From Brachycybe producta (Eukaryota; Arthropoda; Diplopoda; Playtdesmida; Andrognathidae): 64,000 bases of DNA. Below, one piece after another: positions 1-64,000 of the stretch. Both the position numbers and the translations under genes were made by a program. Position 1 is the stretch's first letter. The number at the start of each line of letters is the position of its first letter. Where the stretch lies: assembly GCA_036925085.1 (NCBI GenBank), contig JAUPFP010000117.1, forward strand, positions 62,001-126,000. The letters run 5' to 3'. A model generated the notes under the pieces. It saw only the letters and a program-made list of their open reading frames with translations, was not told the DNA's origin and made no database searches.

Positions 1-714
1 TTAAGAAAGTGGCAGTTCACTCTTAACACTATTTTAATGTTTCATTATTAAATTGAACCTCAAGCTAGAGTCCACCTGTAACTAAATGCATAGAATAGTA
101 TTTGCATTTTAGAAAAATTGAATTGCAGCCTAATTAGGTTCCTAATTATTGTGCGACCCTGCCACTTGGATAATGTATCGTTTGTTAATATTACTCTTCA
201 CGGCACAGTGATAAGTGAAGATCACAGATCTGCATTCAGCAGGCATGCAGCCACATTCATTACCCGTACAATGTTAATACATAGAAGAATAGCTTTAGTG
301 CTCTATGGTCTCCGACGCGACTATAGCTGACAAGCGACTGAGAATACAGGTCAATACAGGTGTACATACAGTGTAAAATAGTGTGATTTAAGACATGATA
401 TGAAAAGAAGTAGAAATATTACTAGTAAAAAAAATAATTAATAAATTTTTAATTAATGAGGTAAAGTTTCAAATTAACAATACAGGTGATTCACGTTATG
501 TTGGTGGTTCCTCACTAAAGTCAAATCAGATGTGCTTAATTAAAAGACTTTGCGATTACAATTACAATTAAAAATACTCTACGAGCAGTCGGTTTGCCTA
601 TGGCAGAGGGATCTTAAGATACAAGTGCTGCAAGATGCATTGTCAATATATAATAACTACAAAAAAAATTAACATGCATTGTAAATATAAAAAAAATATA
701 CAAATGCAGTCATG
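1..714. other. Intronic/flanking AT-rich DNA, no gene recognised
   Basis: AT-rich sequence with short A/T runs. It lies downstream of the last visible DH-domain exon of the minus-strand gene, so it should be intron. I searched the minus strand for the next DH exon and found no convincing one. A short open frame at 118-330 (plus) has no recognisable motif and is probably chance. Confidence 0.5.
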
Positions 715-734
715 AAAATTTAAACCCACAATTC

Positions 735-870
735 ATTAATGACATCATCAATAGCCTTGTTTAGGAAGAGCATTCCGTTGTTTTATAACCCTCGGAGAGA
801 AAAAAAACATGTAATATGAGTTAGTCTTGGCAAAAATCTCTCTAATTTTCCTTAAGTGGTCCACCCCTTC
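735..870 (-). mobile_element. LINE reverse-transcriptase C-terminal fragment
   Basis: The minus-strand translation contains REIFAKTNSYYMFFFSP, which aligns with the C-terminal end of the LINE copies at 2861-3151 and 6233-6532 (ELLAKTNAYFWSFFP). This is the region just before the stop in non-LTR retrotransposon ORF2 proteins. It is short, diverged and 5'-truncated. Confidence 0.55.
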
Positions 871-980
871 CCACATACAATGCTTTACGTATATCACTAA
901 TATCTAGTATACACATGATAATTTAAATGCATTTAAATAATAAACGTGTTCTACAGAGCCCTCTGCTTAGGACAAACAAA

Positions 981-1202
981 CAATATGTCGAATTCAATTT
1001 ATTCAGTTAATAATCTCAAAATATTGAGATTAATACTTAAATATAAAATATATAAACTATTGACAAAATATTGATTTAGTATTTTAATTTCAAATATTAA
1101 TAATAAAGTCAATTTTTATTTGGTTCATGTCCTTAACTGGATTCCGTATAATTCACCTAAACACATTTAATTTGAATTTATGTGTGTACAAGGTATAAGA
1201 CT
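981..1202. repeat. Intronic repeat, copy 1 (other copy 36391-36608)
   Basis: About 215 bp is shared in the same orientation with 36391-36608, starting at ACAATATGTCGAATTCAATT and ending near GTGTGTACAAGGTA, with scattered substitutions and small indels. Both copies lie in the span of the host gene. No coding potential or terminal motif was seen, so it could be an unclassified interspersed repeat or a segmental duplication. Confidence 0.65.
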
Positions 1203-1387
1203 GTGGTGTGGTTTAGGACAATGACCACATACAATTTTCTTAAACATACATTAACTAATTTCTGATGCAAGATGTAAACTATCACAATAAAAAAGTACAA
1301 TGAAATCTTGTTTGAAAAAAATAATACATGATGCTAAATACGTCTAGCATAGTGATAATTTTTTTAAAAAAATAAAAGGATTCTCAC

Positions 1388-1483
1388 CTTAAGAAGAAGC
1401 TGATAGTCGTTAATTCGTTGTATGGGAAGTTTGAGATGGTCTGAAAGAGACCTGTCAATCTCACCAATTCGTTTACTGTATTC
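1388..1483 (-). CDS. RhoGEF (SH3-DH) gene, DH exon 4 (last visible)
   Basis: A 96 nt exon (32 codons, phase 0 in and 0 out). The acceptor is TGTTTAG and the donor GTGAGA on the minus strand. It encodes EYSKRIGEIDRS followed by LKLPIQRINDYQLLLK. The latter is the conserved DH-domain CR3 helix (consensus L-P-x-Q-R-I-x-x-Y-x-L-L-L-K), which contacts Rho GTPases and is needed for nucleotide exchange. It is preceded by the exon at 1884-1976 in matching phase. The rest of the DH domain and any PH domain must lie beyond position 1. The family assignment is secure; the exact orthologue is inferred. Confidence 0.9.
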
Positions 1484-1596
1484 CTAAACACAGAAAGAAG
1501 ATAATCGGCGATCAGTAAGCGCTTAAACTATTGGGTAACGACAGTAAAAAGAAAGAAAGAAATGAGTCTGCGCAGAAGAGATGTCTCTCACTTTCT

Positions 1597-1806
1597 AGAC
1601 AGGCAATTAGAAAACGGGACAAACAGAAGTTGGCTCCGCCCTTTTTTTGACGAACGCATCTTCTAATTGGTTGGTTATGTAGACTGACGTCACATGCTCC
1701 GCCCTTTTCAACGTCGAACCACACAACAAACCAATTAGAAGTTGCCGGTCGTCATAAAAAGAGCGGAGTCAACTTCTATATGTCTCGATTTCTAATTGCC
1801 TGTCTC
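1597..1806. mobile_element. Palindromic MITE (ACAGGCA/CCGCCCTTTT family), copy 1
   Basis: The two arms are inverted copies. The left arm starts ACAGGCAATTAGAAAACGGG and the right arm ends TTTCTAATTGCCTGT. Both carry the family core GGCTCCGCCCTTTT and CTAATTGGTTGGTT. No coding capacity is seen. The left and right arms agree with each other better than with other copies in the window. Confidence 0.75.
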
Positions 1807-1883
1807 TAGTCAATATATATTTTAGAAAAAAAAAAAAAAAGCTAAACAGAGAGCATTACACACACAGACACATAAAATCTTAC

Positions 1884-1976
1884 CTCGAAGTATTCTTTCA
1901 CTTGGGGAGTATCTAAAACAGCCTGAGCCTGTGCCTCATCTTGGCAATAGTTTGAATGCATGTCAAAGTCGCGTTC
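1884..1976 (-). CDS. RhoGEF (SH3-DH) gene, DH exon 3
   Basis: A 93 nt exon (31 codons, phase 0/0), with acceptor TGTATGATAG and donor GTAAGA. It encodes ERDFDMHSNYCQDEAQAQAV then LDTPQVKEYFE, corresponding to the middle helices of a DH domain. It continues directly from LGKTFLRL in the exon at 5647-5716 and into EYSKRIGEID in the exon at 1388-1483. The introns on both sides contain MITEs and LINE debris. The reading frame, both splice sites and the continuity of the DH alignment make this a confident exon. Confidence 0.88.
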
Positions 1977-2493
1977 CTATCATACAGCAAAGGAAAAGAG
2001 AGAGAGAAGAAAAAAAAAAATGATTCACTTCAAATCTGTTGGCATCTTTCATAAAAAAAAATATAAGCACAACGCATATGCGATGGCAAAAATAAAGTTT
2101 GTCTATAAATGGAACAATTTGGAAGTTTAAAATGAAGATCAGATTTTCGTCGAAGCTCTTAACATACTAAGGGTTTGCATTTTTGTGAGCAACACAACCC
2201 ATAAATCGAATCTGTAGCCAACGTTCAAACGATCGTAAAAATGTCTTGAAATGAGAACAAACAAACAAATCTAAACCAGAACAAAATATCATTTGAAATA
2301 AATAATAATAATTTTAATAATAAAAAATAGGATAACTGCAGAAATATATGTATTTTTAAATAATTTTTGACCCGTGTTAAAAACGAATATTTACATGATT
2401 ATGTGGTAAACATTTGAACAGCTCAGAGGTAACTGCAGCCACGGCAGCATCCTCTAAAACATGCTGCGGCAGCAATTTCCTCCGAGTATCCAC

Positions 2494-2700
2494 ATGCATT
2501 TAGAAATCGGGACGAACACAAGTTGGCTCCGCCCTTTTTATGACGACCTGCAACTTCTAATTGGTTTGTTGTGTGGTTCGACGTTGAAAAGGGCGGAACA
2601 TGTGACGTCAGACTACAAAACCAACCAATTAGAAGTTGCCGGTCGTCATAAAAAGGGCGGAGCCAACTTGTGTTCGTCCCGATTTCTAAATGCCTGTGTA
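2494..2700. mobile_element. Palindromic MITE, copy 2 (near-perfect palindrome)
   Basis: About 100 bp arms are inverted copies over almost their whole length. The left arm reads GCATTTAGAAATCGGGACGA and the right arm ends with its complement. Inside are GGCTCCGCCCTTTTTATGACG and, toward the centre, GACGTTGAAAAGGGCGGAAC. It is non-coding and belongs to the same family as 1597-1806 and 44638-45012. Confidence 0.8.
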
Positions 2701-2779
2701 TCCTGAAGCATGCCTCTCCCCTATTTTAAAGTCCCCATTTTCACGATGATAGTTGTCACGATAGTTGCTGTCATGAGAG

Positions 2780-3700
2780 CAACTCAATTCAATTCAATTC
2801 AATTAGATACACCTGCAATCAGCTTGAAAGCCATGTGACAGGGGGGATTGCTCCCAATCATCAGTGATTGTCATTATTTAAAAATAAGACATCATCACAA
2901 AATTGAAATCGTCCTAACAAAGAACTATTCACAGGAAGAGAATTCCATAGTCTAACAACATTAGGAATAAAAGACCAAAAATATGCATCAGTCCTAGCCA
3001 TTAATTCTTTGAAAGTCTTTGAATTCCCAAATCTACCTTTACGATGATTTCTAGTTAGTAAACCATTAAGCAGAGTAATGTTATCATCAGATAGCAAACG
3101 TCCCAGAAGAGCGAGGCTTTGCTCATTTCTTCGGACTGCCAACCATCCCAATTACATTTGTTAAAAAGAAACACTACTCTTTTAACCTCAGAAATTTTTT
3201 CCACACATACAATAACATCACATAAGACTATCTCATGATCACTAATTCCCCCTGATACCCTAACATTGGATAATAACTCTGGACTATTAGTCAGTACTAC
3301 ATCAAGAATTTTGTCATTTCTTGTCGGTTTAGTTACAACCTGTTCCATAGAGTAAGTATTCATACTATCTAAAAATGAAACTGCTAATGGTCCGTCACTG
3401 CCACTGATCACCGTATGCATTTCCCAGTTGATGTTTGGAAAATGTACATCACCTCCTAAAATAATGGTTGGGCTGTGGTATTTATTATGAAGAGTGTCTA
3501 AAGAAGTTCTTACACTAGTGATATCTGCTATGGAGGATCCCGGTGGCCTATAAAAAGAATATAAAAACACCTTTTTACCATTCTTTAGCCTTAAACTACA
3601 ACATACTATTTCACAGTCTGTTTCAAAACTTGTTTCCCTGCAACTATGAAATATTTGTGAAATAGCTATGAAAACCCCACCCCAGAACGACCAACCCTGT
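2780..3700 (-). mobile_element. Internally deleted LINE: endonuclease joined to RT C-terminus
   Basis: On the minus strand, ~3152-3700 encodes an apurinic-type (EEP) endonuclease fragment: GGVFIAIS, YRPPGSS, TIILGGDVHFPNINWE and ISDHEIVLCDV are characteristic LINE endonuclease blocks (N/D and the SDH catalytic motif). At ~3150 it jumps to the very C-terminus of reverse transcriptase (RRNEQSLALLGRLL, NVVRLWNSLPVNS). The whole RT core is missing. The 3' end (2780-2800 on the plus strand) is a tail of AATTC/GAATT units rather than poly-A, as in CR1/L2-like elements. Dead copy. Confidence 0.8.
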
Positions 3701-3959
3701 CTCTACGGTACACTGTGACGTATGTAGTAGTACTACGTGTGTAGTAGTACTAAGGTACTAACTAGTAACTTACTTAAAAGTGTAAAGCTGATGCTTCCTG
3801 TAGACTTTTGAAAAGGTTGGACACTGTTTAGAGTCTCAAGTTGTAAACCAGATTTAGAAGAATGAAATGGCAATACGTACATACATAATAATATAGCACC
3901 AAATAAAAAAAAACACTGCAAAAGTGTCAACAGGCTGCCACATGGTTTAGAAAACAAGT

Positions 3960-4185
3960 TGGGAAAATTTATTTCGATATATCGATAATTCTTCATAATA
4001 TCGATATGAGTATCGATATCAAAAAAGGACTATCATAACGAAAATACCGATACGATAACGATGTATCAATATCATTCGATATAAAGCCACTCTCTACAAC
4101 AAACCAATTAGAAGTTGCCGGTTGTCATAAAAAGGGCCGAGCCAACTTGTGTTCGTCCGATTTCTAAATTTCTGTCCTAGAGCCG
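3960..4185. repeat. ATCGATA-rich simple sequence and MITE half-copy
   Basis: Positions 3975-4085 hold repeated ATCGATAT/ATACCGATA units. From about 4100 a right half of the CCGCCCTTTT palindromic MITE follows (CCAATTAGAAGTTGCCGG, then AAAAAGGGCCGAGCC). No gene is seen. Confidence 0.5.
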
Positions 4186-4309
4186 GGGCTGCAGGGCCTA
4201 CACTCCAGAGTTTCACGTGTCGTGAGACAAACAATTTTGCGGTTCTGAAGTCGCTTAAATGACTCTAGTAACCAAACTTGATTTAATTTGTTTTCGTTTT
4301 TTGAATTTC

Positions 4310-4960
4310 ACACCTGTGTGTGAAAACGATGATGTAATAGGTTTTGGCCAACTGGACCAATCTATTGATTGGTCAGTTTGGGCCCAAACTCTTAAAGTAA
4401 CCAGTTGAAAAGGTGCCTTTGGAATCGGCCAACTAATATTTGGTGGATTTTCAGGATATTCAAGAATTCTTAAATATCCTGAAAATCCACCAAATTATTA
4501 AATTAAAAAGTGAGGTTCACTTTTTAATACAGAATCTATGCCCAATTTTGGCTAGATTCTAATAATTCATGTACACGTTATTTTTTAAGTGTTGTACAAC
4601 ACGTGTATCTCTTAGAAAAAATTATCCAGTTATACCGGAATTAAACAAGTTATTTTCGCATTTTAAAAGTGGTGAATTTCTTTAATTAATTGCGCGGTTG
4701 TGTTTCATCATCATCTTTTCAGCTTTTCACCTAGTCATGATCTTCAAGACGATGACCAGGTGCAAACTTGTATTCTACAAATGAAAGCAGTCAATCCGAT
4801 CTTCAAAGGTGATTTATCGGGTGCAAGCCTGACAAGATACAGACGACAAAAGATTCTTAAAACTGTGGAAGTCCTTGTGAGGACGCTAGAAAGGTATTAT
4901 ATTGGCCTAGTCCTCATGGACAGGATAGAATATGTGACCTAGCCAATCACTTCTAAATAG
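4310..4960 (+). mobile_element. Diverged LTR-family F fragments with a perfect hairpin
   Basis: Pieces match the LTR family complete at 60442-61182: ATTGATTGGTCAGTTTGG, AATCTATGCCCAATTTTGG, and AAAGATTCTTAAAACTGT through GACCTAGCCAATCAC. Within it, 4439-4493 is a perfect inverted repeat whose arms begin TTTGGTGGATTTTCAGGATA. No intact ORF. Confidence 0.5.
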
Positions 4961-5021
4961 ACTATGATTTCTTTTACAGTTACGGTTTTTGAGAAATATA
5001 CGAGCAAACATTTGAAGTATA

Positions 5022-5423
5022 CCTTAATACCTTCCCTACATATAGATAATTCTGCAACCAGTAATAGTACAAGCCTGGAATATTTTCCATTGGCTTGTAC
5101 TCTCAACGGACCTCAAAAGACAGTTTTCATTTTCGTTCGGTCACCTCCGGTTCCGGAAATACAGTCATTTACGTGTCTGAACGAAAACGGTCCATTAAAG
5201 TCTAATGAAAGTACAATCCAATGGAAAAAGTTTCAGACTTGCCCCATTTCCGGTTTCCATTCTAGGATAACCTTAATGGCATTTCAAATGACAGTATTTT
5301 TGGAACCGGAGCTGTTCAAAAAAAAAAGAAACTGTCCAGTGAAGTCCATTGAGTACTGTACAAGCCAATGGAAAACGTTGCAGAAATATCTCTATACGGG
5401 ATAAAACATTAAGGTATACCCGA
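5022..5423. mobile_element. Foldback MITE with GTATACCTTAAT termini
   Basis: The ends are inverted (GAAGTATACCTTAATACC on the left, CATTAAGGTATACCCG on the right), and internal stretches are inverted too (AAGCCTGGAATATTTTCCAT against AATGGAAAACG). An open frame at 4964-5404 lies across this palindrome and has no recognisable domain, so I treat it as chance. Similar GGTATACC...CTTAATG ends occur at 41700-41945. Confidence 0.45.
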
Positions 5424-5646
5424 AACGTTTAGACTTATTTTTCTCCAAAATAGTAACTGTCCGAATTCAGTTGTTGTTTTACTTGTCCCAATCACTTTGG
5501 GGTATACCTTAATAACATAAATTCGCATATTAGTTGTACTCAGCTCAACAAGATCTTTCCTACAAGCTACGCTTTATTTAAATTGGTGAGGACCCTGCAT
5601 ACATGGATTGATCCACATATTAATACTCATTGTTAAATGAACTCAC

Positions 5647-5716
5647 CAGCCTGAGGAAGGTTTTGCCCAGTTTAGTTGGCTCTCCAGCATAGTACTGAAC
5701 TCCTTTAATAAGAACA
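5647..5716 (-). CDS. RhoGEF (SH3-DH) gene, DH exon 2
   Basis: A 70 nt exon with acceptor TTTTTTTAG and donor GTGAGT. Its first T completes the Asn codon begun in the exon at 6972-7142, giving FHNN followed by VLIKGVQYYAGEPTKLGK and TFLRL. This is the DH segment after CR2 where the family consensus is FHxxxLLxxL...P..LG..F. It ends in phase 0 and continues into ERDFDMH at 1976. Too small to be noticed as an ORF, but the phase match on both sides is exact. Confidence 0.88.
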
Positions 5717-6088
5717 CTAAAAAAATAAACAAAGTCACAAAAATATAAGAAATAAACAGTGTTAAATTGCTTGTAACAATATAGTTTCTCACGTTTCACT
5801 AAATTTTTGTTCGCATCCGAATGCTAGTTTAGGCCTATAGTTTTAATACTTCCATATTATCAAATACTGGTTGTTATATAATAGCAAGCTGGAGTTTACT
5901 GTGAATGTCACGCACATTCAAATTGAGCTAAAGAGTTGTAACACCCTGTATTTCGCCATAGTTGAGCATTTAAACATAAAACATGCAATGCTGTTATATC
6001 TAATCGTTAGTGTAACATTTACTCTTAATTATTAAATTCTAAAATTAATTTAAGAAAATAAACATGACAGCCAATACCAACCAAAGTA

Positions 6089-6645
6089 TGTATTCAATTC
6101 AATTCAACTCAGTACCTCTGCAATCAGCTAAAAAGCCATGTCGCAGTGTGGGGGGCGGAGGGGATTGCTCCCAATCACAAATGATTGTCATTCAGGTAAA
6201 ACAAGACATAATTGTTAAATTAAATCGTCATCCTAACAAAGAACTATCAACTGGAAGAGAATTCCATAGTCTAATAACATTCGGGGGAAAAAAGACCAAA
6301 AATATGCATTTGTTTTAGCCAGTAATTCTTTTAAAGTCTTTGAATGCCCGTGTCTTCCCTTACGAGGATGTGTATTCAATAAGTCATTAAGTAGGGCAAT
6401 AGTATCATCGCCTGCCAGTAAACGTCCAAAAACAGCAAGGCTTTGGTCATTTCTTCGGCCTGCTAATGATTCCCATTTTAGTTCCTGAAGCATAGAAGAT
6501 ACACTGTCAGTATACACGCATCTTCCTTTCACAAATCTTGCAGCCTTACCGCTGTGCCACTTTTATTTCGTGCTTTAATTACTTCTAAATGGGTTCCAAA
6601 CTGGGGAACAATATTCTAATATAAGTCTGACTAAGGTAAAATAAA
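6089..6645 (-). mobile_element. 5'-truncated LINE 3' end
   Basis: The minus strand encodes the last ~100 residues of a LINE RT ORF: GRCVYTDSVSSMLQELKW, RRNDQSLAVFGRLLAGDD, then HSKTLKELLAKTNAYFWSFF. It then loses frame relative to the 2861-3151 copy (a frameshift after FPRM). The 3' tail, at the left side, is AATTC repeats followed by the shared TGCAATCAGCT. Upstream (6545-6645) is a further diverged RT C-terminal region. Confidence 0.75.
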
Positions 6646-6971
6646 ATGTGTCTAAATTTTTTGGGACAAACGCTTGTAATTTTTTTTTTACAAGAAATGG
6701 TAAGATGTTGTGGAGAATACCTGATTAGTGCAATTTACAAAAAGGAAATACTAGATATTAAGCTGTATTGTTCAAATGTTATTTCAGAAATTCTGCACTT
6801 CAGGAATACCGGAAAGAAATCTGTCAGATATGATTGCTGGAAATCATATATGAACGAGAATCCAAAATTTAATTGTAGCAGTTTAGGTTTATAAAAAAAA
6901 CGTGATTCTTCCAGATCCTAATGTAAAATTAAAAGCGTCAGTGTTAAGAGTAATTTGAAATTTGTTCTTAC
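6646..6971. other. Intron, no feature recognised
   Basis: AT-rich sequence between a LINE fragment and the first DH exon. An open frame at 6646-6894 (plus) has no recognisable motif and is judged fortuitous. Confidence 0.5.
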
Positions 6972-7142
6972 TTATTGTGAAAATCACAGATCTCCTTGAA
7001 ATTTAAGAAAATAGAATCTCTTTGATCTTTGAGTTCTTTTGGCATTCTTGGATTGTCCATCTCTTTCAAGTAAGTGTTCACAACATGCTGCATATCCTTA
7101 ACAAACTCCTCTTCAGTTTCAACAAGTTCTTTGACCACAATT
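6972..7142 (-). CDS. RhoGEF (SH3-DH) gene, DH exon 1
   Basis: A 171 nt exon with acceptor TTTAATAG and donor GTAAGA. It encodes IVVKELVETEEEFVKDMQHV, then VNTYLKEMDNPRMPKELKDQ, then FLNFKEICDFHN. ELVETE-x-x-[FY]-V-x-D is the N-terminal helix (CR1) of a DH domain, where the invariant Glu contacts switch I of the GTPase. F-x-N-x-x-x-I-x-x-F-H is CR2. The first base completes the Arg codon from the SH3 exon at 7253-7429, so SH3 and DH are separated by only about 35 residues. That spacing is closer to obscurin/UNC-89 proteins than to Trio/Kalirin, but this is inference. Confidence 0.92.
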
Positions 7143-7252
7143 CTATTAAAAAAAATGAAAAGTAACAAGTTAACCAACGACGATAAAATACATTTTCTCC
7201 ACATTATAGCAACTTGTAACCTAAGAGATACACTTTTAGATATTAAAGTCAC

Positions 7253-7429
7253 CTTCTTTTCTGTGCGGCTTCTCGTTCCTTTGAATCGGACCGCAAGTCG
7301 AATTCGATGTCTCCAATGGTTTGCAACGATTGAAGAGTCGTATCGACAGATTTCTTCTCTAAGTAACTGAATGGAATCCATCCTTGACGAGGTGACAAGT
7401 ACTTTGATGGCCGGGTTCTCACAAGCCAC
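7253..7429 (-). CDS. RhoGEF (SH3-DH) gene, SH3 second half and linker
   Basis: A 177 nt exon: acceptor TTACCACAG, donor AAG|GTGACT. It encodes WLVRTRPSKYLSPRQGWIPF then SYLEKKS, the second half of an SH3 domain: the W of the peptide groove, the G-W-I-P (ALYDY-type G-x-x-P) motif and the Y of the last strand are all present. A charged linker (DLRSDSKEREAAQKR) follows and leads into the DH domain. Phase: its first base completes AG|G (Arg) from the exon at 11705-11817, and its last two bases are completed by the A at 7142. Confidence 0.9.
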
Positions 7430-7501
7430 CTGTGGTAACAAAAAAAAACGACATAAAATAACTTAACATCAAGACAGAAAATGAATTGTTTATTATTTAG
7501 A

Positions 7502-8049
7502 TGTAACACCCTATATTTCGTCTTCCCTTTGCTTTTATGGCCTTGGGGTCCCTCATACCCCAATTGCTGCATTTCCGCCCCTTTCATTAGCCTTTAAAAC
7601 CCAAAAGCATAAGCCTGGTTCCAGGTATTGGCGGAGAGATACCCGTTGGAGCAAGGTCCCTTAGGCATGGGTGTACCTGTGTAGATGCACACAAGCCCTA
7701 GGTATAAAGGTCCATGTTTCGATTGATTCGGAGTCCATTCCTTGATATCGAAACTATGAAATAACTCAGTCAATGGCCCAGTGGCTAACCAATGCCGCAC
7801 TTGTAACTCTTCTCTATTTGATGTACTTGCAATGATTGTGTACATTCAACAAGTAACTCGTAACAAGTATCTCTGTCCTCATATATTCTCTTCCACCAAA
7901 CTGCATCCAAAGGAAATACCAAAGGGCATGACCCCGGCACCATTAGGAGTCAAGTATAAATCATATATACTCTTGGCATAAGGCAGTATTCGCCCCAAAC
8001 TAAGATGATCAAGTTTTGAGTCCCATAACACGTGCTCTACACTGTTACA
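7502..8049 (+). mobile_element. LTR-like repeat (TGTAAC...GTTACA), probable solo LTR
   Basis: Starts TGTAACACCC and ends CTGTTACA, giving inverted TGTAAC/GTTACA ends. It contains a TATA-box-like AGGTATAAAGGTCC near 7696. The flanks are TAGA and TACA, a possible 4 bp TSD with one mismatch. It is related in its first ten bases to the family of 9869-10546 but otherwise different. It lies in the intron between the two SH3 exons. Confidence 0.5.
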
Positions 8050-8053
8050 TACA

Positions 8054-9500
8054 AATAACACCCAGTAAATCATGATCCTCACGAAACACTAGCCTGGGGT
8101 GTGTGGCAACCTGGTCTGCTCAATTTCAAATTTTGATTGAGCAGACGAATTTCCCTATGGTGGTCTGCCTGACAGCTACAGTAGGCTGTTGGGACGGACG
8201 CCATTTTGGTGCCAGCAGACCTGTCACCATGAAGTCTATGGGTGAGAGGTCAGATGTGACCTCTGTCCCCTCCAGGTGGAGTTGCCTGGAGGTTTCCTGT
8301 GGCCTAGTCAACCACAGGATCTGGGCAGTTGGTTGTAGGCTTCAGGAGTGACTAGACCTGTGGGTGGAGGTCAGGTAGACCTCCACTGGCCAGTGCATCC
8401 CTTCATCTTTGTTTTGCCTTTTGGCTTTTGCCTTGTATAAAGTGCCTTTGGGCTGGTCAAGCGGACCAGCCCTTATTTGTAAATATCAACTGTCATCTTA
8501 TTCATCTTATCCGTCGTAAGTGTCAATTAAATACACTTTAATCATCACTTGCTGTGTCGTGTCGTTTATTTGGGGAGTTACCGCGGGAGGGTGGGTCGCC
8601 GGTTTGGGGCAACACCACCGTCCTTCTTCGACCTTTTTCGGCCGGTACTCGTGTCGGCTCGTGGTAGAACCGGTGTTCTACCGCGATATTCTCGGCGTGG
8701 CGGTGTGGTCTTTCGTCGTGTCCGTCGTGAGTGGCTCCACGGAGCCGGCACATCCCAAGGAACACCGTGGGAGAGGCGGCTACGGGTACGGTTCCGTCCC
8801 CATAGGAGCCGGTTGGCGGTAAGGTTTTGCGTCCGTTTTGCGATTAATTTACCGGGTTATTGTAACTGTCCGGCGGGACGTTACAGGTGTGAATGACTCA
8901 TCTCTGTCCCTCCCTCCTTCTGGAATTAAAACTCAAGTGGCGGATCAATACCTTTTAGGACCATGGTCACTTGGACCTAGTTACACCTCGTAGGTGTACA
9001 CAGGTCCAAGATATAAAAGGACCATGCTCCTCTTTGTTCTTGGTTCACTCTTTTGCTCAACTCTTGTACTATGTCGATTATTTCATCCATATCACATCAT
9101 GGGCACGTGGACGCACCTTTGATTAATAACTACTCATTCTTGTAACATTGATGTTTCTATGCAAGGATGAATAAAAGTGTTTACAATATGAAACTGCGTT
9201 GTCTCTATGTTTGGTAACTAACCTTTCTCTAGACAAGCCGGGGATACCATAGGGCAAGAAAGCGTATGGATCCCTTACAGAGCAGCAAGTCTTCAAGAAG
9301 GAAGAGGAACTACAATGGCGACCAGAAGTGGATGTTAACCATCCTTCTGATAGATTACACCCTTGCTAAGAAGGACGTCTACAATCCATCACCATCCAGT
9401 ACATGTTTTGGTAGCTCGAATCTTCTGCGTGTGGTTACCACGCGATCGAGGGACGAGACGAGCTACTGGAAAATGGTCAAAGAAGTCGCCAACGCTCACA
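8054..9500 (+). mobile_element. LTR family A copy interrupted by a solo LTR
   Basis: 8054-8101 (CACCCAGTAAATCATGATCC ... TAGCCTGGGG) and 8886-9500 (GTGAATGACTCATC ... CAAGATATAAAAGGACCATG ... GAATGAATAAAAG ... AACGCTCACA) align end to end with the family A LTRs at 9869 and 36684. They are split by the 8102-8885 element. The TATA box (~9010) and polyadenylation signal (~9170) are recognisable. No matching TSD was found at the outer ends. Confidence 0.75.
8102..8885 (+). mobile_element. Solo LTR of the 12.6 kb Gypsy family (B), TSD GGTG
   Basis: Starts TGTGGCAACCTGGTCTGCTC and ends CGGCGGGACGTTACA, matching the LTRs at 16885-17671 and 28720-29510 in inverse orientation. It is flanked on both sides by GGTG (8098-8101 and 8886-8889), a 4 bp target-site duplication. 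No internal region remains, so it is the product of LTR-LTR recombination. It is more diverged from the other two LTRs than they are from each other. Confidence 0.88.
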
Positions 9501-9699
9501 CATTATTTATATTTTTAGTCTTTTTTTTTAAACTCATTTTCGCATTTTCCCATTTTTGCACCTTAAAGTTTGTTATGGGATTAAGATTGGTCGACTATCA
9601 GGGCTGTAGACAGCCAGCTTGGGCCCCGGGGTAAATTATCATCCCAGGCCCCTTAACAGTGAATTAATTGTACTGTCTGTAGTAGGCGGTTATCGATTT

Positions 9700-9830
9700 C
9701 ATGTTAAATACAAAATTTTGTTTAATTGCATATTTATTATTGTATTTTTAATAAAAAAAAAATATTGTTTTTTTTTAATTAAAAATACAATAATAAATAT
9801 GCAATTAAACAAAATTTTGTATTTAACATG
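9700..9830. repeat. Perfect 53 bp inverted repeat (hairpin)
   Basis: The left arm 9700-9752 (starting CATGTTAAATACAAAATTTT) and the right arm 9778-9830 are exact reverse complements. The 25 nt between them are an A run and a T run that can pair as well, leaving a loop of about five bases (TATTG). It is non-coding and very AT-rich. Confidence 0.85.
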
Positions 9831-9868
9831 AAAAATGTTTGTTTTCCAAAAAAATCAGCTGTACCTAA

Positions 9869-10546
9869 TGTAACACCCTGTAAATCGTGATCCCGCCAAA
9901 ACCATAGCCCGGGGGATAAACAACTCTTGCTCATCCCTCTCCCTCCTTCTGACTCATACCCAAGCGGCGGATTAATACACATAGGACCATGGTCACTTGG
10001 ACCTGGTTACACCTAGCAGGAGTACACAGGTCCAAGGTACAAAAGGACCGTGCTCCTCTTTGTAGTAAGTTCTTGTCCTTTGCCTGTATTACGTGATCTA
10101 AATCCGAATCATGGGCCTGAGGACGCACCGTTAGTATTGATATATTCATTCTTGTATTCTGTGTTTCTTACAAGTGATGAATAAAGAGTTATAATAAGAA
10201 ACAGCATGGTCTTTCTGTTAATGTAACCAACTTCTCTTCAGAGGCCGGAGACTCCACAAGGCAGGAGGTATATGATTCCTAGCAGCTACAACATCTTCTC
10301 TTGTCGGTGTACCGAAAGGAGAAGATGTATATCAGCATCGACCGGAAGAGAGAGAGAGATGGCCGCCACTCTGCTGCATAGATTTCACCCCCATGCAGAG
10401 GAGTGACCACAATCTGTCTCCATCCAACTCTCTCTGCAGCTCGAATCTTCTCCATGCGGGCACCGTGCGGTTCAGAGAAGAATCGAGATACAGAAGATGT
10501 CATCTTAAGGTTGGTAAAATAAAATGGCCGATGCCAAAAGCTCACA
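9869..10546 (+). mobile_element. Solo LTR, family A, TSD CTAA
   Basis: A 678 bp unit starting TGTAACACCC and ending AAAAGCTCACA, flanked by CTAA on both sides (9865-9868, 10547-10550). Inside are GACCATGGTCACTTGGACCT, a TATA-like AAGGTACAAAAGG, GATGAATAAAGAG as a polyadenylation signal, and a CTTCAGAGGCCGGAGACTCC block found in all family members. This copy defines the complete LTR of the family. Confidence 0.88.
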
Positions 10547-11704
10547 CTAACTAATTAAAGATAAATCAACCCCAATTTTTTTTACACAACGTTTTTTTTT
10601 CACAGGAGGTGACCAAGTGACAACAAATAATAAGATTTTTCTCCTTTTTATCAATAGATAGCTTTCCAAAATGTGTAAAAAAAATTAATATTGATTTTTT
10701 TAATCCAGAAATTTCTTGTCAAAATATCGTCAAGATTTACCAATGATTACCAAAATGATTTTTAAAATAAGTCATTAAAATCATAAAAAAACTTCAAAAC
10801 AAGTGACTTTTCATGAGTCACCAAACAATGAAATTTTAAATTTTCAAGAAATGAAAGTCTGTCTACTCATCAAGTACAGACATATCTGCCCAGCAGTAAA
10901 ATTTTGTTTGCCCCGCCCTTTTATAAACGTCATCAATTTCCAATTGGTTTGTTACTTGGTCTTTCTAATTGGTTAATATTTGGCGGAGATGCCCGTCACT
11001 CAAGTTAGTGGCAAAGGTTGTCACTTCACATTTCCGTAATTCCTAATTTATATACATGTATTCCCTACTCATTCAACTCAATGCAACTTTCCAATCAAAT
11101 CGAGAGCCACCGGGCAGGTGGTATAGGCCTAATTCAAAAATCAAAGCCATAGTAGCCATAGTTGAAATGAACAGGGAACACATGTATTTGAATAGTGCAT
11201 TAAACACATTATTTGGTGAAATATCGTTAAGACTTACCCAACGATTGCTAAAATAATTTCTAAAATTAGAAATAAGGCATCAAAATTATAAAAAAACTTA
11301 AAAATAAAGTGACTTTTATTAGTCACCAAAGAACGCCATTTTAAATTTCTAAAAACGAATGTCCCCCCCTCAATGACGGGTATCCATCCGCCGATACCAG
11401 AGCCAGGATGTGACAAAGCTTTGGGGTCTTAGAGAGTGAGGAAAAGAGGTAGAAGTACGTCACTTGTACCCCAAGGAACCCCAAGGCTATGGCAATGACA
11501 AAAGAATGAAATACAGTGTGTTACATATTATTATTATTATTAAAGTTTGACTAATAACTACTCAGCTAGCAACCAAGGAGGCCTGTGGCAGAGGAAACTG
11601 GACGTTTGTCAAAACCATATGTTTTTTAAAAAACAAAAACAATAAAGTAATTCACAATGTGAAATACATTGTCATTATCTATGAAGGCAATGATATGCGA
11701 TTAC
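10547..11704. repeat. Intron with a ~140 bp direct repeat and a MITE half
   Basis: 10720-10862 and 11218-11362 are direct repeats (both contain AACAAGTGACTTTT/AATAAAGTGACTTTT-like and GAGTCACCAAA/TTAGTCACCAAAGAA-like stretches). Between them, 10884-11040 is the left arm of a CCGCCCTTTT MITE (CCAGCAGTAAAATTTTGTTT) whose right arm is lost. No gene is seen. Confidence 0.6.
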
Positions 11705-11817
11705 CTATGTTTGGTCTGTTCCAAAACCTCCACAATCTGCCCTTCTCGTAATGCAATAGATCCAACATCGGTTTCATCAGGTGTAAAATCGGAGATCACC
11801 ACATGTTGTTCGATTAC
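11705..11817 (-). CDS. RhoGEF (SH3-DH) gene, SH3 first half
   Basis: A 113 nt exon: acceptor TTCTTGAAG, donor AG|GTAATC. It encodes VIEQHVVISDFTPDETDVGS then IALREGQIVEVLEQTKH. This is the first half of an SH3 domain: strand a (HVVISDF, in the ALYDF position), the RT loop with acidic residues (DETD), and the L-x-x-G-[DQ]-x-[IV]-x-V motif. It starts in phase 0, so it can accept either the exon at 31701-34342 or the one at 62018-62157 (both end in phase 0). It ends in AG and is completed to Arg by the next exon. Confidence 0.9.
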
Positions 11818-12070
11818 CTTCAAGAAAACAATATAATAATGAATTAACCATTTATTTTCTTTATTAAAGAATGTTAAAACTTTAACTGAATAAATCCACT
11901 AGACTACCATACTTACAATAATTGCATTTTATGTTTGGTTAACAGATGCAAACCCAAACTATGAACATATCGATATATTTTCAATCTAAACATTTTTGAC
12001 AAGAACTCAAACACAAATATTTCTATAAAATATATGTATTCTGATAAACACAATGTAAAGAGCTAACAAA

Positions 12071-12869
12071 TGGCGCATTTACAATAGGCTGGTTTACAAG
12101 CCGCTGGTTGCACCTGGCTATTAGCAGCAATAGCAAGCAGCTGCTGCTTTGGGTTCACACTTGTCCAGTCACTGCTGGTATTAGCAGTGCAAGTCAACTA
12201 ATCACGTCTCGCAAAAACACAAACTCTTCCCAATCCGCTGGTTGCTGCTGGCTGGTTGTAGCGCTCTAGCAGCATAGTCTGAACTGCTACTAGCAGCTGC
12301 TTTCTCCAGTGGGCTAATGATTTCAACAGCAGCTGGTGAAGTTGGACATGTCCAACTTTAGCAGCTACCAGCTGGCCATGTGACTCCCTTCCTACTGCTG
12401 CCATCTAGTCTGAACTTTTTGTTGCTAGTAGTGGCACTAGTGGTAGTTGAAACTCCACTGCTTGGATTGGTTGTTGTTAGAGTTTTGTGTTTTTGCAAGA
12501 CGGTGATTGGATGACTTGCACTGCTAATACCAGCAGTGATTGGACAAGTGTGAAACCAAAGCAGATGCTGCTTGCTGTTGCTGCTAATAGCCAGCAGCAA
12601 CCAGCGGCTTGTAAACCAGCCTAGTGTGACTGTGCCTTAACAACAACCAACACAAGCAGTGGAGTTTCAACTAGCCACTAGTGGGTAGCAGAAGGAAGGG
12701 AGACGCATGGCCAGCTGGTAACTGCTAAAGTTGGACAAGTTCAACTTCACCAGCCGCTGTTAAAATCACTAGCCTACTGGAGAAAGCAGAGCTGCTGGTA
12801 GCAGTTCACACTATGCTGATAGCAGGCTACAACCAGCCAGCAGCAACCAGCCTAGTTTGAATGCGCCAA
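12071..12869. mobile_element. MITE with GGCGCATT termini and CAGCAGC-rich palindromes
   Basis: The terminal inverted repeats are TGGCGCATT...AGGCTGG on the left and CCAGCCTAGTTTGAATGCGCCA on the right. The interior is a mosaic of inverted TAGCAGC/GCTGCTA stretches. For example, GGCTGGTTTACAAGCCGCTG at 12089 is mirrored at about 12620, so a second full terminus lies inside (two units joined or nested). It is non-coding; the small minus-strand frames here are by-products of the CAG/CTG bias. Confidence 0.6.
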
Positions 12870-12956
12870 AACTGTTATCACTTAAAACAATGTTGGCAAA
12901 CAGCTGTTTTAAAAGAATCATTGTATGTATAGACCATTTTTATCCAGTGTTTTCTT

Positions 12957-13540
12957 AAGAGGTTACATCACAAAGTTACTTCGAAAAATTTTCGCAAGAG
13001 CACTAACATCGTTTTTCTATTGAGCACATAGACAAGAAGTTAAAGAAAAAATATTAATTTTTAAAATACACAGTATAGCTACAATATGCTTGTTTCTCAT
13101 ATTTAACGTTGTCCAATATTATGTTTTGTAAGTGCAATGTGCACCTTAAACATATGCTGATCGAGTGATAGAATGACAAAAAATTGGTAAGTGCGGTTAT
13201 ATTTTTTTTTAAAAAAAAGAAAAAAATCAGCACGTATGCCAACGCACTCACGCGCGCATACTCGATGGAGTTTAACATAAAGAGTTAGAAATTCGCGATT
13301 TTGAAATGGTTTTTAAAAATATAACCGCACTTAAAAGATTTTTTGTCTTTCAATCTCTCGATCAGCAAATATTTAAGGTGCACTTTGCACTTTGAAAACT
13401 TAATATTGAACAACTTTAAATTTGAAAAATAAACATATTGCCGCGATTGTGTATTTTAAAAATTAACATTTTTTCTTTAACATTGAATCTATGAACTCAA
13501 TAGAAAAACGATGCTAGCGCTCTTTGCGGAGATTTTACTA
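12957..13540. mobile_element. Foldback element, family E, both arms
   Basis: Long inverted arms. The left one reads GAGGTTACATCACAAAGTTA, then CGCAAGAGCACTAACATCG and AGTTGTCCAATATTATG-like text. The right one is its complement, ending GCTAGCGCTCTTTGCGGAGA. The centre holds a GGCGCAC/GCGCGCATACTCGATGGAG segment. Other copies are at 30773-31475, 48449-54079 (interrupted) and 54569-55243. No ORF of note. Confidence 0.75.
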
Positions 13541-13598
13541 TCATGAGAAATAAAACGTTTTATGGCAGTTACGAAAATAGCAAATTCCACATGCAAGG

Positions 13599-13880
13599 TA
13601 TAAACAACAAAGGAAGATGCATATCAGTGTCGACAAGAAAAGATGGCCACCATCCTTCTGCACCGATTTCACCCCCATGCAGGAGGATGATTTCAATCGA
13701 TCTCCATCCGACTCTTTCCGTAGCTCGAATCTTCTCCGTGCGGGCACCACATGATGCAGAAAAGAAACGAGCTATAGAAAACAACATCTTCAAGGTGGTA
13801 AAAATATAGTCGATGTCAAAAGCTCACAATACTTAAAGCAGTTGCCAAGTCTGATATTATACATTTTGAACCGAACAAAG
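13599..13880 (+). mobile_element. LTR family A 3' fragment (duplicate of 37136-37405)
   Basis: Nearly identical to 37136-37405: AACAACAAAGGAAGATGCAT ... CAAAAGCTCACA, and then 40 bp past the LTR end (ATACTTAAAGCAGTTGCCAA ... ATACATTTTGAA). Shared sequence beyond the LTR boundary means the two loci are related by a duplication that included flanking DNA. The frames seen on both strands here are LTR sequence. Confidence 0.7.
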
Positions 13881-13904
13881 AACTTAAACTTTTCGCCATC
13901 TAGA

Positions 13905-14197
13905 ACTGTCAACCCAGGTGTAAACCTGGATCTCCAGCCATAGATGAAACTTCAGAAGACAACACGATCCAACCGCTTTTAATGGGCGAAAGCCCGAGGA
14001 GTAGCAGACAAAAGATTCTTAAAACTGTAAAGGTTCTTGAGAGAGGAACTTGTGAGGAAACATATGGGATTAATTTGTTCCCTTCATCCCGAACCAGAGT
14101 AGAATTAGTGGCCTAGCCAACCACTTTCTGATCGCTCGAAAGAGCGATACGATACTTTTTGACAATTCTATTCACCCTTTGAAAGTGGTTCGTTACA
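13905..14197 (+). mobile_element. LTR family F, 3' fragment
   Basis: ACTGTCAACCCAGGTGTAAA ... CCCGAGGAGTAGCAGACAAA ... AGCCAACCACTTTCTG ... GTGGTTCGTTACA matches the minus-strand LTR at 60442-61182 and the fragment at 16368-16639. It ends with the TTACA terminus. Confidence 0.65.
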
Positions 14198-14375
14198 CTA
14201 TAATTGTGAAAATTAACCAGTTTACCCATCTTTAGCTAGGCTTCTTGGTAGGCTACTATATAAAGTTGGCAGCCATAAAAGCTGCATCACCGTGATTGCA
14301 TCACGGTTTTTTTTCAAAGAATAAATTGACCCACGTGGGTTATGGTAAAGGTCACCTTTGATCTCACAATTTACA

Positions 14376-14450
14376 TTTGGTAGCAAAATTGGTTATGTCT
14401 TTAGCAGAGAAGGGAGAGGTCCTTGGTTCAAGTCCTGGCTGGAGTTTTTG
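14376..14450 (+). ncRNA. tRNA-derived sequence (SINE-head-like)
   Basis: TAGCAAAATTGG fits an internal Pol III A box (TRGCNNAGYNGG) with one mismatch, and GGTTCAAGTCC fits a B box (GGTTCGANTCC). They are about 52 nt apart, as in tRNA genes. The acceptor stem does not pair convincingly, so it is more likely a SINE head or tRNA pseudogene than a tRNA. A family B LTR fragment follows. Confidence 0.5.
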
Positions 14451-14544
14451 TGTATTATTTTTTTTTTCAATACAAGGCATGCTTATACTTGGATCAAGCC
14501 AATTAAGTATTTACTTGAAGTGTATATCGCAAAATGTTCGCAAC

Positions 14545-14654
14545 CGTGGAGAGGACTGCTACGGGTGTGATCCCGTCCCCATTGGAGTCTGGAGCCGGGT
14601 AAGTTTGTTGAAAAGTTACCCGAGGTATTGTGACAGACTGGTCGGGTCGTTACA
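14545..14654 (+). mobile_element. LTR family B, 3' terminal fragment
   Basis: GACTGCTACGGGTGTGATCC, then GGAGCCGGGTAAGTTTGTTG, GGTATTGTGACAG and GGGTCGTTACA align with the last ~110 bp of the LTR of the 12.6 kb element. It is truncated at its 5' side. Confidence 0.6.
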
Positions 14655-16367
14655 ACAATATGTTAAAAACTGAACAAGGGTTCATCTACTAACAAAAGGT
14701 TAAATATAGTTACTAGGGCTGGCAAATAGCAACATAGCAAAAAATCGAAAAATAAAAAAAAAAATCGAAAAACATCGATAAGTACGGGAGCAATCCTGGA
14801 TCGTTTATTTTGAGTTTAGAATGGCATGGAACTTTGTCACCCATCTGTACTATCCTACAGACGGTTGACCCAGTTCTCTACAGCTGACAATGCCAATATC
14901 CTGTTTGGGTCCTCTCCTCCCAATAATCCCACACTTTAATACAAAGAGATTGTCCTGATAAGCAGTATCATTGAGTCTATGGGGTTGTGTTTTTTTTTTG
15001 AATTTTGTGTATTAATAGGACTGAGTCATGTTTGACATTTAAGCTGACCACTGGTCAGTTATTTTTATTAGTTTATTTGATTTGTGTTTTCTCAGATGAT
15101 TCTGAGAAGGTGTTCTCAGTATCCTTTTTTTTTAGTATAAAAAGGCCGTGTTTTTCATTTAATTCTAGCATTCTTTAAAAAATCTATGCCCGACTTAGGA
15201 TAGGTTTCTTTGGAAATAATGAAATAAACTGTTATTATGCTTAAAAATTGCTAAAGTCTTATTTTTATACCTGTTATTTTCCAATGCACTACCCGTATAA
15301 AGAGAAGGATACAAAGGGGTAACAGGTAAGGTTCGACCCCCCCCTTTGGTTTTCTTTTAAGTTTAAACCTTACTGGGGTGGGTTTTTCTAGTATAGAGGG
15401 TACTGGGCTGGCCTTTTTAAAATAAAAACGATGTTTTCTGACCTTCTGCCTTCTGGTAGAGGTGGAGAGTGTCGTAGAGCTGATGGTCTCCTAGTTGGTA
15501 GAAGTTGTCGATGTTTTTGTTATCTTTTCCTTTTTTTTTTACTTAACTTCTCTTTTTTTATTAAATCTCTTTTTATTTTATTTTTTTTTTTCCTTATGTA
15601 TTTTATTTTCCTTATATATTTTTTATATATACCGTATATATCTAATTATCTCTCACATCAAGACAAAATTCAACTTCAAGAACAATTGATTCACTCTAGA
15701 TTGCACTTCAAGAAAATTAAAATTCAAAAAATCAAAACAATTGATTCACTCTTTGGTCATCTTTACACTCTCTCTCTCTCTCTCTCTCTCTCCCCGAGTC
15801 TGCCACACTCTGTCTAAAGAAATGAAAATCACTAACTATATTCTGATTTTTTTGTCTTTTCCTTATCTAGATTTGGTTAATTTGGTTTTTTTTCTGTTTC
15901 ATTTGTCAATCATATGATTGACATATTATGGCATTATGTGAATATTATGTGATTGACATCAGTTATATTAGACAATAATAATATTGAAGTTAACCTTTTT
16001 AACAGGGGTCAATTTTATATTACCTTTTTTTTCTTTAAATTATTGTATCTCCATATTTCTTTATGTGCCTTTAGTAATTGTTAGTAGTAGTATCATATTA
16101 CCTTTCACTTTGTAATTTTTTGAATTAAGTTCCTTGTCTTTGTTTATTTATATAGGCAGATGTTCCTACTTGAATTACATTTGACACACTAATTGTTTAT
16201 CACTTTTTACTATTGTTTATTTGTTAGGTGTCTGCTTTCTAATGTTAGTTTCGTATGTTAGGTATTTGTATTCCTATTTTCTCTTAATAAGATGTATTTC
16301 TTTTTTTTTGTTTTTTTCCCAACACCTAAAATTCCTATTGTATAGAACGGAAGTTCTAATGTTTTAT
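14655..16367. other. AT/T-rich intron with LTR F piece and (TC)n
   Basis: 15020-15290 holds LTR F sequence with its promoter-proximal part (GTATAAAAAGG, and AATGAAATAAACTG as a polyadenylation signal). 15330-16330 is T-rich with short open frames of Leu/Phe composition that I regard as chance. A (TC)n microsatellite lies at about 15768-15792. No gene is seen. Confidence 0.5.
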
Positions 16368-16636
16368 CATCTAGAACTGCCAACCCAGGTGTAAACCTGG
16401 CTCATCAATACTAGATGAGAGTTAAAGGACAACACGATCAACCAGCTTTAAATCGGGCTAAAGCTCGAGGGTTAACAGACAGCGAAAGATCCTTAAAACT
16501 GTAAACGTTCTTAAGGCGGAACTTGTGAGGAAACAGAAAGGGATTAATTTGTTCCTTTCCTCCCAAACCAGGATAGAATAAGTGGCATAGCCAACCGCTT
16601 TTTGGTATATTCTATCCACCCCAAAGGTGGTTCGTT

Positions 16637-16639
<3 letters not shown>
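16368..16639 (+). mobile_element. LTR family F, 3' fragment
   Basis: ATCTAGAACTGCCAACCCAG ... GTGGTTCGTTACA matches the family F LTR to its TTACA end. An (AT)n run (about 16640-16671) follows directly. Confidence 0.65.
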
Positions 16640-16644
<5 letters not shown>

Positions 16645-16673
<29 letters not shown>

Positions 16674-16884
16674 GGATATTTGTATAAATTGAAATGAACC
16701 GCTTTTTTTTCAAGGACAACATCATGTTGCACTCTCCCCATCCAAAAACCCCATTATATTAAATTGGAGAGGGGGAAAGGTTGGAAAGGGCATGGTAGAG
16801 GGAAAAAGGGAAGGGGAAAAAATTGGGAGGTGGAAACTGAAATTGAAATGAAAGAGGTAAAAAAGGAACAAACAACGTGCATGC
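16645..16884 (-). repeat. Repeat D, distal half (split by the Gypsy insertion)
   Basis: AATTGAAATGAACCGC, CACTCTCCCCATCCAAAAAC, and the run to GGAACAAACAACGTGCATGC are the reverse complement of repeat D at 47000-47215. The sequence resumes at 29511 (ATGCGCACACCAGAGAAAAT) after the 12.6 kb element, exactly where the intact copies continue. Confidence 0.85.
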
Positions 16885-17671
16885 TGTAACGTCCCGCCGG
16901 ACCGTCACAATACCCCAGTAAGTTCACCCCAAAAAGGACGTAAAACTTACCGCTAAACCGGCTCCTCACGGGGACGGGACCGTACCCGTAGCCATCTCCC
17001 GCACGGTGCTCCTTGAGTTGTGCCGGCTCCACGGAGCCACCCTCGACGGACACGACGAAAGACCACGCCGCCACGCCGAGAATATCGCGGTAGAACACCG
17101 GTTCTACCGCGAGCCGACACGAGGACCGGCCGAAACAAGTCGGAATAGGACGGTGGAGTTTCCCCACAACCAGAAACCCACCCCCCTCGCGGTAACTCCC
17201 CAAGAAATAACACGACACAGTAGTAAGCTGATAAAAGTGATTTATTTACACTTACGATGTGTGATGAGTAAAAACGATGGCAGTGATATTTACACAACTT
17301 GGCTGGTAAACTTCTACCAGCCAAGCCCCCATAAATATATACAAAGGCCCACAGGCCAAAGGCACAAAAGCCAAGAAGATGCACTGGCCAGTGGAGGTCT
17401 GACCTCCACCCACAGGTCTAGTCTGAAGCTCTGCCTACAACCAACTGCCTAGATCCTGTGGTTGACTAGGCCACAGGAAACCTCCAGGCAACTCCACCTG
17501 GAGGGGACAGAGGTCACTTCTGACCTCTCACCCATAGACTTCATGGTGAGAGGTCTGCTGGCACCAAAATGGCGTCCGTCCCAACAGCCTACTGTAGCTG
17601 TCAGGCAGACCACCATAGGGAAATTCGTCTGCTCCATCAAAATTAAAATTGGAGCAGACCAGGTTGCCACA
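16885..17671 (-). mobile_element. 3' LTR of the full-length Gypsy element
   Basis: 787 bp; element-sense ends TGTGGCAACC and GGGACGTTACA. It contains the polyadenylation-signal-like GTAAATAAATCAC. I count four substitutions and one 4 bp indel (about 17401) against the LTR at 28720-29510. The adjacent outer flank is ATGC (16881-16884), repeated at 29511-29514. Just inside, on the minus strand, is a purine-rich tract (GGGAAGTTGAGAGGA, about 17673-17688) in the polypurine-tract position. Confidence 0.95.
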
Positions 17672-17748
17672 ATCCTCTCAACTTCCCTGTTCTGTCTCGG
17701 GAACAGGTCAGTCAAGCCAGCCAGGATTGCTGCCCGAACCTGACCTTC

Positions 17749-20700
17749 TTAGGTACCGGACGGCTTCTCTGGCGGTGTTGCGAAAGTGGAGCCCATCCAC
17801 TCCGCAGCCCACCGACGTGCCCACCACAAGCACATCTGGGTGTTACGCCACCCAAAACCAGTATCGAAGACCGTCCCCCTAAGACGGCTTTCCTCCAGGG
17901 CTCGGAATTCCTCAAAAGGAATATCCTGGAGTTGCGGACGCGTGCGAAGCGTCCGACTTGTTAGAAGGTCTACCAGGGCAACCGCGGGCTCGGTCTCGCA
18001 CCCTGGTAGAGGCTCAGTTATAAACTGTCCAGCCATACCTCCTAGGTCGCATCCCAGCAAACGTTGGATGAATGGGGCTGCACGCCGGGCTAGACGAACT
18101 ATCCCGGCATCTAGCCCCACCACATCCAAAATAGCAAACGTTTGCTGGACCGGGTTCACGACCATGATCACCGGAAAACCTCCACAACCAAACGCCACCA
18201 CATGGCGCATGTTGTACGGCGGTAGCCTTGCTACCCACGGCTCTGGAAGTGGCTCATCCAGACGGTAGTAGCCGTGGTATTGGCAACCCTCCATTCCCGG
18301 CTGGTCCTGCCAGAGACCAAGCCGGTTATTCAGATACACCTCTGCATCTGAATACGGGGGCAATGCGCCAATATGCCGTCCCTCAGCCTCAGGCCTAGGG
18401 GAGGTTGACGTTTCAGGTCCTAGGGTATCGAATACCCCACCGCCATGGACCGGAGAGAAGGATGTACCCCCACTGGGGGTCACGGGGTCACGTTTTGTGG
18501 GAACACTAACTCCTGCAACCGAGGTTCCTTCGCCCCTAGGTGAGGGCAAAGTCACACGGTGCAGAGTTCCCACAGCTCGAACCCGCAGGCTCGAGACCGC
18601 ATCCACCTTCGGGGAGGATGGAGGCGTGCCGACCAAAACGTCGCGCATCGACCTACCATCCATCCGCGCCGCCTCAACGGGACGGGTATGGACCGGTTGA
18701 CTCCCGGCCGGCGTGCTTGCCTGAGCACGCCGGGACTCCTCCTTTTCCGCCACGACGCCTCCAGTTTCGGCTCCCTGGCACCTACTACTGGAGGGTGTCG
18801 GACTCCCCTTCCTCTCACGCTTGGACTTTTTACGGTCCTTCTTCTTTTTCTTCCCGTGAGAGGAAGGTTGACCATGCGTCGGGTCGGACTTAACTGACCC
18901 CGACGACTTACTGGGCCGATCAGGCTTAGGCGGGTGGTTAGCCCCCTTTGCCTTCTCGGACTCCTTCTTCGAAGGTTTTCCGGCCGGAGCCGTACTCTTC
19001 TTTGAAGAAGTGCCCTTAGCCGAAGTGACAGCCGAGGATGACTGTCCGGAGACAAATCTTCCTCGACCATCCCGAAGGAGAGACTTCTCCTTCGGTGCAA
19101 GAGTCGGCTGACTCTTGCTAACAGTCGCTTTGGCTTCCGCACCATGGGCTGGTGCACGGGAAGCCTGCATCGCCTCCCTCTCGGCGATTCGCTTCTGGCC
19201 AGCGCTGGTCGTGGCACTCGCAATCGGCGGGACGCCACGACCGAAAAGAGGTTCCCCTGTTTTGAGCGGACTCCGGGCGGGCATTCCCTGCAGGGGAGGG
19301 AACTCCGCAGCCCGGCGCTCAAACTCCTGCCGCTCTCCTGCACCGACCGCACGAGCAATCTGTCGGTGCAGGCTCGCTGCTTGAGCCTGAAGCCGTCTGA
19401 GCTTATCCTCTAAGCTCTCGGGCTTCCGAGGTTCGGAGGCCTTTCCTCGACCTGAGGACCTGGCCTTCTTACCCCTCGAGCTTTCAGCCACTGGTGGGGT
19501 GTGAGGGCGGGACCTTTTTTGTCCCTTACCACCACCACCACTCACAGATTTCCCCGTTTTACCGGGAGCAGGTACTGGAGGCTGGGTAGCCTTCTTCTCC
19601 GCTCGCCGGTCCCTCTTCGGGTTGTCCGACCGCCAGCCGGAGTGGCCAGCTACTGCCTCGGGCGGACCCGATCCAGCAGCCGGCTTCTCTGGCCAAGCAG
19701 CCCCTGGACAACCTTCAGGGTGGGCGAGAGTTTCTGCTCGAAGCCCCATAGCAGGCGTGAACTTCTTCAACACCTCCTCCTTAGCTTTGAGCAGAGCCTC
19801 TCTCTCTGCGAGAGCCTTGGCTCTGGCAGTGATCCGTGCGGCTCCGGACTTTTTCTTGCGCTTCCTTGCGCCGTCCTTCCTCACCTGCACGGTTGGAAAC
19901 TCCCCGACGAAGCATCGACGGTCCCCGACCAGGAAGCCACCTTCCTGGACCATGTCCCGTCTAGCTTCGTCCAACCGATCCAAGCGGTCTTCTTCTTCGG
20001 CCAAGGACACAGCCACGGCCTCCAAAGACATTGGATCAGCGGGAAGAACTCCGGGGGATCCCGTCCCAGACGGTTTACCCTCGGAGGCCGAACTACTCCT
20101 GTCAGACTCCGAAGAGCCCTCTGAAGAGGTGTTGCAGCTCCGCCACTGCCTTGAGGCGTCAACCACCGAATCAACGGTGGTTTCGACCTCCATCTCCGTG
20201 TCAATGACTAAGGACGCTCCCAAGGAGACGTCCTCACTGTCCTCGACCACCCTAGACCAATCTAGGAGGTCTCGAACAGACGGAGACCCGGGTTCCGGGG
20301 TACTAGCGGTTACCACACCGGTAGCCGCTTTCCCACCATCAATACCCGCTTCTGCAGCCTCACCAACCGGGGAAACTACCGCCGCCACCGACTGAACGGT
20401 GGTAGCAGCTGTATCCCTGGTGGGAGACTGCAGGTATCTGCCCCAGAAGGCTCCGACACCGGTCGGAGTCGACTGGGCAGATCCCGGACCTTCCACGGCC
20501 TCTGCCACCGGAGAATCAACAGATTCCACGGTGGCGTCAGCCGTTTCCGGTCCGCCAGATGATGGGGAGCCCTCCGATCCCGACTCCAACAGCCTTGCAT
20601 CCCCAGGATGCAGCGGACTGAGGGAGGGGGACCGTTGGCCACTCCCGTCGCCTTCCTCCTTCTCCTTCTCCGTGGTGGACCTGTTAAAAAGTGAAGAGAC

Positions 20701-22560
20701 TGTCAAACACAAGTTTTCACCGTGGAAAAGCGAATTCCACGGACTTTTACCGTGAGAACTCTCGTTTTCACCGTCCAAAGTCGGTAATTCACGGTCCCCA
20801 CCGTGTTTTACCGCCTTCGTACGGTGAAAACATCTTTTCCCCCTTTCGGAACCGGTAGAAAGAGTATTCCACGGGTTTGCACCGTGCGAATCGCGGTTTC
20901 CACCGTCCAAAGTCGGTAGACCACGGCAAAAACCATGGCTGACGGCCTTCGGACGGTGAAAACACCCTCTCACCGAGTTCCGACGGTTGGAAAGGGCATT
21001 GCACGGACTTCTACCGTGCAAAATGCCGTTTTCACCGTCCAAAGTCGGCAATTCACGGTCAAAACCGTGTTTCACCGCCTTCGATCGGTGAAAACCACTC
21101 CCTGGCGGGCTTCTACCATCCAAACACCGTCGAACTTGGGCCTTCCCAAGCGAAACGGCGCTCGGACGGGCTGAACCCGCCGGAAAAGTGCTTTCCATAG
21201 TGGCTTGGCCCCCATGACACGAGTCATGGCGGCGAAACCACTCCCACCACGTGTATATATGGTCATTGACCGTAAAACACACCGTTAACAAGTAGAAAAG
21301 AACTGCCGACAGGCAGGAGAAGGAAATACCCTTAGAGGGGGGGACTTTTTCAATGTTGCCCTCTATTTCCAGCTCTTGGTGGCCTCTTTGACGGTGAATT
21401 TTGTGTTTTCTTTTCACACGTGGTGCCGGCGTTTTTTGTTTGTTTAGTTTGCAAACAAGATGGCGCCTAGCCGCCAAATTCACCGTCTTAGCGGCTAATG
21501 GCCGTGCAGTAGCGGCTAACACATCATCAGCCACCTCATGCATGGTCACCATGGAGATTTCACCGTCGTCTGCCTTTTTAGGGGCAGACACACGGTGAAT
21601 TCTCCTACACCAAGACTGGACCTGATGGGAAGAAACATTTACCGTCAATTCTCTTATATTGACGGTAATGGGAGCTCTCATGGAGGTTTTCACGGACGGA
21701 TTTCGCCGTCCACGGACCGATTTTGTCGGGCCTTTGGCTGGACACTTGGTGATGGGCCGCCCTTGGTTTCTACCGAAACCGTGGCGGGCCCCAAACACCG
21801 CAACGTCCGGCCGCCTCCTCTCCCAGCCGTCCGCCCATATTAGCGGACTGCCGGCTCTCTCCCACCATAGGAAGGACTCCCAAAGAGTTCCCCACAATAG
21901 GGGCCTCCCTGGAGGGCTTCCTATACGTGCATCAAACCCACTCACCTCATACACCCTCGGTCTCCGCGGACGGAGATTGTACCGAGGAGGAGGGGGGTTA
22001 TCTGCTTCAGAGTCGGTAGACTCCTGCGAAGAAATGGACGGTGGTTTTAGCGCCGGAGTCATTCCACTCCGCGCCGAAGCCTCCGTGGCATCGCTGTCTG
22101 TACCGGAGGAGGTGTCAGAGACTCCAAGTCCATCTTCCTCCCTCACGGTACAGGTGGGTACGTACGGCTTAAGGTTATCAACATGAAACCGGTCCCGCAC
22201 CTTCCGACCATACCCATCTACGAACTCTATTTCGTAGATCAGGTCGGAATACTGCAGGACCACCGTACCCCTCTCAGCTTTATAGGCCAAGCTCCATTTC
22301 TTCGCCTGACCGAGCTTCCCAGCCTGATCTCTTATCCACACCTGATCCCCAGGCTGATAAAGAGGAGGCTCCACACGGCCAGCGTCGTACCGTTCTTTCT
22401 GCCTTTTCTGAGCAGCCGTCAAACGTTGACGAGCCTGCTCCTCCACGGCTTGCTGGTCGGGCAAGTCGCGGACTGGACCGTTCGGAAGGAGATTATCAAT
22501 CTCCATCCGGGGCTCACGCCCAAACAACAACTGATACGGAGAGACTTGCGTACTCTCCTG
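17749..22560 (-). CDS. Integrase C-terminus continuing into a giant extra ORF (ORF3)
   Basis: An open frame of ~1,600 codons. Its first ~170 residues are the integrase C-terminal part (QVSPYQLLFGREPRM, YQPGDQVWIRDQ, DRFHVDNLKPYV), ending with RYNLRPRRPR. After this comes sequence I do not recognise: a single hydrophobic segment (FSCLSAVLFYLLTVCFTV), a three-copy ~44-residue repeat (FHRSKAVKHGFDRELPTLDG), Ser/Glu-rich and then Lys-rich segments (KKKKKDRKKSKRERKG), and a C-terminal domain of ~250 residues (LNNRLGLWQDQPGMEG, VVNPVQQTFAILDVVGLDAG, WARRWAAEWMG). That last domain is conserved in the element at 48994-53899. The position is that of env, but one membrane segment and no signal peptide argue against an envelope. 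Whether ORF3 is a separate protein is unknown. Confidence 0.7.
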   Translation of the reverse strand, partial: QESTQVSPYQLLFGREPRMEIDNLLPNGPVRDLPDQQAVEEQARQRLTAAQKRQKERYDAGRVEPPLYQPGDQVWIRDQAGKLGQAKKWSLAYKAERGTVVLQYSDLIYEIEFVDGYGRKVRDRFHVDNLKPYVPTCTVREEDGLGVSDTSSGTDSDATEASARSGMTPALKPPSISSQESTDSEADNPPPPRYNLRPRRPRVYEVSGFDARIGSPPGRPLLWGTLWESFLWWERAGSPLIWADGWERRRPDVAVFGARHGFGRNQGRPITKCPAKGPTKSVRGRRNPSVKTSMRAPITVNIRELTVNVSSHQVQSWCRRIHRVSAPKKADDGEISMVTMHEVADDVLAATARPLAAKTVNLAARRHLVCKLNKQKTPAPRVKRKHKIHRQRGHQELEIEGNIEKVPPSKGISFSCLSAVLFYLLTVCFTVNDHIYTWWEWFRRHDSCHGGQATMESTFPAGSARPSAVSLGKAQVRRCLDGRSPPGSGFHRSKAVKHGFDRELPTLDGENGILHGRSPCNALSNRRNSVRGCFHRPKAVSHGFCRGLPTLDGGNRDSHGANPWNTLSTGSERGKRCFHRTKAVKHGGDRELPTLDGENESSHGKSPWNSLFHGENLCLTVSSLFNRSTTEKEKEEGDGSGQRSPSLSPLHPGDARLLESGSEGSPSSGGPETADATVESVDSPVAEAVEGPGSAQSTPTGVGAFWGRYLQSPTRDTAATTVQSVAAVVSPVGEAAEAGIDGGKAATGVVTASTPEPGSPSVRDLLDWSRVVEDSEDVSLGASLVIDTEMEVETTVDSVVDASRQWRSCNTSSEGSSESDRSSSASEGKPSGTGSPGVLPADPMSLEAVAVSLAEEEDRLDRLDEARRDMVQEGGFLVGDRRCFVGEFPTVQVRKDGARKRKKKSGAARITARAKALAEREALLKAKEEVLKKFTPAMGLRAETLAHPEGCPGAAWPEKPAAGSGPPEAVAGHSGWRSDNPKRDRRAEKKATQPPVPAPGKTGKSVSGGGGKGQKRSRPHTPPVAESSRGKKARSSGRGKASEPRKPESLEDKLRRLQAQAASLHRQIARAVGAGERQEFERRAAEFPPLQGMPARSPLKTGEPLFGRGVPPIASATTSAGQKRIAEREAMQASRAPAHGAEAKATVSKSQPTLAPKEKSLLRDGRGRFVSGQSSSAVTSAKGTSSKKSTAPAGKPSKKESEKAKGANHPPKPDRPSKSSGSVKSDPTHGQPSSHGKKKKKDRKKSKRERKGSPTPSSSRCQGAETGGVVAEKEESRRAQASTPAGSQPVHTRPVEAARMDGRSMRDVLVGTPPSSPKVDAVSSLRVRAVGTLHRVTLPSPRGEGTSVAGVSVPTKRDPVTPSGGTSFSPVHGGGVFDTLGPETSTSPRPEAEGRHIGALPPYSDAEVYLNNRLGLWQDQPGMEGCQYHGYYRLDEPLPEPWVARLPPYNMRHVVAFGCGGFPVIMVVNPVQQTFAILDVVGLDAGIVRLARRAAPFIQRLLGCDLGGMAGQFITEPLPGCETEPAVALVDLLTSRTLRTRPQLQDIPFEEFRALEESRLRGTVFDTGFGWRNTQMCLWWARRWAAEWMGSTFATPPEKPSGT
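20700..21130 (-). repeat. In-frame tandem repeat in ORF3 (~132-135 bp units)
   Basis: ACCGTCCAAAGTCGG recurs at about 20769, 20901 and 21036 (spacing ~132 and ~135), with inverted CACGG/CCGTG stretches in every unit. It is translated on the minus strand as a ~44-residue repeat with LPTLDGEN and SPWN/SPCN motifs. Its ACGG/CCGT composition resembles the non-coding leader repeat at 28130-28690. Confidence 0.75.
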
Positions 22561-22564
22561 GACA

Positions 22565-25500
22565 GCTGTTATACGCCCACACGGCGGGCCGTAATTTATC
22601 CCACCAATCACGCTGTTCCTTGAGGGGATCAAGGTACCGCTTGATGGTTTCCATTACGGTTTTATTCGTACGCTCCGTAAGCCCATTGCGGCTTGCGGAT
22701 GTTACGCCGTCGTGAAGTGATGCGCTATATTATAGCGCTCCCGGAACTTCAGCAGGACTTTGCTGGAGAACTGGGACCCACGATCCGAGACAAGAGCTTT
22801 CGGTGTGCCATACACCGAAAGGATCTCGTCCTTCAGGAATTTCCCCACACAGGCGGCCGTGGCCCTTCGTACCGCCCTTGCCACACCGTACCGGGTGAAA
22901 TAGTCAACCATGATTAGTACATAGGTGACCCCACCCACGGAGGCAGGAAACGGTCCAACAAAGTCCATTCCCCAGGTATCAACTGGGTACTCCGGCACAA
23001 TCGGTTGGAGAAATCCCTGACTTCGAGCGAACTGTCGCGCTCTCTGACACACCAAACATGACTTAACATATTCGGCAGTGTCCCGCTTCATACCGATCCA
23101 GTAGAAGCGTGAGCGCAGTCTCTGGTAGGTCTTAAACATCCCGAAGTGACCAGCTTCGGGAATGTCATGTAGCTTCCTTAGACAGAAAGCCCTGCATGAC
23201 TTCGGAACTACCAACACAGTTCTCAACCGATCCTGGATGGATCTGATGGCAAACAACAAGTCATCTGCCACCACAAACTTGAACCGGAGGTTCGAGTTGG
23301 GATCACGGAAGATTTCACTCTTCACTTTGGAGCACCAGCCATCGGCCTCTTGCTCCTTGACCCAATCCACCTCGGAACGGATGTGGTAAATGACCTCACC
23401 TACGTCGGCTTCGACGTATTCAGGTAAGGAAAGGTCCGCCACATCACGAACAGGATACCGACTCAAAGCGTCGGCATCCACGTGCAGTGTTCCCTTCCTA
23501 TACTGAACCTTAAACCGGTACTCTTGGAGCTGCATCTGCCAACGCCCCAACCTGCCTTGCAGGTTCTTGGCTGTCTGCAGATAGCAAAGAGCGTGGTGAT
23601 CAGTTACGATCACAAACTCCCAGTTAAAGAGGTAAGGACGGAATTTACCCACGGCAAACATGACCGCCAAGCACTCCTGCTCGGTGACCGAATACCGTGT
23701 TTCCGCTCCTTTCATGAGTCGGCTTGCGTAGGCCAGAACACGGGGGACACTGTCCTCCGGTAACTTCTGGTAGACTATGACTCCCAAGCCGTACCCACTA
23801 GCGTCGGTATGGATAATTACCTCACCACGCGGATCGTACATGGTGAGTACCGGCGCTTCGGTTAAAAATGCCTTTAACCGAGCAAATGCTAGTTTGCACT
23901 GATCCGACCACTCGAAGGACGCATCCTTCTTTGTCAGATCGTGCAAAGGCCTGGCCACCTTGGCGAAGTCCTTGATGAACCGTCGATAGTAACCGGCAAG
24001 TCCGAGAAAACTGCGGACGCCTGTCACTGTCGTCGGGACATCAAACTCCTGGACTGCCCGTACGAGATCCGGGTCCGGAGCAACTCCCTCGGCACTTACT
24101 ACGTGACCGAGATAACGCACTTTGTTAAAGCCGAAGAAACATTTCTTCGGCTGGAGTTTCAGCTCCGCCCCTCGTAACAGTCCAAGGACAGTGGAGAGTC
24201 TCTCGAGAAACTGCTCGAAAGTGTTCCCAAAGACGATAATATCGTCCAGGTACACCAGACAAGTCTCCCACTTATGTCCTGCCAATTAGAGGTCTAGCGC
24301 TCTCTGCATGGTGGCTGGAGCATTACAGAGTCCGAAAGGCATTTTCCAGAACTCAAACAGACCTTGAGAGCAAATGAATGCCGTCTTCTCAACGTCTGGC
24401 TCAGCCAGACTAGACAGACCAGACACTAGCCAGGTCCAAGATAGCGAAGAACTTCGCACCGGCCAATGAGTCGAGCGCATCATCGATGCGAGGCAACGGA
24501 TACTGATCCAGCTTGGTCTGGGCATTCAGTTTCCGGTAGTCCACGCAAAAACGAAAGCCACCATCCTTCTTGCGAACAAGCAAGATAGAGCTCGCGTAGG
24601 GACTACGCGAAGGTTGGATAACCCCTGCATCCAACATCTTCGCCACCTCTTCTTTCTCGACTGCTCTGGCCGCTGGAGCGGTTCGACGCAATCCTTCACG
24701 CACCGGAGGTTGCCCACCGGTATCGATCGTATGTTCGACCAGAGAGGTTTCACCCAACTCTGTGAAGTCGAACGCGAAATGATCCCGGCGTGCCAGCAGG
24801 AACTCTCGAAGCTGTCTCGCCTCTTCAGGCTTCAGATTGTCACCAATCTTAAGACACTCTTCGAGGGTGGGAGCCGTCGCCACATTGAGCACTTGGCGTC
24901 CGTTTCCGGACGCCCCTCTCAACTTAGACGAGGACTTCCCTGGTCGAACCGTCCTCTGAGTGGGGTCTCCCCCTCTCAACTTAGACGGCTCTTCCAGCCC
25001 TACCACAATGGCAGCCTCGACAGCTTGAGCCGTGGCTACACCCTCTCCTGTTTCCAGGGCGATATGTGCCTCTCCCACGTTCTCAAGCCAGATATCATAC
25101 GTGCCAAGCCGGTTAGCTGCAGCGATACCTGCTACGGCCAACACACCACGTCCACCTAAGGCTTTCCGGTGCGGCTCCACGAGAAGCAGCTGGCCAGGGC
25201 CGGCATGCTCTACCAACGTCACGGATACGACACGTCGTACGTGGGCTGGTAGCCAGACATTCTCTCTCAGTCGCAGAGAACAAACTTCTCCGCGCCCGAT
25301 AGAGGTTCTGGTCTCGGGCAGCTCTGGTGAAACAACGTTCACCCACCCGTCAACCTGCTCGAGTGCCGGCGGATCCACTGGGAGTTGCCGTCCCTGAGGC
25401 AAAGCCCCTGGTATCGGCGATGGAATTGCTTCCACCTCCCTAGGTTCTGCAAGCGCACGATCGGTGAATGCAGCTTGGAGGGCATCTGGATGTGCCGTCC

Positions 25501-26422
25501 AGACATCCTCCCGGAAGTAAACCTTCCGGTGCACGATATCAACCATCAAGCCGAAGCGTGAGGCGTGATCAACGCCCAACAACGCTTCGCCCTCTCCTTT
25601 CACCAAAAGGAGAGGCACCTTGATGGTTTTCTTGTGGATGGTCAATTCCACATTTGTGACCCCTACTACCTCGATGGAGTGCCCACCCATTCCCAGAAGG
25701 AATGAAGGAACCGCCAGTTCCTCTATAGGCAACTCCATCACTCGTGCCGCCGTGATGCTTAGTACCGACACGTCGGCCCCGGTGTCTACGATCATCTCCA
25801 ACAGACGATCGCCTATCGACACCCACACCCTCGGTGAACCTACATCGTAGGCCCGGCTCTGAAACTCAGGGATGGGAACCCGCGGGCTCCCACCATCGAT
25901 CTTCTGCCTCCCGTCCACCTTACCGTCCACACCGGACGGTAATCCCAGACGTGCAGAAGACTGGGGCACAGTCTCAGAAACCAGAGACCCCCCAGGCACC
26001 ACGGGAGGTATGGGCACACCAACTCCTCCCGCCTGCTCGATGATCGCACGATCCAGCACCTCACCACTAGGCATGTAGGGTGAGGGGGCAAACCAGCGAT
26101 CCAGCTGGCTGCACACGGCCTCCACTGTGGAGCATGGCGATGGAAATACCCACTGGGTAATTTCCGGGTCCGCAGACCTCGCCAGAGGCACCCCTGCCTT
26201 CCGCAGGACATCCACATATTTGGAGACCGCCCGGAGGTACGTCCCTCGTTCAGAGCTCAGGCCGTGACAGGCACCTGAGCTTTGAAGCTTTACCGGTCGC
26301 ACACCACTCAGTTCGGTGGCGACCGGCGGCGGTTTAACGAGGATCTCTCCTCGTCCTCCACGAGTCGATAGTAGAACTGGCCATCGCGAACAGTGGCCAG
26401 GTACTTCCGACCCTCCAGCCAA
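22565..26422 (-). pseudogene. Gypsy pol (protease-RT-RNase H-integrase), interrupted
   Basis: Minus strand. 26422-24420: unknown N-terminal domain (GTYLRAVSKYVDVL), aspartic protease (MIVDTGADVSVLS), then the start of RT (RSPYASSILLVRKKDG, FRFCVDYRKLN). A frameshift near 24420 follows LDLAS; RT continues (KTAFICSQG, MPFGLCNAPATMQRAL) to an in-frame TAA at 24283. It goes on with the RT catalytic LVYLDDIIVFG, RNase H (HTDASGYGLG, TEQECLA, VTDHHAL), the integrase H2C2 zinc region (HDIPEAGHF, CLVCQRA) and core (MDFVGPFP, VSDRGSQFSS). A TAA near 22700 and a 1 nt frameshift cut the core before its Glu region, and another frameshift near 22565 leads into the 17749-22560 frame. As read, no intact polyprotein can be made. 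Confidence 0.88.
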
Positions 26423-27977
26423 ACTGGCGCAACGCCAGCGGTTGGCTGGAGGCTCTGACTTTCGTCAGGCACCACCCTGGCAACCTGTCCTTTGGCCGCA
26501 GCCTTCGGACAATCCTTCCTCAGGTGACCCATCTGGTTACACCCGAAACAAGGACCTAGTCGCCGGAGTGAATCTCCTGTACGGTCCGCACTTCGAGGCG
26601 TTGCCGCCGGCTGACCTCCGCCAGAGCCTGCCTGCTTCTTCTTCTTGCCTCCGGTCTTGGCTCCTGCTTTGTCCGACTTGGACGGTGCAGCAGCCTTCGC
26701 ACCCGTTTGGCTCGAAGACGAAGCCTTGGCAGAGCTCCCAGAGCTAGCCGTGGTTCCGGAGGACGGAGCGTTAGCCCTGTCCTGAGGAACCCTTCTTGTA
26801 CGGGTAGGTAATTTACCTACTAGAAGCAAATCGGCCTCCACCAGCCGTGCCTTTCGGGCATATGCCTCCACCGTACCGGCCTTGCAACCAATCAACTGAT
26901 CAGTGATGGCCGTCTGGAGTTTCCGTTTGAAGCGAATGAGCCGACAGCTCTCGTCTTCGCCCGGAGACACTCGGTCGGACAGTTCCAAGAACCGCCAGTA
27001 GAATGCCTGAACAGACTCGGTAGCCTCCTGTTTCATGGATTCGAATTCCCCGAAACAGAGGCGAGCCTGGTTGCTTGTGCTGAAGCGGCTACGCATAGCG
27101 TCCTTCAGCTCAGTCCAGGTCAGGTCCGGAAGAGTTTCCACCAACGTGGCGTAGTACTCTTCCGCCGGACCGTCCAGCAGAAACGTAAAGAAACTGCATC
27201 GGGACTCGTCCGTCCAGCGCTGAGCTCGGGCTTTCGCTTCGAACTTGCGGAGAAAAGGCGTCAAGTCCTCTCTGCCGTCGTAACGAGCAAAAGAGTGGAC
27301 CGGGTTAAAGAACCCTGAATGCCTGAACCTCCGCTGGAACCGCTGGAGCGGGCGTCCAAGCAGCGGCGCTAACCCTGCGAGGTTGCCTGCTCCGGTTCCC
27401 CGAAACGTCAGACGGACTCAGCTTCCGAGGGGATCATCATCTGAACCCTCGGCTGCTGTCCGGGTACACCAGGAGCTCCCCGGCCAAGTCCCCGAGGGGA
27501 TGGCCTGGGTGCTACCCGCGGAGGTACCAACCGGGGAAGTACCGGTGGTTCCTCTCCCTGTGCGCCTTCACGCACGGGCGACAGTGAGAACCGAGGTGTC
27601 ACCCTCGGCTCAACCGTCGACCGGGACAGTCGTCCTTCCAACCGAAGGACGTCTATTCCGTACGCAATCTCAACGAGTTGCTGCTCGGATAGCCCGGCTA
27701 AAAAGGCCCGGCCCTCACGTGCAGTCCTTGTCCGGGATTTCACACCATATCCCTACGGGGATGATCGCCCCATCCAACCGGACGGGCGACGGTGGAAAAC
27801 TTGGACCTCCGGCCGTGGCCGATCGTCCTCCCCGGTGAGATCACCGTCGGAACTACTGTCCTCCACCAGGTATTCTCCCGGACGGACGTCACGGCGGCGT
27901 TTCCGCACCGTGACCCAGTCCTCTGGGAAATCCCTGTCTACGCTTCCGCTATGCACCTCTGTCTCCAGAGGCCACAC
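26308..27977 (-). pseudogene. Gypsy gag with CCHC zinc knuckle, broken at its N-terminal side
   Basis: The main frame 26308-27264 encodes a capsid-type Retrotrans_gag region (FEAKARAQRWTDESRCSFFT, LLDGPAEEYYATLV, QAFYWRFLELSDRVSP), a Ser/Lys-rich linker and one CCHC knuckle, CFGCNQMGHLRKDC. Comparison with 51070-52350 shows the true N-terminus is upstream: 27411-27977 matches it, but with an in-frame TAG at about 27753 and a frameshift near 27410. The gag end overlaps the pol frame by about 115 nt in another frame, a layout compatible with ribosomal frameshifting. Confidence 0.82.
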
Positions 27978-28129
27978 CGCCTTCCGCCCCCCAAGGGGGA
28001 CGGTCGACTACGCGGGCCGCGTAACTCTAAACCCGCATCTACTCCAAGTTCCGACCTCCCCGTCGGTACTTTTGGGGCTGGCTCCATTTTTCACCATAAA
28101 TGAACGGTAAAATCTGGACAAAGCCACCA

Positions 28130-28690
28130 GATCTCGGGTTTTCCACCGTCGAAAACGGTAAACTCACGGACAAAAGTCCGTTAAAATACCGTTACGAACG
28201 GATGGGACCGTGCAAAACCGCGGTATCACGGACAAAAGTCCGTGTCCCACGGTGAAGAACGGTCAGAGTTTGACTTCACCGGTTTCGACCGCGGTATAAT
28301 GGACAAAAGTCCGTCTCTCATGGTGTACTTCACGGTACAAGACCTTTTACCACTTTCTACCGTGGACCAACGGACAACAGTCCGTACACCACGGTGTACT
28401 TGCGGTAAAATACCGTACACCACCGAAAACCACGGTACCACGGACCGTAGTCCGTGCCCCACGGTAATTCGACGGTACCAATACGGTAACCGACGGTAAA
28501 TTTACCGTTAACCACGGTACAACGGACCAGAGTCCGTTCCCCACGGTAAACAACGGTAAATCAACGGTGAAACGGTGGTTTCCGCCGCTGTCCCACGGAC
28601 CAAAGTCCGCGCCCAGTGACGTACTCTCACCGCACGGTGATTCGACCGACTTAACGGTCGAATACACGGTAAATCACCGTGCGAGAGGCG
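28130..28690 (-). repeat. Leader tandem hairpin repeat of the Gypsy element
   Basis: Seven CGGACNNNAGTCCG-type stem-loops (plus-strand GGAC at 28168, 28230, 28301, 28372, 28442, 28524, 28597; spacing 62, 71, 71, 70, 82, 73). Each is embedded in further inverted ACGGT/ACCGT pairs. It lies between the primer-binding site and gag, so it would be in the 5' untranslated RNA. The same design is in the related element at 49980-50960. Confidence 0.85.
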
Positions 28691-28699
28691 GGGTACAGG

Positions 28700-28717
28700 T
28701 GCCCAGCTCCTCCACCA
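28700..28717 (-). promoter_or_regulatory. Putative tRNA primer-binding site
   Basis: Two bases after the 5' LTR end (…GTTACA-AT), the minus strand reads TGGTGGAGGAGCTGGG. TGG at this point is complementary to tRNA CCA ends, as in LTR retrotransposons. The same TGGTGGAGG core follows the LTRs at 49885 and 37734. I cannot name the tRNA. Confidence 0.7.
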
Positions 28718-28719
28718 AT

Positions 28720-29510
28720 TGTAACGTCCCGCCGGACCGTCACAATACCCCAGTAAGTTCACCCCAAAAAGGACGTAAAACTTACCGCTAAACCGGCTCC
28801 TCACGGGGACGGGACCGTACCCGTAGCCGTCTCCCGCACGGTGCTCCTTGAGTTGTGCCGGCTCCACGGAGCCACCCTCGACGGACACGACGAAAGACCA
28901 CGCCGCCACGCCGAGAATATCGCGGTAGAACACCGGTTCTACCGCGAGCCGACACGAGGACCGGCCGAAACAAGTCGGAATAGGACGGTGGAGTTTCCCC
29001 ACAACCAGAAACCCACCCCCCTCGCCTTAACTCCCCAAGAAATAACACGACACAGTAGTAAGCTGATAAAAGTGATTTATTTACACTTACGATGTGTGAT
29101 GAGTAAAAACGATGGCAGTGATATTTACACAACTTGGCTGGTAAACTTCTACCAGCCAAGCCCCCATAAATATATACAAAGGCCCACAGGCCAAAGGCAC
29201 AAAAGCCAAGAAGATGCACTGGCCAGTGGAGGTCTACCTGACCTCCACCCACAGGTCTAGTCTGAAGCTCTGCCTACAACCAACTGCCTAGATCCTGTGG
29301 TTGACTAGGCCACAGGAAACCTCCAGGCAACTCCACCTGGAGGGGACAGAGGTCACTTCTGACCTCTCACCCATAGACTTCATGGTGAGAGGTCTGCTGG
29401 CACCAAAATGGCGTCCGTCCCAACAGCCTACTGTAGCTGTCAGGCAGACCACCATAGGGAAATTCGTCTGCTCCATCAAAATTAAAATTGGAGCAGACAA
29501 GGTTGCCACA
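28720..29510 (-). mobile_element. 5' LTR of the full-length Gypsy element
   Basis: 791 bp, almost identical to 16885-17671. Element-sense start TGTGGCAACCTTGTCTGCTC, end GGCGGGACGTTACA. Inside, element-sense, a TATATATTTATGG stretch and GTAAATAAATCAC are candidate promoter and polyadenylation signals. TSD ATGC at 29511-29514. Confidence 0.95.
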
Positions 29511-29800
29511 ATGCGCACACCAGAGAAAATGAAAAGCTCATTTTCTCTTTCAGATATAAAAATGGGGAGGGGGTAATAGTAGCAAAATTAAACTAGAATT
29601 TATCACAGGCAATTGTGCCCAGCATTAGAATTTCTTTTGCTCCGCCTTTTTATGATCGTCATCAATTTCTATTTGGTGTGTTACTTGGTCTGACGTCATA
29701 AAAGGGCGGAGGAAAAGAAATTCTAATGCTGGGCACAATTGCCTGTGAATTTGGCTCTCTCATTTATGACGGGTTACCCCACTAGTAATTATATAATTGA
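29511..29800 (-). repeat. Repeat D, proximal half with embedded palindrome
   Basis: Continuation of the repeat D copy broken at 16884. 29606-29748 is the CACAGGCAATTGTGCCCAGC palindrome with CCGCCTTTTTATGA, as in the 46722 copy. The end is the reverse complement of CTAGTGGGGTAACCCGTCAT, containing the palindrome CCCGTCATAAATGACGGG (degraded here). Confidence 0.8.
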
Positions 29801-29924
29801 GGATGTCGTGCTTTTTTTGTGCTTTTTTTAGGTATATTTTTTGATTGTATCATCTTTGTACTTAACACAACATATATATTTCGAGTATATTCTTTATTTT
29901 TTTCGATGTTTTCAATTTTTCGAT

Positions 29925-30160
29925 TTAACATAAGAGTTAGAAATTCGCGATTTTGAAATAGTTTTTAAAAATATAACCTCACTTTCCAATTTTTTGTCAT
30001 TCTATCACTTGTTCAACATATATTTATAGTGCACATTGCACTTTGAAAATTTAAGATTGGACAACTTTAAATATGAAAAATAAACATTGCCGCGACTGTG
30101 TATTTGCGGAGATTTTTCGAAGTAATTTTGTGATGTATAGCCTCTTAAATAGAGTGAAAT
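29925..30160 (-). mobile_element. Foldback family E, single arm
   Basis: AGAGTTAGAAATTCGCGATT ... AATATAACCTCACTTTCC ... CGGAGATTTTTCGAAGTAAT ... GATGTATAGCCTCTTAA is one arm of family E; the opposite arm is missing. Confidence 0.65.
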
Positions 30161-30772
30161 GAACTGCAAGGTGTTGATTACACATCCCATAATTGTTTGA
30201 AAAAAAGTTTCTTGATACTTGGTGTATTGTGGAATATAGTGAACTTGTTAACCACAAGTTATACATATATATACTGTATATAGAACAGAAAGACAGTGCA
30301 TCCTGCTTCTGAAATAAATTTTTAGCTTCTTGCCAAACAAAGTCATAAGAAAATAACCTTTTTTAAGTTTTTAGAAGCTAGAAAGAAAGAAGAAAGAGAG
30401 TGAGGTGACTGACATTCTGAAACACACATAAAAATCCATAGAAAAATAACCAACCAAAAAAAACCGCACATATCAGACTAAACATATCATATTATTCAAA
30501 ATAACTTTTTAAATTATGGAGAGGCTAAAATATTAATTCTATGTAAAAATTTCTATTCATTGTAGATTATTTTTAATTTATCTTATTTTATTGTAAGAAG
30601 CACTGTAAAAAAATGACATGCTTAACTGGCTAAAAATAGAGCCAGGAGGCCCAAAATAACACAGCCATGCAAAAGCTAAGTTTCACAACATTTTTTGAGG
30701 TTAGTTAAAGTTTAAAACTGAAAGCAATGGAAACTAAAAAAAAAAATCTGGTTCAGAAGTCCTGAGGAATTA
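30161..30772. other. Intronic AT-rich DNA, no feature recognised
   Basis: AT-rich, with A runs and no coding, RNA or terminal-repeat signal that I can support. Confidence 0.5.
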
Positions 30773-31475
30773 AGAGATTACTTCGAAAAATCTCCGCAAA
30801 AGAGCGCGAACATCGTTTTTATGTTGCCCCCCATAGACGCAATGTTAAAGAAAAAATGTTAGTTTTTAAAATAACAGTCGCGGTGACAATATGTTTATTT
30901 TTCATATTTAAATTTGTCCAATATTAAGGTTTCAAAGTGCAATGTGCAACTTAAATATATGCTGATCGAGTGATAGAATGACAAAAAATTTGTAAGTGCG
31001 GTTATATTTTTAAAAAACTATTTCAAAATCGCGAATTTCTAACTCTTATGTTAAACTCTAGTGAATAAAATTTTGGTAAAAAATACTTAAATAATTTTTA
31101 AAAACCACATGTAAACCACAGTGAAGCTAACACACTGGCGCACGTGCTGATTTTTTTCTGATTTTTTAATTGATGTTTTTTTTTCTTACGAGGGCGTACT
31201 CAATGGAGTTAGAAAGTGGCGATTTTGAAGTAGTTTTTAAAAATATAACCGCACTTACCAATTTTCTCACCTCATATATTTAAGGTGCGCATTGTACTTT
31301 GAAAACTTAATATTGGACAACTTTAAATATGAAAAATAAACATATTGCCACGACTGTGTATTTTAAAAATTAACGTTTTTTCTTTAACATTGGGTCTATG
31401 GGCTCATTATAAAAACGATGCTAGCGCTCTTTGCGTAGATTTTTCGAATTCATTTTGCGATGTAGATTTCCTAGG
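30773..31475. mobile_element. Foldback element, family E, both arms
   Basis: The left arm starts GAGATTACTTCGAAAAATCT and the right arm ends GTAGATTTTTCGAATTCATT. The interior has the shared GGCGCACGTGCTGATTTTTT segment. The arms are a few hundred bp long and inverted. It lies immediately downstream of the large host exon (about 225 bp away). Confidence 0.75.
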
Positions 31476-31700
31476 CAATCTGTAAAATTCAACGCCTAAA
31501 ATCATGGAAATATTGTTCGATATGATTGTTTTTAAAAATCAAAAATATAAAAATTTGAGAAAGAAATTTTTTTTAAAAAAATGAAACCCGAAAAAAACCG
31601 CGTTTTTTTTTCAAACATCGCGGTTCCCCTTCCCCCCCCCCTCCAAACTTTTTAAGTTTTTATTCAATTTTAAGTATGAGACTGTAATTGTAATACATAC

Positions 31701-34342
31701 ATCTCGTGATCGAAGAGCTGGGGTGTATCCAGCGTCTCGAATGGCCAAACGCAAACGTTGAACGCAGTCAGCTGGAGACTGCAGTTGTACGGAAGACTTC
31801 TGCGGAGATGTTTTCAATGCTCGACGTTTACTAGAAGAACGATGAAAATTGTGCTTCTCGTAAACATCTTCGTCGTCCCGAGATGACAGTCGTCCATGCT
31901 TTTCGTGGAATGACTGAGCCACTCTTTCAGAGTACAATGTGGTCGGCACTGAGACCTCAGTTACCTCTTTTAGATAACCATTAGTACCATTAGCTTCAAC
32001 ACCAACATCGCAGTTTTCTTCAATTTGCTGCTGTTGCTGCTGCTGATCAATCACATTTGACATTTCGAGTCGTTTCTTTAAATTATTTCGACGTGTAATA
32101 AAAGATTCAAAGGCACTGCTGCTATCTTTTTCGGAAGATTCCGTTTCGTCTTCGGAAAACAACATGCTGAATGGTGCGTGACCAATTACTTGAACTATGT
32201 TGGTATCTCCGAGCAACAATAATTTGGAATCGCAATCGTTTTCTTGGTCGTCCAAAAATGTAACTTCAGGATTTGGATGGAATTCAAGTCTCCTACTCCG
32301 GCTCACACTAGAAATGGTGGATGAGTTGGAAGCAGCTGTCGTCGTACTTGTTCGAGAAGAAACTGCCGTCAAAGAAGTCACTTGATCCTGCAGTGAAAAC
32401 AATTCTTCCGTCATTTGAGTGTCTTTCGGTTGGATGCTGTTAGTTTCCGTTAGTGACCCGCTTTCGAGAGTAGCATCAACTAATTTATTATTAGTAAATG
32501 GCATTTCCTGGTTATTACGATAGGTTAGCGAGGAGGAGGCAGCAGCAGCAGCAGCAGTAGTAGCTCTACTTAAACTGGTGCTGCTGCTGTTGCACGAGCT
32601 AAAAAGAGAACTCGAGATTCCACCATCTGCAACTACGACTACCATTACAACCTCATCCTCCTTCTCCCTTTTTTCTTCATTCTTCAATTTCTCATCCTTA
32701 TTTGTCATAATTCTCACTTCAACTGCTCTTTTTGAAACACAGTCACCATATGCTGCCACCAAAACCTCAGTTGCATCTTCGCACTGTATTGCCAAGCAAT
32801 TATTTGCATTCAATTTCAAAATTCTATCTTTTGTGCAGTCATTGCAAACACCGGAAGATTTCAAATCTGATTCTATATCCTTAACACATTCCAGACAATT
32901 GTCCTCTTGGCCTTGCACAACACCCTCGCTCATATCTTGGACGGGAAACTCTTCGATCCCATTTAGATGACGCACCAAATATCTTTTATGTTGCTCGACG
33001 AATTCCTGTCTGTGAAAATCAACCGAAATTCCTCCATCGTGACATTTAGTACAATCGTCAACAATTTCGACACTGATTTCTCCATCTGACGCATAAGGAT
33101 TCCAAATCTTTGTTTGATTCGTAGACCATTCTTCCAGATTTCCCTCTTCCGTCAAATAGCTAAAATCCCATTCTTCAGATCCAATTCTTCGCAGGTCATC
33201 CCAATCAGGTCCCTTTACTAGAACACAACGACGTCTCATTGGCAAACCGGGAAAATTGTCCAAATCTTTCACTTGTTCCATAAAATTACCAAAAGTGGCC
33301 ACGATTCCCTCACGCTCAACAGAAGCTCTCGAACTGGAGCCAGTTGACAATGATGAACTGTCCGAGGTACTGCCACTGTGGCATGTTGAACCACTGCAGT
33401 GTCTTTTGCGATCACCATTCATGAACTTGTTGCCAGACTTCTTTAAACTTTTACTTTTACTTTTACCACTTTGTCTCGAAGGTGAAAGACTTTCTTTAGA
33501 ACCAATCAAACCACGATTAACACTAATTTCCATCAAATTTATAGCATGTTTGCCTCCTGCTTGTCCAGGTAGCAACAGCTTGCCCTCTAGGTCTTCGTGA
33601 AGCTCTTCTGAACTCAGTGTATGAGCTGGAAGAGTAATGACATCTCCCATTGCTGTCTCGATAACCATTTCTTTGTGATCAGCAGTAAGCCACATGTTGT
33701 CCACGGCTCCCATTCGCAACACGTATTCCACTTCTGCAGGAACAACCATACTGCATAGCTCGTCACATACCGAATAGACAAATTTATTGCTCTCAAACAT
33801 TTCTGCTGTTGTTTCCATGTGGTTCAAACCGAGTTTCTTTTTTAATTCTTCCAATCCTTCTCTGTTTTCCACATTTGGACAAACATACTGATAGCCTTCG
33901 ATCAAATGATGCAAATACGAAAGCGAGAACTGCATTTCTCGAAGGTCACTCTGTTCAACAGACATATTCTTTTCATCCACTAATAAAATGGGATAAACGT
34001 ACCGATAATCTCTTACGGTACGATATTTTTGAGTGATTTTACATCCTTCGATGTGACTGAAAGACAAATCTTCAAAATTGGGAATATAGTGGTGGAGTTC
34101 CATCGAGTGGCTCTTTTGCATAATACGGCACGGTGCACTCCCACGTCGTGCCCACTCTCGAGTTTCGTTCGGAGTTGTCGAAGGCACGTAATGATGATCT
34201 TCCATGCTACGTGAGGTGATCTTGCAAAAACGAATTCGACGTCCTCCTGCATCTTTGCTGGGCATTGGAATCAGTGGTGGATAATTGGGTCTTGGAAGGT
34301 TACGACTCTGACCTGTGATACGGCAAAAATGACAATGCATTT
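31701..34342 (-). CDS. RhoGEF gene, large (~2.6 kb) exon with fourfold Cys repeat
   Basis: An open frame of ~880 codons with a strong donor (GAT|GTATGT at 31700) and an acceptor-like TTTCGACAAATAG before 34342. The first ATG is at 34340. The N-terminus has four diverged repeats of the form C-[RK]-I-[TM]-x5-11-[HY]-[HY]-Y-[VI]-P (CRITGQSRNL, CKITSRSMEDHHYVP, CRIMQKSHSMELHHYIP, CKITQKYRTVRDYRYVYP). Then follow a Ser/Lys-rich stretch (SGKSKSKSLKKSG), acidic segments, poly-Ala, poly-Gln (QQQQQQQ) and a C-terminal block VQRLRLAIRDAGYTPALRSR. I recognise no catalytic domain. It ends in phase 0, matching the SH3 exon at 11817. Membership of the same gene is inferred from strand, phase and absence of another gene; it could be an alternative 5' exon. 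Confidence 0.72.
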
Positions 34343-36390
34343 CTATTTGTCGAAAGGAAGGAATCAAAAATTCAAATATTTCAATTTTTCAATCAGACAT
34401 TTCTTGCAAAAATTGATGTTTGTTTTAGTATAACATCCCAATGTATCTTTGCTGAAGTAATTTCCATCTAAAGCGGTTTGAAAACTGTCTATTTGAAGAA
34501 CTACAAATCTTTAGCTGTAAGATGGAAATATGCTTGGTCTTTTTCGTGATCGTGAATTTTTTTTAGTCGATGATGATTATTTTTTTTTTGTTGTTGCTCG
34601 AGATAAACCACAAGAGTGTGAGTGGTGAATCTAATGTTAGTCGAGTTGGCACCGTCCCATCGAAAATCAGTGGTGAAGCTTCTTAACTAAAAATCCTCCA
34701 CAGGTTTCGAGTGCTTCTTGTTTCTTTCGCTTTTTTGGTTTGCAACTTCAAGAAGAAGAAGAAGAAGAAGAAAAAAAAAACGCCATCCAATGATTAAAGC
34801 TCACTAATTAAACCACGTGATTAAACCAGCTGGTTTTTTTTCTTCTTCTCCACATTTATCCAACTATTGATAGGCTATTCAATTTTTGTTATGTTCTTCT
34901 GTAGTAGGTTCTCTCGTATTTAGAACAAACACAGGTATACAAAGAATATATTGTATGTGTAAGTCAATAGAACTCACAGAACTTTGTTGTTGTTTTTCGG
35001 GCTCTTGGAACACAGCTGACAATTTTATCTAATTTTCTATTTTTGTATAAAAAAAAAGTCACAACACATTTGAAAAAAAATTTGACTGACAACGAAATAT
35101 ACAGCTCATTAAAAGTCCTTACTTAATGTACTTATTGAAACAAGTTCAATCAATCAAAATTAAAAACTGCTTTTAGATATGCTGTTGCAAGAATGTTGAA
35201 AAAGTTATGAATCTTCCAAAAGTCAAAATAGAAAACTTCCTATGCTGTTGTACAAGAATGTTGAAAAAGTTGTAATCTTCCCAAAGTCAAAATCGAAAAC
35301 TTCTCTTTGGTTTATCCAAAAACGATGTTACTCAATAGATAGCAGACACACGACTGATTCGAAATCACAAGTTGCTTGTTCGAGACTCTCGAGAGTTATA
35401 GAAAGGCACTTCCACCATAAATGACATTTATGTATCCCCGTAGTCCATATATATCGATGAATCTTTGGTATACTTCTCATCGTGTCATCATCTTGCATGT
35501 TGAGTATATCTCCTCCTTCCGTTGCTTCCTTCTTTTCTTTTTTTTTTTGTTAGACAAACGTCTCCACAAATAAAAACCCATAGGCCTATACTGTACTATG
35601 TATATACCTTCTTCGTAGAAAAAAAGAAACCAAACATGTTCAAGTCATAATCTGTCAACCGAGGCACTATCTTAGCTATAACTTCTGCAATATCCACCCA
35701 CTTCTTTGAAAAAAATTTTTGACAAACACCATTCTCTTGTAGTATAAGCACCACGCTTTCACTCTGTGCAAACGTAAAGTCTGCTTTTGAAAATTCAAAG
35801 GCGGTTTAATTACATCATGCACATACACACACAGAGAAAGACTACGTTTTTCTTAAAATAGTAACCAGTAGAGCGATGCACATGTATCTTGAGTGTCGTC
35901 TAAATTAAGAATCTTTATGATTTGAATTTCACACACACAAAAAAGAACAGCCATTTTTTTTTGCAAGGTACATTTACCTAGGTGAATTCAAGCCATATTT
36001 ATTCTGCTTTAAAGCCATGCTAAAACCTTTCGAACAAAAAAAGAAATTGACAAGCATGCAAATTAAGTGTCCACAAATACACTTGTCTTGGTTTTTTTTA
36101 GCAACAACGATCCAATGAACACAGCTTGTGTATTTAAAAACTGCGGCCTAACAAAAAACATAAAAATAAATCTTATTTTACATGAAAAAATAAGGTAAGC
36201 ATAATGTCGAAATACTATATCTTTATTGCCAATTTTCTGATAACAGTTGGGGGCTATAAATATTTAAGCTTCAATTTATAGTACTTTTCACTTATTGCAC
36301 ACTTTTGGCACAAAGTGACAAAAAGTGAATTCAAACAACCGGTTCAGTGATTTCAAACGCACCTTGAAAATGCCCGTAGGGCAATCACAC
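34343..36390. other. Unique-looking DNA upstream of the large exon
   Basis: About 2 kb with almost no recognisable repeats, unlike the rest of the window. It has an AAG microsatellite at about 34750 and A/T runs. Either a retained ancestral intron or, if 34340 is a start codon, a candidate promoter and 5' UTR for a second transcript. I found no diagnostic core promoter. Confidence 0.4.
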
Positions 36391-36608
36391 AATATGTCGA
36401 ATTCAATTTATTCCGTTAATATTCTGAAAAATATCGAGTTAATACTTAAATATAATATAGAAACAATTGACAAAATATTGATTTAGTGTTTCAATTTAAA
36501 ATATTAATAATAAAGTCGATTTTTATTTGGTTCTTGTCCTTAACTGGATTCCGTTTAATTCACCTAAACATTTAAATTGAATTGATATAACTCATGTGTG
36601 TACAAGGT
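36391..36608. repeat. Intronic repeat, copy 2 (other copy 981-1202)
   Basis: Same orientation as 981-1202; shared blocks include GACAAAATATTGATTTAGT and CCTTAACTGGATTCCGT. A GGTGTACCCCAATGTCATTA stretch follows it, resembling the GGTATACC MITE ends. Confidence 0.65.
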
Positions 36609-36683
36609 AGTATGTACGTGTTATTAAGGTGTACCCCAATGTCATTAGGACAAAGTTCTTTCTAAATGGGGAAAATATTACAG

Positions 36684-37734
36684 TGTAACACCCAGTAACT
36701 CGTGATCCCGCCAAAACATAGCCTGGGGGTAAACAACTCATACCTGTCCCTCCCTCCCTCTCTGACTCATACTTAAGTGGCGGATTGATACTCTTAGGAC
36801 CATGGTCACTTAGACCTGGTTACACCTCATAGGTGTACACAGGTCCAAGGTATAAAAAGACCATGTTCCTCTTTGTTCTTTGTCCACTCTTACTCAATTT
36901 TTTGTACTATGCCAATTCTTATATATGTACCACATCATGGGCCCGTGGACGCACCTTTAATTGAACTATTCATTCTTGTAACGTTACTGTTTCTGTGCAA
37001 GAATGAATAAAAGGGTTACAATGAGAAACTGCATTGTCTTTCTGTTCGGTAACTAACACTTCTCTACAGAGGCCAGAGACACCATAGGGCAAGGAGACAT
37101 ACAATCCTGGAGCAGCTACAGCATCTTCATTTGGGTAAACAACAAAGGAAGATGCATATCAGCGTCGACAAGAAAAGATGGCCACCATCCTTCTGCACCG
37201 ATTTCACCCCCATGCAGGAGGATGATTTCAATCGATCTCCATCCGACTCTTTCCGTAGCTCGAATCTTCTCCGTGCGGGCACCACATGATGCAGAGAAGA
37301 AACGAGCTATAGAAAACAACATCTTCAAGGTGGTAAAAATATAGTCGATGTCAAAAGCTCACAATACTTAAAGCAGTTGCCAAGTCTGATATTATACATT
37401 TTGAAACTGCGTTGTCTACTGTTTGGAAACTAACCCTTCTCTAGGCAAGCAGGAGACACCATAGGGCATGGAGGCATAGAGATCCCGAAGGAGCAACAAC
37501 ATCTTCCAAACAAGACGAAGACGCACATCAATGGCGGCCAGAAGAAATGGTCACCATCCTTCTGAGCAGATTACACCCCTACGCAGAAGGATGACTACAA
37601 TCCATCACCATCCAACTACTTCTATGGCTCGAATCTTCTATGTGCAGTCACCGCACAATCAAATGAAGAGACGAGATATAGAAAAAGAGCATAATGAATT
37701 GTTTAATATTCATGAGGTCGCCATAAAGCTCACA
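36684..37734 (+). mobile_element. 5' LTR (with internal duplication) of family A element
   Basis: 36684-37363 is a complete family A LTR (TGTAACACCC ... AAGGTATAAAAAGACC ... GAATGAATAAAAGG ... AAAAGCTCACA). A 40 bp piece (ATACTTAAAGCAGTTGCC...) and then the 3' half of a second LTR copy follow (37405-37734, ending ATAAAGCTCACA). The 5' flank is ACAG (36680-36683). Confidence 0.8.
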
Positions 37735-39711
37735 TTTGGTGGAGGTGCGGGGTATGCCTTCCTTTTGCCTTCTCTGACCCGTCTACAGAAGATGTCCATT
37801 GTCTTAAGTCTCGTGACTGTGCATCACGAGTCTTCATCCGTCCTTTTTATTATAGGAGCCACGTGTTGAGAGAGACCAGAGATTGCATCAATGGTCGACC
37901 GCATGGCACCGATTCTGTTGAATCGTGTGTTGAGCGAGACTTAGTGTTCACACACATCACTGGTTGACCACACGGTTCTATTGTTTTGTCCATGCCGAAG
38001 CAGAGGAAACTAATACGGAGGGATGTTCTGCCGGATAGAACCTCAATTCGTCATAAGAGGCACCGAGCTCCACAAGAACTGTTGTATCGACATCCATTAA
38101 GCATGTGGGGAAACACCTTGGCATCAGTTTTTTTCGACCTCCATGTTTCCGTCCTTGTTTGTGTATTTTGTGTTTTTATGTTTTCATCATCATCCCTTTA
38201 TTCTTAAATCTCTTTTCAAATTTCAAGGTGAACCTATTTACCCTCCTCCATTACATTGGTTGGTAAATAGGCAAACCTCAAGACACATTCTTTTTCAATC
38301 TCTAAGCTGTGTTTATTCATCAAGCTCCATATCATGTTGCGATGAATAAATAAACATGTCTTTTGAGAAATGTGTGTCTCTCAAAAGTCCTATTACTGTT
38401 CACCTTTTATTTTAATTTTCAAGATGTGTTTTTCATCAAACTGACTTAACACACTTTATCTTGCCACGTGGTACGCTCTTGTTCCACCCTATTGTTCTTT
38501 TGTTCTTTGTTCTCTCAATTGTTTCCCTTGGGACCCCTGTATCTCAAGTCATCATCTTCAAGCAATTCACCATCATCACCTCAATGAACACTCACATGAA
38601 CTCTCTCCATTGAAGCTGGCCGCCATCTTGGAACTACCGGAAGTTCTTCAAAAAAGAGCCAATGGAGCGGTTCTTCGCTCCATGTGAGCACATTGTTGAT
38701 TCTTCTCTTCTCTTTTTATTCTCTTCTTTCTTACTCTCTTCCAGTGGGTCTGCACTCCCGCGTCCCCTGGTGGAGTTTCTCTTTTGGAGAAATTTTTTCT
38801 TTTCTTTTTGGATTTTCTCTCTTTTTGTGTACTTCCTCCTGGTGGCTACAAGGCGCCACCTGGCAGATTTCTTCTTTTTGAACAACATAATTATTCAACA
38901 ACCGGAAGTGGCCACATCACACGCCACCTACCGGATTTCTTCTCATCACTCATCATAGTTCCTCACTTGCTCTGGACTTTGTCTTTTCATCCAGAGCCAT
39001 CGTTCAGTGAGGACATCAAAATTCATCCATCTGAACATTCCTTCTTGTTCAACAAGCATTGTGCTTTATTGAGCAGCTTTTATTTTCATCTTCTTCACTG
39101 AATTTGTTGTTTTTCAATAAATTAAATTCTGAGACATGTGGTCACCACACCAGAATTTCCTACACTTTAAACAAATTCAGCTTTTTTCATCACTTCTTTC
39201 CTAGAAAGTCCAGCCATCTTGGACTTTCATCTCTTTGTGTGTTCTCCACACACACACACACTCCTACTCCTTATTTCAAAGTGAACTTACAAGCGTGCAG
39301 TTACCGCATTTGTAGCTTCACTCCTCAAACTGTTTTCCAATTTCCTGCAGTGCAATCTTTGATTGTGTGGGCACCATGCTCAGATTTTGCATTGTACATC
39401 TGCTGTTTCTTATTGAGAACTTTAGAACTCTCATATCCTCGACATGGTTGCCATATACCATGTGTAGAGGGAGATCCTTCTAAAATCTGACACAAACTCA
39501 ATAAAGAATCCCCAACACTCTGCACCAGTTGGGAACCATCAGTCAACACACGCCCAACTGAGGACATTATAACCAACACAACAATCTGACACAACTGGAC
39601 TGAAAAACAATGCCATCAGAGTGAAAGATGACTCCGTTATACACATTAAGCATAGGTAAACCATTGTTACTCAGTGTATAAGAGTACGAGGGTGTCGGTT
39701 ACCGACAAATC
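37735..39711 (+). other. Family A internal leader, no clear ORF
   Basis: T-rich leader between the primer-binding site and gag. Several short frames (38143-39490) have Ser/Leu/Phe-rich composition and no motif. It includes a (CA)n run near 39250. Confidence 0.45.
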
Positions 39712-41430
39712 ATGATTTACCGACGTACACCAACCTACAAATCCATGACGTGCTCAACGAGCCACCTCATACTGGACATCAATCCAGAACCAACTAGTAA
39801 TGCTCAAAGTGTGCTCGAGAACCCTCGGAGCTGTACACACCGACCCGGACTTCGCCGGACTCGTTCATCACCAGATATCCACACCACACTCACCATACAC
39901 GCCGCATCACCAATCATCGCTGCCTCACACGGATCTACCGACACCCTGTCTGATCACCAGGGCTCCAGGGAAAATTCGCAGGATGCTGCCATCATTGCTG
40001 ATGCGACACCACTGCCACAACCAATGGGCCGCAGCCTTGACAAGGTCTGGATACGAGTGGATGCACTGACAACACAAATGTCCACCCTCACCAATGCTCT
40101 GGCCAATTGGAACACACCGACTACATCACAACAAACAACACGCGTGTGCCGACACTGCGATGACTCAGATGACTCTTCAACTCCATATTATGGTTACCGA
40201 GTCTCATGACTCGCGTCGCGATTAACACGACAGACACTACACGCCACATCCACATCATCTACTGCATCATGCTGACTGGCTATTTACTCCATGAATGACC
40301 GAACGATCGTGTCGAGAGAAGTCAGATGATCCACACCGTAGAGACGAGCGTGCGGAACAACCGTGTGCATTAACGACTAACACGTGCTGAATCTCAACAC
40401 TCTTGTCCGGGCTGCACATAGTGGTCGCCACTCGGCACCCCCAAAACAACAGCAAGATCAAGCTCAGAACCAAGGCCCTTCAGTGTACGCACCACGATTT
40501 CCACCACAAGAGGCAGCACCAACTCACCATGGAATGGCCAATGTCCAAGATGGCATCTATAGGCTTGCTCCCAGAGAGAACTCAGTTGAAGACTTTAATA
40601 ATAAGTACAGTGGTCGCCATCCAGCCGACTCAATCCAAAAATTAAATGAATTGACAGGTTTCTGTCCCTTCCTGGAAGAATTCGAGGAAGTGGCTAACCT
40701 GTATGAATTGACTGACCGCCACAAGGCGGAATTTCTCACTGGTTGTTTCACCGGGGCCGCCAACATGTGGTTGAGTATGCTGAGGTAATAATACCGCGAT
40801 ATCTTGTGGGCCGAGCTGAGTGTGCAGATGGTGGCTACGTTTGGAAAGCCCAATGAGTTGGCCATTTTACAGAAGCAGTATACAGACATGCTTCAGAAGA
40901 AAGGAAAAAGTACACAGGCTTTTATCTGGGAGTTTATGACACTCAGCCACCGAGTTTATGAGCACCTGAATGATTAGCTGTGCATCAGTCAATTGCGCCG
41001 CACTCTACACCCAATTATACAAAGCTCCGTCCATCACGCACCGATGACATCGTTCATTGACTTCGTAAATGCAGTCCTAAATATGGAGGTGGTTTTGCAC
41101 TCCCTGAATAAATGGCCGATGGAACCAAAGGCGACAGCTGATTCGGATGCTAGTAAAGGAGCATCGAAGGCTGATAAAGAACAATGGACGGCAACCGCCG
41201 GCTCTAAAGACACTACACATCGTTCTAGGCATAACAAACGGCCTAGCCAAACTGCGACTAATCCGGGACAACACTCTATGACTGACACCCAAAGAGACGC
41301 CACACGCACGTTTGACAAGAGCAAGTCAACGTGTTATAATTGTGGGAAGTTGGGGCATTATCTCCGCGAGTGTCGACAACTAAAGAAGAAGGTCCCTATA
41401 AAGCAGTTTGGAGAACCGATGACCAGATAA
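39712..41430 (+). pseudogene. Family A gag with CCHC knuckle, stop codons inside
   Basis: 39712-40209 is an open frame rich in Ser/Thr/Pro. 40441-41430 encodes a Retrotrans_gag-type region (FLEEFEEVANLYELTDRHKA, FLTGCFTGAANMWLSMLR, ILQKQYTDMLQKKGKSTQAF) and a nucleocapsid knuckle CYNCGKLGHYLREC near 41335-41376. Two consecutive stops (about 40787-40792) and another near 40976 interrupt the capsid region. Gypsy-type by structure; dead copy. Confidence 0.78.
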
Positions 41431-41499
41431 GACACCAAGAAGGAGGTCCCTGAGGTGGACGTCATCACGGAGAACGGAACTGAGTTCGCACTTAAAGAA

Positions 41500-41612
41500 C
41501 TATGGCTTGAATCTTCTCCGTGCGGTTGTCGCGCGATCAAGAGAAGAGACGAGCTATAGAAAAAGAGCATAATGAATTGTTAAATAATCATGAGGTCACC
41601 ATAAAGCTCACA
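41500..41612 (+). mobile_element. Truncated 3' LTR, family A
   Basis: ATGGCTTGAATCTTCTCCGT ... AAAAAGAGCATAATGAATTG ... ATAAAGCTCACA matches 37619-37734. It ends at the TSD ACAG. Confidence 0.8.
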
Positions 41613-41689
41613 ACAGCATCTACTCAAAATGAACTACTTCGAACAGCCATTTAAAATTTCTTGGACAGTCTCTTGTTTTCAAGAAAAAA

Positions 41690-41950
41690 AAAGCATACCG
41701 GTACTATTATTGGTGTAGTACATCTTAAATGCCATACCCCAAAGTGTTCGGAGCAAACGAACAACAAGTGAAATGTCTAATACATGTACATTATGTAATG
41801 TAATATGTTTTTTTTTCAGGGGTATACATTAATGCAATACCCCATACCACGATATTGCTGCTACCGGAAATAATATAAGCCTGAAATTTTTTTCTATTTT
41901 TGTGTACTCTTTACATCAAGGTATACCCTAATGATATTCCAGATTGAAAA
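41690..41950. mobile_element. GGTATACC-type repeat fragment
   Basis: CCATACCCCAAAGTGTTCGG, GGGGTATACATTAATGC and AAGGTATACCCTAATG resemble the termini of the foldback at 5022-5423. Boundaries are unclear. Confidence 0.35.
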
Positions 41951-42050
41951 ACCGAAATGGGACAAGAATTCAACTTATTCCATTAGACTGGATACAATTA
42001 TTATCCTTGCGTGTAAATTTGTAACTTAACGCTCAAACGTTACTAAAAAA

Positions 42051-42327
42051 TAAGGCTGTACCGAGCCGATTTTGTCGAACCGATTTTTGCCAATTTACTG
42101 CTAATCGGCAAAAATCGGATCGGCGAACAAATGTTAACCGATTTCCGATCATTAACGCACTCAACAATTAGTCTTAGTCTGGTCTGGAGGGTCATTCAAT
42201 TTTGACCAACTTTATCAATTGGCCGATGCAAGCAGTGAAAATCATCATGATTGGCTCGGTTAAATCGATCGGCATGCCAAATTTTATTTGCATGATGGGT
42301 TCGCTATTGGTGATCGGTACATCCTTA
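42051..42327. mobile_element. hAT-like MITE with 8 bp TSD
   Basis: Inverted termini TAAGGCTGTACCGA (left) and TCGGTACATCCTTA (right). The flanks CTAAAAAA (42043-42050) and CTAAAAAG (42328-42335) differ at one base, an 8 bp TSD as expected of hAT transposons. The interior has inverted CGATTTTTGCC/GGCAAAAATCG. Non-coding, 277 bp. Confidence 0.65.
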
Positions 42328-42536
42328 CTAAAAAGTTATATAGTATATAAGAGTTGTATGCGAAAGATTACTAAGATTTAAATTGATATAAAGATAATCC
42401 GTCCTAGGAATGGCTCCACTGCTAGTACGTAACTATTATAAAAGTCACAAAACTGCTTTATCGACTGTAAGTTACACTCGTAAGTGTAAAATAATACTTA
42501 AACGAGATGATTAAAATATGTTTAAACTATTGAATA

Positions 42537-43098
42537 TGTGAGCCTTGACGATTCTTGGCGAGGCTAACAGGCGGATGGTGATGGATGGTTGACGGCCTCC
42601 TGAGAAGGGGTGAAATAGCTCAGAAGGATGGTGGCCATCCATTTCTGATCGTCGATGTTGTTCCGAAAGGGTTCGTTAGCCCTCTTGCCCTATGGTGTCT
42701 CCGACCTATTCTAAGGAGGATTAGTTTCCAAACGAAGCGACCACGTAGCTTCTGATTATAAACACTTTATTCACTCTTGTGGCAGAAACATTAAGACATA
42801 CAAGAATGAATGGTTGAAATTATAGAAGCGTCCACGGGCCCATTGTTGTGTTATGGATAAATATCTACGTAAAACAAAGCATGAACTTGCACGAGAGAAA
42901 TGGACACTGAACAAAAGGGAAACGCGGTCTTTTTACATACTTGGACCCGTGTACGAGGTGTAATTAAGTCCAAGTGACCGCAGTCCGAAAGATACCCCTC
43001 CGCCCAATCAAGTCCAACACAGAGGGAGAGAGGGGCAGTGAGGAGTCGTGCATCCCCAGGCTAGCATTCTGGGGGATCACAAACTACCGGGTGTTACA
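42537..43098 (-). mobile_element. Solo LTR, family A (diverged), TSD AATA
   Basis: Plus-strand ends TGTGAGCC and GGGTGTTACA, flanked by AATA on both sides (42533-42536, 43099-43102). Internal family blocks are present (CACTTTATTCACTCTTG, GGTGTCTCCGACC), but the TATA region has changed. Confidence 0.82.
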
Positions 43099-43189
43099 AA
43101 TATTATGAAAAAAATTAGTGTTTTAGAAACTATAATAGTAAATTAATCTTTTAAATTTCAATTATTATTAGCATTTTAGAATTAATTAT

Positions 43190-43910
43190 TTCATTCAATT
43201 CAATTCAACTCAATACACCTGCAATCAGCTTAAAAGGCAGGGCGGTGGCAGGGTGATTGCTCCTGATCACAAATGATTGTCATTCAGGTAAAACAAGAGA
43301 TCATTGTTAAATTTAAATCGTCCTAAGAAAGAACAATCAACTGGAAGAAAGTTCCATAGTCTAATTTAACATTTGGGGGGGAAAAACATGTATCAGTTCC
43401 AGCCATTAATACTTTTAAAGTCTTTGAATGCCCGTGTCTTCCTTTACGAAGACATATGTTTAATAAGTCATTAAGTAGGGTAATATTATCATCTGCCAGT
43501 AAACATCCGAAAAGGGCAAGGCTTTGGTCATTTCTTCGGCTTGTTAATGATCCCCATTTTAGATCCTGAAGCATAGAATATACACTGTCAGTGACGTATC
43601 TTCCTTTCACAAATCTTGCAGCCCTGTGCTGTACCATTTCTATTTCGTGCTTTAAGTTACTTTAAAATGGGCTCTAAATTGGGGAACAATATTCTTATAT
43701 AGATCTGACTAAGGTAAAATAACAGACCTTTGTTTACATTTTCTTTACAATGTTTAAGGGTGCATTGGAGAAAACGCAAACTGTGGTTAGCTTTACTGAC
43801 TGCATTGGTTATGTGTGTCTTTCCAAAGCATGTCGTTTGATAAGGTTAAGCGAAGATATTTGAATTTATCAACATGGGTTAGCAGAACATCCCCCATTGC
43901 GTAAGCCACC
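43190..43910 (-). mobile_element. 5'-truncated LINE, RT C-terminal half
   Basis: Minus strand: VDKFKYLRLTLSNDMLWK, SKANHSLRFLQCTLKHC, then (frameshifted) VQHRAARFVKGRYVTDSVYS and RRNDQSLALFGCLLADDN. This is the thumb/C-terminal region of a LINE RT. Its left (3') end is ATTCAATTCAATTCAACTC, the same tandem tail as at 2780 and 6089. Several stops and frameshifts. Confidence 0.78.
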
Positions 43911-44637
43911 CTGCAAGGTTCCCGCTTTCGAGAGACTCGCATAACGTTACATATTTACCTAGCATAGCTTTACTAATATGATATAAAAATATCTTATTGA
44001 TAAAGCTATGCTAGATAAAGTACAATTTCAAAATACGGATTTGAATTTTCGAGAGAAATCTTATTACTTTTTGAGGTTATTGAACTTGTGAATTGTGACA
44101 AAAAAAGTAACTTTGTTAGCATAACAGTACAAGGAACTGTCATGTTGTTTTTTCTTCTTCTCAATATGATAGTATTTAGAAAACAAGTTTTGATTTCACT
44201 TCCTAAAGAAAAAAAGCTATATTTAGTTTATTATACCAGTATGTTGTTTCTTCCAAAACATAGTATTTCTATAAATTAACTATTTTAAATTCGTTATGCC
44301 ACTGGGAGCTATCAATCAGTACCATAGAAAAAACTATTTTGGATGTATAAAAACACATTTCAGTGTTGTAATGTCATCACAGTACGAAAAAAAACATAAA
44401 AAGAACAAATGTTAACACAGTAACTATAGCAAAAATGTTATGGGAAGAATCACTTACACTAACTTTTTAAGTGCTAAGAATTTTCTTAAGTTAATTTTAC
44501 AATAGTTTGTCAACTCTTTTGAACATTGCTGTCAAAATGCGGCATATTTCAGCCACCTGCAGGTCTTAATTTAGAGACACAACTCGTCCTAAAAAATAGC
44601 ATAGGTTTACAGCCACAGGCAAGTGTAGCCAGCACAC
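43911..44637. other. Intronic AT-rich DNA, no gene recognised
   Basis: AT-rich, with one short inverted pair (GCATAGCTTTACTAATATGA against TTGATAAAGCTATGC, about 43962-44010). No supported feature. Confidence 0.45.
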
Positions 44638-45012
44638 AGGCATCTGTAGACAGCTTCAGAATTTCTTTGGCTCCACCCTTTTATGAGTGTCATTAATTTC
44701 TAATTGGTTTGTTACTGGGTCTGATACCACATGGTACGTCCTTTTTATTTCTAATTGGTTGATATTTGGTTTGAAGCTCATAAAAGGGCGGAGCCAAAGA
44801 AATTCTGAAGCTGTCTACAGATGCCTGTAGGAGGCACTAGCTTTTCGTTTGCTCCGCCCTTTTATGAGCATCAGACCAAACATCAACCAATTAGAAATTG
44901 ATAAGGGCGGGGCTTGTGACCACAGACCAAATAACAAACCAATTAGAAATTGATGACGCTCATAAAAGGGGCGGAGGAAACGAAAAGCTAGTGCTGATAC
45001 ACTTGCCTGTTA
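44638..45012. mobile_element. Two adjacent palindromic MITEs (copies 4 and 5)
   Basis: 44638-44830: arms ACAGGCATCTGTAGACAGCT...TTTGGCTCC and its complement. 44831-45012: arms GGAGGCACTAGCTTTTCGTT...GCTCCGCCC and its complement ending TGCCTGT. Both have the family core CGCCCTTTTATGAG and CCAATTAGAAATTGAT. The outer arm sequences of the two units differ completely although they abut. Confidence 0.8.
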
Positions 45013-45407
45013 TATAGCCATACTAACTCTCACAAACAGTGCCGGATCAGGGTCGTGGATAGCGGGGTGGGGCGGTGGGGGGCCTCAATCCAAAAAAGAT
45101 TGAATGGGCGTAAAATTGGTCTTATGTACCTAATCGTAGCAATCTTGGATCACTGCTGTTCCTTCTGTTCATTAACAATCTGGCAGATAGGTGCAGCAGT
45201 GCATTGCATTTATTTGCATATGATGCTGTTGTGTACAGAAGGATTAGGAGTAGTGAAGACATTGAAGCCCTCCAACAAGAACTCAATGGTGTTGAGGAAT
45301 GGTGCATTTATAACTAAACAGGAATAAATGCAACATGATGTGCATTTCCCCAAAAGAGTGAACCTTGTAGGGTACCTTACACTATAGGGAATGTTCAGCT
45401 AACCCAA

Positions 45408-46101
45408 TGTGAGCTTTTGACGTCGACTCTATTATTTTACCAACTTGTAGATGATGATTTCTATAACTCGTTGCTTCTCTGCATCGCGCGGTGCCCGCAC
45501 GGAGAAGATCCAAGCTACAGAAAGAGTTGGATGGAGATAGATTACGATCATCCTCCTGCATGGGGGTGAAATCTATGCAGAAGGATGGTGGCCATTCTTC
45601 TCTCAGTCGACGCTGATATGCATCCTCCATTGTTGTTACCCAATCGAAGATGCTGTAGCTGCTTCCAGGATCGTATGTCTCCTGCCTTATGGTGTCTCCG
45701 GCCTCTGTAGAGAAGTTATTAGTTACCGAACATAAAGACAACGCAGTTTCTCATTGTAATGCTTTTATTCATCTTTGCTCAGAAACATCGAGTACAAAAA
45801 TGAATTGTTTAGATCAAAGGTGCGTCCCTATGCCCATGATGTGGTACGGATATAAATCTACGTAATACAATTTGGAGCAAAGACAAGGACGAAGAACAAA
45901 AAGGAACACGGTCCTTTTATACCTTGGACCTGTGTACACCTACTAGGTGTAACCAGGTCCAAGTGACCATGGTCCTAAGTGTATCATTTCGCCACTTCGA
46001 TATGAGTCAGAACTGTGCGTCAGAGAGGAGGGAGGGACAAGCAAGAGTTGTTTACCCCCAGGCTATGGATTTGGCGGGAACGGGAGTTACTGGGTGTTAC
46101 A
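45408..46101 (-). mobile_element. Solo LTR, family A, inserted in the LINE (TSD CCAT)
   Basis: Plus-strand ends TGTGAGCTTTTGACG and CTGGGTGTTACA. Flanks are CCAA and CCAT; the homologous uninterrupted LINE at 43860 reads CTAACCCATGTTGAT, so the duplicated site was CCAT with one later change. Contains the TATA region (CTTTTATACCTTGGACC on the plus strand). Confidence 0.85.
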
Positions 46102-46138
46102 CCATGTTGATAAAATTAAATATCTAGGCTTAACCTTT

Positions 46139-46689
46139 TGTAACACCCAGTAGTTCGTGATCTCTCCAGAATGCTAGTGTAACACCCAGTGACTCATGAT
46201 CCCGCCAAAACCATAGCCTGTTGGTAAACAACTCGTGCTTGTCCCTCCCTCCCTCTCTCTGACTCATACTTAAGTGGCATATTGACACTCTTAGGACCAT
46301 GGTCGCTTGGACCTGGTTACACCTCGTAGGTGTATACATGTTCAAGGTATAAAAGGAACATGCTCCTCTTTGTTCTTGGTCCACTCTTTCGCTCAACTCT
46401 TTGTACTACGTCGATTCTAATTTTGTATCACATCATGGGCACGTGGATGCACCTTTAATAATTCAATGTTCAGAACAGCGTATTCTCAAGAAGGAAGATG
46501 AAACACAATGGCGACCAGAAGTGGATGGTAACCATCCTTCTGAGGAGATCACACCCCTACTCAGGAGGACGACTACAATCCATCACCATCTGCCTTCTCT
46601 GATAGCTCCAATCTTCCTCGTGTGGTTACCACACGATCGAGGGAAGAGACGAGCTACAGGAAAAAGTACAAGCACACATATTGCTCACA
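46139..46689 (+). mobile_element. LTR family A, 39 bp partial plus one near-complete copy
   Basis: 46139-46177 is the first 39 bp of a family A LTR (TGTAACACCCAGTAGTTCGT). At 46178 a second TGTAACACCCAGTGACTC starts and runs to ATTGCTCACA at 46689, with AAGGTATAAAAGG as TATA box. No matching TSD; about 150 bp of the host LINE is missing here, so a deletion accompanied or followed the insertion. Confidence 0.7.
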
Positions 46690-46713
46690 AAATCTTAATC
46701 TATATTAGAATAC

Positions 46714-47300
46714 TAGTGGGGTAACCCGTCATAAATGACGGGAGCGAAATTCACAGGCAATTGTGCCCAGCATTAGAATTTCTTTTCCTCCGCCCTTTTA
46801 TGACGTCAGACCAAGTAACACACCAATTAGAAATTGACGACGTTCATAAAAGGGCTAAGAAAAAAAAATTCTAATGCTGGGCACAATTGCCTGTGATAAT
46901 CTGTAGTTTAATTTTGTTAAAAATTTGCTAAAAATTTTGCTAAAAAAAGGGGAGGGCCTTTTATATTTGAAAGAGAAAATGAGTTTTTCATTTTCTCTGG
47001 TGTGTGCATGCGCGTCGTTTGTTCCTTTTTTACTCCTTTCATTTCATTTTCAGTCACTCCCTCCCACTTTTTCCCCTCCACATTTCTCTCTCTGCCCTTC
47101 TACACTTTCCAACCTTTCCCCTCTCCAATTTAATATCATGGGGGTCTTGGATGGGGAGTGTGCGACACATAGTTGACCTTGAGAAAAAAAGCGGTTCATT
47201 TATTCATTTAAATTTATAAAAATTCCGACGTGCTTCAAGGTCTTTGTCCTTGTTTGTACAGCGTTAATCACACACACACACACACACAGAGCTGGCTTAA
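46714..47300 (+). repeat. Repeat D, intact copy 1
   Basis: Starts at CTAGTGGGGTAACCCGTCAT with the perfect palindrome CCCGTCATAAATGACGGG. It carries the CACAGGCAATTGTGCCCAGC palindromic MITE (about 46749-46903), then GAAAGAGAAAATGAG..CATTTTCTC (another inverted pair), GCATGCGCGTCGTTTGTTCC, TTTAATATCATGGGGGTCTT and a (CA)n run. It corresponds to the empty-site sequence of the 12.6 kb element. Confidence 0.75.
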
Positions 47301-47308
47301 TAAATATA

Positions 47309-47690
47309 TACTAGTGGGGTAACCCGTCATAAATGACGGGAGCAAAATTAACAGGCAATTGTGCGCATGCACGTCGTTTTTTCCTTTTTTTACTCCTTTC
47401 ATTTCAATTTTCGTCACCCCCTCCCACTTTTCTCTCTCTCCCCCCCTCTACACTTTTCAACCTTTTCCCTTCTCCAATTTAATATCATGGGGTTCTTGGA
47501 TGGGAAGGGTGCAACATATAGTTGACCTTGAGAAAGAAAACAAAACAGTTCATTTATTCAAATTTATATAAATTCCGATGTGCTTCAATGGTTGTACAGC
47601 GTTATCCCAGAAAGAGAGAAAGATATATACATGTAGAAAGACACACAGAGACACAGACCTGGCAATATATATATATAATAATTGTTCTCT
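47309..47690 (+). repeat. Repeat D, copy 2 with internal deletion
   Basis: Same start as 46722 (CTAGTGGGGTAACCCGTCAT), but it jumps from CAGGCAATTGTGC straight to GCATGCACGTCG, losing the palindrome. The TGC/GC at the junction suggests a microhomology deletion. It then follows copy 1 to ATTCCGATGTGCTTCAATGG. Confidence 0.75.
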
Positions 47691-47830
47691 AATTTGGAAC
47701 CCATTTAGAAATAATACAAAACATGAAATTGAAATGGTTTAATATAGGGTTTGATAGGGCTGCAAGATTTGTAAATGGAAAATACATGTATACCGACAAT
47801 GTATCTAATTAACTATGATTTCGGAACTAC

Positions 47831-48448
47831 AATAGGAATCATTTAGCAGCCAGAAGAAACAAGCAGTAGCGGATTTACCATTTTGCCGCCCCTAGGATGG
47901 TTGCTGCCCCATCCCAAAAAAAAACTGCACAGTTTTCCTTTGATTTTGGTGCCTGGACATTGTTCGTGGAGTGCAATTTCGATACGTGGAACTGAGTGGG
48001 GGGGAAATGATGCTAAAAACTGTGCATGTGAACACCCCTGACCTGAACTGCAACGTTCTTTTTACACAGTTTTTGCCTGTGCAGGAAAAACTGTGTAGAA
48101 TAAAACCATGCAGTTCAGGGGTGTCCACACGCACATGGTTCAATGGAATGATTTGCGCACCATTTGAATGAAATGGGGAGAATGATAGAAAATTAGTGTG
48201 TAGGTTATTTTGCGATTTTCTTGCAAAAATAGAAGGAAATGTAATCATATTATGTAAATCTTTAAAATCCATTAGCGCGGATTCACAGTATATTTGATTT
48301 TTTATTGGGCTTTGAATTACAGTAGATTTCTTAATTTCGCGTCGAAACGATTCAACATAAAAAAACCTGAATACATCCTGTTAAAGGGGTATAAACCAAT
48401 ACCAGGTATTGCATCATACCTGATCCTAATGATGTAGATCGATTCTTA
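47831..48448. other. Intron with an imperfect ~100 nt hairpin
   Basis: At about 48028-48128, GAACACCCCTGACCTGAACT ... TACACAGTTTTTGCC pairs with GCAGGAAAAACTGTGTAGAA ... GCAGTTCAGGGGTGTCCAC with small bulges. The surrounding CCGCCCCTAGGATGGTTGCT stretch looks like a transposon end. No gene recognised. Confidence 0.45.
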
Positions 48449-48993
48449 AGGGGCTACATCGCAAAATTACTTCAAAAAATCACCGCAAAGAGCGCTAGCA
48501 TCGTTTTTGTATGGAACCCATAGACCCCATGTTAAAGAAAAAAATGTTAATTTTTAAAATACACAGTCGCAGCATTATGTTTGTTTTTCATATTTAAAGT
48601 TGTCCAATATTAAGTTTTCAAAGTGCAATGTGCACCTTAAATATGACACAAAATTGGTAAGTGCAGCTTTATTTTTAAAAACCATTTCAGAATCGCGAAT
48701 TTCTAACTCTTATGTTAAACTGTTGAGTACGTGCTCTAAGCAATAAAAATCCATTAAAATGCTTGTAAAATACCTAAAAAATAATTTTAAAAAAAACACA
48801 ATTAAACCACAATAAAGCCAACACATTGGCGCACGTGCTGATTTTTTTTCTGGTTTTTTAAAATTATTTTTACGTATTTTTACGAGCATTTTAATGGATG
48901 TTTTTTTTTCTTATTTGAGTGGTAAATTCACGATTTTGAAATAGTTTTTAAAAATATAACCTTACTTAACAATTTTTTGTCATTCTATCACTC
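48449..48993. mobile_element. Foldback family E, left part (interrupted)
   Basis: GGGGCTACATCGCAAAATTA ... CGCAAAGAGCGCTAGCATCG ... GGCGCACGTGCTGATTTTTT ... TTTTTGTCATTCTATCACTC. The sequence breaks at the Gypsy derivative and resumes at 53904 with GAACTTAACTTAATATTGG. Confidence 0.75.
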
Positions 48994-49885
48994 TGTGACA
49001 ACCCAGTTTTGCTCTTTATGTGGAGCAGAACTAAATCTCCTGTGTCGTCTGCTAGGCTGGCTAATTAGTTGCCAGGCAGACGACAAAATGGCCAGCATGG
49101 GGTCACTGTCCTCCCCCAGGTGGAGCAGCCTGGGGGTATATAATGGCGGCGGCCATTATATTCTGGGCAGTGTGTGAAACCCTTGATTGTTGAGAGGATG
49201 TGTGGCCATGTGGTGGTACATGGGTGAAGGGCGTACAAGATGGCCGCCATGGGAACATCTCTTTGTTCTTGGATCTACTTGTTGGGCTTTTGTTGTGTTC
49301 TCTGCTGGACATTCTGTCCAGCAGAGAACACAAGATTGCTATAATTAATAGTGTTTTATCCATCACCATTTATTCTTTGGAATAAATTATCATCTGTTAT
49401 CCCTTGATCTTGGGTTGGCTCTCTGCTGGACCATTTGTCCAGCAGATATTGCCTAAAGTACAGTGAGTGTTTTTACTTAATAATTCATCTGTGAATAAAG
49501 TCTCTATTTATTTTCACTCATACACACTGGTGTCCGTGTCATATTATTTTAATATTATTTTCTGGGGAAGTTACCGCGGGGAGGGTGGGGGTTCGAGTGG
49601 GATTTCACCGTCCACCCACCGTCCTATTTCCGTCGTTTCGGCCGGTACTTCGCGTCGGGATTCCACGGTAAGATCCAACGGGGATTTACCGTGGATTCTC
49701 CATTGGTTCGGCGGCAATTCGTCCGTCAATCTACGGGGAGATCGACTCTCGACCGGCGTCACCCAGGGACCGGACGGACAAGAGCGGGCAGTCCGTGCTT
49801 CGACCTCGGCCCCAAGGGAGTCAGGAAGAGTTAAGACGGGGAAGTTTTGCCGGGTGTTGTTTCGGACCCAAGTCGGATCGTTACA
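48994..49885 (+). mobile_element. 5' LTR of Gypsy derivative (family B2)
   Basis: 892 bp, TGTGACAACCCAGTTTTGCT ... AAGTCGGATCGTTACA. Contains GGAATAAATTATC/GTGAATAAAGTCTC as possible polyadenylation signals and two short hairpins (TGCTGGAC...GTCCAGCA). Preceded by ACTC (48990-48993). PBS at 49888 (TGGTGGAGGCGCCGGG). Confidence 0.85.
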
Positions 49886-49979
49886 ATTGGTGGAGGCGCC
49901 GGGTAGCGCCACCACTGCCGCTCTTGACGGTCGAAAGACCGTGGAAACTGTTTGCCACTGCCGGGCGTGGACTTTGTCC

Positions 49980-50960
49980 ACGTTACAGCGGTGAAAAACA
50001 GTTTTTGACCGTAAACTTTACTGGTAGATTGGTAGTAAACCGTGGGACACGGACAGTTGTCTGTGGGACTACAGTTGAAACCAATCTACGGTCACGTTTA
50101 CCGGTAGTATACCGTAGGGCACGGACCGTTGTCCGTGGAACTACGGTAGAAACCGGTTCACGGTCAGGGTCGGTAGACCGGAGTCGTGAGTACGCCGGTA
50201 GGGCGTGGACATTTGTCCACGGTACTACGGTGGAAAACGGCTTAGGGCGTAGTAGTCCGGTAAAGTTGAACTGTGGGACACGGACGGTTTGTCCGTGATA
50301 CCGCGGTGGTTACCGGGGAAAGCCCTAGGTTATCCGCAAGTAGGACGGTGGGCACGGTGGTTGACCGTGCAGGACCGTTCGAAAGCGGGATAACGGTAAT
50401 TTTTACCGCTAGTATACCGGTGGCACGGTGGTTTACCGTGCACGGCCGGTAGAACACGGTAAAAAGGCATTTTTACCGCAAGTAGACGGTGGACTACGGA
50501 CTTTTGTCCGTGGATCACCGTTCGAACACAGTAAAAAGGGAGTTTCACCATCAGTGGACGGTAGATTACGGATCGTTGTTCGTGTATCTCCGTTCGAGGA
50601 TGGTGAAAGTTACTCCAACCGTAAATCTAACCGTGGGACACGGACCGTTGTCCGTAATACCGTGATTATTTGCGGTTTTACCGGTGTTTGACGGTGTGTG
50701 GTGGGCTTTTGTCCGTGTATCACCGGGCAGACACGGTAAAAAGGGAGTTTTACCGTTAGTAGACGGTGAATTGCAGACTTTTGTCCGTGAATTACCGGTC
50801 GAACACGGTAAAAAGGTAGTTTCACCGCTAGTAGACGGTGGTTTGCGGACCGTTGTCCGTGAATCTCCATTCAAAGACGGTGAAAAGAGACTAACCGTAC
50901 GGTTACTGTGGGACACGGTTTGGTACGGTTCGACCGTTGTTTGACGGTGATTTCTGGACT
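49980..50960 (+). repeat. Leader tandem hairpin repeat (~72 bp units)
   Basis: GACGGT starts units at 50485, 50557, 50690, 50762 and 50834 (72 bp steps, one 61+72). Each unit has CGGACNNTTGTCCG or a compensated variant (for example GTGGACATTTGTCCACGG near 50205), plus an inverted ACGGTAAAAAGG..TTTTACCGT pair. About ten units. Same position and design as 28130-28690. Confidence 0.88.
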
Positions 50961-51069
50961 TTGGTCCATGAATTCGCCAGATTTCACGGTAGATTCTATC
51001 ACCTACAAGTGGTGGCCGTTTCTGTCCGTGTTCGCACAGTGGGAATCGGCTTAAACCCCATTCTCCCCG

Positions 51070-52874
51070 ATGGTAGGTCGGGGTAACGGTGTAGGCGAGA
51101 GATTGGAGTTACGTTCCCGCACCATCGGCCGTGGTATGCGGCTGGAGGGGCAGCAACCGGTTGGGGTTGCTGTCAGCGGAAACGGGAACGGTGGTTCCGT
51201 GGAGGAAGGTGCCGTAGGGGGTGTCCCTACGGACCGACCTCCGTGTGGAGACTTTGTGACGGTGCGATCGCACCGTGGAGGCATTGTTACCGACGGAACA
51301 CCGTTGGATGGTGGTGAAGGGGTTGTGAGGACCCCAGCAGAGATAGGCACACGGCCTTTGGCCGGTGTCCTGGCCTCCACTGCCACCGGTCCGGTTGGAC
51401 ATGGTGGGAAACTCTTAAGTGAGTCGGTGGGGACTCTGTTGGGTAGTCCACAGGGCACGGAGTCATTGTTGACATCGTGGTCCGAGGAAGAACTCCTTGC
51501 GGTTGCCAGGGGGATTGACTACCTGCGGTTGCAGGGACGTCTGCCCCAAGGGATCCATGGGATCCAGAAAGGGCAACCGCAGTTCCCACCATCGCCCGTG
51601 CACCGGGGAAGTGTGCGAAGGGAGGCGCCGCCGGTTTCGACTGGGCAGATACCTCCTGGAGGAACTGGGACTGCTCCTATGGGAGTTGGTCACGAAGTTC
51701 CTCCGCCCGTTCAGCCACCGAGGGTCCACTGGGTGGAACCCACAGAAGCTGAGCTTGATGCTGAGACTTCGGGAAACCAGAGCAGGGCACCACGGCGGGT
51801 ACCGCGTGGGTGGACGCCTGCACCGGCCGTCCCGTTGGAGATTCAGGCGTTTGGGTTTTTCAACCCAGTTCACTTGTTCATTCGGTATGATGTACGAGAG
51901 GATATTACGCCTTTTCTCCGACAGTTCGAAGCCAAAGCGAGGGCTCAGCGCTGGACAGATGAGGCCAGGTGCAGTTTCTTTATGTACCTGCTCGACGGCC
52001 CGGCTGAAGAATACTATGCCAGTTTGGTGGAGTTTCAGACGGACCTGACCTGGCCAGAGCTAAAGGAGGCCATGTTCCAGCGTTTCAGGACCAAGAATCA
52101 GGCTCAGGCCTGTTTCGATCGGTTTGAAACAATGGTGCAGGGGCCAACCGAGTCACTCCAGGCATTCTACTGGCGCTTTACTGAGCTAGCAGAACGAGTT
52201 TCTCCTAATGAGGATGAGTCTTGTCGACTCCTCCGATTTAAAAAGAAACTGCAGCCGGCGATCCTCAGACCGCTCTGGGGATCGAAGGCCAAAACGGTGT
52301 GGGCATTCGCAGGCAATGTTGGTCGAGGCCGACATGCTGACGGCGGGTGAATTGCCTGCCCGTACCTTGACGGTACCAGAGACCAAGACTACGGTCAAGG
52401 CCTCGGGTGCTGTGGCACAGCCCAAAGGCTCTGCTAAGTCTTCCTCCAACCCTTCGGGTGCAAAGGCGACTGTTAAGTCCAATGCGGACGAAGCGACTGC
52501 CAAGACCGGAGGGAAGAAGGGTAATAAGACTAGGCGGCGGAGCCAGGGTGGAAATAAGTCCACAGCAGCCCCGTCTGGGTCTGGTCAAATGGCTGGAGGT
52601 GGTGGTCCCACCCATAAGCAACCAGGTCCATGCTACAAGTGACAAAATGGGTCACTTGAAGAAGGATTGTCCAGAGGCTTTGGCCCGAGGACAGGTTGCT
52701 AGGGTCACACCTGGCAGAAGCCAGGCGGTGCCGTATGGCACGGGTCTTGTACCCATGGTACGGCAAAACCGTGAGTGTCTGTCCACCGTAATTAATGGAC
52801 AGACCTACTATCTGCCCGTTGCCAGAGACGATGGTGCGCCATCGTTAAACCAGCAACGGTCGCTGCAGAAATGA
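51070..52874 (+). pseudogene. Gypsy gag of the derivative, frameshifted
   Basis: 51070-52310 is open: a Gly/Pro-rich N-terminal region (SWSEEELLAVARGIDYLRLQ), then the capsid domain (FEAKARAQRWTDEARCSFFM, LLDGPAEEYYASLVEF, QAFYWRFTELAERVSPNEDE). A frameshift near 52310 continues as MLVEADMLTAGELPARTLTV; a second, near 52635, falls inside the zinc knuckle (PCYK then DKMGHLKKDC). It shows that the gag N-terminus in this family extends well upstream of the longest frame in the 12.6 kb copy. Confidence 0.82.
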
Positions 52875-53882
52875 GCTGCAGTCGACCGGGTACGCTTAAA
52901 AACTCAGGTGTCCGGCGGAGCCGGCGAAGTGAGGAAGGGACGTACCTTCGGGCAGTGTCCAAATATGTGGAAATCCTGCATGAAGCAGGGGTGCCTCTGG
53001 CGAGGTCTGCGGACCCGGAGATTACCCGTTGGGTGTTTCCGCAGCCATGCCCCACATTGGAAGCTGCGCTTGCCCGGCTGGAGAGCTGGGTGGCACCTTT
53101 CTTCTCTGCTTGTGGGGAAGAAGGTCCGAAACGTACAGGCATTACGAGGGCTTCGAGCGTTGGTGCGCCCATGCTGTCGCCTAGGCCTGGTAGGTCTCCT
53201 GGTTTGGAGACTGTTACCCAGACCCCCGAGCATCCGGTACGACCATCCCTTGTCGGCCGGGAACCAGCCGTACCATACCCATCAGGTAATGACGGCGCGG
53301 ACGGATGGCAGGTCAATGCGAGACGTTGTTCTCGGTATACCTCCATCCTCCCCGAAGGTGGTCACGGTACCGAACCCGCGGGTTCGGTACCGTGACCACT
53401 CTCCGCCGGGTCAGCTTGCATTCACCTAGATTGCGGGGCAGCCCGGTGGGGACAGTTAGTGTTCCTACCAAACGTGGTCCCGTGCCTTCCATTGGAAGGA
53501 CACCCTTCTCTCCGAGTCCTGACAAGAGGGTCTTTGGGATCCTAGGGCCGGAAGAGGAATCCAGGTCTCCCCAGCCTGTGGGCAAGGGACGACACTCTGG
53601 AGCCAGTCCTCCGTATTCAGAAGGAGAGGTCTTTCTGAATAACCGACTTGGTCTGTGGCAGGACCAGCCGGGAATGGAGGGGTTCCAGTACCTTGGTTAT
53701 TACCGTTTGGGAGAGCCACTCCCGGTACCATGGTTGTTGTCGTTGCCGTCATTTAGCATGCAATATGTGCTTGCTTTTGGCGGTAGAGACTTTTCGGTGT
53801 TGTTGGTCGTCAACCCGGTTAGGAGACGTTTTGCATTTTTGGATGTGATGGGGACAGGAGCTGGATTAGTTTGTCCTTTCCC
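52875..53882 (+). pseudogene. Fusion of pol N-terminus and ORF3 C-terminal domain
   Basis: 52890-53285 encodes GTYLRAVSKYVEILHEAG and PEITRWVFPQPCPTLEAALA, matching the region before protease at about 26100-26250. Near 53290 it changes, in other frames, to ORF3 sequence: MRDVVLGIPPSSPKVV, then LNNRLGLWQDQPGMEGFQYL, YYRLGEPLPVPW and VVNPVRRRFAFLDVMG. Protease, RT, RNase H and most of ORF3 are deleted; the C-terminal domain is still open from about 53430 to 53880. Confidence 0.8.
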
Positions 53883-53903
53883 CGAGTCAGGTCGTTACAA
53901 CTC

Positions 53904-54079
53904 GAACTTAACTTAATATTGGACAACTTTAAGTATGAAAAATAAACATATTGCTGCGACTGTTTATTTTAAAAATTAACATTTTTTCTTTAACATTGTG
54001 TCCGTGAGCTCAATAGAAAAACGATGCTAGCGCTCTTTGCGGAGATTTTTCGAAATAATTTTATGATGTAGCCTCTTAA
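53904..54079. mobile_element. Foldback family E, right part (interrupted copy)
   Basis: AACTTAATATTGGACAACTT ... AACGATGCTAGCGCTCTTTG ... GATGTAGCCTCTTAAG is the right arm completing 48449-48993. Confidence 0.75.
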
Positions 54080-54568
54080 GAAAAGGTATAGTCAGTTTTT
54101 TTTTTTAAAAAAAAAAAGTTAGCTTGGCTTAGATCTAAAGCTCCTATTTGATCCATGTATTTTCGCGATAAGTCAGAAACTGACGGTATTGTTGCTTTCA
54201 CAAGAAAAGAGGCTCTAAAGAGGAAGAAACTCGGGTTGAATATCATGTCTCTTAATTTAGAACTAAAAATTGCATCTGTGCCTTATAACGCACTATCGGG
54301 CTAAGTTCATTTCCAGAAATAACATGGGCGTCCGCAGGAACAACTCCAAGGGGGGAGGGGATTTTCAAAATTAGGTATTTATTTTTACTGCTTCATATAC
54401 TAATATCATATCCGTATATGCAACAATATCTTAAGAAATAAACTTTTTATGGCATTTAGAAATTGTGTTTAACAAAATCACTTTTTAGATAATTATCATA
54501 AAAACTTTACTTTCAAATATACAGTTTGAAAATTCTTGGGTATTGTTTAGAATAGGGCCTACGAAAAG
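54080..54568. other. Intronic AT-rich DNA, no feature recognised
   Basis: A run of T then A at about 54098-54118 and AT-rich sequence. No ORF or repeat boundary that I can support. Confidence 0.45.
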
Positions 54569-55243
54569 AAGCTACATCACGCAAAGAGTGCTAGCATCGT
54601 TTTTCTATTCAGCACATAGACCCGATGTTAAAGAAAAAATGTTAATTTTTAAAATACACAGTCGCGGCGGCAATATGTTTATTTTTCAAATTTAAAGTTG
54701 TCCAATATTAAGTTTTAACAGTGCAATGTTTTCCTTAAATTAATGCCGATCTTAATCGAGTGATAGAATGACAAAAAATTGGTAAGCGCGGTTATATTTT
54801 TAAAAACTAATTTCAAAATCGCGAATTTCTAACTCTTATGTTAATCTCCATTGAGTATGCGCTCGTAAGCAAAAAAATCCATTAAAATGCTCGTAAAAAT
54901 ACGTAAAAATAATTTTAAAAAACCACAATTAAATTTCAGTGAAGGATATTTTGTGGAGTGGATATTTTATTTCTTATTTGGGCGTACTTAATGGAGTAAT
55001 AAGATTAATTCTGTAGTTGGTTCTTCTAAATAGTCACTTTTAAAGTTTCTTAAAAACATTTTTCAAGAATACTAAAAACCATCTCTTATTTAAAACAATT
55101 TATTAATTTTAAAATTATATAAAAAAAAAGTGGCTGACATTTCGGTTGCATTGGCAATCATCTTCAGAGCCTACATTTGAAATTCGCGATTTTGAAATAG
55201 TTTTTAAAAATATAACCGCATTTGCCAATTTTGTGGTAAAATG
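54569..55243. mobile_element. Foldback family E, decayed copy
   Basis: The left arm starts AAGCTACATCACGCAAAGAG. The right arm is only partly kept (55175-55243, GAAATTCGCGATTTTGAAAT). Between them GGCTGACATTTCGGTTGCAT and ATCATCTTCAGAGCC belong to another repeat. Confidence 0.6.
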
Positions 55244-55328
55244 GTCTTTTTAGAAAGTTTCTTTGTGCTAGTTGTAATTATTTTGTTGCTGTGTCTACAT
55301 GTCGAAAAATGCGGGTTGACCCAGGATT

Positions 55329-55535
55329 GCTGATACTAGCATCAGGAGACTCTCATTTTCCTTGGCCGCGAGATGTAAAAGATGTAGGTTTTGCCACCCC
55401 TAGAATTCTTCCGGCATGTCTGCGGCTGCCACTGAAGTTTTTTTGCATTCATAGCCGTGTTCGCGTCACCCACGTGATTCCTCTGGTGCGTCTCACAGCC
55501 AAAGAAAAGGAGTCTCCTGATGCTAGTATCATCCC
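55329..55535. mobile_element. MITE with ~40 bp inverted termini
   Basis: GATACTAGCATCAGGAGACT on the left is mirrored by AGTCTCCTGATGCTAGTATC on the right (55511-55535), followed by CCTTGGC/GCCAAAGAAAAGG pairing. The open frame across it (55291-55551) has no recognisable domain. Confidence 0.65.
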
Positions 55536-55536
55536 A

Positions 55537-56534
55537 AGTAGCACAAATTAGTCGGGCCGACGTTGCTCATTTGTTGGTGTACTGCTGGTCCAACACTGTT
55601 TGAGAAAGTTGGTCCAACGTTGGGTTTGTCCACGGTAGCCAATGTTGGCATGCAGTTGGATAAGTGTCATTTCTGTCTGTTGGCCCAACGTTGGCATAAC
55701 ATTGGTTAAAAGTCGTTTCCAATGTCATCAGTCATTATTTTTAAGAGTATTTAATTAAAAACTAAAAAATTAAAAATGAGAATCTTAATTGTCCAAGCCA
55801 CCCTTATACATACCAAGCCACCCTTATACATACCAAGCCAGTGACACACTTTTCAACACTTTAAACGCTAATTAGTACTTACCAGACCCAGCGGGGACCC
55901 GATCTTGTGTCCTCCATACGCACCAATGTACAGACCCAGTCACTTACCCACTAGGCCACAATGACATCTTATTTGGAGATTGCTAAATTAGGCTTTATAA
56001 AAACTTACGAACTGTCCCTTTCTTTGTTAGAAATAGAAATTCCGTTCCATTTTAGAAAATTATCAATTAGTTATTGATATATTAATATTAATATAATATT
56101 AGCATATCAATAACTGATTAAAAATAAAATTAATGAATTAGAACTAAAATAAAAGGTCAACTATATGTTGCACCGTTCCCATCCAAGAACCCCATGATAT
56201 TAAATTGGAAAGGGGAAAAGGTTGGAAAGTGTAGAGGGGGAGATTAATTCATTTTTATTTCTAATAAATTCATTTCTATTTTTAATTAATTCATTTTTAT
56301 TTCTAAGGAGGTTGGCCAACAGTATGCTTTCCAACGTCGGGCCAATGTTGGGAATACATTGTTGGGATGTTGGCCCAATGTTGGAAATCAGCATTGGCCC
56401 AACGTTGGCAATCACACCGTTGGCCAACCACAGTTGGTTCAACATTGGGCCAAAGTTTATTGCCAATGCCGACCAAATGCCAACAATGCCGATGTTGAAC
56501 CAACGTTGGGCCAATGATTTGTGCTACCTGGGGT
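55537..56534. mobile_element. MITE with GTAGCACAAAT termini and TTGGGCCAACGTTGG interior
   Basis: Left end CCCAAGTAGCACAAATTAGT, right end complement CCAGGTAGCACAAATCATTG. Both flanks hold repeated TTGGCCCAACGTTGG/GTTGGCCCAATG blocks in inverted order. Nested inside are a tRNA-like SINE head (about 55880-55960, minus) and a repeat D piece (56150-56250). The frames at 56200-56569 come from the TTGGGCCAA repeats. Confidence 0.65.
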
Positions 56535-56714
56535 CTAGTCCTCCCGAGCCAGTAGAATTAGTGACCTAGCCACTCACTATCAATACGCGTGAAAACTCGC
56601 TCGTATCCCTGCTAAAGAGCAGATTCTACTAGTGGAAAAAGGTCCGTCACAATATTTAACTCAATACAGTCTTCCAATCAACTTGACATTGATGTGTGGT
56701 ATTTGCGCTATAGA

Positions 56715-58058
56715 CACCCTAATACCATTTACCCTAAAGACACTTGCCTTAAAAGGACATTTACCCTAAAACCATTTGATCTAAAGAGACATTTGCCCTA
56801 AACCGCTTGCCCTAAAAAATATGGCCTAACATCACTTGCCTTAAAGGGATGTTTGCCCTATAACCACTTTCCCTAAAGGGATGTTTGCCCTAAAACCACT
56901 TTCTCTAAAGGGATGTTTGCCCTAAAACCACTTTCCCTAAAGGGATGTTTGCATTAAAACCACTTTCCCTAAAGGGATGTTTGCCCTAAAACCACTTCCC
57001 TTAAAGGGATGTTTGCCCTAATAGGACATTTGCCCGAAAAAGACATTTGCCCTAAAACTATTTGCACTAAAGGGACATTTGCCCTGAAACCATTTTCCCT
57101 AATGGGATGTTTGTCCTAAAACCACTTCCCCTAAAGGGACATTTGCACTAAATTCATTTGCCCTAAAAAAAACTTGCCCTGAAGGGATGTTTGTCCGAAA
57201 ACCACATGCCCTAAAGGGACATTTGTCCTAAACCCAATTGCCCTAAAGGTACATTTGTCCTAAACCCAATTGCCCTAAAGGGACATTTGTCCTAAACCCA
57301 TTTTCCCTAAAGGGCCATTTGCCCTAAAACTGATTGCCATAAACCATTTTCCCTAAAGGGATGTTTGTCCTAAAAGAACTTGCTCTAAAGGGACATTTGC
57401 ACTAAATTAATTTGCCCTAAAGGGACATTTGCCCTAAAGGGATGTTTGTCCTAAAACCACTTTCCTTAAAGGGATGTTTGCCCTAATAGGACATTTGCCT
57501 GAAAAAAAATTTGCCCTAAAACCATTTGCACTAAAGAGACATTTGCCCTGAAACCATTTTCCCTAATGGGATGTTTGTCCTAAAACCACTTGCCCTAAAG
57601 GGACATTTGAACTAAATTCATTTGTCCTAAAACCACTTGTCCTAAAGGGATGTTTGTCCAAAAAAACTTGACCTAAAGGGACATTTGTCCTAAACCCATT
57701 TGCCCTAAAGGGTCATTTGCCCTAAAACTGTTTGCCATAAACCATTTTCCCTAAAGGGATGTTTGTCCTAAAATAACTTGCCTAAAGGGACATTTGCACT
57801 AAATTAATTTGCCCTAAAGAAACATTTCCCTTAAAACACTTGCCCTAAAGGGATGTTTGTCCTAAACCCATTTGCCCTAAAGAAACATTTGCCTTAAAAC
57901 ACTTGCCCTAAAGGGATGTTTGTCCTCAACCCATTTGCCCTAAAGGGATGTTTGTCCAAAACCCATTTGCCCTAAAGGAATGTTTGTCCTAAATCCATTT
58001 GCCCTAAAGGGTCATTTACCCTAAAGAGACATTTACCCTAAAACCGTTTGCCCTATGG
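56715..58058. repeat. CCCTAAA-based minisatellite, ~32 bp unit
   Basis: About 1.3 kb of CCCTAAAGGGATGTTTG and CCCTAAAACCA(C/T)TT(G/T) half-units alternating, giving a ~32 bp period with degenerate copies. Every half-unit carries CCCTAAA or a one-base variant. Short pieces of the same repeat are at 62400-62465. No ORF. Confidence 0.85.
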
Positions 58059-58079
58059 GGTTAGGTTGTTTGCTTCTTA

Positions 58080-58214
58080 AATTTAAATCAAAATAAACCA
58101 CACTAATAGAGGCTCCACTGTTAGTTTTAAATAGTGAATCGACATCAGCAGGATTCGAACTGCCGATCTCAAGTTTGGTAGTCAGAGACGTTACCACATG
58201 GGCTATTCAGGAAA
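58080..58214 (-). ncRNA. tRNA-derived SINE-like sequence
   Basis: Minus strand 58214-58141: TAGCCCATGTGGTAACG (A box) and CAGTTCGAATCC (B box), with tRNA-like spacing but no pairing acceptor stem. It is followed by a short body. This fits a tRNA-derived SINE rather than a functional tRNA. Confidence 0.6.
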
Positions 58215-58357
58215 TAGGAAAATGTTAGTAAGCTTTGAGCATTGCTTACAGAAATCTACAAATTTACAAATGCACAAACAAGGAAAACTACAGTATATAT
58301 ACATATAGATAATAACAGCAACATTTCCCTTAAGCCAAAAACATATGAAATAAAATG

Positions 58358-59019
58358 CGTGAGCGTGATGGCGATTTCTGACCTTTACATCCGTAGCTCG
58401 TTTCTTCCCTTGGTCACGTGGTAACCACTCGAGGAAGATCGGAGCTACCGAAGTAGGCAGATGGTGAAGGATTGTAGTCATCCTCGTGAGTAGGGGTGTA
58501 ATCTCTCAGAAGGATGGTTACCATACACTTCTGATTGCCGGTTTTTCGTCGTTCTTCTTTCATCTGAAGACGCGCTCTGTAAGGGATCCATATGCCTTCT
58601 TGCCCTATGGTGTCTCCGGCCTGTCCAGAGAATGGTTAGTTACCGAACATAAAGACAACGCAGTTTCATATTATAAACGTTTTATTCATTATTGAACAGA
58701 AACATGAACATTACAAGAATGAATTCTATTAAATCGAAGGTGCATGCACGTGCCCATGATGTGATATGGAATAGTATCAACGTAGTACAAAAAACTGAGC
58801 GAAGGAGTGCACGAGAAACAAAGAGGAACATGGTCCTTTTATACCTTGGACCTGGTTACACCTCGTAGGTGTACGCAGGTCCAAGGTATAAAAGGACCAT
58901 GGTCCTACAGGTATCAATCTGAAATTTAAGTTTAAATATAGAAAGAGGGAGGAACAGGGATGAGTCACGCACCCACCAGGCTAGCATTCCGGGAGGATCA
59001 TGACTCACTGAGTGTTACA
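58358..59019 (-). mobile_element. Solo LTR, family A, TSD AATG
   Basis: Plus-strand ends CGTGAGCGTG (first base mutated from T) and GAGTGTTACA, flanked by AATG on both sides (58354-58357, 59020-59023). It includes TTTTATACCTTGGACCT (TATA on the minus strand) twice, because a 25-30 bp palindromic duplication lies near 58836-58905. Confidence 0.82.
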
Positions 59020-59520
59020 AATGCTACAAACATAACATGAAAAACGCAAAACTCGCTGGGCTTGAAAGTATAAGTAAAATAAAGCGCTCACACAAGGTTA
59101 TTTCCACAGTACCGGCACTAATCTAAGCTATACTAGCAAAACATATATTAAAATAAACAGCGCCATAAACTTTTCTCGCTTTAAACTAAAGCCAAGTTTC
59201 TGCTAAACTTTGTTTTCAAAGAGAAATTCACCTGCTATCTAGATTTCCACATTGTAATTTAACTGTTTCAGTCAACGTCGAGTAATTGGTTTTCGTGGCA
59301 TTTGATGTGATTCGAAGTGACAATGTGACAAATGGCCACGAGCCAAAAGATTTCGACTTCTTTTATGCATGGTCTTAGTATAATGAACCCGCATAATATT
59401 TTTAAAAACTCAAATTTTTTTACTAAAGATAAAAAATAAAAGAACATGACGAAAGAAAAAAAAAAAAGACTGCGCCTCATACTTTTAAATCTTTTTGGTG
59501 TTTTCTTTTTCTTCATTACA
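59020..59520. other. Intronic DNA, no feature recognised
   Basis: AT-rich. An open frame on the minus strand (59268-59516) is Phe/Lys-rich, without motif, and is likely chance. Confidence 0.45.
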
Positions 59521-59525
59521 TTTGT

Positions 59526-60370
59526 TTTGCTAGCTATATACCCGATGTAACACGGGGCGTTCGAGACATTCTAGACATCATCGTCAGGTTTTCTGACAGG
59601 TTGCGTTACGTCACGTTGCTGCGTTGGTTGGCAGGTAAAGATTAAGATTTTTTCTTTAAGAGCCTAGATATAGCGTTTAATTCAAATTTTCTCCGAATGT
59701 AGGCGCTGCGATCGTTGTTGATTTAAAAATGGTTTTTAAAATTTTTTTCTCCAGGTTTAAAGTCACATAATAATTAATAGAAAAATAATTTAATGTGCTA
59801 TCCTTGTAAAAAGGAAACATCATAAAGCCAATAGATTAATGCTCGTGCTAATTAGTTTGTTATTGTTCTAAGTCGTTTTATACGAGAGTTCTTGAAATGT
59901 TTGTGGGATGGTTTTTTTCATCCTATGGAATTTAACCTGGAGTTAAAAAACGTAAGATTTTAAATGTTGTTTAAAAATGGAAGCACCTCTCACAATTTAG
60001 AAAAACAAATCATCCTGAAGAAAATAAACACATGAAAGTACGTGCTAATTGTTTTATTGCTCTAAATCATTTTTAATGAGAGTTCTTCTAACTTTTGGGA
60101 CGTTGTTTTGCTACTATGGGACTTAACACGGAGTTAAAAAATAGAAAAACCTTTTCAAAATTTATAAAAAGAAAACATCGTGAAGCCAATACATGAAAGC
60201 ACGTGAGAACTTTTTTGTTATTGTTCTAGATTGTTTTTAACGAGAGTTCCTCAAATGTTTGTGCGGCGGTTTTTGATTCGATGGGATTTAACATGAAGTA
60301 AAAAAACGAAGGATTTTAAACCTTGTTTAAAAAGAAAAGGACCTTTTCAAAATTTATATAAAGCGAACAC
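59526..60370. repeat. CCCGATGT..ACACGGG end and three-copy tandem repeat
   Basis: 59533-59560 has TATACCCGATGTAACACGGG, a terminus-like inverted pair. 59815-60370 contains three diverged tandem units (TAAGTCGTTTTATACGAGAG at 59867, AAATCATTTTTAATGAGAG at 60063, AGATTGTTTTTAACGAGAG at 60227; spacing ~195 and ~164). Each unit has GGGATTTAACATGAAGT-like text and CCAATA(C/G)AT..GCACGTG-like text. Confidence 0.6.
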
Positions 60371-60441
60371 TTAAAGAACAATACTTTTATTGTATTTTGC
60401 GCTTTAATGTATTTTAATTGAGCGATTGTGAGGTGATTTAT

Positions 60442-61182
60442 TGTAATAAACCACCTTCGTGGAGGATAGAATATACCAAAAAGTGGTTGGCTAAGCCTCT
60501 TATTCAGTCCTAGGTTCGGGAGGAAGGGAACAAATTAATCCGTTTCCATTTATTCACAAGTTCCTCTTTAGTGAACTTTTACAGTTAAAAGGATCTTTTA
60601 GCTGTCTGTTACCTTTCGGGCTATCACCCGATTAAAAGCTTGTTGATCATGTTGTGTAGTCTCATCTAGGATTGGAGATCCAGGTTTGCACCTGGGTTGA
60701 CAGCTCTAGATGATAAAATGTTAGAACTTTCATTCGATCCAATAGGTATAAAAATAAGACTTCTGCAACTTTTTAAGCATAGTAACAGTTTATTTACTTC
60801 TTACAGAAATCTATTCCAAGTCGGACATAGATCCTGTCTCCAGAGTCTTCAAAAAGACTGTTCTTAACCTACATACAAAGACACCGCCTTTTATACCCAA
60901 AAAGAGAATACTGAGAACAATTTCTCAGAATCCTCCCATTGGTCACAAACAACAGAAAAAACCAAACTGACCAATCAAAAATGATTGACCAGTGATCACC
61001 AAAATATTAGAGATGATTCACCCTTTAATTAAAAGAGTAAAAGAAAACGTAAACAACTCAATTAAAAATACATAAAATCCACTCATGTGGAAGGGCAGAG
61101 TGGCCCAGAAGCTACAACAACATACAGAGTGTAATCAAAGGCGCTAAATAAAAATAAAAGAGCGGCGGCGCCAAACATCTCA
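60442..61182 (-). mobile_element. Solo LTR, family F, TSD TTAT
   Basis: 741 bp; plus-strand ends TGTAATAAACCACC and CAAACATCTCA, flanked by TTAT (60438-60441 and 61183-61186). In minus sense it has GGTATAAAAGGCGGTG (TATA) and AAGTAAATAAACTG (polyadenylation signal). This copy defines the family whose fragments are at 4310-4960, 13905-14197, 15020-15290, 16368-16639 and 56537-56655. Confidence 0.82.
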
Positions 61183-61186
61183 TTAT

Positions 61187-62017
61187 TGCAAGTTCAGTTA
61201 ATACAACATATAGTAAAACTCATCCGTCTCGTTGTCGTCTGCTCAAAACAACAAGATGGCGGTGTATCTAGGCTCTTGACATTGGGTCAATTGGGCTCAA
61301 TAGAAAAACGAGGGCTCAATAAAAAAACGATGCTAACGCTCATTGCAGAGATTTTTGTTAATGTATAGCCTCTTGACTCGATGGTTCTCATTTTTTGTCT
61401 TGTAGTTGGACAATTGAAAAGTTGATGATGTGCGCCCTACTCAGTAATTTTAACTCTAATGTATAATATGAATCGTGGTGTAATTCGGTTATATCCATGG
61501 CTTGCATTACAAAAATCATTATATCGATCATTGATAATTATAATTATGTACGGTTATCAGTGATTGAAACAAAAGAAGAATATATTGGGACCAAGAGGTT
61601 CAGCCAGCAACGGGCCAACATGTAAAATGTTGGGACCAATATGGACAAATATAATATTGGGTCAGATCATTAGACCAACATTTTTTTTATTATGAACTCC
61701 CAATGGTTGACATTTTAATTTAATGCACTTTATTAATGCACTTTTGCTATTATTGTTGATTTGAAATTTTGCAGAATTTCAAGTACGATCGTATTATATT
61801 TCAAGTCCTTTTTTACAAATGGCTTTGGCTATTGAACATCATAAAAGTCACTGACAACCTTGTGTGGAAAAACAACATAACTCCAAAACATTTTTTTATA
61901 AATAACTATCTGGCTTACTCATTCGATTGTTATAATTATATCACAAAGGTAAATTAGATTAATACACATACAAAAAAAATCAATGTTTGTGAACACGAAA
62001 CATTTGAATCAACTCAC
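61187..62017. other. Intron with foldback E fragment
   Basis: 61266-61382 is a family E arm (AAAACGATGCTAACGCTCAT ... TATAGCCTCTTGA). 61580-61690 has TTGGGACCAATATGG-like repeats. The remainder is AT-rich without a supported gene. Confidence 0.5.
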
Positions 62018-62157
62018 CGGTTCCGATCGAGGATCTTCATTATCATATGCTTCGGAGTAAGCAAGAACGGATCTGGACTTTGATACATTTTGAGATTCAC
62101 CACCAAACGAAGAAGAGATTCTGCTGCTGCTAAATGTCACAGATTCTTCAGCAAAAC
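62018..62157 (-). CDS. RhoGEF gene, upstream 140 nt exon
   Basis: Acceptor GTCATAATAG, donor CCG|GTGAGT. It encodes FAEESVTFSSSRISSSFGGE then SQNVSKSRSVLAYSEAYDNE and DPRSEP, a Ser-rich low-complexity segment without a known domain. It enters in phase 1 and leaves in phase 0, so it can splice directly to VIEQHVV at 11817. It cannot splice in frame to the acceptor at 34342, which also needs a phase 1 donor. Excellent splice sites and an open frame support it; assignment to this gene is by strand and phase. Confidence 0.7.
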
Positions 62158-62845
62158 CTATTATGACAAAATATTTCATGTTAACACTGTTTAATTTTGA
62201 GGTCGTTTAAAAAGTAACGAGTAACATGAGTAAGTGTAACCATGACATTTGTAAAGTGCCGGATTTTGCACTGAAACATTTTGGCAAAAAAGACGAGCCA
62301 AGACAGTACCGGTTTTAAGACCTCTGTCCATGTGTCTTGACAAATCCCGGAATTTACTTGGCACCTGGCACTGACTGTGTGTATGTTATTTGGGATATAG
62401 ACATTTCTCTTAAAGACACATCCCCTAAAGCCATCTACCCTAATGCAATTGCCCTAAAGTAGGGTTACCATATCCTGCTCGCAGGAAAAGTGGATACCTA
62501 AAAATCTCGAACAAGAAAAATTGAGAGGAGTCTGGCATTCAGTTCTTCACTGAATTTGCACATATGTTTTGGTATATTTTAGTTATTGAAATAAAATTTA
62601 AGAAGAGTTAACTAATCAACAACTTAAGTTCAACATGTGCTCACCAATGTCAAAGACTACTAGTCTACAACTGTGTAAGACTGAAACAATTACTCAGTCT
62701 CAGTAAAATTAGAAAGCCTAAAAGGGAGAGTCGGCAACTAGCAAATTGCAGCCATGTTTTCTCCAAAATTGTATTATAATGAAGTTTTAGATTAAAGATT
62801 GTGGCAATTTGCTAGTCACACCCTACATTATCTGACAGTATATAA
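62158..62845. other. Intron, minisatellite fragment
   Basis: 62400-62465 carries ACCCTAATGCAATTGCCCTAAAG, a remnant of the 56.7-58.0 kb minisatellite. GCAAATTGCAGCC..TGGCAATTTGC near 62740-62810 is a short inverted pair. Nothing else supported. Confidence 0.5.
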
Positions 62846-63510
62846 TGTAGCGACCCGGACAGCCTGTCCAAACCCCCTGGTAAGAATTTTTTCCTGAAAC
62901 ATACCAGTCCCGACTCCCACTAGGGACAGGATCGTTCTCGTTGTGCCGCCAGAAAACCGTTGGGTGGCATTGGCCACTGCGGAGTCTTCCTCACTGCTGT
63001 CGTTTGTAGTAAAAAACAGCAACTAAAAAAGAACCACAGCCAAACAAATGGTTCTGCCATTCTCTGGCGCGAATTTACCAGCCAAAGTGACGGAGAAAGG
63101 AGTGGTGATTTCTCTCTAAAATCCCACCTTGCCACCGTTAACTCTCCGAAAAACGACACAACACAGTGATAGAAAGTTTATCGAAATATATTTAATGAAC
63201 ACTTATGGTAACAACAATAATTACAACAACTGGCGAACTTGGACCGCAAAACCCATTATATAATGGGTTTACCCAAGTTTTATATAAAACAAAGGTAATA
63301 AATAGAACACAAATGACGTGTTGCCTGGAGGATAACCTGGCCTCCAGCAGACCCCAGGCTGCTCGACCTGGGGGACAGTGGTAATACCTGACCTCTCACC
63401 CATTGAACCTAATGGTGAGAGGCCTGCTGGACACAACATGTTGTCGTGACCACCATCAGGAATTAGTCTGCTCCTTCAATTACCTGCTGGAGCCAGACCA
63501 AGTTGTCAAA
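62846..63510 (-). mobile_element. Solo LTR, Gypsy family B-like, TSD ATAA
   Basis: 665 bp; plus-strand ends TGTAGCGACCCGG and CCAAGTTGTCAAA (last CACA mutated), flanked by ATAA (62842-62845, 63511-63514). Shares CTCTCACCCATTGAACCTAATG and CAGACCCCAGGCTGCTCGACC-type blocks with LTRs B and B2, and GGAGCAGAC-like start text in minus sense. Confidence 0.78.
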
Positions 63511-63514
63511 ATAA

Positions 63515-63879
63515 AATATTAGATAATTACCCTAAATCAGTATATGTGCCACTATCTTTTACCAATTACAGAAACTTATGATGTGTAAGTTTGTGTTACT
63601 TATGTAGTTTGAAAAAAAGTAGTATATTAGTAGCAAAAAAGAAAGGAAACTATATAAACCCGGACATTTTTTTGCATTTTAAAAGATTTTGTCGAGATGT
63701 GTCAAATATGCAAATTTTCTTAGGTGTAAATAACAAAAACGTCCAAAAGTTAGAATTTACATGGCTATTTATAGCACTTTAAAGTTTTTTTGTTATGATA
63801 ACGCACATACATGTGCGTCTTAACCTATATCATTTTTATTTGAATCAAATGATTTTTTTAAAACTGGATACTGTGCCTC
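63515..63879. other. AT-rich DNA, no feature recognised
   Basis: An open frame at 63591-63782 (plus) has no motif; treated as chance. Confidence 0.45.
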
Positions 63880-63894
63880 CAGGCCCCTCTCAAT

Positions 63895-64000
63895 AATGGC
63901 GTGATGAACGTATCAAGAGAATGGTATGTGGGGAAAAAGCGGAGGAGGTCTTAGTTGTTCTGCAGGTGGGGGTTAATGATGTGTGTAGACAGTTTGGAGG
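63895..64000 (+). mobile_element. Possible SGNH-hydrolase-like fragment of a retroelement (cut by window end)
   Basis: The frame translates to DERIKRMVCGEKAEEVLVVL followed by QVGVNDVCRQFG. V-x-V-G-x-N-D resembles block III (G-x-N-D) of SGNH esterase-like domains, which occur in some CR1-type LINE ORFs and other mobile elements. Only about 35 codons are visible, so this is tentative. Confidence 0.35.

What the first reader, a model, noticed from the sequence alone, without database searches (positions are those of the whole stretch)
17749..22560. Gypsy element with a ~1,200-codon extra ORF whose C-terminal domain is conserved in a second element
After the integrase end (RYNLRPRRPR) the frame stays open for more than 1,200 codons, with one hydrophobic segment, a tandem peptide repeat, Lys-rich tracts and a globular-looking C-terminal domain (LNNRLGLWQDQPGMEG ... 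FAILDVVGLDAG ... WARRWAAEWMG). The 48994-53899 derivative has lost protease, RT and integrase but retains that C-terminal domain in an open frame, with mostly conservative changes. I do not recognise it as env, chromodomain, dUTPase or RNase H. Conservation is seen directly; function is unknown.
Basis: partly seen in the sequence, partly recalled or inferred. Interest (0 to 1): 0.78.

Follow-up and report, generated by a model that had tools for sequence, protein, structure and literature searches.

The report
Gypsy element with giant polymerase tail
A family of jumping genes in an unnamed invertebrate genome carries a very long protein tail behind its integrase; the last 200 or so residues are kept by natural selection in three sister families, found no relative by sequence in our searches, and may be a worn-out relative of SUMO-cutting enzymes.

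Summary
A young Ty3/Gypsy element (16885-29510, minus strand; LTRs 783 of 787 aligned bases identical) has a 1,634-codon frame whose last 1,401 codons follow the integrase. In the same 295-Mb genome at least three families (F1, the window's; F2; F3) share this: pol and extension form one frame of about 2,480 (F2) or 2,900 codons (F1, F3) in many copies. The C-terminal ~218 residues are under purifying selection (dN/dS 0.27-0.36 between families, 0.09-0.12 within F1). The hydrophobic segment and tandem repeat form a module absent from the F2 copy compared; its repeats resemble those of the 5' leader. The 53-kb copy keeps only the first half of the domain. Env and chromodomain readings fail. No sequence relative was found, within the limits of the searches. 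Two low-confidence structure models both rank clan CE (Ulp1/SENP/adenain) proteases first, never significantly; the inferred places of the catalytic His and Cys hold Phe/Tyr and Pro. Best reading: a Pol-fused nuclear accessory protein ending in an orphan domain, possibly a dead Ulp1-like fold. Closest functional precedent: CERV of C. elegans Cer1. New variant of a known kind; mechanism inferred, not shown.

The parts
28720..29510 (-). 5' LTR
   Evidence: 791-column alignment with 3' LTR: 783 matches, 4 mismatches, 4 gap columns; flank ATGC on both outer sides
28145..28621 (-). 5' leader repeat array with short hairpins (about 70-nt spacing)
   Evidence: repeat families D4 and D5
26311..27417 (-). 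gag (capsid part, CCHC knuckle)
   Evidence: PF03732 E 4.6e-11, PF00098 E 1.9e-4
24413..26464 (-). protease and N-terminal part of RT; overlaps gag by about 150 nt in another frame
   Evidence: PF13650 E 4.8e-7; translation
22705..24285 (-). C-terminal part of RT, RNase H, integrase H2C2 and core
   Evidence: PF17917 6.5e-34, PF17921 5.5e-20, PF00665 2.9e-14, PF00078 1.1e-7
21955..22653 (-). integrase C-terminal part with GPY/F-like module and tail to RYNLRPRRPR
   Evidence: same open frame as the extension; first 145 alignment columns dN/dS 0.13-0.14 between families
17752..21954 (-). C-terminal extension of Pol, 1,401 codons
   Evidence: in frame with integrase also in F2 (L059) and F3 (L060)
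21274..21330 (-). hydrophobic segment; its first part is a pyrimidine tract ending in a splice-acceptor-like CAG (exon side from 21302)
   Evidence: KD 2.03; acceptor-like site ranks third of 364 AG sites in the F1 frame and third of 401 in F3 L060 at the homologous place
20727..21095 (-). 132-nt tandem repeat inside the frame, related to the 5' leader repeats
   Evidence: TRF score 321; summed blastn score to leaders 1973 against at most 519 in 100 shuffles and 118-252 for three other coding stretches
20680..20703 (-). best splice-acceptor-like site of the whole element (exon side begins at 20680)
   Evidence: first of 881 AG sites in F1 element; best of 401 in F3 L060 lies at the homologous place; not shown to be used
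19681..19938 (-). conserved basic middle block
   Evidence: dN/dS 0.11, 0.09, 0.21 for the three family pairs, dS saturated in the first two
17752..18405 (-). orphan C-terminal domain, 218 aa to the stop
16885..17671 (-). 3' LTR
48994..49890 (+). LTR-like 5' end of the F2-type deletion derivative
   Evidence: 75-96% matches to sequence lying behind the domain in F2 copies
51055..52347 (+). gag of the deletion derivative
   Evidence: PF03732 E 1.3e-9
53566..53874 (+). first half of the C-terminal domain (profile positions 1-103 of 212)
   Evidence: E 1.5e-62; 95% DNA identity to F2 copy L059 over 53248-53875

Best explanation
Shown: it is a genuine, translated C-terminal extension of the Pol polyprotein of a Ty3/Gypsy lineage, made of a fast-evolving basic linker with one constrained block and a strongly constrained C-terminal domain of about 200 residues. 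Inferred: the extension acts in the nucleus, as part of integrase or cut off from it by the element's protease. The C-terminal domain would be a protein-binding module with a degenerate clan CE (Ulp1/SENP/adenain-like) fold: the inferred catalytic His and Cys places hold Phe/Tyr and Pro while the Asp is kept, so it would bind rather than cut, for example a SUMO-like modifier or a SUMO-modified chromatin or pore protein, and thereby tether the integration complex or the element's RNA-protein particle to a host nuclear factor. Rough odds: selected Pol-fused protein 0.95; acts in the nucleus and is not env 0.6; dead clan CE fold 0.4; the whole statement as below.
For: Selection: dN/dS 0.27, 0.30, 0.36 between families F1-F2, F1-F3, F2-F3 on 43 of 58 loci (15 dropped for stops or short match); bootstrap 0.30 [0.21-0.43] for F1-F2; 0.12 (28 pairs) within F1. 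One frame with pol: frames of 2,800 codons or more at 10 of 144 places and 16 of 150, 12 of them exactly 2,897; 4 of 150 exactly 2,478. Not env: no hydrophobic segment above 1.44 in F2, none outside the domain that strong; no N-x-S/T in F2 and F3. Nuclear character: Lys/Arg runs, linker pI 9.9-10.6. Fold: Foldseek on model 2 (F3 first) puts clan CE proteases in rows 1-8 and in 23 of the 50 shown; on model 1 (F1 first) in rows 1 and 3 and in 14 of 50; clan membership of these entries is recalled. Order strand, strand with Asp, helix, strand, helix fits Ulp1. Column check: place 17 residues before the Asp holds F 13, Y 8, S 1 of 22; Asp 22 of 23; Pro 23 of 23. A 20-residue stretch ranks 4th (F1), 6th (F3), 17th (F2) against 953 background 20-mers by similarity to four C48 20-mers of this genome.
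Confidence: 0.3

Rival explanations
1. CERV-like RNA-export factor: the extension is the last exon of a spliced subgenomic mRNA, as in Cer1 of C. elegans, and helps unspliced genomic RNA out of the nucleus; the leader hairpin array could be its target.
For: [quoted passage not shown]). The best acceptor-like site of F1 and of F3 falls at the homologous place. F2 and F3 share a GTAAGT donor-like site in gag at homologous places.
Against: The donor-like site is not kept in F1 nor in the window's F2-type copy; the phases of donor and acceptor fit in F3 only (my reading); F2 L059 has no acceptor-like site above 4.6 and lacks the module. 40 of 40 scored genome places run unspliced through the F1 site, and the 53-kb deletion is not a splice junction. 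The acceptor scoring is a simple matrix recalled from general knowledge.
Confidence: 0.2
2. Integrase targeting tail without any Ulp1 relation: the C-terminal domain is an unrelated new fold that steers integration, as chromodomains do in chromoviruses.
For: In-frame fusion behind the GPY/F-like module; strong constraint on the end domain and the basic block.
Against: Target sites of the copies were not compared here; no chromodomain or other Pfam domain was found.
Confidence: 0.25
3. Degenerate or unusual env: hydrophobic segment as membrane anchor, the rest as surface protein.
For: Env position; one hydrophobic segment kept in F1 and F3 with dN/dS 0.42 within F1 (30 codons, 55 pairs).
Against: The segment is absent from F2 L059, whose frame is otherwise open; the segment lies about 1,190 residues from the C-terminus; no N-x-S/T in F2 and F3; most of the chain is basic, Ser/Pro/Gly-rich linker; no env family in Pfam.
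Confidence: 0.06
4. The hydrophobic and repeat module is leader-type repeat sequence captured into the frame and tolerated, not a functional part.
For: Shared repeat vocabulary with the leaders, 0 of 100 shuffles as high; highest dN/dS in the extension (0.44 within F1, 0.58 [0.40-0.84] F1-F3); absent from F2 L059.
Against: dN/dS stays below 1 and the frame is kept; but the copies were picked by protein score, which favours open frames.
Confidence: 0.6

Closest known systems
CERV of Cer1 (Ty3/Gypsy, C. elegans; PMC10309623, abstract, passages and section 9 read)
   Same: Large ORF between pol and 3' LTR in frame with the polyprotein; no env features; basic motifs; an orphan protein with a domain that looks like a degenerate enzyme (there a G-protein fold).
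   Different: CERV is 517 aa from a five-exon spliced mRNA with gag-derived N-terminus; here 980-1,410 aa, splicing not shown; no sequence relation found; suspected fold differs.
Gypsy_Ds1 of the ostracod Darwinula stevensoni (PMC7998251, passages read)
   Same: Pol extension beyond the integrase GPY/F motif without detectable homologues.
   Different: About 250 aa with a predicted coiled coil; here 980-1,410 aa with a different end domain. The two sequences were not compared here.
ORF3 types of bdelloid rotifer LTR elements (PMC5408684, abstract and outline seen)
   Same: Invertebrate LTR elements with non-env third ORFs.
   Different: Those are dUTPase, GDSL esterase, DEDDy exonuclease or paramyxovirus-type env; none matched here.
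Peptidase C48 / Ulp1-SENP, clan CE
   Same: Top Foldseek rows for both models; Asp and local strand pattern.
   Different: No Pfam or profile match; inferred catalytic His and Cys missing.
Chromodomain integrases of chromoviruses (recalled)
   Same: Extra domain fused behind integrase.
   Different: No PF00385 match in the extension; far larger.

Membership tests
Ty3/Gypsy LTR retrotransposon | two LTRs, target duplication, gag, then protease-RT-RNase H-integrase order | tested here: met
   pol frame broken in two places in the window copy
Retroviral or errantivirus env | conserved membrane anchor, glycosylation sites, match to an env family | tested here: not met
   no anchor in F2, no N-x-S/T in F2 and F3; no env family
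Chromodomain integrase | chromodomain behind integrase | tested here: not met
   Pfam scan of three pieces covering the frame to E 1 and of 27 domain rows to E 10
Peptidase C48 / clan CE | sequence profile match | tested here: not met
   PF02902 over the genome to E 10: 30 places, none the element's; hhalign P 0.33
Peptidase C48 / clan CE | catalytic His, Asp, Cys | tested here: inconclusive
   if the model-based register holds, His is F/Y/S (22 of 22 letters), Cys is Pro (23 of 23), Asp kept (22 of 23); register rests on a poor model
Peptidase C48 / clan CE | papain-like clan CE fold | tested here: inconclusive
   no significant match, low-confidence models
Peptidase C78 (UFSP) | profile match | tested here: not met
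   PF07910 over the genome to E 10: 5 places, none the element's; Mug105 E 1.4 in PDB sequences
CERV-like export factor | in frame with polyprotein between pol and 3' LTR | tested here: met
CERV-like export factor | made from a spliced mRNA | tested here: inconclusive
CERV-like export factor | nuclear and needed for genomic RNA export | not testable with these tools
   needs cells

The most novel reading that the evidence does not exclude
A Ty3/Gypsy lineage has captured a Ulp1/SENP-type protease, lost its catalytic residues, and uses it as a SUMO- or ubiquitin-reading tail of integrase that guides the integration complex or genomic RNA inside the nucleus.
Probability: 0.15. Interest if true: 0.8.

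Novelty: new variant of a known kind. Interest (0 to 1): 0.55.

Why it matters
LTR elements repeatedly gain extra protein parts, but few are both this large, fused to integrase and clearly under selection across several families. If the end domain is a dead SUMO-protease fold, it would be a retroelement that reads a host modifier to find its way in the nucleus, testable with one small recombinant domain. If it is a CERV-like factor, it would suggest that env-position proteins in invertebrate Gypsy elements are often export factors rather than envelopes.

Tried and rejected
Sequence searches without a relative: Pfam, three pieces of the frame to E 1 (best DUF4926 E 0.0011, 18.7 bits, below its cut-off of 29.1, over a 26-residue stretch in the integrase part) and 27 domain rows to E 10 (LEP503 E 0.1, SWC7 E 0.3); PHROGs to E 1 (best 0.11); NCBIfam to E 1 (best 0.17); PDB sequences, single (none to E 10) and profile (best TopBP1 E 0.41). 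Protein database: end domain inside a 966-aa query, none of 1,575 candidates to E 1; profile, none of 7,996 scored to E 10. These two searches cover proteins of roughly 530-1,690 and 120-390 aa that share short words, so a relative only inside a polyprotein of another length, or without shared words, would be missed. IMG/VR: none. Of 144 pol relatives the 120 listed were tested with the domain profile; the best, E 0.014, aligns to the stretch before RT motifs and is chance. PADLOC was not searched.

Splice hypothesis: see rival 1. Hairpin array: in eight 61-nt leader units of the 50-kb copy the inner stem is paired in 54 of 56 cells against 16-27 when slid, but arm permutation reaches that in 262 of 1,000, so covariation is not shown for it; the outer stem reaches 36 of 48 with 3 of 1,000 permutations as high. 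An 8-bp hairpin count was not convincing against shuffles. A mixed leader alignment was off register for the F1 rows and not used.

dN/dS limits: Nei-Gojobori counts; copies were chosen by protein score, which favours open frames; 43 of 58 loci used, where within-F2 gave no usable ratio; linker value within F1 from 5 of 8 loci (3 had stops); middle-block dS is saturated for F1-F2 and F1-F3. Only one F2 (L059) and one F3 (L060) copy were compared over the whole extension.

Host: mitochondrial COX1 on contig C442 reads open for 511 codons under the invertebrate code; I read it as arthropod-like from memory; no name.

Literature: searches found no description of this extension; the library holds open-access papers only. 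PMC11952523 and PMC9289625 were seen in listings only.

Full report
What is there. The window holds a Ty3/Gypsy element on the minus strand, 16885-29510. Its LTRs (791 alignment columns: 783 matches, 4 mismatches, 4 gap columns) are flanked on the outside by ATGC. Gag with a CCHC knuckle, protease, RT, RNase H and integrase follow in the usual order. The pol frame of this copy is broken in RT and in integrase. The frame that starts in integrase, 17749-22653, runs for 1,634 codons and ends about 80 nt before the 3' LTR. After RYNLRPRRPR it stays open for 1,401 codons; the other five frames hold 21-74 stops and 500 shuffles never fewer than 31.

It is the normal state of the lineage. The window lies in a 295-Mb genome, G000. 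The C-terminal 267 residues match 144 scored places and the related piece of the 53-kb copy 150 places, both lower bounds. At 10 of 144 and 16 of 150 places the open frame is 2,800 codons or longer, 12 of these exactly 2,897; four of the 150 are exactly 2,478. Clean copies fall into three clusters about 60-75% identical in the domain: F1 (the window's), F2 and F3. One F2 copy (L059) and one F3 copy (L060) were read from integrase to the end and are open throughout. So the extension is fused to Pol rather than a free ORF by accident.

Selection. In the C-terminal region dN/dS is 0.27 (F1-F2), 0.30 (F1-F3) and 0.36 (F2-F3), with bootstrap limits of 0.21-0.43, 0.21-0.42 and 0.23-0.49 on single copies. 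Within F1 it is 0.12 for the region and 0.09 for the domain. A basic block in the middle has 0.11, 0.09 and 0.21, with saturated dS in the first two pairs; the integrase end has 0.13-0.14. The rest is looser: basic linker 0.42-0.60, Ser/Pro spacer 0.50-0.78, hydrophobic and repeat module 0.58 between F1 and F3 and 0.44 within F1.

The module. The hydrophobic segment and the 132-nt repeat sit in one module of about 260 columns that is present in F1 and F3 and missing from F2 L059. Its DNA shares many short matches with the 5' leaders (summed score 1973; at most 519 in 100 shuffles; 118-252 for three other coding stretches), and the F3 module behaves alike (2152, not shuffled). Just at its end lies the best splice-acceptor-like site of the F1 element (first of 881) and of F3 L060 (first of 401), at homologous places; a third-ranked site lies at the start of the hydrophobic segment in both. 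A donor-like site in gag is shared by F2 and F3 but not by F1 or the window's F2-type copy. No spliced copy was seen among 40 scored places. I take splicing as open.

The 53-kb copy. It is an F2-type deletion derivative: LTR-like end, gag, then a jump from the gag-protease spacer into the extension at 53248, with a few bases of microhomology and no GT-AG. It ends at 53875 within the domain; 103 of 212 profile positions remain.

What it is not. Env: the F2 extension has no hydrophobic segment above 1.44, and F2 and F3 have no N-x-S/T. No Pfam, PHROGs, NCBIfam or PDB-sequence match. No relative in the protein searches made or in IMG/VR, and none in 120 listed pol relatives. The limits of these searches are under Tried and rejected.

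Mechanism. Shown: translated, selected, fused to Pol. Inferred: nuclear action from the basic linker and the place behind integrase; binding rather than catalysis from the missing residues. [quoted passage not shown] Searches of the held literature for this arrangement gave no description of this domain.

Verdict. A real and conserved orphan Pol extension: new variant of a known kind (Gypsy elements with extra domains behind integrase), interest 0.55, mechanism open.

Noticed in passing
50025-50881 (+) and 28145-28621 (-): The 5' leaders of both element copies are arrays of about 70-72-nt repeats, most with a short hairpin core; inner stem paired in 54 of 56 cells in eight units, outer stem 36 of 48.
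   Followed up: partly
56726-58042: Satellite-like array of 32/64-nt units rich in TTTGCCCTAAA.
   Followed up: no
31614-34388 (-): Open frame of 925 codons without a Pfam or NCBIfam match; looks like a host gene.
   Followed up: no
48479-48806 and 54576-54933: Two 81% identical direct repeats flank the deletion derivative; similar repeat sequence lies at 29934-31343.
   Followed up: no
L078, L079: The genome also has Peptidase C48 matches inside open frames of about 1,050 codons at several places, possibly other mobile elements.
   Followed up: no
P0050, P0056, P0068: Some distant pol relatives carry long C-terminal parts ending in membrane-anchor-like segments; P0050 has PF12259.
   Followed up: no
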